From an uncultured Bacteroidales bacterium (GTDB taxonomy: Bacteria > Bacteroidota > Bacteroidia > Bacteroidales > Paludibacteraceae), in the NCBI GenBank assembly GCA_902799555.1, contig CADCBB010000036.1:1-35120 (forward strand): DNA of 35,120 nucleotides. Reading direction: 5' to 3'. Below are positions 1 to 35,120 of the stretch, piece by piece. A model generated the notes under the pieces. The model had not been told where the DNA came from and ran no database searches. It saw only the letters and a list, made by a program, of their open reading frames with translations. The position numbers and the translations under genes were made by a program. How positions within the stretch are numbered: position 1 is the first letter of the stretch; each line of letters opens with the position of its first letter.

Positions 1-104
1 TAGTAGCTAAGTAAAGAGTATCCCTGACTTGCGTACTACTGCGCAAGTTCTCTCTTTCCCTAAGCAGACTCACGCTTATCATAGCGAGGGTCTGTTTTTG
101 CGCC

Positions 105-272
105 ATGCTGCTGCAGGCTATCATCCCGACGGGCGGGCGTATCTTCAGCACCACCGGCAGCTTGGTCTTTGGCGCGACTTGCACCTTGGTATTTTGTTCG
201 ACTATTTTTATTGGGGCGTTCCTCCATAGTTCTGCAGATCATCCTCTCCAGAGCTACGTCGGTCGGGCTTAA
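105..272 (+). CDS. Possible 55-residue single-pass membrane peptide
   Basis: ATG at 105, stop TAA at 270-272. The product would be short and hydrophobic, with one plausible membrane segment in the middle (SLVFGATCTLVFCSTIF) and a short polar C-terminus. The same frame stays open back to a stop at 12-14, so it could also be the remnant of a longer protein. No promoter, homology or neighbour supports it. Treat it as a low-confidence call. Confidence 0.15.
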   Translation: MLLQAIIPTGGRIFSTTGSLVFGATCTLVFCSTIFIGAFLHSSADHPLQSYVGRA

Positions 273-273
273 A

Positions 274-319
274 GGGGCGGAGCGTTCTCCCGACGGAACG
301 GGAGAAGCGGCCTCCGCCT
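274..319. other. Strong nested GC-rich hairpin
   Basis: The outer stem GGCGGAG (276-282) pairs with CTCCGCC (312-318). Inside it TTCTCCCG (285-292) pairs with CGGGAGAA (299-306) around a six-base loop. Only a short bulge separates the two stems, so the whole forms one long rod. There is no T-run after it on either strand, so it is not a classical intrinsic terminator. It could be part of a structured RNA ending near here, or a palindromic protein-binding site. Confidence 0.5.
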
Positions 320-362
320 AAGAGGGCACAATACCGTAGTCCTTTCAATCCCTAACGCGAGC

Positions 363-380
363 GAAAAATCAAGATTTTTC
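363..380 (+). terminator. AT-rich hairpin, possible weak terminator
   Basis: GAAAAATC at 363-370 is the reverse complement of GATTTTTC at 373-380, with two bases between. It is followed by TGTTAATTTTTGTT, a T-rich stretch. It lies just upstream of the promoter at 421-452, so it could end transcription coming from the left. The stem is nearly all A-T, so the call is weak. Confidence 0.3.
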
Positions 381-420
381 TGTTAATTTTTGTTAAATCG
401 ATAAACCTACGCGCAATAAA

Positions 421-452
421 TTTGCATATGTGGGATTTTTTTTGTACCTTTG
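421..452 (+). promoter_or_regulatory. Bacteroidota promoter for the exonuclease remnant
   Basis: TTTG at 421-424 and TACCTTTG at 445-452, 20 bases apart, match the Bacteroidota -33/-7 consensus. The 36 bases from 422 to 457 are repeated with one mismatch at 20311-20346, including the spacer with its run of eight T. Confidence 0.7.
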
Positions 453-487
453 CGCCGTAGACGACGCAATGAGAGTTTTGAAAATAA

Positions 488-657
488 ATGGATAACTTTG
501 TTGCCATAGATTTTGAGACGGCAAACTTCGCGCAATCAAGCAGGGACATCATAACTTGGATATCATCGCCGGCTATTGCGGCTACGAAATGACGAACCAC
601 CACCATGCTCTCGCCGATGCCGAGGCATGCGCAATCATTGCAAAGCAGATTTTATGA
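488..657 (+). pseudogene. DEDDh 3'-5' exonuclease (DnaQ-like) remnant with internal deletion
   Basis: The N-terminal part starts at ATG 488 and reads MDNFVAIDFETANFAQSSR, the classic start of small Bacteroidota DnaQ-like exonucleases with the catalytic D-F-E motif (Exo I). From about 550 a different frame encodes a C-terminal end with NHHHALADAEACAIIAKQI and a stop at 655-657. This is the Exo III region with its conserved His and Asp. The middle of the protein, roughly 120 residues by comparison with the usual family length near 180, is gone and the two ends are out of frame. The gene therefore cannot make an active enzyme. The promoter upstream looks intact. The stop codon overlaps the next start as ATGA, so translational coupling to the 37-residue gene may have been the original arrangement. 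Confidence 0.75.
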
Positions 658-767
658 CTTACGACGAGTACATAGCGCAACAGCAGCTAGCGATGGACGA
701 GGAGCAGCAGGAGGATAGTTGCTTCCTGGAGTATCAGCCCGAAGGGCAGTTTGTTCGCGGACATTAA
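654..767 (+). CDS. 37-residue acidic protein, copy 1 of a repeated family
   Basis: The ATG at 654 overlaps the stop of the exonuclease remnant (ATGA). The product begins MTYDEYIAQQQ, has AMDEEQ and DSCF in the middle and ends QFVRGH. A second gene at 14251-14364 encodes a protein of exactly the same length, identical at 29 of 37 positions, also started by an ATGA overlap with the gene before it. A third trace of the same tail sits at 8334-8350. Conservation of length, start, both ends and a single Cys suggests a real protein under selection. I do not recognise the family. It is acidic, Gln-rich and soluble, and its function is unknown. Coupling to a nuclease here and to a HARE-HTH-like gene at the second copy hints at a nucleic-acid context, but this is inference. 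Confidence 0.6.
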   Translation: MTYDEYIAQQQLAMDEEQQEDSCFLEYQPEGQFVRGH

Positions 768-817
768 ACCTGATAACATCGCCCAAAGCAGAAAAAAAAT
801 TAATTAAAATAGTATCT

Positions 818-1204
818 ATGCACCTGAACAAAGTACATCATATCGCCATCATCTGTTCCAACTATGAGCGGAGCAAACGCTTTTATACCGAAGTGCTGGG
901 GTTGGAAGTTATGGCGGAGCATTTCCGCGAAACACGGCAGTCATGGAAAGCCGATTTGTCGCTGAACGGAAGTTATGTCATTGAGTTGTTTTCCTTTCCT
1001 TCTCCGCCACCGCGACCATCCTACCCCGAGGCAGTAGGGTTGCGACATTTGGCATTTGAGGTGGATGATATAGAAGCGGCAGAACATGAACTGACAGAAA
1101 AAGGAATTGCGCATGAGCCCATCCGCACGGACGAGTACACGCACAAGCGTTTCGTCTTTTTCTCCGACCCGGACGATCTGCCGATCGAACTATATGAACG
1201 GTAA
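818..1204 (+). CDS. VOC-family (glyoxalase/YaeR-like) protein
   Basis: 128 residues from ATG 818. It is a single vicinal-oxygen-chelate module pair: the first beta-alpha-beta unit begins KVHHIAIICSNYERSKRFY, and the second contains GLRHLAFEVDDI and ends SDPDDLPIELYE. Metal-ligand candidates are His at residue 6 or 7, Glu in VIELF, His in LRHLAF and Glu near the C-terminus in PIELYE, as in YaeR/GloA2-like proteins. Such proteins are metal-dependent lyases, isomerases or resistance proteins, and the substrate cannot be predicted. Longer upstream in-frame starts would add residues with no family resemblance. The gene stands alone between the small acidic gene and a convergent leftward pair. Confidence 0.85.
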   Translation: MHLNKVHHIAIICSNYERSKRFYTEVLGLEVMAEHFRETRQSWKADLSLNGSYVIELFSFPSPPPRPSYPEAVGLRHLAFEVDDIEAAEHELTEKGIAHEPIRTDEYTHKRFVFFSDPDDLPIELYER

Positions 1205-1227
1205 AATAGTAATAATTACATAAAAAC

Positions 1228-1258
1228 TTGCATAATTCCCCCAAAAGTTGTACCTTCG
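1228..1258 (+). promoter_or_regulatory. Orphan rightward promoter facing into a leftward operon
   Basis: TTGCATAATTC at 1228-1238 and TACCTTCG at 1251-1258 resemble a -33/-7 pair with the usual spacing. The -7 has one mismatch (TTCG for TTTG). No rightward gene follows. It points into the 3' end of the leftward GtrA gene at 1268-1705, so any transcript would be antisense. It may instead be left over from a deleted gene. Confidence 0.45.
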
Positions 1259-1267
1259 GACTCCGCC

Positions 1268-1705
1268 TTACTTGCTATCCACTTTTCTGAATACTACATG
1301 TTCGTTCAAGACGAAGTTCGCGATGCCGGAAACGCAGAGGGCGAGGATATTGCAAATCAGTACATCCCATCCGCCGGAGAAGCGTTCGATCAGCAGCAAC
1401 GCACCCATCTTTATCAGGAATGTACCGGTACAGGAGAGGTTGTAGCCCGCGTAATGGCGGAAAAACGAGCGGAGCGTGTGCGCAGAAATACGGTCGCGCC
1501 ATACGGAGTAGTATGCAAACGCGAAATTGGTCAGCACGGCACATTCGAACGATATGAACGGCGACAGCAGGTACTCGCCCCAGTAATAGCCTTTGAACAA
1601 ATAGTGCGAACAAAGCCACAGCACGCACATGTCCACCGCCGTTCCTGCCAGCGTGGAGAGCAAAAAGCGGAGATATCGGATTGCTATGCCTTTATACCTG
1701 CCCAT
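1268..1705 (-). CDS. GtrA-family membrane protein
   Basis: 145 residues with four predicted membrane segments (about residues 10-32, 40-62, 84-106 and 114-136). GtrA proteins are small four-helix inner-membrane proteins thought to flip or move polyprenyl-phosphate-linked sugars for cell-surface polysaccharide decoration. Typical GtrA features are the N-terminal R-Y-x-x-F-L motif, the Asn-Phe pair in LTNFAFAYYSVWRDR and the C-terminal NFVLNEHVVFR. The start overlaps the end of the upstream phosphatidyltransferase gene by 14 bases, so the two are co-transcribed leftward and probably coupled. A shared role in a lipid-linked envelope component is inferred. Confidence 0.85.
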   Translation of the reverse strand: MGRYKGIAIRYLRFLLSTLAGTAVDMCVLWLCSHYLFKGYYWGEYLLSPFISFECAVLTNFAFAYYSVWRDRISAHTLRSFFRHYAGYNLSCTGTFLIKMGALLLIERFSGGWDVLICNILALCVSGIANFVLNEHVVFRKVDSK

Positions 1706-2408
1706 CTTTCGGATGTCTGATTAACGGATCTTTCTGAGCGAACCAATGCAGATCCTTGAAGAAGCTGACGAAATAGAAGATTACAAGGATGCACAGGATG
1801 CCCATTCCGATGATGTCCAGCGTGCCGTAATGGATTGTTTCGCCGAAATAAGAGAACGAACCATGATAAGCAGTCAATGCAGGTACGTACATCAGCAGGA
1901 TATTGGCAATAAAGATGATGAGGCGGAACTCCGTCGGACCCATTTTGCCGTACGTCAGTTTGAACTCGCTTTTGAGGTGGGCGTTGATACTGACATAGAC
2001 CGTGAGTGCCAGATAAGCGGCATAACAGAGCAGCGCCACGCCCATGTTCATCAACGGCGAGAGCCCCGCTCCGATAAACATAAACGCCTCGGTGACGGTG
2101 TCGATGTTATGGTCAAGGTAATAACCGTAGAGCGGCCGCTGTGTGTTGTGCACACGGGCTAACGAACCGTCCAGCGAATCGCCGAACCAGTTGATGACCA
2201 AGCCCAAGCAGGACAGCCAGAGCCAATAGATGCTGTAGTTTGTGAGGAAGAACCCGAGTCCGCAGAGTGCCGAGCCGAAAAGCCCGAACCATGTCAGCAT
2301 GTCGCTGGTGACCCATTGGGGCATACGCGATGCCATCCATACGAGTGCTTTTTTCTCCACCCCGTTCAGTAGCGAGGTCTGAATACGTGTTGATTGTTTG
2401 ATTTCCAT
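1692..2408 (-). CDS. CDP-alcohol phosphatidyltransferase family protein
   Basis: 238 residues. The family signature is seen at residues 80-103: Asp80-Gly81, Ala84-Arg85, Gly95, Asp99 and Asp103 (DGSLAR, then GYYLDHNID). The gap between Arg and Gly is nine residues, a spacing I recognise from a Bacteroidota subgroup, against eight in the classical motif. These integral inner-membrane enzymes transfer a phospho-alcohol from CDP-diacylglycerol or a similar donor using Mg2+ held by the aspartates. About six membrane segments are visible. The acceptor cannot be told from sequence. It is the first gene of a leftward pair with GtrA. It is divergent from the membrane protein at 2629 across an intergenic region with inverted repeats. 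Confidence 0.85.
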   Translation of the reverse strand: MEIKQSTRIQTSLLNGVEKKALVWMASRMPQWVTSDMLTWFGLFGSALCGLGFFLTNYSIYWLWLSCLGLVINWFGDSLDGSLARVHNTQRPLYGYYLDHNIDTVTEAFMFIGAGLSPLMNMGVALLCYAAYLALTVYVSINAHLKSEFKLTYGKMGPTEFRLIIFIANILLMYVPALTAYHGSFSYFGETIHYGTLDIIGMGILCILVIFYFVSFFKDLHWFAQKDPLIRHPKDGQV

Positions 2409-2454
2409 ATTGTTTATTAACCGTTTATAATTTAATAATCTAACAAAAAATATG

Positions 2455-2530
2455 CCAAATGCCCTGTTTGTCAGTTTTCCATATTTCCCTATTGATTGAC
2501 TTATGCCCTAAAATGTGGCATTTGGAAAAC
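2455..2530. promoter_or_regulatory. Inverted repeats in a divergent intergenic region
   Basis: CCAAATGCC (2455-2463) is the reverse complement of GGCATTTGG (2517-2525). GTTTTCC (2474-2480) is the reverse complement of GGAAAAC (2524-2530). The right arms share two bases, so the two pairings exclude each other. They lie between the leftward CDP-alcohol transferase and the rightward membrane gene, just upstream of the latter's promoter. An operator or a leader structure for the leftward operon is possible. No regulator can be named. Confidence 0.35.
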
Positions 2531-2546
2531 TTTTTTCCACTAAAAC

Positions 2547-2577
2547 TTGCACAATTCGTAAAAAAGTACTATCTTTG
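2547..2577 (+). promoter_or_regulatory. Promoter for the DUF2238-like membrane gene
   Basis: TTGCACAATTC at 2547-2557 and TATCTTTG at 2570-2577 fit the Bacteroidota -33/-7 pattern. The expected transcript start, about 2585, leaves a leader of roughly 45 bases before the ATG at 2629. Confidence 0.7.
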
Positions 2578-2628
2578 CAGTCGGAAACGCAAACGGTAAA
2601 AAACGAAACACAAACCAAGAATACAATC

Positions 2629-3315
2629 ATGCATAACAACAGACTTCATCAACTAAACAGGATTGCCACATGGCTGATTGCGGGGATGGCGGTGGCAAAC
2701 GTGGCATGGCTCATTGCGGCAAAAAGCACATGGGACGAGATTGTCTTTCGCGGGCTGCAATACGTGGCGATGCTGCTGATTATGTACCTGCCGCGCTTGC
2801 TCCGCAGCCGTTTCCGTATCGAAGTGCCGTGGCCGCTGTCGGTCTTCATTGTTGTTTTCTGTTTCTCCTCGCTTATTATGGGCGACGGGCTCGACCTCTA
2901 CGGGCGTGTGCCATGGTGGGACAAACTGCTGCATGGAGAGAGCGGTTTTCTGCTCTCGATGATTGCTCTCTGGCTTATCCATATCATCATGGCGGAGAAC
3001 GACAAATACATCTATTTCAACAAATGGTTCCTCTGTCTTTTTCTGGTCATGTTCTCGCTCGGTCTTGGTGCCTGCTGGGAGATTATGGAATACAGTTACG
3101 ACAGCCTTATGGGCACGAACACGCAGCAGTTCATGGCTACTACCACGAGTTCTATCTTCACTCCCGAAGACGAACCTCTATGCGGTCATGCAGCCTTGCG
3201 TGACAGTATGCAGGACTTAATTCTTGACCTTGTCGGCGCTCTCATTGTAGCCGTCTATGGCTTCATCCGCCACGACAAACTTATCGAACGATACAAACAA
3301 ATAGCTGCTTCGTAA
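2629..3315 (+). CDS. Multi-pass membrane protein, DUF2238/YjdF-like
   Basis: 228 residues from ATG 2629. About six hydrophobic segments are present, and the central stretch GDGLDLYGRVPWWDKLLHG resembles the conserved W-D-K-x-x-H core of DUF2238 (YjdF-like) membrane proteins. A later acidic segment, CWEIMEYSYDSLMGTNTQ, carries further conserved-looking Glu and Asp, and the C-terminal helix has DLILDLVGALIVAVYG. The upstream in-frame start at 2515 lies before the promoter, so 2629 is preferred. The function of this family is not established. The gene is monocistronic with its own promoter. Confidence 0.7.
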   Translation: MHNNRLHQLNRIATWLIAGMAVANVAWLIAAKSTWDEIVFRGLQYVAMLLIMYLPRLLRSRFRIEVPWPLSVFIVVFCFSSLIMGDGLDLYGRVPWWDKLLHGESGFLLSMIALWLIHIIMAENDKYIYFNKWFLCLFLVMFSLGLGACWEIMEYSYDSLMGTNTQQFMATTTSSIFTPEDEPLCGHAALRDSMQDLILDLVGALIVAVYGFIRHDKLIERYKQIAAS

Positions 3316-3564
3316 ATGCAAGGGCATAGCAATAATGTGACCCCAAATTGTTAGACACATGGCACACGTACACCGGACCTCTTGCCGAAAGCCGCAAACA
3401 AACATGTCGCTCGCGCCAACGCCAAGTTTCTCGGCACAGCGTCCGACAAGTTCTATAGCACTCTCCGTGGCTTCATCATCGCCTCCCTCTCCGCTCAACT
3501 AAAGTCTACAGAATTGCACTTTTCCTTACAAAATCTACTTTCTCGACAGATTCTTGCCAAAATT
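3316..3564. other. Intergenic stretch with a possible IS3-family end
   Basis: No supported gene. Bases 3336-3358 (GTGACCCCAAATTGTTAGAC inside) look like the terminal inverted repeat of IS3-family, IS150-group elements. No transposase or second end is visible. A short open frame around 3382-3504 has no recognisable homology. Confidence 0.3.
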
Positions 3565-3596
3565 TTTGCATATCTCAAAAAAAAGCAGTAACTTTG
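3565..3596 (+). promoter_or_regulatory. Promoter for the Fic gene
   Basis: TTTG at 3565-3568 and TAACTTTG at 3589-3596, 20 bases apart. Transcription should start near 3602, which argues for translation from ATG 3619 or 3625 rather than from 3604. Confidence 0.7.
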
Positions 3597-3603
3597 CAGC
3601 CGG

Positions 3604-4401
3604 ATGTTGCAAAGGTTCATGAAAATGGAGCAGTTACAGATTATACATAGCGAGTATTTTGCTGACTACCAAGCACAGCAACCGATTACGATTGAGAAGC
3701 GCGTCAAGAAACTTGCTTCTAAGCCGCTCACGCCACAGAACTTCAAGTTCTACTTGCTCAGTTCGTCCTGTAACTCCAGCCTTATTGAGGGCTCGTCGAT
3801 GACCGAAGATGATTACATGAAACTCAAAGAGGCGAAAATCATCAGCCGCGACGTGCAAGAGATAGATGACATGATTGCTGCTTATGAGTTTGCCGCAAAA
3901 AATGCTATCAATATTGGTTCATTCCTCGAAGCGCACAAGATTCTTTCCAACAGTTCCGGTATTGCAGACAAATACAAAGGCGCTTTCCGTGACATGCCTG
4001 TTGGTGTGTTTGGCGGCGGGGTAAAAGTCTATACCGGCGCAGAGCCGAGTATCGTAGCGGGCGAAATGGCCAAACTCATGCATGATATTGACATTCTCGT
4101 AAAGACAAACTTGTCCTACGATGAGATTTTCTATTATGCGAGCATGATTCATCTTGTCTGTGTAAGTATCCATCCGTTTGCGGACGGTAACGGACGTACT
4201 TCTCGTTTGTTGGAGAAATGGTTCTTAGCGCAGAAACTCAATCATGTGGCTTGGGCTATCCAGTCTGAGAAATTGTACTATAGCAGAAGAAAATCGTACT
4301 ATGAGAATCTTCATTTCAAAGGAGATAACTACGCAACTATTGACTACGCAAGAAGTGTTCCTTTCCTCTGCATGTTACCGATGGCGTTGAATTTGAAATA
4401 A
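3604..4401 (+). CDS. Fic-domain protein (predicted AMPylase/NMPylase)
   Basis: 265 residues counted from ATG 3604; in-frame ATGs at 3619 and 3625 fit the promoter better. The Fic active-site loop is complete: His190-PFADGNGR-TSR201 (HxFx[D/E]GNGRxxR), so the enzyme should transfer AMP or another NMP from a nucleotide to a target side chain. An inhibitory motif of the SxxxE(G) type lies at residues 58-63 (SSLIEG), before the Fic core. This corresponds to the class in which the autoinhibitory helix is N-terminal in the same chain, and it explains why no separate antitoxin gene is needed. The flap region includes GVFGGGVKVYTGAEPS. No C-terminal winged-helix domain is visible. It stands alone with its own promoter. 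Targets are unknown. Confidence 0.9.
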   Translation: MLQRFMKMEQLQIIHSEYFADYQAQQPITIEKRVKKLASKPLTPQNFKFYLLSSSCNSSLIEGSSMTEDDYMKLKEAKIISRDVQEIDDMIAAYEFAAKNAINIGSFLEAHKILSNSSGIADKYKGAFRDMPVGVFGGGVKVYTGAEPSIVAGEMAKLMHDIDILVKTNLSYDEIFYYASMIHLVCVSIHPFADGNGRTSRLLEKWFLAQKLNHVAWAIQSEKLYYSRRKSYYENLHFKGDNYATIDYARSVPFLCMLPMALNLK

Positions 4402-4462
4402 ATCGGGGTATTAGCTCATCTCACCTCCCTTTTGAGTCCGCTATACTCCACATAAATAATCT

Positions 4463-4647
4463 ATCGACCACATTTGGTCGATCAACCTAAGCGCAAAGCG
4501 TTGCGCTGACATATTAAAAAGCGTTTACACGCTTGTAATCTGATTTCTCGAAATGTAGGAAGTTGAGAGAATGGATTCAGAAAACAAGTAAGTAGATGCT
4601 CACGAGTGTACAACTCGCCCACACTATTGGAGTGATCTAATAGTGTG
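4463..4647. other. Gene-free region with five perfect hairpins
   Basis: Between the Fic gene and the caspase operon (4402-4806) there is no supported gene. Five perfect stems occur: 8 bp (4463-4470 with 4475-4482), 6 bp (4491-4496 with 4501-4506), 6 bp (4519-4524 with 4529-4534), 5 bp (4603-4607 with 4613-4617) and 9 bp (4620-4628 with 4639-4647). The first three have four-base loops. None has a T-tract, so they are not ordinary terminators. The pattern could be a structured small RNA, a long leader or a clustered binding region. Confidence 0.4.
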
Positions 4648-4806
4648 TTGGCGGATATATACACGGCGCGAGTTTCTGTTTGCATATCTGATCCATTAGG
4701 CAATTCCTACAGCCTCGAGAAACGGATAACAATCAGTTATTCGCGTTTTTTGTTGTATATATGTGTAAAACACAAAATATCATTACTAACTAAAACACCA
4801 AACAAC

Positions 4807-5478
4807 ATGAAAAAATTAATCATGGTAGCAATGGCCTTAATCGTTGCATGTAGTGCTGCAATGGCACAGGACGCAAAGGAACTTCGCAAAGAGCGTGAAG
4901 AAATTCGTAAAATGGCTAAATCGGAACTGAAAGCCAAAGTGGACAAAAACACCAAAAAGGAAGCAAAACGTCTTGCCAAAGAAGGTTGGCAGGTGAAACC
5001 GGGAACTCTGCCTATGGAGAAGCAATTGGAGCGTGCATATCTCATGCAATATGAGTACGACGAGAACAATTTCCCCAAATATATTATGGGGGAAGCATCG
5101 TCTGTAGGCGAGAATTATGATGCAGCCAGAACGGCAGCTACCTCTTTGGCAATTACCAATCTCGCCGGACAAATCCAAACAGAAGTTAGCGCGTTAGTCG
5201 AGAACACCGTTGCCAACAAGCAACTCACTCCCGATGAAGCAGCCTCTATCACCGAGTCTGTATTGGCAAGCAAGAATCTCATCTCTCAATCCATCGGTCG
5301 TACGATTCCTGTTATGGAGTGCTTCCGTATCACAAAAAACAAAAACAACGAAGTGCTTATCCGTATTGCTTACAATGCTGAAATGGCAAAAGCAGCAGCA
5401 AAGAAAGCTGTTCGAGAGGATTTGGAGAAAAAGGGCGAAAATTTGCATGAACAATTAGACAAAGCACTTGGTTTCTGA
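4807..5478 (+). CDS. Exported LPP20-like protein, first gene of the caspase operon
   Basis: 223 residues from ATG 4807. It has a signal peptide (positive MKK, hydrophobic core, cleavage after SAAMA before QDAKEL) and no lipobox Cys at the cut. A charged Lys/Glu-rich helix follows (about residues 23-60), then a body with EGWQVKPGTLPMEKQLERAY and a C-terminal alpha/beta part containing VLIRIAYNAEMA. Similar proteins are common in Bacteroidales and are sometimes annotated as LPP20-like. Their role is unknown, and a periplasmic or surface location is inferred. The stop overlaps the next start (TGATG). The start is fixed by the signal peptide; upstream extension would read through the hairpin region. 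It should act with the two following exported proteins. Confidence 0.7.
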   Translation: MKKLIMVAMALIVACSAAMAQDAKELRKEREEIRKMAKSELKAKVDKNTKKEAKRLAKEGWQVKPGTLPMEKQLERAYLMQYEYDENNFPKYIMGEASSVGENYDAARTAATSLAITNLAGQIQTEVSALVENTVANKQLTPDEAASITESVLASKNLISQSIGRTIPVMECFRITKNKNNEVLIRIAYNAEMAKAAAKKAVREDLEKKGENLHEQLDKALGF

Positions 5479-6320
5479 TGAAACGCGGATTGGCTATAAT
5501 TGTTTTGATCTCCGTCGGAATGGCTGTTTATGCCCAACGAGTAGTCAATGCCTGCGGTGAGGTGGATTATGTGGTTCCCGAAACACAAACGCTCTCCGAA
5601 GCAAAACAAACGGCAATAACTCAAGCGCGTCTGAAAGCTATTGCGGATGAGTTCGGTACTGTTGTGTCGCAGACCAATACTACTGCCATGCACAATGTAA
5701 ATGGAAAAACGAATAGCAGTTTTAATTCGTACAGCGAAAACGAAGTGCGTGGTATTTGGATTAGCGATACCAAAGAACCGGAAGTAAGAGTCAAATACCG
5801 CAACGACATGATGGTCATTCATGCAGAAGTGTGTGGTAAAGTTCGTGAACAAAAACAAAGTGCCGTAGAATTGCAAGTCAAGCCGTTAAACAAAGGTATT
5901 GAGAGCACATTGTTCAAGAACAACGACCGATTCTCCTTGTCGTTCAAATCGGCAGCAAGCGGCTACGTGGCTGTTTTTATTCGTGATGATGACAACGAAA
6001 TTGTCAATGTGATGATGCCTTACGACGATGGAGATGGCAACGCACGCGAAGTGAAAAGCAACAAAGAGTATCTTTTCCTTTGTACGCAAGATCCTGAGTA
6101 TCCGTATGACGAGGAAACGATTTTGACGACATCTAAAAGCGTTGAGAACAACACCCTAATTATAGTGTTCTCACAAAAGAAGTTCCACATTTCGCTGAGT
6201 AACAAAGGTGAGTTTGTGCCCGAAGTGGAGAACGCTAAATTTCAAAAATGGCTTCATGGCTTGCGCGTGTACGACACCACAGCGCAAGTAGAAGAAATAG
6301 TATTAACAATTAAAAAATGA
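5478..6320 (+). CDS. Exported DUF4384-containing protein
   Basis: 280 residues with a clear signal peptide (cleavage near AVYAQ). The N-terminal half contains an E-A-K-Q-T-A-I-T-Q-A-R-like helix and beta strands of an LPP20/FlgT-like fold. Residues about 150-225 match the DUF4384 pattern (NDRFSLSFKSAASGYVAVFI, then DDDNEIVNVMMPYDDGD). DUF4384 is a beta-sandwich often found with, or fused to, caspase-like peptidases and serine/threonine kinases, where it is thought to bind a partner or ligand. Here it sits directly upstream of an exported caspase, with only six bases between the genes. The start overlaps the previous stop by one base, so the three genes form one translation-coupled operon. Confidence 0.75.
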   Translation: MKRGLAIIVLISVGMAVYAQRVVNACGEVDYVVPETQTLSEAKQTAITQARLKAIADEFGTVVSQTNTTAMHNVNGKTNSSFNSYSENEVRGIWISDTKEPEVRVKYRNDMMVIHAEVCGKVREQKQSAVELQVKPLNKGIESTLFKNNDRFSLSFKSAASGYVAVFIRDDDNEIVNVMMPYDDGDGNAREVKSNKEYLFLCTQDPEYPYDEETILTTSKSVENNTLIIVFSQKKFHISLSNKGEFVPEVENAKFQKWLHGLRVYDTTAQVEEIVLTIKK

Positions 6321-6326
6321 TTTATT

Positions 6327-7682
6327 ATGAAAAAGAAATTATCAGCTCTTTTAATTGCCCTATTAACCATTGGGCAAGTGTTTGCAGAAGAGACTGCGCA
6401 CATTTATTTGTTACGCCCATTCGATTTCGGAGCAGCAATGGCTGCGGTCTATGGTGGTAAAAAGTACTATCAGATGCAACATTGGGTTGATATTGATGGT
6501 CACAAATTTGGAATAGTGGCTACATTGCAATATTTTAAGATTGAAGTCCAGCCTGGAAGTCATACTATTACGGGCTATGTAGGAAATGCACCATATGAAG
6601 ATGTAAAAGTAAAACAACCGGATTATTCAATTACGGTAAATGCGGCTGCTGGCGAAAACTATTATTTGCGTATTGATGAAAAGAAATTCAAAATTGCGCA
6701 GATAGACCAGAAGAAATATCAGAAAGAGCAACAAGGATCTAACCCGATTCAGTATGCTGGTTTTGTTGCTTTTAAAGACGAGAAATTCTATACAGAAGAT
6801 GGAAAGCTTATTGATGAAAAAACTGGGAAAATCATAGAAGATGGTCAAACTCAACTTGCACAAGGAGGATCGCAATCAGCCGCTCCTAAAAAAGAACGTG
6901 TGCTTTCTGATGTAGATCAAAATATCCCGACAACTAAAAAAGCAGCAGATGACACATATGTTCTTATCGTTGCTAATGAGGAATACCAATTCCTTGACAA
7001 TGTAAACTTTGCTTCGTATGATGGTGAAACATTCAAGGAGTATTGTCTTAAAACATTAGGTATTCCAGAGCGTCAAATCCGTTATTGTCCAAATGCTACA
7101 TACGGCATTTTATCCGGAGGTGTAGATTGGTTGAGTTATGCGCTAAATAATTTCGAAGGAAGTCGTGCCATTGTATATTATTGCGGTCATGGTATTCCTG
7201 ACGAGAAAACAAATGAAGCGTATATTATTCCTGTAGATGGCAAAGGTACTAACACCGCTACTTGCTATAGTTTGAATCGTTTATATAAAACGTTAGCAGA
7301 CACGAAGGCAGCAAGTATCACCTATTTTATGGATGCTTGCTTTACGGGCGCAAACAAAGAGGGTAGCATGTTGGTAGCTGCGCGTGGTGTCGCACGTGAG
7401 GCAAAGAAAGAGACAATCGAAGGAAAAGCGGTTGTATTCTCTGCTTCCAGTGGTGACGAAACAGCTATGACGTACGAAGAGAAGCAGCACGGATTGTTTA
7501 CTTATTATTTGCTCAAGAAATTGCAGGAAACAGAAGGTAATGTAACTTACGAGGATTTGGCTTCGTACATTAGCAAGAATGTAAAGAAAGACGCATTTCT
7601 CTTGAACGAGAAACCGCAAACACCTGTTGTTGCAACCTCTCCGGCCGCTGCCGAAACATGGAAATCAATGAAACTGAAATAA
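6327..7682 (+). CDS. Exported caspase-like peptidase (C14) with DUF2846-like N-terminus
   Basis: 451 residues. A signal peptide ends near VFAEE. Residues about 22-115 resemble DUF2846: a beta-rich module beginning HIYLLRPFDFG, with VDIDGHKFG and PGSHTITGYVG and ending GENYYLRIDE. A Lys/Gln-rich linker follows. Residues about 207-445 form a caspase-hemoglobinase fold: strand DDTYVLIVANEEYQ, catalytic His288 in YYCGHGIPDE, catalytic Cys338 in FMDACFTG and the later SASSGDETA strand. Both catalytic residues are present, so it should be an active Cys protease. Specificity is uncertain: an acidic or basic P1 pocket cannot be read directly. The gene is visibly richer in A and T than the housekeeping genes to the right. 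Being exported, it probably acts in the periplasm or at the surface, unlike typical cytoplasmic metacaspases. Confidence 0.88.
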   Translation: MKKKLSALLIALLTIGQVFAEETAHIYLLRPFDFGAAMAAVYGGKKYYQMQHWVDIDGHKFGIVATLQYFKIEVQPGSHTITGYVGNAPYEDVKVKQPDYSITVNAAAGENYYLRIDEKKFKIAQIDQKKYQKEQQGSNPIQYAGFVAFKDEKFYTEDGKLIDEKTGKIIEDGQTQLAQGGSQSAAPKKERVLSDVDQNIPTTKKAADDTYVLIVANEEYQFLDNVNFASYDGETFKEYCLKTLGIPERQIRYCPNATYGILSGGVDWLSYALNNFEGSRAIVYYCGHGIPDEKTNEAYIIPVDGKGTNTATCYSLNRLYKTLADTKAASITYFMDACFTGANKEGSMLVAARGVAREAKKETIEGKAVVFSASSGDETAMTYEEKQHGLFTYYLLKKLQETEGNVTYEDLASYISKNVKKDAFLLNEKPQTPVVATSPAAAETWKSMKLK

Positions 7683-7729
7683 CCACACATCCTATAGTTC
7701 AGTTCTCGCTGTTTATCCTGCGGGCAACC

Positions 7730-7770
7730 CAAGCGCGGAGCACTCAATGCCCCGCACTTGGTGTTTTATT
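7730..7770 (+). terminator. Intrinsic terminator after the caspase operon
   Basis: CCAAGCGCGG (7730-7739) pairs with CCGCACTTGG (7753-7762) with one C-A mismatch, followed by TGTTTTATTTAT. The position, 48 bases after the caspase stop, fits termination of the three-gene operon. Confidence 0.55.
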
Positions 7771-7877
7771 TATCTCTCGTTACGCGAAAAAGAAAGCCCC
7801 CTTTTATTTTTTTTAGCCCCCAAAAAAGCAAAAAATGATGACAAAGTAACTTTTTTAGAGCGAATTTCCGAAAAATA

Positions 7878-7909
7878 TTTGGTTACTTTCGGAAATTTTT
7901 GTACCTTTG
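7878..7909 (+). promoter_or_regulatory. Promoter for the HxlR regulator
   Basis: TTTG at 7878-7881 and TACCTTTG at 7902-7909, 20 bases apart, a perfect Bacteroidota promoter. The repeated word TTTCCGAAAAA / TTTCGGAAATTTTT around it could form an autoregulatory site, which is inference only. Confidence 0.7.
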
Positions 7910-7927
7910 CAACCGATTTCAATACAC

Positions 7928-8284
7928 ATGCATATGCGAAAAATAAATAAGGAGGTAGATCCTCAATACTTAAATTGTCCGATTCGGAACGTGATTGACA
8001 AGTTCGGCGACAAGTGGTCGCTCTTGGTGTTGTACCAGCTGCACGACAAAGGCACGCTGCGTTTTAATGAATTACACCGTGAGATGGCGGATTGTTCCCA
8101 GAAGATGCTCTCGCAGACGCTCAAACGGCTTGAACAAATAGGGCTTATCAGCCGGCAGGTTTATCCCGAAGTGCCGCCAAGAGTTGAGTACAGCCTCACC
8201 GCCCGCGGTCAGTCCCTCATGCCCCATGTCTCCGCTCTCATCGGCTGGGCACTTGAACATTTCGAAGAGATGAACAAGGAATAA
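7928..8284 (+). CDS. HxlR-family winged-helix transcriptional regulator
   Basis: 118 residues from ATG 7928; ATG 7934 is also possible. The HxlR core is complete: NCPIRNVIDKFGDKWSLLVL with the conserved Cys-Pro, the recognition region LHREMADCSQKMLSQTLKRL, and the wing EVPPRVEYSLTARGQSL. These dimeric regulators respond to thiol, aldehyde or quinone stress through the N-terminal Cys, and usually control an adjacent oxidoreductase or quinone-detoxifying gene. Here the gene that should follow is missing: directly after the stop come a fragment of an ABM monooxygenase tail and then a broken YbaK gene. The lost ABM gene was plausibly its target, since an intact ABM gene with the same tail exists at 13773. 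Confidence 0.88.
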   Translation: MHMRKINKEVDPQYLNCPIRNVIDKFGDKWSLLVLYQLHDKGTLRFNELHREMADCSQKMLSQTLKRLEQIGLISRQVYPEVPPRVEYSLTARGQSLMPHVSALIGWALEHFEEMNKE

Positions 8285-8286
8285 TT

Positions 8287-8320
8287 GAGATAGAGGCTCG
8301 CGGACAGATGAAGTTGGAAC
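8287..8320 (+). repeat. ABM gene-tail repeat, copy A (isolated)
   Basis: These 34 bases match the coding 3' end of the ABM monooxygenase gene at 14004-14037, with two mismatches. Similarity continues a further ten or so bases. They begin three bases after the HxlR stop and are not part of any complete gene here. The third copy, at 17014-17047, is identical to the one in the ABM gene. Confidence 0.85.
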
Positions 8321-8333
8321 GATTTGAATTTTC

Positions 8334-8350
8334 TGTGAGAGGACATTGAT
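8334..8350 (+). repeat. Tail of the 37-residue gene, fragment
   Basis: TGTGAGAGGACATTGAT equals the end of the second 37-residue gene (coding VRGH and stop) and runs directly into a YbaK start, as at 14349-14368. The rest of the small gene is absent: the ABM tail is joined almost directly to these last codons. Confidence 0.8.
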
Positions 8351-8759
8351 ATGGCACAGAAGATACAGAAAACGAATGTGTGTCGATTGCTCGATGCGGC
8401 AGGGATCGCATATGAGTTGATTGAGTACGAGGACCATCGTACTGGAGGGCGACAAGACCAAGCATTTTGTTTGTGTCGTGCCCGGAGCATGTGAGGTGGA
8501 CTTGAAAAAAGCGGCGCGTGCCAGCGGCAATAAGTCCTGCAAACCGATTCCGCAGAAGGAACTGCTACCGCTCACCGGTTATGTTCGTGGCGGTTGCTGT
8601 CCGATAGGGATGAAGAAACCATTCCCGTCGTACATTGACGAGACATGTCTGCTGCATGAGAAGATATATGTCTCTGCGGGTCAGCGTGGGATGCAACTCC
8701 GCCTCACGCCACAAGACTTGATAAACTATGTACCATTAGAAGTAAGTGATTTGATATAA
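8351..8759 (+). pseudogene. ybaK: YbaK/EbsC-type aminoacyl-tRNA deacylase, broken copy 1
   Basis: The 5' end (ATG 8351) encodes MAQKIQKTNVCRLLDAAGIA and then EYE. From about 8432 the rest of the protein continues in another frame (TIVLEGDKTKHFVCVVPGA, then to LINYVPLEVSDLI, stop 8757-8759). Compared with copy 2 about 70 bases are missing between GAGG and ACCATCGTACTGG. The junction removes the conserved region before the active site and turns the family's conserved Lys (KTIVLEG in copy 2) into Arg. Intact YbaK proteins hydrolyse Cys-tRNA(Pro) or similar mischarged tRNAs. This copy should be inactive, although a shorter in-frame ORF from TTG 8421 could still be translated. The two copies are nearly identical in sequence, indicating recent duplication. 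Confidence 0.85.
8736..8757 (+). repeat. YbaK gene-tail repeat, copy 1
   Basis: The last 22 coding bases of YbaK copy 1. They match 14809-14830 (YbaK copy 2) at 20 of 22 positions. Copy 2's version recurs at 15770-15791 after an unrelated transporter gene. Confidence 0.7.
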
Positions 8760-8800
8760 TAGTTTTGCGCATATACAGACTACATGTATGTAACATAAGT

Positions 8801-11644
8801 ATGGAAGCACCTATTAGTATCTTGGATTTGTTGAAAGACAATGAGCGTCTTCAGAAGGAGAACGCTCGGCTCGCGAAGGAGAATGAATGTTTGCAGCAGG
8901 AACTTGCGCAATACCGTCAGTCTCAGTCTTCTATATCAATCTCACAACCATCTGCTCCTATAGAGCCGAACAAATCCTCTCCGATGTTCACACTTTCATC
9001 AGAAGAGAAAGTAGCATTGTTCCGTAGTATCTTTCGCGGGCGTGAAGATGTCTTCGCTCGCCGATGGCATAGTGCTTCATCTGGTAAAAGCGGTTACCAA
9101 CCTGTATGTGAGAATGAATGGCGTTCTGACTTATGCAACAAGAAACAATATAAGTGCAGCGAGTGTCCCAACCGATGCCTTGCCTCGCTTACAGATCGAG
9201 ACATCTTTAACCATCTCACAGGCAATGACCCCAATGGCCGTGATGTCATTGGCTTATTTCCTGTCCTCGCAGACAATACCTGTTATCTCTTATGCGCTGA
9301 CTTTGACGATAAAAACTCCGAGCATGGTTATCAAGAGGACGTATTGACGTATAAAAACATCTGCAACGACTGGCATATACCTGCTTATATAGAACGCTCA
9401 CGTTCCGGTAACGGTGCGCACGTATGGATATTCTTCTCGGAACCCATCCCCGCTGCTGTTGCTCGACGCTTAGGCTACGCCGTTCTGACAGAGGCCATGA
9501 ACCATAACGGACGTATGTCACTCAAGTCGTACGATCGTTTCTTCCCAAATCAAGACACACTGCCGGAAGGAGGCTTCGGCAATCTGGTTGCCTTGCCGCT
9601 CCAAGGTCAGGCACGCAAGAAAGGCAATAGTACCTTTGTGGATGAAGAGTTTAACGCTTACCCTGATCAATGGCAATTGCTCCAAAATATCGAACGACTG
9701 TCATTAGATAACATCACAACCATCCTTGCAGAACATAACACCTCAGGGTCCTTATTCGGAGAGTTAGCCCAAACAACCGAAGCCAAACCATGGGAGATTC
9801 CGAAACCTATCACTTTGGAGTCCAAAGATCTCCCAACTTCTGTTTCTTTTATTCGCGCAAACGGCATCTATCTGCCGATGAATCAGCTATCAGCAAAACT
9901 GGCGAACCACATCAAGCGCATGGCATCATTTCGTAATCCAGATTTCTATGCCAAACAAGCCATGCGTTTTTCCACACACGACACCCCGCGTATCATCTCG
10001 TGCGCAGAGATAGTAGATGATTACTTACATATGCCACGAGGCTGTGAAGATGCTATCCGTGAGGTTTTCCAATCCAAGAACATCCCAATCTCCATTGAAG
10101 ATAATACCCAACACGGCATCCCTATCAACGCATCTTTCGTCGGCGAACTTCGCCCGGAACAGCAGGAAGCCTTGCTATGCCTCTCTCGCTTTGATAACGG
10201 CACGCTCTCCGCTACTACCGCTTTTGGTAAGACCGTAACCGCTGCCGCACTTATCGCTCGTCGTCAGACGAATACTTTAGTGCTTGTGCATACGAAAGCT
10301 TTGCTCCAACAATGGCAACAAACGCTATGTCGTTTCCTCGATATTGAACTCCCCGCAGAAGAGCCATCGCGTAAACGCGGCAGACGAAAGAAAATCTCCC
10401 CTGTCGGCACGCTTGATTCCACCGGCAATCATCTCAACGGCATCGTTGATGTTGCCTTGCTGCAATCATGCCTTGATGAAGATTCGGTCAAATCCTTCAT
10501 TCATTCCTATGGTATGGTAATTGTGGACGAGTGTCATCATGTTTCTGCTGTGACCTTTGAAAATGTCCTTCGCATCATATCGCCGCATTATGTTTATGGT
10601 CTCACGGCTACGCCCATTCGCAAGGATGGGCATCAACCCATTATCTTCATGCAATGCGGTCCGATCCGTTACCAAGCAAGTAAACAACTACCACAGCAAT
10701 CAGCTATCTCACGTGTCCTCGTGCCCCGTTTCACTGCTTATCGCCATTTTGGGGAAGATCCGATTACGTTCCCACGTCTCACGGATTTTCTCATCGCAGA
10801 TGAAGCACGTAACCAACTGATTGTATCCGATGTTTGTAAAGCCCTTGCGGAAGGCCGAACACCTATTATCCTTACAAGCCGCACAAGCCATGTGGACATC
10901 CTGTCGCAACTCCTATCAGATTGTTGCCAACATGTTATACCGCTCATCGGCTCAACTTCTGCACGCGAGAAACGACTCACGATGGAGCGTCTTCGAGCCG
11001 TTCCAGACAACGAATCGCTCGTCATTGTAGCAACAGGGAAATATGTTGGAGAAGGCTTTGATTTTCCACGCTTGGATACGCTCATGCTGGCTATTCCCAT
11101 CTCATGGAAAGGCATCGTCGAGCAGTACGCAGGTCGCCTTCATCGGGAGTATCTTGGTAAAGAGGAAGTACGCATATATGACTACGTGGACATTCATGTT
11201 CCCTTGTGTGAACTCATGTACCGCCGTCGTATCAAAGGTTATGCAGGCATAGGCTATAAACCTAAATCACAGCCGATTAATAGAGGCTTATTCGCGGAAC
11301 TGGAAGAGCCGGATACGCAATCTACATTCTTCGATGGAAAATCTTTTGTATCTGTATTCAAAAAGGATATATTAAATGCAAAACGCTCTATCGTTATCAC
11401 AATTCCAAATAATCAACCGCAGGTTGCGAGTTCACTCAAGGGAGTTCTAACTGATGTTGCTGCACGCGGTGTAGAGGTTGTAATAAGACCAACGCAGTCT
11501 TGTCGTTGTGCTATCATAGATAAGAAGTTAATCTGGTATGGTTCAATCAATTATTTGGGGCGAAATACACTAAATGATAATGCAATGCGTTTTGAAGATC
11601 CAAATATTGCAAGTGAACTTCTTGACATAGTTTATAATTCGTAA
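8801..11644 (+). CDS. TOTE-type primase-helicase with C-terminal PLD-like domain
   Basis: 947 residues from ATG 8801; the longer TTG 8765 start adds residues unlike the family. Residues about 8-45 form a Leu/Lys/Glu coiled coil. Residues about 65-310 match the archaeo-eukaryotic primase domain of TOTE conflict systems: a four-Cys cluster (CNKKQYKCSECPNRC), catalytic Asp pair in CADFDD (about 165-170), and SGNGAHVW with its His near 208. Residues about 440-830 are a superfamily 2 helicase: TTAFGKT (about 473), DECHH (about 574), TATP (about 601) and QYAGRLHR (about 775). The last 100 residues resemble one PLD-type half-domain (CAIIDKKLIWYGSINYLG), with Cys where the HKD His would be. TOTE proteins are predicted defence effectors acting on invader nucleic acid. 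Its neighbour is a toxin-antitoxin pair. Confidence 0.82.
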   Translation: MEAPISILDLLKDNERLQKENARLAKENECLQQELAQYRQSQSSISISQPSAPIEPNKSSPMFTLSSEEKVALFRSIFRGREDVFARRWHSASSGKSGYQPVCENEWRSDLCNKKQYKCSECPNRCLASLTDRDIFNHLTGNDPNGRDVIGLFPVLADNTCYLLCADFDDKNSEHGYQEDVLTYKNICNDWHIPAYIERSRSGNGAHVWIFFSEPIPAAVARRLGYAVLTEAMNHNGRMSLKSYDRFFPNQDTLPEGGFGNLVALPLQGQARKKGNSTFVDEEFNAYPDQWQLLQNIERLSLDNITTILAEHNTSGSLFGELAQTTEAKPWEIPKPITLESKDLPTSVSFIRANGIYLPMNQLSAKLANHIKRMASFRNPDFYAKQAMRFSTHDTPRIISCAEIVDDYLHMPRGCEDAIREVFQSKNIPISIEDNTQHGIPINASFVGELRPEQQEALLCLSRFDNGTLSATTAFGKTVTAAALIARRQTNTLVLVHTKALLQQWQQTLCRFLDIELPAEEPSRKRGRRKKISPVGTLDSTGNHLNGIVDVALLQSCLDEDSVKSFIHSYGMVIVDECHHVSAVTFENVLRIISPHYVYGLTATPIRKDGHQPIIFMQCGPIRYQASKQLPQQSAISRVLVPRFTAYRHFGEDPITFPRLTDFLIADEARNQLIVSDVCKALAEGRTPIILTSRTSHVDILSQLLSDCCQHVIPLIGSTSAREKRLTMERLRAVPDNESLVIVATGKYVGEGFDFPRLDTLMLAIPISWKGIVEQYAGRLHREYLGKEEVRIYDYVDIHVPLCELMYRRRIKGYAGIGYKPKSQPINRGLFAELEEPDTQSTFFDGKSFVSVFKKDILNAKRSIVITIPNNQPQVASSLKGVLTDVAARGVEVVIRPTQSCRCAIIDKKLIWYGSINYLGRNTLNDNAMRFEDPNIASELLDIVYNS

Positions 11645-11831
11645 CTGCTGGTTTTTCACGGCAAAGAAAAAGCATGTGTATAGAACACTTACATCGCAGA
11701 AGTGAACAACTATATCTGTTCTATATTTTGTGCTTCTGGAATATTCGAACATAAATTGCTGCCACATATCTTCCACAAAGTCCAGCTTTGGTGACAAAAT
11801 GAAGGAAAAAGTGATTTTTCTTCAAAAATTA
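11645..11831. other. Intergenic, no gene seen
   Basis: AT-rich spacer between the helicase and the AbiE-like pair. No convincing ORF, terminator hairpin or repeat was found. The only clear signal is the promoter that follows at 11832-11863. Confidence 0.5.
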
Positions 11832-11863
11832 TTTGCACAATTCAAAAAAATATAGTACTTTTG
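11832..11863 (+). promoter_or_regulatory. Promoter for the AbiEi/AbiEii-type pair
   Basis: TTTGCACAATTC starting at 11832 and TACTTTTG at 11856-11863, 20 bases apart. The -33 extension ACAATTC is the same as that of the promoter at 2547. The leader to ATG 11917 is about 45 bases, enough for autoregulation by the antitoxin. Confidence 0.7.
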
Positions 11864-11916
11864 CATTGTAAATCGTCAAATAGGAACAAAAACTGACGAA
11901 ATACAATAGTAAAAAC

Positions 11917-12594
11917 ATGATTAATAGAACCGACCATATTATTCGTTTTGCAGAGGCTGTGGAGTCGTTCACTGCGGAGCAATATGCCCTAAGTTTAGGG
12001 GGCGATGTGAGTTTGCATTCCATCGTCAACATTCTCAACCGGATGGTTCGGCAAGGGAAAATACAACGACTGCAAAGAGGTGTTTATTCCAAAGCGACCC
12101 AAAATAGTTGGCATGTGGTGTTTGGAGAACAGGAAAAGGCAGTTTATGATCTCATTCATACGCAGTTTCCCTTAATTATACTATGCGCGTACAATGGAGA
12201 GACCTTTGCTCCATTGCAACACCATCTGGCTTTCAATCAAGCGACTTACATAGAAGTGGAACGAGATAGCGTTGAGACCGTTTTCCACTGTTTGCAAGAT
12301 GCAGGATATGAGGTATTTCGCACTCCGAACGAGCAGATGATGTATGATTATGCGGATATAAAGAAAAAGATAGTAATCGTCAAACCGCTGGTAACTCAAG
12401 CTCCGTTGATGAAGCAGAACGGCTATTATGTGCCTATGCTGGAAAAACTCTTGGTGGACATCCGTGCAGATAAGGATTTTTATTATATGCAAGGCATCGA
12501 GACTGCATACATGACGGAAACAGCCCGCGAACTGTATATGCTGAATGAAGAAAAGTTACAACGATATGCCAAACGGAGGAATATAAAGATATGA
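11917..12594 (+). CDS. AbiEi-type antitoxin with N-terminal winged helix
   Basis: 225 residues. The N-terminal 65 residues look like a winged helix-turn-helix (SLHSIVNILNRMVRQGKIQRL, then GVYSK), as in type IV AbiEi antitoxins, which repress their own promoter. The C-terminal part (about 70-225) is the antitoxin domain with PLIILCAYNGETFAPLQHH and ends in MLNEEKLQRYAKRRNIKI. It resembles the DUF6577-like branch of this family found in Bacteroidota. The stop overlaps the start of the toxin gene (ATGA). In this class the antitoxin counteracts the nucleotidyltransferase toxin without forming a stable complex; that is known of the class and not visible here. Confidence 0.8.
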   Translation: MINRTDHIIRFAEAVESFTAEQYALSLGGDVSLHSIVNILNRMVRQGKIQRLQRGVYSKATQNSWHVVFGEQEKAVYDLIHTQFPLIILCAYNGETFAPLQHHLAFNQATYIEVERDSVETVFHCLQDAGYEVFRTPNEQMMYDYADIKKKIVIVKPLVTQAPLMKQNGYYVPMLEKLLVDIRADKDFYYMQGIETAYMTETARELYMLNEEKLQRYAKRRNIKI

Positions 12595-13661
12595 TTGCAG
12601 CAAAATGTTTTGGTCAAGAATGGATAAGCGCAAAGGCAGAGGAACTGCGCTATCCGGATAAAAACGTGATAGAACGCGTGGTTCGTGCGTTCAGTTTGTT
12701 GGATATGTTAGCTCGAAGCGGTTGTCCTTTTGTCTTCAAAGGAGGAACAAGTCTGATGCTATTGCTCAAAGACACAGGCAATCGTCTGTCCACGGATATA
12801 GATATTATCTGCCCGCCTGATACGAACATAGAAACATATCTGCAAGAATACGCAGCGAACGGTTTTGTTCGATACGAATTGGTAGAGCGTAAGCAAGACG
12901 GGACTACAATTCCTAAAGGACATTCCAAGCTGTTCTACCAAGTGGCATTCCCGCGCTCAGGACGCGAGGATATGTATATTCTGCTGGATGTACTATATGA
13001 CGAGCATCAGTATATCGAGACAAAAGAAGTAGAGATCACTTCTCCGCTGATAGAGATTGAGGGCACGCCAGCCAAAGTGGTTATCCCCTCGGAAAAAGAC
13101 ATATTAGGAGACAAACTAACCGCCTTTGCTCCTGATTCAACCGGCATACCATATTATAAGAAAGGCGAAGAGAAATCGTTGGAAGTCATCAAACAACTCC
13201 ACGACGTCGGACGGCTGTTCGAGCACGTGGACGATATGCATATTACAGCAGAGGTTTTTCGGCGAATAGTGCCTATCGAACTGGCATACCGTGGGCTGAC
13301 AATGTCTGTGGATGAAGTGATTGCAGGTATTCGTCAAACGGATATGAACCTTGCTCTCCGTGGCGCGCTGAATGCAGAACAATTTGCATTCCTGCAACGA
13401 GGTATCATGAAAATACGCAGTTTTATGTATTCAGGACGGCAATATCGGATAGACGAAGCCATAATAGATGCAGCACGTAATGCGTATATGCTCACGTTAA
13501 TCGAAAAAGGAATCAATCGAATAGAAAAGTATTCCTTTGACCCGATGTCTGTTGCAGGTTTGTCCATTGAAGGAATGGAAATGAACAAACTGAACAAACT
13601 GAAAAAGAATTTCCCCGAAGCTTTCTGGTATTGGTACAAAACCTATGAGCTATTGCAGTAG
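12591..13661 (+). CDS. AbiEii/AbiGii-type nucleotidyltransferase toxin
   Basis: 356 residues. The DUF1814 nucleotidyltransferase signature is intact: FKGGTSLMLLL at 49-59, Arg65, and STDIDI at 68-72 with the paired catalytic aspartates, then SEKDILGDKLTAF near residue 170, which holds the later conserved Asp/Lys. The enzyme is expected to bind GTP or another NTP and modify a cellular target; some members add nucleotides to tRNA ends. As the second gene of a translation-coupled type IV toxin-antitoxin operon, it probably gives abortive-infection phage defence. Proximity to the TOTE-like helicase supports a small defence island. No frame disruption is seen. Confidence 0.87.
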   Translation: MIAAKCFGQEWISAKAEELRYPDKNVIERVVRAFSLLDMLARSGCPFVFKGGTSLMLLLKDTGNRLSTDIDIICPPDTNIETYLQEYAANGFVRYELVERKQDGTTIPKGHSKLFYQVAFPRSGREDMYILLDVLYDEHQYIETKEVEITSPLIEIEGTPAKVVIPSEKDILGDKLTAFAPDSTGIPYYKKGEEKSLEVIKQLHDVGRLFEHVDDMHITAEVFRRIVPIELAYRGLTMSVDEVIAGIRQTDMNLALRGALNAEQFAFLQRGIMKIRSFMYSGRQYRIDEAIIDAARNAYMLTLIEKGINRIEKYSFDPMSVAGLSIEGMEMNKLNKLKKNFPEAFWYWYKTYELLQ

Positions 13662-13754
13662 ATGTTGCGTTCTGAAGATCAATGGATAACTATCAGATTT
13701 TGGGAGATGTGGAACCACTATGACCGAATAGGACAAAAAAGAAGAAAAAGATAA
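13662..13754 (+). CDS. Possible 30-residue basic peptide after the toxin gene
   Basis: ATG at 13662 directly follows the toxin stop (TAG 13659-13661). The frame gives a 30-residue Trp- and Arg-rich product ending GQKRRKR. It may be a remnant or chance. It has no recognised relatives. The immediate adjacency to the toxin stop is the only support. Confidence 0.2.
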   Translation: MLRSEDQWITIRFWEMWNHYDRIGQKRRKR

Positions 13755-13772
13755 ACTAAATACAATCCTAAT

Positions 13773-14051
13773 ATGATACGCTTAAATTGCTTTTTTCAGG
13801 CCGCAGACGCGGCAAAGTACAAGGACGCTCTGCGTGCTGCAGTAGCTTTGACCGAGAAATCCCGCAATCATGCCGGGTGCATCGCTTATGATGTGTTCCA
13901 GTCAGCGACCCGCTCGGATGTGTTCATGTTCTGCGAGACATGGAAAGATGACGCTTCGCTCAAGGCGCATGCCGAGACACCGGAGTTCAAGAAATACGTA
14001 GCCGAGATAGAGGCTTGCGGACAAATGAAGTTGGAACAATTTGAGTTTTGA
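13773..14051 (+). CDS. ABM-fold quinol/antibiotic-biosynthesis monooxygenase
   Basis: 92 residues, the usual length of a single dimeric ABM (YgiN-like) domain. Landmarks are MIRLNCFFQAADAAKYKDAL, the central HAGCIAYDVFQSATRSDVFMF, and the ETWKDDASLKAHAETPEF helix that carries the family's W and H. Family members oxidise quinols or aromatic polyketides without cofactors. A quinone-stress role would fit an HxlR partner, and its tail does occur right after the HxlR gene at 8287. Its stop overlaps the TTG start of the next gene. The final coding bases, 14004-14037, are the source of the 34-bp repeat found again at 17014. Confidence 0.85.
   Translation: MIRLNCFFQAADAAKYKDALRAAVALTEKSRNHAGCIAYDVFQSATRSDVFMFCETWKDDASLKAHAETPEFKKYVAEIEACGQMKLEQFEF
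14004..14037 (+). repeat. ABM gene-tail repeat, copy B (in its gene)
   Basis: The 34-bp segment lies in the final codons of the ABM gene (residues EIEACGQMKLEQ). It is identical at all positions to 17014-17047 and differs at two from 8287-8320. This is the only copy placed in a complete gene and so is likely ancestral. Confidence 0.88.
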
Positions 14052-14254
14052 AACTGGAGGAAGCGATAACTTATGCCATCATGTCGGATGGTCATGGAAA
14101 GACGACTGACCAGATAGCTGCCGCTATCAACCGCAATGCCTGGCATGTACGTAAGGACGGCAAACCGGTGACCTCCGCGCAGGTCTATGCCTGCATTTGC
14201 CGTTATCCCTCAATCTTCACCAAAGAAGCCGGAAGAATCTGTGTAATGTTATGA
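14048..14254 (+). CDS. Small HARE-HTH-like DNA-binding protein
   Basis: 68 residues from TTG 14048, overlapping the ABM stop. The pattern AITYAIMSDGHGKTTDQIAAAI, then NAWHVRKDGKPVTSAQVYACI and a final strand GRICVML matches the HB1/ASXL/restriction-endonuclease (HARE) winged helix-turn-helix module, which binds DNA and is often fused to nucleases, methylases or RNA polymerase delta. Here it stands as an isolated domain. The TTG start is needed to include the first helix. The next ATG would remove it. It is translationally coupled to the 37-residue gene (ATGA). A role as a small regulator or adaptor is inferred. Confidence 0.6.
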   Translation: MKLEEAITYAIMSDGHGKTTDQIAAAINRNAWHVRKDGKPVTSAQVYACICRYPSIFTKEAGRICVML

Positions 14255-14364
14255 CATACGACGAGTACATAGCACAACAGCAGCAAGCGATGGACGAGGA
14301 GCAGCGGGACGATAGTTGTTTCACGGCGGATGTACCTGAGTGTCAATTTGTGAGAGGACATTGA
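14251..14364 (+). CDS. 37-residue acidic protein, copy 2 of a repeated family
   Basis: ATG 14251 overlaps the stop of the HARE-like gene. It is the same length as copy 1 at 654-767 and identical at 29 of 37 residues. Start (MTYDEYIAQQQ), middle (AMDEEQ, DSCF) and tail (QFVRGH) are conserved, and only the linker after DSCF varies. Two bases separate its stop from the start of the YbaK gene. The order HARE-like, 37-residue protein, YbaK may be the ancestral arrangement, of which 8287-8759 is a deleted copy. I cannot assign a function. The invariant Cys, acidic core and basic C-terminal RGH would suit a partner-binding or metal-binding peptide. Confidence 0.62.
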   Translation: MTYDEYIAQQQQAMDEEQRDDSCFTADVPECQFVRGH

Positions 14365-14365
14365 T

Positions 14366-14832
14366 ATGGCACAGAAGATACAGAAAACGAATGTGTGTCG
14401 ATTGCTCGATGCGGCAGGGATCGCATATGAGTTGATTGAGTACGAGGTCTGAGTGCTACGCACGTAGCGGAACAGTTAGGTGAGGATGTGGATGCCGTCT
14501 TCAAGACTATTGTGTTGGAGGGTGACAAGGTCAAGCATTTTGTATGTGTAGTGCCCGGAGCATGTGAGGTGGACTTGAAGAAAGCGGCGCGTGCCAGCGG
14601 TAACAAGTCCTGTAAGCCGATTCCGCAGAAAGAACTGCTGCCGCTCACCGGTTATATCCGTGGCGGTTGTTGCCCGATAGGGATGAAAAGACCATTCCCG
14701 TCGTACATTGACGAGACTTGTCTACTGCATGAGAAGATTTACGTCTCTGCCGGACAGCGCGGCATGCAACTCCGCCTCACTCCGCAGGACTTGATTAACT
14801 ATGTACCATTAGAAATAAGCGATTTGATATAG
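14366..14832 (+). pseudogene. ybaK: YbaK/EbsC-type deacylase, frameshifted copy 2
   Basis: ATG 14366 opens the frame for MAQKIQKTNVCRLLDAAGIA and EYEV, then a TGA follows. The remaining protein runs in another frame from about 14449 (LSATHVAEQLGEDVDAVFK) to the stop at 14832. Comparison with usual family sequence suggests a loss of about 13 bases right after GAGGTC. All later motifs are kept, including the conserved Lys in FKTIVLEGD and GGCCPIGM. Intact relatives clear Cys or Ala from tRNA(Pro). A shortened protein could start at ATG 14488 but would lack the first beta-hairpin. It is broken at the same place as copy 1, although by a different deletion. A programmed frameshift is possible but no slippery site is evident. 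Confidence 0.8.
14809..14830 (+). repeat. YbaK gene-tail repeat, copy 2
   Basis: The last 22 coding bases of YbaK copy 2. The same sequence, with one mismatch, lies at 15770-15791 at the end of the transporter gene. The two repeats bracket the whole transporter gene. Confidence 0.85.
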
Positions 14833-14844
14833 TATGTTTGTCAT

Positions 14845-15780
14845 ATGCAAAGAATATGTAATTTCATAGCCAAATGGATGGGAGTGATGGTGCTGATGGT
14901 GGCAGCATTAAGCCTCATTGTGCCGGCATCGCTTGCGTGGATCGGTACGTGGGTGATCAATCCTATGTTGGGCATCATCATGTTCGGCATGGGACTGACA
15001 CTTTCGCCGCAAGACTTCAAGATTGTGCTGAGTCGTCCGAAAGATATCCTGATCGGTTGCCTCACGCAGTTCACCGTCATGCCGCTGCTGGCATGGGGAC
15101 TGACAAAGGCATTCTCGCTTCCGCAAGAACTGGCGATAGGTGTTATTCTGGTAGGCTGTTGCCCGGGCGGAACGGCATCGAACGTGATTACCTATCTGGC
15201 GAAAGGCGACCTTGCGCTATCTGTTGGCATGACTGCCGCATCCACCGTGCTTGCGCCGCTACTGACACCTCTGCTCGTCTGGTTATTGGCCGGCACAATG
15301 GTCAACGTGCATACAACGGGTATGCTGCTGAGCATCGTGTATATCGTTATTCTACCCATCGTCTGCGGGCTGCTCTGTCAACGGTTTATTCCGAAGATTA
15401 CGCAGCGCGTTACTCCTTACCTGCCTGCGTTCTCTTCTATCGCGGTAGCACTGACGGTAGGTATCGTTGTAGCGCATAATGCCGACCGGCTGATGACCGC
15501 AGGGGTGCTCGTAGTGCTCGTAGTGATGCTGCACAACATGCTCGGGCTTGGCGTAGGCTATTTGGTAGGTCGGTTGTTGCGTCTGCAACGTGCCAAGAGC
15601 GTGGCACTCAGTATAGAAGTCGGCATGCAGAACTCCGGTTTGGCAACCTCGCTGGCTGTGATGCATTTTGCAGCATTCCCGTTAGCAACGATCCCCGGTG
15701 CAGTATTCAGCGTATGGCATAACATCAGCGGCGCAATCATTGCACGCATCTATTCACGAAACAAAAAAGTTAGAAATTAG
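14845..15780 (+). CDS. Bile-acid:sodium symporter family (BASS/SBF) transporter
   Basis: 311 residues with about ten membrane helices. Two family hallmarks are present: GCCPGGTASNVITYLAKGD in the first repeat and EVGMQNSGLA in the second, the broken helices that form the sodium and substrate site. BASS proteins import organic anions with Na+; substrates range from bile acids to pantoate and pyruvate, so the name does not prove bile-acid uptake. The last codons and stop (TTAGAAATTAG) belong to the 22-bp YbaK-tail repeat, and the first copy of that repeat lies 14 bases before the ATG. The gene therefore sits as a precise unit between direct repeats, as if inserted into the end of YbaK. Confidence 0.88.
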   Translation: MQRICNFIAKWMGVMVLMVAALSLIVPASLAWIGTWVINPMLGIIMFGMGLTLSPQDFKIVLSRPKDILIGCLTQFTVMPLLAWGLTKAFSLPQELAIGVILVGCCPGGTASNVITYLAKGDLALSVGMTAASTVLAPLLTPLLVWLLAGTMVNVHTTGMLLSIVYIVILPIVCGLLCQRFIPKITQRVTPYLPAFSSIAVALTVGIVVAHNADRLMTAGVLVVLVVMLHNMLGLGVGYLVGRLLRLQRAKSVALSIEVGMQNSGLATSLAVMHFAAFPLATIPGAVFSVWHNISGAIIARIYSRNKKVRN

Positions 15781-15791
15781 CGATTTGATAT
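15770..15791 (+). repeat. YbaK gene-tail repeat, copy 3 (after the transporter)
   Basis: 22 bases matching 14809-14830 at 21 positions. Here they supply the transporter's last codon and stop and the first bases of the next gene, instead of YbaK codons. The chance of such a match at this place is negligible, so it reflects a recombination or insertion event. Confidence 0.85.
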
Positions 15792-16293
15792 GAAAAAGAC
15801 TATTCAAAACATAGCCGGCTATGTGCTTGGCGGAGTGATGTTCGTTGTGCTCTTGCCGACAATTATGTGGCTGGCATCAGGAATGCCGGCATTGGAACAT
15901 ATCGGCGCATTGCGTGCATCCTTGACTGGACTGTTGATGCTTGGCGGACTAACGCTCAGCGTGTGGACTATTGTCTATATGAAGCGTCGTGGAAAAGGTA
16001 ATCCGATGGATGCTTTCGGACATGAAGTAGCTCCGCGCACGCAACATCTGATGACAGATGGACCTTATCGTCTCAACCGCAATCCGATGTTGACAGGGAC
16101 ACTTGTCTATCTCGCATCGTTTATCGTCTGGCTATGGACATGGCAGGCAGTATTGGTGTGGGTTATTTTTCTTGCGATCATGTTCGTGCAAGTACTGACT
16201 GAGGAGAAACGTCTCCGTCAGGATTTTGGCGAAGAATATGAGTCTTATTGCCGTCGCACAGGGCGGTTTTTACCATGGAGATGTAAAAAATGA
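15790..16293 (+). CDS. Isoprenylcysteine carboxyl methyltransferase-like membrane enzyme
   Basis: 167 residues with four membrane segments. The C-terminal catalytic signature of the ICMT/PEMT family is clear: DGPYRLNRNPMLTG, then EEKRLRQDFGEEYESYCRRTGRFLPW, which binds S-adenosylmethionine at the membrane. Bacterial members methylate lipids or small isoprenoid-like substrates, or have unknown roles. Natural substrates cannot be deduced. The ATG lies at the end of the repeat at 15770-15791, so its start context may derive from the insertion. Its stop overlaps the start of the following hydrolase gene (ATGA), which marks the two as one unit. Confidence 0.82.
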   Translation: MKKTIQNIAGYVLGGVMFVVLLPTIMWLASGMPALEHIGALRASLTGLLMLGGLTLSVWTIVYMKRRGKGNPMDAFGHEVAPRTQHLMTDGPYRLNRNPMLTGTLVYLASFIVWLWTWQAVLVWVIFLAIMFVQVLTEEKRLRQDFGEEYESYCRRTGRFLPWRCKK

Positions 16294-16509
16294 ACTTCCA
16301 ACTCTTTGGCAACGATAAAGCCCCGACATTACTGCTCATTCCCGGTTTGGGCGTGTCATACGAGATATTCCTTCCGCTCATTCGTTTGGTGGAAGAGCGG
16401 TTTCGTATCATAGCCGTGGAGGTGGACGGTTTTACGCTTGGCAAGCACACACGCTTCACCTCTGTGGACGACCAAGCTTCGCAAATCATTGCCTATGTGC
16501 AAGCGCATT

Positions 16510-16547
16510 GCGACGGACATTTGGATTGGCGACGGACATTTGGATTG
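16510..16547 (+). repeat. Perfect 19-bp tandem duplication
   Basis: 16510-16528 and 16529-16547 are identical (GCGACGGACATTTGGATTG). Since 19 is not a multiple of three, the second copy puts the hydrolase gene out of frame. It is typical of replication slippage and reversible in principle. Confidence 0.95.
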
Positions 16548-17013
16548 TGCCTATGGTCTGTCGCTTGGCGGTAAAATCCTTTCGCGTATCTTGGAGCGAA
16601 ATGTACTGACCATTGACCATGCCATCCTTGACGCGGCTCCTTTACTGCCCTTGCCCAATTGGCTTGTCAATCCTTTGCGACACTACCAGGCAATCAACGT
16701 CTGGACCTGCTACCACTGGACGGGATTTTGGAAAGCCGTCTTCCGCAGCCACTATTTCGATGTGCTCCTCGATGAGTGCAAGAAGACTTGGCCGTGGGGT
16801 GGCAGACCGGCAGTCTTAGATGGCTACAAGTCCGTTTATACCAACAAGTTGGAATCCATCTCCGGCAATGACATCCATTTCTGGTATGGCACGAAAGAAG
16901 CGTTTGTCGCCCTGCTATCTATATACCCGCAGGCACATGTCGAGATTTTCGAAGGCATGAACCATGGTCAGCTCCTTGTCGATCATCCGGAAGAGATAGT
17001 CCAACGAATCATT

Positions 17014-17047
17014 GAGATAGAGGCTTGCGGACAAATGAAGTTGGAAC
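17014..17047 (+). repeat. ABM gene-tail repeat, copy C (fused to the hydrolase)
   Basis: 34 bases identical to the end of the ABM gene at 14004-14037, here joined in frame to the 3' end of the alpha/beta hydrolase. Copies A and C share the flanking bases ATT before the repeat, where the ABM gene has GCC. After the repeat the sequence differs from both other copies. Confidence 0.9.
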
Positions 17048-17078
17048 GGAGCGTAGGTGACATATGGAGAAAAAGCAG

Positions 17079-17086
17079 TAATTTTG
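17079..17086 (+). promoter_or_regulatory. -7 element for the hydrolase lipoprotein gene
   Basis: TAATTTTG at 17079-17086 fits the -7 consensus and lies 28 bases before ATG 17114. No good -33 TTTG is found at the usual distance, so promoter strength is unclear. Confidence 0.45.
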
Positions 17087-17113
17087 CAACGAAATTCAGA
17101 TAAGAAAGAAAAT

Positions 17114-18238
17114 ATGAGTAAGTTTTTAACCCTTATGCTCGCGGCAATCCTATTTGCAGCGTGCACAAATTCAAATGACAAAATGAATACATGCGTAAAT
17201 GACACCTGGGACAAAGTGTTCCCGCTAAGTGAGAAAGTAAACCACAAAAAGGTATCCTTCCAAACCCAATACGGCTTCACGCTGGTTGGCGATCTCTACA
17301 CGCCGAAGGCAAATGAGCAATCACAAATCACAAATCACAAATACGCCGCTTTAGCGGTATCCGGTCCTTTCGGCGCAACGAAAGAGCAGAGTTCGGGTCT
17401 GTACGCGATGAAGATGGCGGAGCGCGGGTTTATTGCGCTGGCTTTCGATCCGTCCTTCACAGGCGAGAGTTCAGGTGAACCGCGTCGCACTGCGTCACCT
17501 GATATCAATACCGAGGACTTCATGGCGGCGGTGGATTACCTTTCTAAACTGCCCGAAGTGGACGCAAACCGCATCGGTATTATTGGTATCTGCGGATGGG
17601 GCGGCATTGCGCTCAATGCGGCGGCAGCGGATACGCGTATCAAAGCGACGGTGGCTTCGACGATGTACGACATGACGCGTGTCTCCGGCAACGACTACAA
17701 CGATGCTTTCGACGATGAGCAGTGGCGTCACAGGAACCGTGAGAACCTGTCTAAGCAGCGTCTCACAGACCCACAAGCCATGGCAGGTGGTGTGCTGGAC
17801 ACCGTTCCTCCACAAGCTCCACGTTTTGTGCACGACTACTACGATTATTACAAGACCCCGCGCGGCTACCATGCCCGCAGCGGTAACTCGAACGACGGTT
17901 GGCGTGTCATCGGCACGCAGGCATATGCCAACAGCCGTTTCCTGTATTACATCAACGAGATCCGTTCTGCGGTTCTGATCATGCACGGCGCGGACGCCCA
18001 TAGCCGTTATTTCGGCGAAGCGGCGTACCATTACATGGTGGACGGAAAAGCGGATGGCTACAAAACCGTAGTGGCTCCAAATCCCTGTCCTGAGAACAAA
18101 GAGCTCCTCATCATCCCCGATGCTTCCCATTGCGACCTCTATGACGGCGGCTTCACCGAACCGGCAGGAAAAGGCGAACCCAAGAATATGATTCCGTGGG
18201 ACAAGTTGGCGGAGTTCTTCAACAAAAATCTAAAGTAA
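17114..18238 (+). CDS. Dienelactone-hydrolase-like alpha/beta hydrolase lipoprotein
   Basis: 374 residues from ATG 17114. The N-terminus is a lipoprotein signal (MSKFLTLMLAAILFAAC), with the lipobox Cys at residue 17. The hydrolase has Cys160 in the nucleophile elbow GICGWGG, where most members have Ser, as in dienelactone hydrolases. Asp294 in HGADAHSR and His339 in DASHCDLY complete a plausible triad. Similar proteins in Bacteroides are annotated as alpha/beta hydrolases of unknown substrate. A low-complexity stretch, ATCACAAATCACAAATCAC (within 17319-17342), is inserted in frame in the linker after PKANEQ. The gene is followed after nine bases by an FMN reductase, suggesting a two-gene operon. 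A periplasmic or outer-membrane location is inferred. Confidence 0.82.
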   Translation: MSKFLTLMLAAILFAACTNSNDKMNTCVNDTWDKVFPLSEKVNHKKVSFQTQYGFTLVGDLYTPKANEQSQITNHKYAALAVSGPFGATKEQSSGLYAMKMAERGFIALAFDPSFTGESSGEPRRTASPDINTEDFMAAVDYLSKLPEVDANRIGIIGICGWGGIALNAAAADTRIKATVASTMYDMTRVSGNDYNDAFDDEQWRHRNRENLSKQRLTDPQAMAGGVLDTVPPQAPRFVHDYYDYYKTPRGYHARSGNSNDGWRVIGTQAYANSRFLYYINEIRSAVLIMHGADAHSRYFGEAAYHYMVDGKADGYKTVVAPNPCPENKELLIIPDASHCDLYDGGFTEPAGKGEPKNMIPWDKLAEFFNKNLK

Positions 18239-18247
18239 ATCGCAGAT

Positions 18248-18781
18248 ATGAAAGTAGTTGTATTATCCACCTCTCTCCGTCCGGGTTCTAACAGCCATCA
18301 GTTGGCGGAGCAGTTTGCCGAAGGTGCCAAGAGTGCCGGCCATGAAGTCGAACTCATCTCGCTGCGCGGCAAAGAGATTAAGTTCTGTATCGGGTGCCTC
18401 AAGTGTCAGGAGACAGGCGCTTGTGTGTTCAAAGATGATGTGCCGGCGATCATGGAGAGCGTGCTCAACGCCGATGTCGTTTGCTGGGCAACGCCTATTT
18501 ATTACTATGAGATGTCGGGCCAGATGAAGACGCTTATCGACCGAATGAACGCTATGTATCCGAAGGATTACCGATTCCGCGACATCTACCTGCTGACCAC
18601 CGCAGCCGAGGACGAGGAGTTCACGCCCAAGCGTGCCGAGAGCGGTCTGCAAGGCTGGATTGACTGCTACGAGAAATGTACCCTCAAAGGGCATCTCTTC
18701 TGCGGCGGCGTGAATGATCCGCACGAAATCGCAGGCAACGCCAAACTGCAAGAAGCGTACGAATTAGGCAAGAATATCTGA
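18248..18781 (+). CDS. Flavodoxin-fold NAD(P)H-dependent FMN reductase
   Basis: 177 residues, standard for the family. The FMN phosphate loop is STSLRPGSNSHQLA, and CIGCLKCQETGAC is the Cys-rich loop seen in iron-sulfur-flavoprotein-like and NADPH-dependent FMN reductases. TPIYYYEMSGQMKTLIDR is the second flavin-contact motif. It reduces flavin or quinone and other small electrophiles with NAD(P)H. Three or more Cys in the loop could allow thiol or metal involvement. It is likely co-transcribed with the preceding hydrolase lipoprotein. There is no signal peptide, so it is cytosolic. Confidence 0.87.
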   Translation: MKVVVLSTSLRPGSNSHQLAEQFAEGAKSAGHEVELISLRGKEIKFCIGCLKCQETGACVFKDDVPAIMESVLNADVVCWATPIYYYEMSGQMKTLIDRMNAMYPKDYRFRDIYLLTTAAEDEEFTPKRAESGLQGWIDCYEKCTLKGHLFCGGVNDPHEIAGNAKLQEAYELGKNI

Positions 18782-18842
18782 TAAAACCGCAGTAAAACGA
18801 CAATTTGGCATAAGAATAGACAAATTGGCAGATACAAACAGC

Positions 18843-18858
18843 TTGGCACACTTATTGC
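18843..18858 (+). promoter_or_regulatory. Sigma-54 (RpoN) promoter
   Basis: TTGGCAC at 18843-18849, five bases, then TTGC at 18855-18858. This matches the -24/-12 sigma-54 consensus (TGGCAC-N5-TTGC) exactly. Two more TTGGCA words lie upstream at about 18803 and 18825, spaced about 21 bases, and could be weaker or decayed elements. The expected transcript starts about a dozen bases downstream, shortly before ATG 18883. Sigma-54 needs an AAA+ activator; none is in this window. Confidence 0.72.
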
Positions 18859-18882
18859 CTCTCTCCGAGTGAAAACGCAAGT

Positions 18883-19497
18883 ATGTTTTTAAATTCTATA
18901 CGTATGAAAACGAGTACTAAAATTTGGATGTGTATTGCGGGTGTCGCACTCGTAGCACTCGGCGTAATGTGTATCCTCTGCCCGGGAACCACATTGTTAA
19001 GCCTTGCTTGGGTATTTGGTTTGATGTTCTTCCTCGGCGGTTGCACGGAGATGGCAGCCTGGTCGGCTACGCGCGGATTTATCCCTATGAGCGGACTGAT
19101 GTTCCTCTCGGCTTTGCTGCAGATTATCCTCGGAGCAGTCATGGTCTTCCATCCGGATCCATTGATGGTTGCGCTACCGTTCATCTTCGCTTTCTGGCTC
19201 ATGTTTGAAGGCATCAATCTCGCTATCAGTTCTGCTGATTTCAAGCGTGTCGGTTTCCGCCGTTGGTGGATCGTCTGCTGCTTTGGTGTGCTGGCTGCAT
19301 GTTTCGGCGTGTACTGCCTCGTGAACCCGAATGTCAGCGCAGAGACGATTGCTTGGATTGTCGGTTTAGGTATCATCCTCGACGGCATAGGCAACTGGGT
19401 TAAAGTGGCCGTCGTCAACAAAGTGGAGAAACGCTTCGTCAAACTGCATGACCGTCTCCGCGAAGTGACCGACATCGACTGGGAAGAGGTAAAATGA
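18883..19497 (+). CDS. HdeD/DUF308-family membrane protein
   Basis: 204 residues from ATG 18883; ATG 18904 (MKTSTKIW) is an equally good start and closer to the usual family N-terminus. Six membrane helices occur in three repeated pairs, with the typical GVALVALGVMCILCPGTT, a Trp/Phe-rich GLMFFLGGCTEM and GLGIILDGIGNW. HdeD-like proteins are linked to acid and membrane stress in enterobacteria; in Bacteroidota the role is unknown. The sigma-54 promoter at 18843 points to regulation by an enhancer-binding protein, which is unusual for this family as far as I know. The stop overlaps the thioesterase start (ATGA), so the two are coupled. Confidence 0.83.
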   Translation: MFLNSIRMKTSTKIWMCIAGVALVALGVMCILCPGTTLLSLAWVFGLMFFLGGCTEMAAWSATRGFIPMSGLMFLSALLQIILGAVMVFHPDPLMVALPFIFAFWLMFEGINLAISSADFKRVGFRRWWIVCCFGVLAACFGVYCLVNPNVSAETIAWIVGLGIILDGIGNWVKVAVVNKVEKRFVKLHDRLREVTDIDWEEVK

Positions 19498-20288
19498 ACC
19501 AATACACCCATCGTTATTCGCTTACAGCAGCGGACATGGACACGCGTTACCGGATGACGCCGAACGCCGTCCTACTCTATTATCAGGATTGCTGGGCACG
19601 CTATATGTCGTGCCTGCATCTTGCTGCTTTTGACGTCATCAAACAGAACCGCATCTGGGTCATTACGGAGTTCAACGCGTGGTTTGAAGAGCAGACAGCC
19701 CTTTGGTCGGACGATATCGAGGTGACCGTTTGGAACAGTGAAGTGGGCGCTTTGCGCCTGTATGCCGAGTTCCGTGTGCGTCGGTCAGATGGAATAGAAG
19801 TGGCACATGGTTACGGCTGTTGGACGTTATTGGATACCGAAGCACATCGTCTCGCGCCGATGACTCCGTTCCAATCGCAGATTCCTGTACTGCCGGAGAT
19901 GACTTCCGAGACCCACAAGAAACGCCGTTTCCCGACGGATGGTACACCGCTTCAACAGATTGAACACCGTGTCAATCCCATTAACCTCGATTTCAACGGT
20001 CACGTCAACAACCGCACGTACCTTAGTATAGCCATGCAGTCGGCGGACGAGGCATTCATGGACGCACACGCGATTAGATGCCTGGCTATCCACTGGCTCA
20101 AGGAGACGTTCTTAGGTGACACGCTCACCTGCCGCTTAACCTTGCTGCCCAACGAGACCGAAGAACCTGTCTATCACTATCTCCACACGATTGTTCGCAA
20201 CGATGCCGAGACCGCCGCGCAGGTCTATTCCGAGTGGATTCCGCGTACGGAGCAGATAGATGTCTCGGTCCATGCCCAAAGAAAATAA
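19494..20288 (+). CDS. Acyl-ACP thioesterase family protein
   Basis: 264 residues, built of two hotdog domains like bacterial FatA-type acyl-[acyl-carrier-protein] thioesterases. The N-terminal half has YQDCWARYMSCLHLAAFDV and WVITEFNAWFEEQTALWSDD. The second half has NPINLDFNGHVNNRTYL, which carries the conserved D-x-N-x-H-V-N-N motif with the catalytic Asp/Asn/His region. It releases free fatty acid from ACP and so sets membrane lipid composition. Coupling with a HdeD-like protein behind a sigma-54 promoter suggests a joint membrane-remodelling or stress unit; this is inference from context. Confidence 0.85.
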   Translation: MNQYTHRYSLTAADMDTRYRMTPNAVLLYYQDCWARYMSCLHLAAFDVIKQNRIWVITEFNAWFEEQTALWSDDIEVTVWNSEVGALRLYAEFRVRRSDGIEVAHGYGCWTLLDTEAHRLAPMTPFQSQIPVLPEMTSETHKKRRFPTDGTPLQQIEHRVNPINLDFNGHVNNRTYLSIAMQSADEAFMDAHAIRCLAIHWLKETFLGDTLTCRLTLLPNETEEPVYHYLHTIVRNDAETAAQVYSEWIPRTEQIDVSVHAQRK

Positions 20289-20310
20289 ATCAAAAAAATC
20301 CTGCATACAC

Positions 20311-20341
20311 TTGCGTATGTGGGATTTTTTTTGTACCTTTG
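20311..20341 (+). promoter_or_regulatory. Promoter for the 20382-23846 operon
   Basis: TTGC at 20311-20314 and TACCTTTG at 20334-20341. The segment 20311-20346 equals 422-457 except at one position, including spacer bases that are not part of the consensus. Confidence 0.7.
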
Positions 20342-20381
20342 CGCCGAATTATTGTACTAAAGAGATTACACAAACAAAAAT

Positions 20382-21071
20382 ATGAAACGCTTTAAAAGAA
20401 ATGAACTGTACAGCGAGATTAGAGATCCGCAGCCTTCTTATTTCCTTCTACAAGGAGATTTCCGGACATATGTGCGATATTATCTTACTGATACTATCTC
20501 AATCCCATGGTACGCTTACCTTATATTTGCCGCAATGATCTTGGGAGTAATAATGGTCGGCGAATGGGTGTTAGCCCTCATCATATTGGGTGTCTGTATA
20601 CTTATTATCTTGGGCTTGGCGCTTTTTACCGCATCTTCATTCCAGAAAATAGCAGATAAGGGAACTTACATCGGCTTTGATGAAAATGGTGTGGGGTATT
20701 GGGTGCCGGTACAGGATGCCGAAGAAGATGAGGAAGACAAAGAAGACGATGATGAGGGAAAGATTCATGTAAATCTGGCAGTCTCTGCACCTTGGTATGA
20801 ATTGGATGAAATCAAGGTGTTTGATTCCTTTTTAATGTTTAAGTTCGTTTCTACAAGTGAATTAGGACTTGTCTTTGTCCCCATGGAATCAATTGAGAAT
20901 GCGGGAGTAAATGTGGACGAGGCATTAGAGAATATTCTGGCCTATTGGAAGCAACATGCCCAAGACAAGCCTGTAGGTCAAAAAGACCGCAGACTCATTT
21001 GGGTTATCATTGTTATCGCTATTCTGGCTCTAAGATTCATTCTCAAATATCTTAAATATAGTAATGTATAA
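20382..21071 (+). CDS. Membrane protein with YcxB-like C-terminal domain
   Basis: 229 residues. Two close hydrophobic helices near residues 45-90 form a hairpin, and a C-terminal helix lies near 208-226. Between them is a highly acidic loop (DAEEDEEDKEDDDEG) followed by WYELDEIKVFDSFLMFKF and LVFVPMESIENAG, which resembles the YcxB-like (PH-like) domain found in Firmicutes and Bacteroidota membrane proteins. The function is unknown. It is the first gene after a strong promoter. The next gene starts about 45 bases later and is likely in the same operon. The acidic run may bind cations or be disordered. Confidence 0.6.
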   Translation: MKRFKRNELYSEIRDPQPSYFLLQGDFRTYVRYYLTDTISIPWYAYLIFAAMILGVIMVGEWVLALIILGVCILIILGLALFTASSFQKIADKGTYIGFDENGVGYWVPVQDAEEDEEDKEDDDEGKIHVNLAVSAPWYELDEIKVFDSFLMFKFVSTSELGLVFVPMESIENAGVNVDEALENILAYWKQHAQDKPVGQKDRRLIWVIIVIAILALRFILKYLKYSNV

Positions 21072-21115
21072 TATGCGCGTAGCGAATGGATTTCGCGTAT
21101 GAAGTAATTATGATT

Positions 21116-21796
21116 ATGAAAAAGACTCTATTATTACTGATTTGTTGTGTGCACATCGTCACGACGGCTTTCGCAAAAGATTTCCTTCTCCCTGATTATG
21201 AAGGCATTCAAGCAATGGGGCAATCCAATTACAATTTGCTTTTAAATCGTTTTCAAGCACAAGACACGACTTTGTCCATCCAAGATTTTCAGGCTATTTA
21301 TTATGGCTCGGCATTTTATGGGGCTCCTTCATCAGGAATGAGCATGAAACGGCTTAATGCTATTTATGAAGCAGATGGTAATGAGGGCGTCATCATGTAC
21401 GTGGATTCGTTATTATCGGAATCGCCTTTGAATCTAGGCGCACTACGAATGCGTTTTATTGCAGCATACAATGCAAATGATAGTATCACAACAAGCAAAT
21501 ATTTATGGCAGTATGATCGGCTAATGGATGCTGTTTATGCAACAGGTGATGCTTTAACAGAAGAGACTGCACTACATGTAGTTTGTGTTAATGACGAATA
21601 CACAATTATGAATTATGTTATGCAGGTGGAGTTTGAACAGCAAACTCTGACTCCTTCTATGTGCGACAAAATGGATATCATCACAAAGAAAGGAACAAAA
21701 ATGTCTGTTTACTTTGATGTTCAACTCGTTCTTGCGCTAGAAAACAGAATGTTCTCTACGAGCAAAAAGCCCTTCCGATTCAAATACAAAAGATAA
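21116..21796 (+). CDS. Exported DUF4919-like protein
   Basis: 226 residues from ATG 21116. A signal peptide (MKKTLLLLICC, cleavage near AFAKD) exports it. The body is helical, with the aromatic pattern FQAIYYGSAFYGAPSS and YEADGNEGVIMYVDSLL, similar to DUF4919 proteins common in Bacteroides and Prevotella, which are TPR-like. A start at 21086 would put a hydrophilic leader before the signal peptide, so 21116 is preferred. The A+T content is higher than in neighbouring genes. The role is unknown. Confidence 0.65.
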   Translation: MKKTLLLLICCVHIVTTAFAKDFLLPDYEGIQAMGQSNYNLLLNRFQAQDTTLSIQDFQAIYYGSAFYGAPSSGMSMKRLNAIYEADGNEGVIMYVDSLLSESPLNLGALRMRFIAAYNANDSITTSKYLWQYDRLMDAVYATGDALTEETALHVVCVNDEYTIMNYVMQVEFEQQTLTPSMCDKMDIITKKGTKMSVYFDVQLVLALENRMFSTSKKPFRFKYKR

Positions 21797-21799
21797 TAA

Positions 21800-22027
21800 A
21801 TGATAATAGATACAGCAAATATGTGCTCTCATTTGCAGCGGAAGTTATTTGCCCCGGATGGTGAATACCGCGCTATCCGTGAGCAGATAGAGAACGACCC
21901 GACGCTGAGGGCTGTAGTCCGTTCACGGCAGTTACATATCTATCGCGATGGAAAGAAAATTCTTGTCCTTGCAGGCAAGAGTACCCCGAAGATCATTCGG
22001 GAAGATAAATTGGCAGAATTATTATGA
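21800..22027 (+). CDS. 75-residue conserved-looking hypothetical protein
   Basis: Short alpha/beta protein with LFAPDGEYRAIREQIENDPTL, a basic stretch VVRSRQLHIYRDGKKILVL and a charged C-terminus ending EDKLAELL. It starts three bases after the DUF4919 stop, and its own stop overlaps the macro-like gene (ATGA), so it is a genuine member of the operon. I do not recognise its family. No signal peptide or membrane segment is present. Coupling to the macro-like protein suggests a nucleotide or ADP-ribose context, but that is only inferred. Confidence 0.6.
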   Translation: MIIDTANMCSHLQRKLFAPDGEYRAIREQIENDPTLRAVVRSRQLHIYRDGKKILVLAGKSTPKIIREDKLAELL

Positions 22028-22413
22028 CACTACGAGTAACACCGGAGTATATCACTTCTTTGAAGCCGAACGAGATTTTTGTCTTCGGCAGTAACCTTGC
22101 GGGCATGCATGGTGGCGGAGCAGCGCATATAGCGCACAAACTCTTTGGAGCAGAGTGGGGTGTGGGAGTCGGTCCGACAGGGCAATGTTACGCCATTCCT
22201 ACCATGCAAGGCGGCGTAGAGACTATCCGTCCGTATGTGGATGAATTTTACGCCAAACAACATCTGGAACTGCTCTTCCGTGTGACGCGTATCGGTTGTG
22301 GCATTGCGGGCTTTACGAACGAAGAAATCGCACCGCTTTTCAAAGCCGCCGTAGCCATGGAGAACGTGTCGCTACCCAACGGCTGGCGAGAGATTATTGG
22401 ACAGCAGGAATGA
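22024..22413 (+). CDS. Macro-domain-like protein (A1S_2505 type)
   Basis: 129 residues. The N-terminal EIFVFGSNLAGMHGGGAAHIA is a glycine-rich macro-type phosphate loop, and PTGQCYAIPTMQGG and RVTRIGCGIAGFTNEEIAPLF match the remaining conserved blocks of this small macro-like family (called A1S_2505 in some databases). Macro folds bind ADP-ribose or related nucleotides and can remove ADP-ribose from proteins, DNA or RNA. Catalysis by this subfamily is not established. Its stop overlaps the next start, indicating coupling with the MmcQ/YjbR-like gene. Confidence 0.78.
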   Translation: MTLRVTPEYITSLKPNEIFVFGSNLAGMHGGGAAHIAHKLFGAEWGVGVGPTGQCYAIPTMQGGVETIRPYVDEFYAKQHLELLFRVTRIGCGIAGFTNEEIAPLFKAAVAMENVSLPNGWREIIGQQE

Positions 22414-22760
22414 TGAACGTAGAAGAGATTCGGGATTTCTGCCTTTCTTTAGGTTCAGATGTAGAAGAGAAACTGCCCTTTACCAAGTTCAAGAACGGCG
22501 AAGGAGTATTGGTCTTCTATGTCTGCGGACACATGTTTTGTTTCTTTGATCTCAATGATTTTCAGGTTATTTCGCTCAAGTGCCAGCCTGAACGGATTGA
22601 TGAGTTGAAGGCGCAATACGACAGCATCGGCAATCCCTATAACGAGTCGCCCAAACACTGGATCGGTCTTGACCCGCATTCTTCGCCGGACGACTTGACA
22701 CGCGACCTCATCCGCAATTCATACGAGATTGTCAAAGCTAAATACACCAAGAAAAGATGA
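22410..22760 (+). CDS. MmcQ/YjbR-family DNA-binding-like protein
   Basis: 116 residues from ATG 22410 (22413 is one codon later and equally good). The hallmark order of the MmcQ/YjbR (CyaY-like fold) family is present: MNVEEIRDFCLSL, the EEKLPF element, VFYVCGHMFCFFDL, VISLKCQPE and the C-terminal HWIGLDP. It was named after a mitomycin-cluster protein, and its biochemical role is unclear even though a double-wing DNA-binding fold has been proposed. Its stop overlaps the acetyltransferase start. Confidence 0.85.
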   Translation: MMNVEEIRDFCLSLGSDVEEKLPFTKFKNGEGVLVFYVCGHMFCFFDLNDFQVISLKCQPERIDELKAQYDSIGNPYNESPKHWIGLDPHSSPDDLTRDLIRNSYEIVKAKYTKKR

Positions 22761-23311
22761 CAGAACGAGAGAAGATGTTGGCAGGCGAAGTGTATGACGC
22801 CTGTGCCCCGGATTTGTTGGAAGACCTCAACCGTGTGAAGGTTCTATGCCAGCAGTATAATAACCTGCTGCCGACAGACTTTGCTGGACGAAACAAGATG
22901 ATTCGTGAGATCTTGGGCCAAGCGGATGAAGACACGTTCATCAACCAGCCTTTCTATTGCGATTACGGCAAGCATATCCGCGTCGGTAAACGGTTCTTCG
23001 CGAACTTCGGTTTTACCGTCTTGGACGAAGCCTATGTGACCATCGGCGACGATTGTTTTTTAGGACCGAGCGTGCATATCTACTGTGCGTGTCATAGTAC
23101 CGATCCGCGTGAACGCAAGACGCGTCAGGAATGGGCGGAACCCGTGACCATCGGTAATGATGTCTGGATCGGCGGCAACGTCACCATTCTGCCCGGCGTC
23201 ACTATCGGCGATAATTGTACGATAGGAGCCGGTTCGGTCGTAACGCACGACATCCCCGCCAACAGCATCGCTGCCGGTAATCCCGCGAAAGTGATTAAAA
23301 CGATCAAATAG
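22757..23311 (+). CDS. Maltose/galactoside O-acetyltransferase-like enzyme
   Basis: 184 residues: an N-terminal Mac helical domain (MTEREKMLAGEVYDA, about 1-55) and a left-handed beta-helix of hexapeptide repeats (VTIGDDC, VTIGNDVWIGGNVTILPGV, VTIGDNCTIGAGSVV). His113 in CACHSTDP is the catalytic base equivalent. It transfers acetyl from acetyl-CoA to a sugar hydroxyl; the sugar cannot be specified. Full length and motif-complete. The start overlaps the previous gene by four bases. It is cytosolic. Confidence 0.9.
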   Translation: MTEREKMLAGEVYDACAPDLLEDLNRVKVLCQQYNNLLPTDFAGRNKMIREILGQADEDTFINQPFYCDYGKHIRVGKRFFANFGFTVLDEAYVTIGDDCFLGPSVHIYCACHSTDPRERKTRQEWAEPVTIGNDVWIGGNVTILPGVTIGDNCTIGAGSVVTHDIPANSIAAGNPAKVIKTIK

Positions 23312-23318
23312 TACCACT

Positions 23319-23846
23319 ATGGATAAATTGGAGGAATTGATACACAACGACTTGCAGCACTATCTGCTGAGCGAGAATGAGATAGACGAGCGTCTGCCGG
23401 AATGCCCGGATGTGGAAGGCAAATGGGAGACGATTGCCAATGCGTATATCCCTGACGGAGTGCGTGAGTTTCAGAATTATCCGCTCGCGTCGCTCGGGTG
23501 GATGATGTATATCGGCATGGCATTGGCGAAGATGTGGGATGACGATTGGCAGTACTATGCTGCAAAGGACGATTTGTATGTCTATCTGCGTGACAAACGC
23601 GGCTACGATGCCATGGACGAGTATATTCGCAGAGACGTGCTCAAACTCAAAGGCAAGGATTTTGCTGCGACTGAAGAGCTCGTTAGCGAGTGTGCCTCAC
23701 GAGTGCATAACACGTTGATGCATCAGGACATCGAACCGGGCACCAAAGAGGCTTTCCTTGCCTACGTCGCTTGCTTGCATCAGTTGTTCCTCTTTGGCGC
23801 AGCTGTACAACTCAAGCGCATGGGCTATCACATGACGAGAATATAA
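23319..23846 (+). CDS. Conserved Bacteroidales hypothetical protein
   Basis: 175 residues, all helical by appearance. The stretch REFQNYPLASLGWMMYIGMALAKMWDDDW is a strongly patterned helix pair that I recall from uncharacterised Bacteroides proteins, and the C-terminus has YVACLHQLFLFGAAVQLKRMGY. There is no signal peptide or clear transmembrane segment. It starts seven bases after the acetyltransferase stop, so it is the last full gene of this operon. No function can be given. Confidence 0.65.
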   Translation: MDKLEELIHNDLQHYLLSENEIDERLPECPDVEGKWETIANAYIPDGVREFQNYPLASLGWMMYIGMALAKMWDDDWQYYAAKDDLYVYLRDKRGYDAMDEYIRRDVLKLKGKDFAATEELVSECASRVHNTLMHQDIEPGTKEAFLAYVACLHQLFLFGAAVQLKRMGYHMTRI

Positions 23847-23862
23847 ATATAGTGATTATACT

Positions 23863-24035
23863 ATGACACGCAAAGAAACAATCATAGCAACGATCTTGCT
23901 AATCGTTGGCGGACATGTGCTGTTGTGCAACGCCTCTGGCCACTGTGGATAGTGCTCATCGTGCTGGCTATCATTACCATCGGTATCCTGACCTACCACG
24001 CACCAGACTGGATCATCTTCGCAGATTTAGGATAA
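23863..24035 (+). pseudogene. Frameshifted small membrane protein
   Basis: ATG 23863 starts MTRKETIIATILLIVGGHVLL, a membrane segment, and stops at 23950-23952. A different frame from about 23934 gives LWPLWIVLIVLAIITIGILT and YHAPDWIIFADLG with stop TAA 24033-24035, a second membrane segment with a typical tail. Joined, they would make a two-helix protein of about 55 residues, of a kind often found at operon ends. A single indel near 23920-23935 (around TGTGCTGTTGTGCAACG) would explain it. Sequencing error cannot be excluded. Confidence 0.5.
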
Positions 24036-24046
24036 TATGAACAAGA

Positions 24047-24067
24047 AAGAGACCCAAAAGGTCTCTT
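24047..24067 (-). terminator. Intrinsic terminator of the tRNA-Gln gene
   Basis: AGAGACC (24048-24054) pairs with GGTCTCT (24060-24066), with a five-base loop and one extra A-T pair. On the minus strand the stem is followed by TTCTTG. It lies six bases past the tRNA 3' end and so fits termination of that transcript. Confidence 0.75.
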
Positions 24068-24072
24068 CTATG

Positions 24073-24143
24073 TTGCTCAACCAGGACTCGAACCCAGACA
24101 GACAGAACCAGAATCTGTAGTGCTACCATTACACCATTGAGCA
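24073..24143 (-). tRNA. trnQ: tRNA-Gln (anticodon CTG)
   Basis: Reading leftward, the acceptor stem TGCTCAA pairs perfectly with TTGAGCA. The D arm contains GTGTAATGGTAGCAC. The anticodon stem ACAGA/TCTGT encloses the loop TTCTGGT, giving anticodon CTG for Gln codon CAG. The T arm contains GGTTCGAGTCC with the conserved TTCGA. The T stem has two G-T wobbles. The discriminator base is A and CCA is not encoded, so it must be added afterwards. Length is 71 bases. Confidence 0.9.
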
Positions 24144-24166
24144 GGGCTTTTTTTGAAAAGCGGGTG

Positions 24167-24198
24167 CAAAAGTACTGCTTTTTTTTGAATTGACCAAA
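24167..24198 (-). promoter_or_regulatory. Promoter of the tRNA-Gln gene
   Basis: On the minus strand TTTG (24198-24195) and TACTTTTG (24174-24167) are 20 bases apart. Transcription should begin near 24160, just ahead of the tRNA 5' end at 24143. Confidence 0.7.
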
Positions 24199-24223
24199 TT
24201 TTTTGGCATTTTTTTTGAAAAAA

Positions 24224-24255
24224 TTTGTATAATTCAGTAATTTTTCGTAATTTTG
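24224..24255 (+). promoter_or_regulatory. Promoter of the large right-hand operon
   Basis: TTTGTATAATTC starting at 24224 and TAATTTTG at 24248-24255, 20 bases apart. It is divergent from the tRNA promoter with about 25 bases between the two -33 elements. The leader before ATG 24276 is short. Confidence 0.72.
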
Positions 24256-24275
24256 CACGCTATTTATGGTGTAAT

Positions 24276-25292
24276 ATGAAAGAATTAATCGAAAAAGCGA
24301 AGCATATTGTCATCTTCACCCACGTGGCTCCTGACGGTGATGCGATGGGTTCAAGTTTGGCACTATGGCATTGGATAAAAGGGTTACCGGTTACAGGTGA
24401 GGGGTTACGGGACGTGACCGTCATCGTGCCGAATTCTTTTCCGGCATTCCTCAACTGGATGCCCGGAGCAGAGCAGATTCTCATCTACGAGAAACAAGCC
24501 GCGCAGTGCGATCCGCTGATTGCTAAGGCGGAGCTGTTTATCTGCACCGACTTCAATGACCCGAAGCGTATCGGTCCGATGGGCGAGAAGATGCTGGCTA
24601 ACCCCTGTCCGAAGATCTTGATCGACCATCATCTCAATCCGATGGATTTTGCCGATGAGGTACACTCCCACCCCGAGGCTTCGTCGAGTTGCGAGATCGT
24701 GTATAAGGAGTTAAGGAATGAAGGAGTGAATGAGTTAACGACCGAAATAGCCACCTGTATCTACACGGGTCTGATGACCGATACGGGTAATTTCAGTTAC
24801 AACTCCTCCGCGCCGGAGATTTATGAGATTATAGCGAATCTTATACGCGCGGGCGTACACAAAGATGAGATCTACAACGCGGTCTTTAATCAGTACTCGA
24901 CCGACCGCATGCGCCTGACCGGGTACGCGTTGTACCGCAAGATGCGCATCTTCCCGGAGTACCACTTGGCCCTAATCACCCTCTCAGCCGATGAGTTGGA
25001 TCAGTATCATTACCAACCGGGTGATTGCGAGGGATTGGTGAACATGCCGCTCCAGATAGCGGACGTACACTACTCCGTGTTCATGCGCGAAGAGCGTGCC
25101 AAACCCGGTACACCGAAGTCGCGTATCCGTATCTCGTTCCGTTCGCAGGGCGACCGTCCTGTTAATATTTGGGCGAATGAGGTTTTCCACGGAGGCGGAC
25201 ATGCGAACGCGTCCGGCGGTGAACTGTTCGGCAGTCTTAACTATGCCGTCAAACTATTTGAAGAAAGTTACAAAAAATATATCAAGAAATGA
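24276..25292 (+). CDS. DHH/DHHA1 phosphoesterase (NrnA-like)
   Basis: 338 residues from ATG 24276, after the promoter. DHH motifs: HVAPDGDAMGSSLAL with Asp20 and Asp22, CTDFND, IDHHLNP and DTGNFSY. The C-terminal DHHA1 domain contains GGGHANASGG. NrnA-type enzymes degrade short oligoribonucleotides or cyclic dinucleotide products (pAp, pApA) with Mn2+; which one applies here is not decidable. Two low-complexity stretches, 24379-24411 (GGTTACCGGTTACAGG) and 24709-24739, encode extra residues (KGLPVTGEGLRD, and RNEGVNELTTE) that look like in-frame insertions. Its stop overlaps the next start. It is the first gene of an operon that runs off the window. Confidence 0.88.
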   Translation: MKELIEKAKHIVIFTHVAPDGDAMGSSLALWHWIKGLPVTGEGLRDVTVIVPNSFPAFLNWMPGAEQILIYEKQAAQCDPLIAKAELFICTDFNDPKRIGPMGEKMLANPCPKILIDHHLNPMDFADEVHSHPEASSSCEIVYKELRNEGVNELTTEIATCIYTGLMTDTGNFSYNSSAPEIYEIIANLIRAGVHKDEIYNAVFNQYSTDRMRLTGYALYRKMRIFPEYHLALITLSADELDQYHYQPGDCEGLVNMPLQIADVHYSVFMREERAKPGTPKSRIRISFRSQGDRPVNIWANEVFHGGGHANASGGELFGSLNYAVKLFEESYKKYIKK

Positions 25293-27067
25293 AAAAAGCA
25301 TTTTTACTGTTAGCTGTAGTAGCCATGAGCATGGGTGTCATGGCACAGAAAGAGACTCTGATGACCATCAACGGTAAGGCCGTGAGTGCAGAGGAGTTTC
25401 TGTACATTTATGAGAAGAACAACCAAGCAGGTGCCGTTGATCCGAAGACGATGGACGAGTACCTGGACATGTTCATCAATTTCAAACTCAAAGTAGCGGA
25501 AGCGGAGGCACAAGGCATTGACACGACCGAGAGTTTCAAGAAAGAGCTCAAAGGTTACCGTGCACAAGCTACGCCGAAATACCTGCAGGACGAGGCCGCG
25601 ATGGACAGCCTGATCGAGATGAGTTGGCGTCATCTAAGCAAAGACCGTCGTGCAGCGCATATCGCTATCCAATGTCAGGCGAGCGCCGACAGTGCAGCGC
25701 AGGCAGAGGCGCTGGCTAAAATCAACGAAGCGCGTGAGCGCGTGACCGTTGGTAAGTTGAAAATTGAAAGGAAAAAGGTGAAAGGCAAATGGAAGAACAT
25801 CGAGAAACGTCTGCCGGTAGAGGCATTTGATGCCGTGGCACGCGAACTGAGTACCGATCCGAGCGTACAGGAGACCGGCGGTGAGTTAGGTTGGATCACG
25901 CCGTTCCGTTATGTCTATCCGCTGGAAGAGGCCACGTATAACACGCCTATCGGACAGATCAGTGAGGTCTTCCGCACCCAATACGGCTATCATATCGTGC
26001 TGGTAGAGGAAGAGCGGGACCACGTAGAGGTAAAAGCAGCACATATCATGAAGATGGTGCCGGCAGACAGCCTCAGCGAGATCAAGAAAGCCCTCATCGA
26101 CAGCATTGCCAAGGTCGTAACGCCGGAGAACTTCGCCGAAGTAGCGAAGATGGAGTCGGAGGATCGCGGCAGCAGCAGTCGTGGCGGCGACCTGGGTTGG
26201 TTCGGAAAAGGCATGATGGTGAAGGCCTTCGAAGATGCAGCATTCAGCATGCAAGCCGGCGAGATCAGTGCGCCGGTTCGCACCCAATACGGATGGCATA
26301 TCCTCTATAAAGAGGCAGAGCGCGGTATTCAACCGCTGGATTCGATGCGTACGCAGATTGAGCGTCAAGTGAAACGGGACGAGCGTGCCAAAGAGGCCGA
26401 TAAGAGCTTCATCCGCAAGACCCGCGCCGAGTATAACCTGCCGGCAGAGATGAGCGATGCCGACGTCAAAGCATATGCGGACGAACACCTGGAGGCAAAG
26501 TACCCGGAGCTGAAGAACCTCGTGCAAGAGTACCACGACGGTATCCTGCTCTTTGAGGTCTCGCTGCGCGAAGTATGGGACAAGGCTGCCAAAGACACAG
26601 CCGGTCTGGAAGCGTATTTCAAAGCCAACAAGAAGAACTACACCTGGGAGAAACCGCGTTGGAAAGGCTATATGGTGCAAGCCAAAGACAAGAGCAGCGC
26701 CAAAGCGGCACAGGCGATCATCAAGAGTGCGAACCCTGATTCGATCCAGAGCTACATTGCCAAGCGTGTCAACTGCGACAGCGTGACATACGTCAAGGTG
26801 CAACACGGCCTTTGGGAGAAAGGCAAGAATGCCGCAATCGATAAATTCGGTTTCAAAGACAAGAAAGTCGAATATACGCCGAATGAGGCGATGCCGGAAG
26901 TCGTATGTATCGGTAAGGTACTCAAAGCGCCGGAGGTATGGAGCGACGAAAAAGGCAAAGTGACGACCGACTACCAGGATTACCTGGAGACCGAGTGGAT
27001 CAAACAGCTGCGTGCTAAATATCCGGTAGTGATCAACGAAGAAGTTTGGAAAAGTATAAAAAAGTGA
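25289..27067 (+). CDS. Periplasmic parvulin-type peptidyl-prolyl isomerase (SurA/PpiD-like)
   Basis: 592 residues. A signal peptide ends MGVMAQ. An N-terminal helical SurA-like region (FLYIYEKNN, NFKLKVAEAEAQG) is followed by two parvulin domains at about residues 115-243 and 247-347, each with the family pattern (ETGGELGWITPF, then QYGYHIVLVEEE; RGGDLGWFGKG, then QYGWHILYKEAERG). The C-terminal 240 residues may be a further chaperone or substrate-binding region. It should fold outer-membrane proteins in the periplasm. At 25753-25787 a simple-repeat patch of the GTGAAAGG/TTGAAAATTG type encodes a basic loop (KLKIERKKVKGKW) in the first parvulin region. The end overlaps gldG. Confidence 0.85.
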   Translation: MKKAFLLLAVVAMSMGVMAQKETLMTINGKAVSAEEFLYIYEKNNQAGAVDPKTMDEYLDMFINFKLKVAEAEAQGIDTTESFKKELKGYRAQATPKYLQDEAAMDSLIEMSWRHLSKDRRAAHIAIQCQASADSAAQAEALAKINEARERVTVGKLKIERKKVKGKWKNIEKRLPVEAFDAVARELSTDPSVQETGGELGWITPFRYVYPLEEATYNTPIGQISEVFRTQYGYHIVLVEEERDHVEVKAAHIMKMVPADSLSEIKKALIDSIAKVVTPENFAEVAKMESEDRGSSSRGGDLGWFGKGMMVKAFEDAAFSMQAGEISAPVRTQYGWHILYKEAERGIQPLDSMRTQIERQVKRDERAKEADKSFIRKTRAEYNLPAEMSDADVKAYADEHLEAKYPELKNLVQEYHDGILLFEVSLREVWDKAAKDTAGLEAYFKANKKNYTWEKPRWKGYMVQAKDKSSAKAAQAIIKSANPDSIQSYIAKRVNCDSVTYVKVQHGLWEKGKNAAIDKFGFKDKKVEYTPNEAMPEVVCIGKVLKAPEVWSDEKGKVTTDYQDYLETEWIKQLRAKYPVVINEEVWKSIKK

Positions 27068-28698
27068 AAGGTGAAAGGTCCATCATAGTGCTGGCTTGCG
27101 TGGCGGCATTTGTGGCGCTGACGCATGTGTTTGTCGTTCGTTGGGATATGACGGACGATAAGCACTATAGTCTGAGTGAGGCCTCGAAGACCTTGCTCAA
27201 GCAGACCGATGCACCTATCGAAGTAGCTTTGTTATTAGACGGCGACCTCAATGCCGGTTTCCGGAGACTGAAGAAAGCGACCGAAGAGACGATCGAGGAG
27301 ATGGGAGTCTATGCCGATGTAAAGGTTAAAGGTTATGGGTTATCGGTTACGGGAGACTCCATAGGATTAAATCCGATCGTCATTCATGAGCGGGAGCAGA
27401 ACGGCAAGACGGCACAGACGACCGTTTATCCCTACGCGCTGATGACGTATAAGGGCAAACGCGCTGTGGTAACCTTGCTCAAGAACACGCGAGGCCTCAG
27501 CGGAGAAGAGAACCTGAACGCCAGCATTGAGCAACTCGAGTTCGCTTTCATGGAAGCGCTGCATTTATTGCAGCAGACCGAGACGCCGCGCATCGCTATC
27601 TTAGAAGGACACGGCGAACCCGACGAGGCACATACCTATGACCTGATGACCGTGCTGAGCAAGTATTTTGCGATCGACCGCGGAGCCTTGACCGGCGATA
27701 CGATCGATGTGCATATGCTGGACGGCTATAAGGCGGTACTCATCGTCAGCCCGCAGACCGCCTTCAGCGATGCGGAGCGGTTTGTGATCGACCAATATAT
27801 CATGCGTGGCGGTGCGGTGCTCTGGGCGGTGAATGGCGTACGATTCAGCGAGCAGGTCTTGCAGAGCGACGGCTTCACCCCTATCGTTCCCTTGGAATTA
27901 GGCATCACGGATATGCTCTTCCGTTACGGCATCCGCGTCAACCCCGCATTGGTGCAAGATGTACAATGCCTGCCGATACCGGTGAACGTAAGCAGCGATC
28001 CTTCGCAACCGAATCTCCAACCCATGCCGTGGACCTACGCCCCTATCCTACTGACCAGCGAGGGTTCGCCGATCACCAAGAGCATGGGGCAGATCATGAG
28101 TACCTTTGTCAGTCCGATTGATGCCGTAGGCGGAGACGACGGGATAGAGAAACGTATCTTATTGGCTACCAGTACCGCCAGCCGCGTGACCGCTACACCT
28201 GGCGAAGTGAACCTGAACGACATGAATCCGGACGTCAATACATTCCAGTACCAGTACGTACCGATAGCCGTTTCGTTGGAAGGTGCTTTTGCAAGTGCTT
28301 TTGCACACAGGATGATACCCAAAGGAGTCATGCATACCGATATTATCAAGGCAGGAAAGAAGACCCGCCAAGTGGTGATTGGTAGCGGCAGCATCTTGCT
28401 GAACGAGATGCAGAAAGGGCAAGTGCTACCGATGGGCTATGATCGGTACAGCGGCATGCAGTTTAGCAACCGTGACTTCGCCGCCAATGCGGTCTTATGG
28501 CTCACGGATAGCGAAGGACTGATTTCGCTTCGCGAGAAGAGTGTGGAGCTTCGCTTGCTCAACGACAAACGGGCACACGACAAACGCAAACAGATCCAAA
28601 CGATAAGTACTATCCTTCCGGTAGCCATCCTGGCACTCATCGGAGGCACGGTCTTTGTAGTTAGAAAACGTAAATATGAATATAAAAGTGAAAAGTGA
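27046..28698 (+). CDS. gldG: GldG-like ABC-type substrate-binding membrane protein
   Basis: 550 residues. The start overlaps the previous gene by 22 bases. An N-terminal membrane helix (about residues 12-30) leads into RWDMTDDKHYSLSEASKTLLKQ, the GldG hallmark, and a large periplasmic part with AILEGHGEPDE and GYKAVLIVSPQTAFSDAERF. A C-terminal helix (ILPVAILALIGGTVFVV) anchors it again. GldG with GldF and GldA forms an ABC transporter required for gliding in flavobacteria. Here GldF is not adjacent: the upstream gene is a parvulin. The N-terminus MEKYKKVKGERS is coded by the same simple repeats as the later signal peptides. Gliding itself should not be assumed. Confidence 0.82.
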   Translation: MEKYKKVKGERSIIVLACVAAFVALTHVFVVRWDMTDDKHYSLSEASKTLLKQTDAPIEVALLLDGDLNAGFRRLKKATEETIEEMGVYADVKVKGYGLSVTGDSIGLNPIVIHEREQNGKTAQTTVYPYALMTYKGKRAVVTLLKNTRGLSGEENLNASIEQLEFAFMEALHLLQQTETPRIAILEGHGEPDEAHTYDLMTVLSKYFAIDRGALTGDTIDVHMLDGYKAVLIVSPQTAFSDAERFVIDQYIMRGGAVLWAVNGVRFSEQVLQSDGFTPIVPLELGITDMLFRYGIRVNPALVQDVQCLPIPVNVSSDPSQPNLQPMPWTYAPILLTSEGSPITKSMGQIMSTFVSPIDAVGGDDGIEKRILLATSTASRVTATPGEVNLNDMNPDVNTFQYQYVPIAVSLEGAFASAFAHRMIPKGVMHTDIIKAGKKTRQVVIGSGSILLNEMQKGQVLPMGYDRYSGMQFSNRDFAANAVLWLTDSEGLISLREKSVELRLLNDKRAHDKRKQIQTISTILPVAILALIGGTVFVVRKRKYEYKSEK

Positions 28699-28786
28699 AA
28701 GATTAAAAATGAAAGGTGAAAGATTAAAGGTGAAAGGAATGCGCATTCTTTTCTTCCTTTCAATTTTCAATTTTCAATTTTCAATT
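28685..28786 (+). repeat. Degenerate simple repeats forming a signal peptide region
   Basis: 28685-28739 is built from variants of GTGAAAGRTTAAAR. 28758-28786 is built from TTTTCAATT units. The patch spans the end of gldG and the start of the next gene and codes for the basic and hydrophobic parts of its signal peptide. It closely resembles 30109-30206. Confidence 0.8.
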
Positions 28787-30112
28787 GCGACCGCGCAGGA
28801 GTTATTGAACTACCCCTTGGACACGGTGAACGGAGAAGAGGTGTACCGCTATCAAGTGGAGCGCAGCATCGGTCTGTACCGTATCGGAGTTAACTTCAAC
28901 GTGCCGCAGAGCGAGATCATCCGTCTGAACCCGCAACTACGCGAACGCGGACTGCATTTCGACGAGATCATCCTGCTGCCGACAGGAAGAAAAGTGGAAG
29001 CAAAGAAGGCGGTGGTTGAGGAAGTTAAAGAGACCGTTGTGCCGAAAGACACCGTGATACCGGTTCAACTGGATACAGTCATTCCGACCGATACAGTAGT
29101 AGTACCGACCGATACGATTGTGCCGGCAGATACGATCATCGTACCGGATGGCCGCCGAGTGATAGAATTCGCATTGATGTTACCGTTTGAGAGTCAACAG
29201 ACCAAGCGAAGCGGTAATGCGGAGCGGATGATGGAGTTTTATGAGGGCGCTTTGCTGGCCTTGCATGACCTGCAGAACGACAGCATCTTGTTCCGCCTGC
29301 GCGTATATGACACGGAACGCAGCGAACGCAAGGTACAGGAGTTATGCGACAGCACGGAGTTAGACAGTGTCAAAGCCATCTTGGGTCTCGTCTATCCGAT
29401 TCAGATAACACGCATGGCCGCTTGGTGCGAAGCGCATCAGGTACCGCTGTTCCTGCCTTTCAGCGACGATGTCAATCTGAAGAATCATCCGCAGATACAC
29501 CAGTTCAACTCGCCGGATGCCGACGAAGTAGAAGCCTTGGCACAATGGATCGCGAATCGCGAAGACCGGCATTGTGTATTCGTGGACACCAAAGAGACCG
29601 ATATGAGCTCATCCATGCGGCTGCTGCGCAAGAAGCTGAAAGCACAGGAGATACCGTATTCCTCTATGGCGCTGCGTGACCTAATGAACGACAGCGTGGG
29701 ATACGCGGTAGATAGTTTCCAAGAGAATATCTTCATCTTGCATTCCGATCGCTACCAGCATGTTCGCATGGCGCTTCCGCATATTGCGAAGATCCACGTG
29801 AAGAAGTTACTGGTCAGCCAATACGCTTGGCAGAAAGAGCATATCGATATGCCCCAGGTGTACACCTCGAAATTCATTACCGACGCCGATCTGACGGAAT
29901 ACGATCGCCTTTGGGACGAGACCTACACCAATACCCATGTATCCGACATGCCGCGCTATGATCTGCTAGGCTATGACCTGATGCGCGAGATGGTACAAAT
30001 CGTGCTCAAGCAAGACGATGACAAGCAACCGCTGCAATCACCCATCGTTTGGGAAAGCGAGAGCGACCAGGACGGATGGCAGAATACCTATATCCAAATC
30101 GTTGAAAAATGA
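28709..30112 (+). CDS. LysM-like plus periplasmic-binding-protein-like exported protein
   Basis: 467 residues from ATG 28709; ATG 28676 (overlapping gldG) and ATG 28739 (MRILFF) are alternatives. The signal peptide core FFLSIFNFQFSIATAQ is encoded by TTTTCAATT repeats. A LysM-like module follows (EVYRYQVERSIGLYRIGVNF, then SEIIRLNPQLRERG), which suggests peptidoglycan binding. Next comes a Thr/Val/Pro-rich linker with repeated DTVIP/DTIIVP units, coded at about 29047-29150. The main domain (about 165-460) resembles type I periplasmic binding proteins (EFALMLPFESQ, FYEGALLALHDLQ, IPYSSMALRDL). It probably binds a cell-wall-related ligand or acts structurally; no transporter genes are adjacent. 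Its stop overlaps the next start. Confidence 0.75.
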   Translation: MKGERLKVKGMRILFFLSIFNFQFSIATAQELLNYPLDTVNGEEVYRYQVERSIGLYRIGVNFNVPQSEIIRLNPQLRERGLHFDEIILLPTGRKVEAKKAVVEEVKETVVPKDTVIPVQLDTVIPTDTVVVPTDTIVPADTIIVPDGRRVIEFALMLPFESQQTKRSGNAERMMEFYEGALLALHDLQNDSILFRLRVYDTERSERKVQELCDSTELDSVKAILGLVYPIQITRMAAWCEAHQVPLFLPFSDDVNLKNHPQIHQFNSPDADEVEALAQWIANREDRHCVFVDTKETDMSSSMRLLRKKLKAQEIPYSSMALRDLMNDSVGYAVDSFQENIFILHSDRYQHVRMALPHIAKIHVKKLLVSQYAWQKEHIDMPQVYTSKFITDADLTEYDRLWDETYTNTHVSDMPRYDLLGYDLMREMVQIVLKQDDDKQPLQSPIVWESESDQDGWQNTYIQIVEK

Positions 30113-30206
30113 AAGGTGAAAGGTTAAAGGTGAAAGGTGAAATGTTAAAGGTGAAAGGATTATTTCTTTTCGTCTTCCTTTCAATTTTTAATTTTCAATT
30201 TTCAAC
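30109..30206 (+). repeat. Second degenerate simple-repeat patch at a gene start
   Basis: 30109-30160 consists of AAAGGTGAAAGGTTAAAGG-type units. 30179-30206 consists of TTTTCAATT-type units. Layout and sequence mirror 28685-28786 and again encode a signal peptide. Confidence 0.8.
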
Positions 30207-30804
30207 TTGTCTGGCACAACCTCGTCTGCGTACTCCGGTGTATTACATCGGTGCACATGGCGGTGCGACGGCCGGTACGGTCGCTTTCCGTCCTGCCCAA
30301 GATGACATGACGCCGATCACCAACGCCTGTGTGCTGGGCGGAAACGGCGGACTCGTCTTCCGCTATGAGGGACATAAGTACTGCGCCTTCCAGATGGAGA
30401 TGAACTACGAGCATCGCGGATGGAAGCAAGCCGGCATCAGCCATAACCTGCATTATGTAGAGGTGCCTATCCTAATGCATCTCAATTTCGGCGGCGAGAC
30501 TTGCAAGTGGTTTTTTAACCTCGGTCCGCAGTTCGGTTACTGCGTCAAGGATGAGAGCAATGCGATCGACCATCGCTTCGATTGGGGAGCCGCAGCCGGA
30601 ACCGGCCTGTATTTCAAAACCAAGAAAGCCGGCGTCTATCAATTGGAGATCCGCTATGATTTCTCTTTCGGCGCTGTGTACGGCACCTCGCTGACCGACA
30701 AATACGAGATGGCGAATCCGATGGATCTGAGCATTAATCTCGGTTGGCTATTCCCGATACAAAAGAAACAGATTAAACACAAACATAATGAAAACGAACT
30801 ATGA
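30109..30804 (+). CDS. PorT-like outer-membrane beta-barrel protein
   Basis: 231 residues from ATG 30109; ATG 30142 is possible. The signal peptide (FVFLSIFNFQFSTCLAQ) has almost the same sequence as that of the gene before, because both are coded by the same simple repeats (30109-30206). The mature part is beta-rich with alternating aromatic strands: GAHGGATAGTVAFRP, MEMNYEHRGWKQ, YVEVPILMHLNFG, FNLGPQFGYCVKD and a C-terminal LSINLGWLFPI. That is the eight-stranded PorT/OMP_b-brl_2 pattern. A role in outer-membrane transport or in type IX secretion is possible by family, but is not shown here. The gene overlaps the KduI start by 17 bases. Confidence 0.8.
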   Translation: MKGERLKVKGEMLKVKGLFLFVFLSIFNFQFSTCLAQPRLRTPVYYIGAHGGATAGTVAFRPAQDDMTPITNACVLGGNGGLVFRYEGHKYCAFQMEMNYEHRGWKQAGISHNLHYVEVPILMHLNFGGETCKWFFNLGPQFGYCVKDESNAIDHRFDWGAAAGTGLYFKTKKAGVYQLEIRYDFSFGAVYGTSLTDKYEMANPMDLSINLGWLFPIQKKQIKHKHNENEL

Positions 30805-31630
30805 GGTACGGTACGCATCAAACCCTATTGATGCCAAGAGTTATGACACGACTCGTCTGCGCAAGGATTTCCTGATCGAGCGCGTGTTTGTAAAGAATGA
30901 AGTGAACATGGTGTATTCCATGTACGACCGTATGATCGTCGGTGGCGCCATGCCTGTAGGCGAGACGCTGCTACTCGAAGCCATCGATCCGCTGAAGGCG
31001 CCGTTCTTCCTCACCCGCCGCGAGATGGGTATTTTCAACGTAGGCGGTAAGGGTCGCGTGATCGCAGGAGACGAAGTCTTCGAACTCGATTATAAAGAGG
31101 CGCTTTACCTCGGTCGCGGAGACCGCGAAGTGAAGTTCGAGAGCCTGGATGCCGATAAACCGGCCTTGTTCTACTTCAACTCGACGACCGCACATTGCGC
31201 CTATCCGAATAAGAAAGTAACCAAAGCGGATGCCGTCGTAGCCCATATGGGAAGCCTCGAGATGAGTAACGAACGTGATATCAACAAGATGCTCGTCAAT
31301 CAAGTCCTGCCGACCTGCCAGCTGCAGATGGGTATGACCGAGCTCAATACGGGTAGCGTATGGAATACGATGCCGGCGCATGTGCACAGCCGTCGTATGG
31401 AAGCGTATTTCTATTTCGAGGTACCGGAAGAGCAAGCGGTATGCCATTTCATGGGCGAAGTCGATGAGACGCGTCATATCTGGATGAAAGGCAATCAGGC
31501 GGTGCTGTCACCGGAGTGGTCGATTCACTCGGCGGCTGCTACGCATAACTACACCTTCATCTGGGGTATGGGCGGCGAGAACCTCGATTATGGCGATCAG
31601 GACTTTAGTAAAATCACCGATTTGAAGTAA
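30788..31630 (+). CDS. kduI: 5-keto-4-deoxyuronate isomerase (KduI)
   Basis: 280 residues, the usual length. Zinc ligands are in place: His198 and His200 in PAHVHSRR, Glu205 in MEAYFYF and His247 in IHSAAATHN, with the same spacing as in the E. coli enzyme. KduI converts 5-keto-4-deoxyuronate to 3-deoxy-D-glycero-2,5-hexodiulosonate during pectin, heparin or hyaluronan breakdown. The partners usually found nearby (KduD, polysaccharide lyases, SusCD) are absent, so it is an isolated member placed in an unrelated operon between a barrel protein and a glycosyltransferase. Two bases separate its stop from the next start. Confidence 0.93.
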   Translation: MKTNYEVRYASNPIDAKSYDTTRLRKDFLIERVFVKNEVNMVYSMYDRMIVGGAMPVGETLLLEAIDPLKAPFFLTRREMGIFNVGGKGRVIAGDEVFELDYKEALYLGRGDREVKFESLDADKPALFYFNSTTAHCAYPNKKVTKADAVVAHMGSLEMSNERDINKMLVNQVLPTCQLQMGMTELNTGSVWNTMPAHVHSRRMEAYFYFEVPEEQAVCHFMGEVDETRHIWMKGNQAVLSPEWSIHSAAATHNYTFIWGMGGENLDYGDQDFSKITDLK

Positions 31631-31631
31631 T

Positions 31632-32621
31632 ATGACCTATCTGATTATTCGGTTTGCGACTTTAGGCAATGTGGCGATGACGGTTCCCGTTGTGGCCTCG
31701 TTGAGTAAGCGCTATCCGAATGATCGGTTTATCATCGCGAGCAAGAAAGATCTGGCCTCGATGTTCGCCTCGATGTCCAATGTGGAGTTTCTGGAGGTAG
31801 ATAATCACCTGGATTGGAATGGATTATGGGATTTATGGCGCACATGGCGGGACCGGGTCGATGCCGTGATTGACTTGCAGGACGTACTACGGACAAGGGT
31901 CTTTGACCTGCTGATGCGATTCAGCGGCAAGCCCGTCACCCGTGTTCGTTACGGACGGGTACGCAAGCATCTGATCACGTTCTTTGGGATTGGAAAGAAA
32001 GCCCTTCCTTCCGAGTTTGAGCGATACCGCAATGCGTTCCGACGTGCCGGATTGGAGACCAATGATGCTTTCGAGCGGCTACCCAAGAATAGCGCCGCAG
32101 CCAAAGCGGTCCTGGCACGATTCGGGGAGAAAGAAGGACGATGGATAGGCTTGGCCCCTTTCGCCAAATCCAAATCGAACATGCTGCCCTACCGCGTAAC
32201 AAAGGATATCATCGAGCAGCTGACGAAGAACAAGAAGACACGCATCTTCCTCTTCGGCGCCGGCGATGTGGAATGCGAGATGCTACGCCAATGGTCCACG
32301 GTCTTTCCCCGCACGGAGAGTGTGGCCGGTAAGTTAAAACTCAAAGAGGAGTTGGAGTTGATGCGCATGCTGGATGTGATGCTTTGTATGGATAGCGCAA
32401 ACCAGCACTTAGCCAGCCTCGTAGGTTTGAGAGCTGTAAGCGTTTGGTGCGCAACCCATCCGATGATCGGTTTCAGCGGTTGGAAACAACGGCCGGAAGA
32501 TATTGTACAACGCAATGATCTGCGTTGTCGCCCCTGTACATGTCATGGTACGAACCATTGCCGGTACGGCAATTTTGCCTGCCGAGAGATAGAAGCAGAA
32601 AAAATTATACAACATATATGA
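31632..32621 (+). CDS. Glycosyltransferase family 9 (heptosyltransferase-like)
   Basis: 329 residues. GT9 features: N-terminal LIIRFATLGNVAMTVPVV (nucleotide-sugar half with the phosphate-binding turn), the second Rossmann half from about 165 (WIGLAPFAKSK), and LMRMLDVMLCMDSANQHLASLVG, the motif with the conserved Asp/Ser/His that contacts the donor. It likely adds a heptose or other sugar to the LPS core from the cytosolic face. The C-terminus has several Cys (CRPCTCHGTNHCRYGNFAC), a cluster often seen in Bacteroidota GT9. The stop overlaps the parA start (ATGA). Confidence 0.85.
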   Translation: MTYLIIRFATLGNVAMTVPVVASLSKRYPNDRFIIASKKDLASMFASMSNVEFLEVDNHLDWNGLWDLWRTWRDRVDAVIDLQDVLRTRVFDLLMRFSGKPVTRVRYGRVRKHLITFFGIGKKALPSEFERYRNAFRRAGLETNDAFERLPKNSAAAKAVLARFGEKEGRWIGLAPFAKSKSNMLPYRVTKDIIEQLTKNKKTRIFLFGAGDVECEMLRQWSTVFPRTESVAGKLKLKEELELMRMLDVMLCMDSANQHLASLVGLRAVSVWCATHPMIGFSGWKQRPEDIVQRNDLRCRPCTCHGTNHCRYGNFACREIEAEKIIQHI

Positions 32622-33382
32622 GTAAGATTATTTCCTTAGCAAACCAAAAAGGAGGCGTAGGTAAGACGACCACCTCTATCAACCTCGCAGCCGCTTTAGC
32701 CAAGCAGGGCAAACGCGTATTGCTGATTGATGCCGACCCACAGGCGAACACCTCGTCGGGTTTGGGCGTGGAGATTCGTGAACTGGACAACACCGTTTAC
32801 GAGTGCCTGGTCAATAGCGTGGATCCGCACACGGCCATTTTGGAGACCAATACGCCGAACTTATACCTCATCCCCAGCCATATCGACTTGGTAGGAGCTG
32901 AGATAGAGATGCTGAATATGGAGCATCGCGAGAAATTATTGAAGAATATCCTGGATCAGGTGCGCAACGAATATGACTATATCCTGATCGACTGCAGTCC
33001 GTCTCTGGGTCTGATCACGGTCAATGCCCTGACGGCCAGCGACAGCGTCATCATCCCGGTACAATGCGAGTTCTTCGCATTGGAGGGCATCGCTAAACTG
33101 CTCAATACGATCAAGATCATCAAGTCGAAGCTGAATCCGGCCTTGAAGATCGAAGGCTTCCTGCTCACGATGTACGACAACCGTCTGCGTCTGAGTAATC
33201 AGGTATACGAAGAGGTGAAGCGCCATTTCGGAGACTTGGTCTTCAATACCGTCATCGCGCGTAACGTACGTCTGAGCGAAGCTCCTTCGCATGGCGTATC
33301 GGTACTGGAGTACGACCCGAGTTCAAAGGGCGCAAAGAACTATACGGCTTTAGCAAAAGAATTAATTGCAAGAAACAAATGA
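32618..33382 (+). CDS. parA: Chromosome-partitioning ATPase ParA/Soj
   Basis: 254 residues from ATG 32618. Deviant Walker A: NQKGGVGKTTTSINLA (residues 9-24), with the signature Lys in KGG. DADPQAN holds the catalytic Asp. Walker B is DYILIDCSPSLGLITVNAL. It is Soj-like, without an N-terminal HTH, so it is the chromosomal type. It forms ATP-dependent dimers on DNA, and ParB-parS stimulates its ATPase to move the origin region. It lies in the conserved parA-parB-DUF5683 order. The stop overlaps parB. An upstream start at 32525 is ruled out by overlap with the GT9 gene and lack of similarity. Confidence 0.95.
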   Translation: MSKIISLANQKGGVGKTTTSINLAAALAKQGKRVLLIDADPQANTSSGLGVEIRELDNTVYECLVNSVDPHTAILETNTPNLYLIPSHIDLVGAEIEMLNMEHREKLLKNILDQVRNEYDYILIDCSPSLGLITVNALTASDSVIIPVQCEFFALEGIAKLLNTIKIIKSKLNPALKIEGFLLTMYDNRLRLSNQVYEEVKRHFGDLVFNTVIARNVRLSEAPSHGVSVLEYDPSSKGAKNYTALAKELIARNK

Positions 33383-34209
33383 AGAAGCAAACAGGATTAG
33401 GACGAGGTCTCGATGCATTGATTGACACCTCGCATGTAGATACCAATGGCGGTAGTTCGATCTCCGAGATTGAACTGAGTGCTATTGTAGCGAACCCCTC
33501 TCAGCCGCGCCGTACGTTCGATGAAGAGGCGCTGCAGGAGTTGGCGGACTCGATCCGTGAGCATGGTGTGATCTCTCCGATCACGCTGCGTGACAATGGA
33601 GACGGGACCTATATGATCATCGCCGGAGAGCGTCGTTTCCGCGCCAGCAAGATCGCCGGCTTGGAGCGTATTCCCGCCTATATCCGTACCGCCAAAGATG
33701 AGCAGGTCATGGAATGGGCCCTGATTGAGAACATCCAGCGTGAAGACTTGGATGCGATCGAGATCGCTTTGGCGTACCAACGTCTGATGGACGATTATAA
33801 CCTGACGCAAGAGCGGATGGCGGAGCGCGTAGGTAAGAAACGTACGACTGTGGCTAACTACCTGCGTCTGCTCAAGTTGCCGGCAGAGATCCAAGTAGGC
33901 ATCAAAGAGAAGAAGATCGACATGGGTCATGCCCGTGCCATCTTGGCTATCCCTTCGGCAGAACGGCAGCTGGGCTTATACCAACGTATCTTACGCGAAG
34001 GCCTCTCCGTTCGTCGCGTAGAGCAACTGGCGCAGGAAGACAAGGCTGAAGGCACGAAGAAAAAAGACAAAGGAGATAATCCCTATGCACCTTTGGCCAA
34101 GGAGTTGAGTCATAAAAGCGGACTGAATGTCAAGATTCAGAGCGGCAAAGTGGTCATCGCATTTGATAATGAAGAGGAATTGGCAGAGATAGCCAAACGA
34201 TTGAGTTGA
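33379..34209 (+). CDS. parB: Chromosome-partitioning protein ParB/Spo0J
   Basis: 276 residues. The N-terminal KKQTGLGRGLDALI contains the ParA-stimulating element. The CTPase domain has NPSQPRR and the GERRFRAS motif (83-90). The HTH (about 140-185) includes NLTQERMAERVGKKRTTVANYLRLLKL, which binds parS. A charged linker follows (KAEGTKKKDKGDN), then the dimerisation domain to the end. It binds CTP, forms a sliding clamp at parS and drives origin segregation with ParA. I saw no parS-like palindrome in the window. Its stop overlaps the TTG start of the DUF5683 gene. Confidence 0.95.
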   Translation: MKKQTGLGRGLDALIDTSHVDTNGGSSISEIELSAIVANPSQPRRTFDEEALQELADSIREHGVISPITLRDNGDGTYMIIAGERRFRASKIAGLERIPAYIRTAKDEQVMEWALIENIQREDLDAIEIALAYQRLMDDYNLTQERMAERVGKKRTTVANYLRLLKLPAEIQVGIKEKKIDMGHARAILAIPSAERQLGLYQRILREGLSVRRVEQLAQEDKAEGTKKKDKGDNPYAPLAKELSHKSGLNVKIQSGKVVIAFDNEEELAEIAKRLS

Positions 34210-34853
34210 GAAGCAAACTTACCATATTAGTGCTATTGTTGTGGCTTCCGATGACGGCATTTGCGCATCAGGAAGAGGTGCATCATCATGCGTCGGACTC
34301 GACAGCGGATGAGGAATACCGCTATTATGTCGATCTGACCAAGAAACCGGACGCGATCAAAGCCGTTTGGCTGGGCGTGATATGCCCTGGAGCCGGACAG
34401 ATCTACAACAAAGCGTACTGGAAGTTGCCGATCGTCTATGGCGCTTTTATGGGCTGCGGATACGCGATCAGCATGATGCAAAACCGATATACCGGTTATA
34501 AGACCGCCTATATCGATTTGTATAATGATATCCAGGCCGGTACCGTGACGGAAGATGCGAGCAAGAGCTATATAGCCGTCATTCCGGACGGATATGATCT
34601 GACGCGTGTGGGCGGAGCCAGCCGATGGCAGAGTACGCTGAAAAACCAAACGGATATCTATCGGCGTTACCGCGATTATTCGATCTTGGCGACCGTCATC
34701 GTATATGCCCTCAGTCTGATCGATGCCTATGTCGATGCGCAGCTGTTTGACTTCGACATCTCACCCGATTTGTCGCTGAACCTGGAACCACAGATTTATT
34801 ATGACCTTCAGCAACAGAAGAGTGCTGAATTAAAAGTAGCTATACAATTTTGA
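34206..34853 (+). CDS. DUF5683-family membrane-associated protein
   Basis: 215 residues from TTG 34206, overlapping the parB stop. A signal peptide (LVLLLWLPMTAFAHQ) is followed by a His-rich short segment (EEVHHHAS). The DUF5683 body has AVWLGVICPGAGQIYNKAYWKLPIVYGAF and later YSILATVIVYALSLIDAYVDAQLFDFD, giving two or three hydrophobic segments. It ends in an outer-membrane-like strand. It follows parB in many Bacteroidota. Function unknown. There is no better start downstream that keeps the signal peptide. Confidence 0.82.
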   Translation: MRSKLTILVLLLWLPMTAFAHQEEVHHHASDSTADEEYRYYVDLTKKPDAIKAVWLGVICPGAGQIYNKAYWKLPIVYGAFMGCGYAISMMQNRYTGYKTAYIDLYNDIQAGTVTEDASKSYIAVIPDGYDLTRVGGASRWQSTLKNQTDIYRRYRDYSILATVIVYALSLIDAYVDAQLFDFDISPDLSLNLEPQIYYDLQQQKSAELKVAIQF

Positions 34854-35120
34854 AAAAGATTTTTATCATACTATTCGCTTGTTGTGCCGTTTTCTATGCG
34901 AGAGCAGAGGAGTTAGACAGCATCGCACGCCCGGACACGACCGTCACGGACTCCTTGGCGAGCATCGAGGTGATTGAACAACTGGACAGCCTCGAAATGG
35001 TGATCGATACGATTGTACCTGTTCCGCCCTATTATACCCGTTGGAGCGACAGCACGCTGAGCGATATCGAGATGCGGGCTTTGGACTGGAGCCTACGTTG
35101 GCTGGATACCACCGACTGCA
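34850..35120 (+). CDS. Start of an exported protein, likely lytic transglycosylase (partial)
   Basis: TTG 34850 overlaps the DUF5683 stop and opens a frame that runs past the window end. The signal peptide is MKKIFIILFACCAVFYARAEE. The mature part begins with a low-complexity acidic region (DSIARPDTTVTDSLASIEVI) and then YTRWSDSTLSDIEMRALDW. In related genomes the gene in this place encodes a MltD-like lytic transglycosylase with LysM repeats. That identity is from gene order, since the catalytic part lies beyond the edge. Confidence 0.6.
   Translation, partial: MKKIFIILFACCAVFYARAEELDSIARPDTTVTDSLASIEVIEQLDSLEMVIDTIVPVPPYYTRWSDSTLSDIEMRALDWSLRWLDTTDC

Follow-up and report, generated by a model that had tools for sequence, protein, structure and literature searches.

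Repeated gene ends as probable relics of deletion in a genomic island at tRNA-Gln in gut Bacteroidales

The short repeats of gene ends described here are probably scars left by deletions in a genomic island that is anchored at tRNA-Gln, in a genus of gut Bacteroidales. Scars are present in the window (the whole stretch of DNA analysed, 35,120 nt) and some are shared between genomes. Intact counterparts exist for about half, the genes run in one direction, and the string is anchored at a tRNA beside which relatives carry a recombinase. The relatives' genomes are Paludibacteraceae or Bacteroidales, several of them from ruminants. Islands anchored at a tRNA are a known kind, and this one stands out by how legible its scars are. 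Its features are as follows.

463 to 768, + strand: compound scar made of a NUDIX tail (463-495) and two RNase_T pieces, a head (488-541) and a 3' part (544-641), with a mini ORF relative behind them
7907 to 8284, + strand: HxlR-type regulator (Pfam HxlR on the L065 relative)
8275 to 8332, + strand: nested scar by homology, ~12 nt resembling the hydrolase end, then the ABM tail (8287-8332)
8334 to 8759, + strand: mini ORF tail, then YbaK copy 1, with ~70 nt missing at 8432 relative to intact relatives
8801 to 11644, + strand: TOTE-type primase-helicase protein (Pfam AEP-TOTE, ResIII)
11917 to 13661, + strand: AbiE-like gene pair, the first gene by Pfam DUF6577, with AbiEi_4 below cut-off, and the second by position only
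13669 to 13756, + strand: YoeB scar in which the leader (13669-13698) runs directly into the tail (13699-13756)
13773 to 14051, + strand: ABM gene (Pfam ABM) with an open frame, of the family from which the ABM tail derives
14048 to 14364, + strand: 68-aa gene c4 (14048-14254) and a 37-aa mini ORF (14251-14364)
14366 to 14832, + strand: YbaK copy 2, which lacks ~13 nt near 14447 compared with intact relatives and has a broken frame, ending in the 22-nt tail (14809-14830)
14845 to 15780, + strand: SBF-family transporter, its SBF block 96% identical in G114 and G126, in other contexts
15770 to 15791, + strand: YbaK tail scar, by homology to the YbaK end, as leader of PEMT1
15790 to 16293, + strand: PEMT-type methyltransferase (PEMT1)
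16290 to 17103, + strand: alpha/beta hydrolase (Pfam on the L063 relative), frameshifted, native end replaced by the ABM tail at 17014
17014 to 17047, + strand: ABM tail scar, attached to the hydrolase behind its CAACGAATCATT
20363 to 23847, + strand: further string genes (block 20363-22038, YjbR, hexapeptide acyltransferase, c14), in a different order in sister species G126
23863 to 24035, + strand: DUF6512 scar, head (23863-23904) joined to the 3' part from 23892, body missing
24072 to 24143, - strand: tRNA-Gln(CTG), the island anchor, at whose 3' side the gene string ends (ARAGORN; Rfam tRNA)

Within the window, the 22-nt end of YbaK copy 2 at 14809-14830 repeats at 15770-15791 with 95% identity and is also the end of YbaK copy 1 (8736-8757, 91%). 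The 34-nt ABM end at 14004-14037 recurs unchanged at 17014-17047 (100%). Both repeats, and the location of the transporter between two YbaK tails, were described in an initial annotation and are confirmed. The third ABM-tail copy that it placed after HxlR is present, but its extent was misjudged, as the match covers 46 nt (8287-8332) and is 91% identical rather than exact. By our estimate, a 22-nt match with one mismatch or an exact 34-nt match is far beyond what chance would give in 35 kb. Both YbaK copies are disrupted, which that account did not include; copy 2 has an intact relative in L063 (Pfam tRNA_edit). The hydrolase frameshift, also missed, is a 19-nt tandem duplication at 16510-16547.

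The repeats were initially taken to mark a cassette or insertion system, in which a gene inserts at the 3' end of a host gene whose tail is then duplicated behind the newcomer, as happens at a tRNA att site. The transporter between its two YbaK tails fits this reading, as does the clustering of block ends at stop and start codons. However, restoration of the upstream gene's tail behind a newly placed gene is not supported, since both downstream tails occur in other species without the supposed insert between two tails. The 22-nt YbaK tail precedes PEMT1 in 7 of 29 readable loci, in the window and six other genomes, and the sequences upstream of it vary among these seven. No intact YbaK lies ahead of PEMT1 within the 75 nt displayed at the seven tail-carrying loci. 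The ABM tail on the hydrolase is common to the source genome (G000), G114 and G122, that is 3 of 29 readable loci, with 26 lacking it. These readings, like those of HxlR, cover the best 30 loci each, drawn from 48, 71 and 64 genomes with a match; hydrolase locus L253 and PEMT1 locus L276 ended before the place of interest. The comparison of relatives for empty sites thus yielded the YbaK tail with PEMT1 and the ABM tail on the hydrolase in genomes without the supposed insert, which largely refutes the cassette reading. On the deletion-scar reading, the pair 14809/15770 would consist of the YbaK end and an old scar of YbaK that PEMT1 carries, and the pair 14004/17014 of the ABM end and an old scar of ABM that is fused to the hydrolase.

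The copy after HxlR is also shared: HxlR followed by a hydrolase-like end and the ABM tail is found in 4 of the best 30 HxlR loci (G000, G004, G132, G113). The 12 nt before the ABM tail were at one point considered HxlR-derived, which was reversed as they match the native hydrolase end. Because ~12 nt of the hydrolase end are kept before the ABM tail, the copy looks, from the sequence, like a second deletion nested on the hydrolase/ABM scar, and the copy at 8287 would be the later event; each species is represented by one genome, in contigs, and the order of events is read across species. The intact order HxlR-hydrolase-ABM was not seen in the loci read. Seven detached ABM tails share one left edge, and a single mobile tail was rejected as their source, since they reduce to two nested events. 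In G114, G122 and G132 the ABM tail is followed by a YbjQ tail. Chimeric assembly, with repeated genes misjoined, is extremely unlikely as the origin of such joints. The genomes are in many contigs, the records are mostly MAGs or uncultured isolates, and two YbaK regions of the window have an exact 99-nt stretch in common, all of which would favour misjoining. Against this, records from separate projects (RUG281, RGIG1110, SRR12081303) carry the HxlR/ABM-tail joint, and the hydrolase/ABM-tail joint also lies on a 342-kb contig.

Remnants extend well beyond YbaK and ABM. A homology scan of 65 distinct stretches (L043 and L044 dropped) found 55 detached tails and 47 detached heads, from 20 families each, some of which are frameshifted or split copies. 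These are not counts of independent events because stretches from different genomes share near-identical DNA. An earlier scan of 68 stretches counted L012 (= G013:C108) twice, included the overlapping L043 and L078, and has a few false entries, among them a pair of HxlR hits that it placed at 28.7 and 30.1 kb in the window. The scar and strand scans cover chosen island stretches and an author-chosen gene list. Retention of tails only was rejected, as heads are nearly as frequent, and gene middles are also left, contrary to what cassette copying predicts.

Overlap between the joined pieces is ~0-1 nt at the hydrolase/ABM and ABM/c4 joints and 8-9 nt at three PEMT2 scars, and no common motif was found among the 46 displayed groups of promiscuous 14-mers (980 passed). 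The suggestion of a recombination hotspot at gene ends is supported in part, in that neighbours do change there, with 553 of 1316 matching-block ends lying no more than 10 nt from a stop or start codon. This clustering is partly expected wherever conservation is limited to coding sequence. Integron cassette arrays are one-directional strings of small genes of mixed function, and the string here resembles them in this. It differs in having no integrase above cut-off and no shared site behind genes, in genes often lying only a few nt apart (abutting or overlapping), and in pointing toward the recombinase. None of 61 genomes exceeded the integron-integrase cut-off (TIGR02249), and matches below it also occur in 14 of 14 control genomes; on this and the motif scan, an integron was rejected. 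With near-equal heads and tails and no joint motif among the groups displayed, the repeats do not mark a cassette system, and such a mechanism is considered very unlikely.

Intact orders elsewhere speak for deletion. Among distinct pairs of a scar and its next gene, 12 of 23 have the intact order in another place, compared to a null mean of 2.5, and none of 20,000 shuffles reached 12. The remaining 11, including the central YbaK-PEMT1 and ABM-YbaK pairs, have no intact match among the loci read. G137 and L035 retain the undamaged order NUDIX then RNase_T, and in G137 an intact YoeB lies directly before ABM. On two further contigs of the source genome, an ABM head is fused to a c4 tail (C58), with intact ABM-c4 in the window, and an ABM piece is fused to a YbjQ piece (C65), with intact ABM-YbjQ in relatives. 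Two tails, that of YbaK ahead of PEMT1 and that of c4 ahead of DUF1349, behave as if a tail travels with its downstream gene. This was rejected as a general rule, as the ABM tail keeps its upstream partner.

The gene string of the window terminates at a tRNA-Gln gene that was initially overlooked. The strings of G114 and G137 also end at tRNA-Gln, which is found at the island edge in G126:C8 and others too, and on C65 of the source genome. The statement that no recombinase lies nearby fits the window, where no recombinase or integrase was seen among the ORFs. Elsewhere, a tyrosine recombinase lies beside tRNA-Gln on C65 of the source genome and in six other genomes (97-100% identical), and the string is oriented toward it. 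A partial 19-nt copy of the tRNA 3' end lies 186-187 nt from the tRNA in G137 and G126:C8, with none found at the far edge. In a search of 31 stretches allowing up to 3 mismatches, the tRNA-Gln end was confined to tRNA-Gln apart from one partial copy, and did not occur between genes. The recombinase may bring in material.

Gene order within the island changes readily, with one gene having many different next genes across genomes. The flank from the tRNA to the window end is collinear with sister species G126 at 86-98%, whereas the island is reordered, with all blocks in one orientation; this conserved flank is the right one, and the left was not located. Across 44 stretches, of which L043 and L078 overlap, 285 of 286 reference-gene hits lie on the majority strand, the exception being beyond the tRNA. 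Several island genes are 94-97% identical to those of species whose conserved genes are at 74-77%, namely SBF (96%, G114), ABM (94%) and PEMT1 (96-97%, both G137), and genes therefore seem to move between species.

It is a serious possibility, just short of an even call, that homologous or homology-facilitated exchange between islands, with shared genes or tails as arms as in minimal mobile elements, produced the arrangement and left scars as by-products. The 94-97% identities point this way, as does one YbaK tail preceding six different genes in different genomes (PEMT1, c47, PNPOx, c19, SBF and an acetyltransferase-like gene). However, for other island genes the identity to these species is only 78-90%, some joints share little sequence despite the PEMT2 overlaps, and exchange explains changes in order but not truncated genes.

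The duplication-random loss model involves duplicate copies and remnants between genes. Both occur here, as two YbaK genes in the window, two ABM genes on G000:C43, and the detached heads and tails; no multi-gene tandem duplicate was noticed. The order change without inversion is also like tandem duplication-random loss in mitochondrial genomes, although the model papers, in the portion available, concern animal mitochondria (PMC5745709 among them) and the duplicates here are of single genes only. Reordering may proceed by duplication and partial loss. By analogy, though this is rather unlikely, the tRNA island could act as a gene-order engine through tandem segment duplication and piecewise loss without inversions, with kept ends as ready leaders allowing any gene to follow any other.

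Other known islands share part of this architecture. As far as the available parts of the sources describe them, tRNA-anchored or tycheposon-like islands (Islander, PMC4383910; PMC10872708) similarly have a tRNA at one edge, variable accessory cargo, a tyrosine recombinase by the tRNA (here in relatives) and a partial tRNA 3' end near it (G137, G126). Unlike them, no second att copy was found at the far edge here, and the cargo is one unidirectional, scar-rich string whose order varies between sister species. Additive flexible islands, in the same partial account (PMC10872708), also combine a nearby tRNA with short repeats scattered among accessory genes, but those are repeats of a tRNA tail and these are protein-gene ends of 20 families. 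Minimal mobile elements, from the portion of PMC3082526 available, have a conserved gene on either side and are taken up by homologous recombination. They differ by whole genes between strains at a fixed place, as may be the case here; in this island order changes inside the string too, and joints carry truncated genes. No published description of this island was found in the literature searched, which is not proof of absence.

On the deletion-scar reading, the island, a unidirectional string of accessory genes pointing at the tRNA, would draw on a genus-wide pool, with genes gained, re-joined near their ends and lost. Losses would often be internal or gene-to-gene deletions leaving a few tens of nt of head or tail. 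A remaining tail often lies just before the next start codon, where it could be that gene's leader and travel with it, and kept tails may function as translation leaders. Short scars may be kept since the start region of the next gene is spared.

Prokaryotic gene-order loss is driven mainly by gene gain and loss, according to the part of PMC12190745 available. Its single steps are rarely visible, but in this island several species have the same partial deletions in common, and these can be read like strata. Where they are relics, short gene-end repeats can mimic a cassette mechanism, which calls for caution. The scars would offer direct documentation of the joining, reordering and loss of accessory genes at a tRNA.

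The direct repeats at gene ends reported in the initial annotation are present in the window at the positions claimed. The copy of the ABM tail (its detached 3′ end) behind HxlR is likewise there, its full extent being a 46-nt match at 91% identity. Three of the genes involved, YbaK copy 1, YbaK copy 2, and the hydrolase, are disrupted. The two YbaK regions are identical over their first 99 nt (8334–8432 and 14349–14447) and 89% identical over the remainder, the identical part being either a recent conversion or an assembly join.

ABM matches were found in 27 of the 121 genomes searched in the genus. Lone copies of its last 46–48 nt, with a common left edge, occur in G132, G114, G122, G113, and G004; the window has two, one of them reduced to 34 nt. 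A search of 178 genomes for the ends of HxlR and the hydrolase gave matches in 48 and 71 genomes respectively, and the best 30 loci of each were read. Among these, the hydrolase of the window, G114, and G122 keeps its own sequence as far as CAACGAATCATT, where the ABM tail takes over. The tail is absent from the 26 other readable hydrolase loci, in the closest of which a short native end continues the gene. Behind HxlR, four genomes have 12–13 nt resembling the hydrolase end, with the ABM tail next. These HxlR and hydrolase ends explain the common left edge. A YbjQ tail comes after the ABM tail in three genomes (G114, G122, and G132). The arrangements are consistent with nested deletions that started from an older HxlR-hydrolase-ABM-YbjQ order, which was not itself seen intact in the loci read.

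The methyltransferase gene PEMT1 was matched in 64 of 178 genomes searched, and 29 of the best 30 loci have a readable start. The YbaK tail stands in front of PEMT1 in seven of these (the window, G142, G132, G195, G181, G121, and G063), with the transporter, an ABM head (detached 5′ piece), RNase_T-like ends, or other sequence further upstream. Intact YbaK was found in none of the seven within the 75 nt upstream examined, and wider homology painting of two of these genomes, G132 (L045) and G063 (L099, by matching positions), revealed no YbaK at the PEMT1 locus. Given its presence with PEMT1 in seven genomes, the varied upstream sequence, and the lack of an intact YbaK just upstream, the tail seems to have been part of the PEMT1 leader before the transporter came to stand upstream.

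Such remnants, or scars, are numerous. A systematic scan of chosen island stretches (65 distinct) found 55 tails and 47 heads detached from their genes, 20 families being represented in each class. On contigs C58 and C65 of the same genome (G000), the head of ABM is fused to the tail of c4 and a piece of ABM to a piece of YbjQ, respectively; whole ABM-c4 lies in the window and whole ABM-YbjQ in several relatives. YbaK of G114 consists of a 34-nt head and a 64-nt tail. About half of the distinct tail/next-gene pairs (12 of 23) are intact elsewhere, compared with 2.5 in shuffles, none of 20,000 reaching 12. Under less strict limits, an earlier scan had 20 of 37 entries intact elsewhere vs. 4.8 in shuffles. 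No intact counterpart was seen in the loci read for the other 11 pairs, including YbaK-PEMT1 and ABM-YbaK.

Of 1316 ends of matching blocks, 553 lie no more than 10 nt from a stop or start codon, a pattern to be expected in part wherever conservation is confined to coding sequence. Many different genes lie downstream of the hydrolase in the best 30 loci, while 21 whole ABM copies are followed by five named genes (16 copies) or other neighbours (5 copies). Overlap at joints ranges from about 0–1 nt to 8–9 nt, the latter in three PEMT2 scars. A screen for 14-mers flanked by several different sequences on either side passed 980; the 46 groups inspected consist of promoters, portions of tRNAs, and other repeated sequence, with the two ends of YbaK as the recognised island entries, and reveal no common site at joints. 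In the stretches of this screen the repeat TTTCGACTTTCGAC occurs 24 times in 15–16 different contexts. The cassette or insertion mechanism proposed to restore an upstream tail behind a newly placed gene is not retained, real as the repeats are. A cassette system in which a gene enters at another gene's 3′ end, the host gene's tail being copied behind it, is considered very improbable.

The gene string terminates at tRNA-Gln(CTG) in the window (24072–24143, reverse strand), G114, and G137. A tyrosine recombinase lies between string and tRNA on the opposite strand in G000 (C65), G027, G162, G003 (C4), and G078 (C4). It is 97–100% identical across seven genomes, being in two pieces in G153, and adjoins tRNA-Gln in all seven; in G006 and G153 it is too close to the contig end to show the string. 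Of 20 further relatives scanned, 11 have a tRNA alongside (Gln, Thr, His, Lys, or Ser) and nine have none. tRNA-Gln(CTG) is present twice in G000 and once in each of 11 further genomes tested. In G137 and G126 (C8), 19 nt of the tRNA 3′ end are repeated as a partial copy at a distance of 186–187 nt from the full gene. The intervening spacer at these loci (L185 on G137 C3, L186 on G126 C8) has GC-rich arms, and a comparable stretch lies next to the tRNA in G114 and, judged by eye, also in G017. At L190 (G122 C1, ~107.5 kb), inspection by eye shows several units in tandem next to tRNA-Gln, each containing a portion of a tRNA-Gln 3′ end; these may be remnants of repeated integration.

The window corresponds to contig C36 in a 2.34 Mb genome (82 contigs, 86% complete). 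Nine genomes were compared with the conserved genes of the window (31632–34209): identity is 94% in G126 and 73–78% in seven others, and the ninth gave no match. Against G114 and G137, identity of the island genes starts at 78% (mini ORF), is 84–92% for YbaK, hydrolase, YjbR, and c14, and reaches 94–97% for ABM, SBF, and PEMT1, so at least some of the island genes seem to be passed from species to species. Between the tRNA and the end of the window, the flank is collinear in G126, and the G126 island carries SBF, the block 20363–22038, YjbR, c14, RNase_T, and YbaK in a different order, in one direction throughout. Across 44 island stretches the majority strand carries 285 of 286 reference-gene matches. 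Strings of amylase, RNase_T, and ABM are 98–99% identical across species (L056 on G000 C43, L059 on G110 C34, L072 on G142 C17), probably through recent transfer. In named records, a pattern scan located the ABM tail in 26 stretches with titles such as 'Paludibacteraceae bacterium' and 'uncultured Bacteroidales bacterium', several of which mention ruminant forestomachs and one a pig. The cargo also includes a TOTE-type protein and an AbiE-like pair within the window string (8801–13661), and by eye a set of large proteins in G137 (C3, 166–172 kb) and G126 (C8, 22–29 kb) looks like a Wadjet-type defence system.

Entry would be by the tyrosine recombinase, genes may be exchanged between islands, and new orders would arise by duplication with partial loss. 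Unidirectionality, the duplicate YbaK and ABM copies, and the remnants between genes agree with duplication-loss; no fresh segmental duplication was caught. The wide identity range of the island genes, and YbaK-PEMT1 and ABM-YbaK lacking an intact counterpart, place the cassette alternative slightly higher and the main reading slightly lower. The locus is likely a known kind of island in variant form, anchored at a tRNA gene and holding a gene string that has been reshuffled and is rich in scars.
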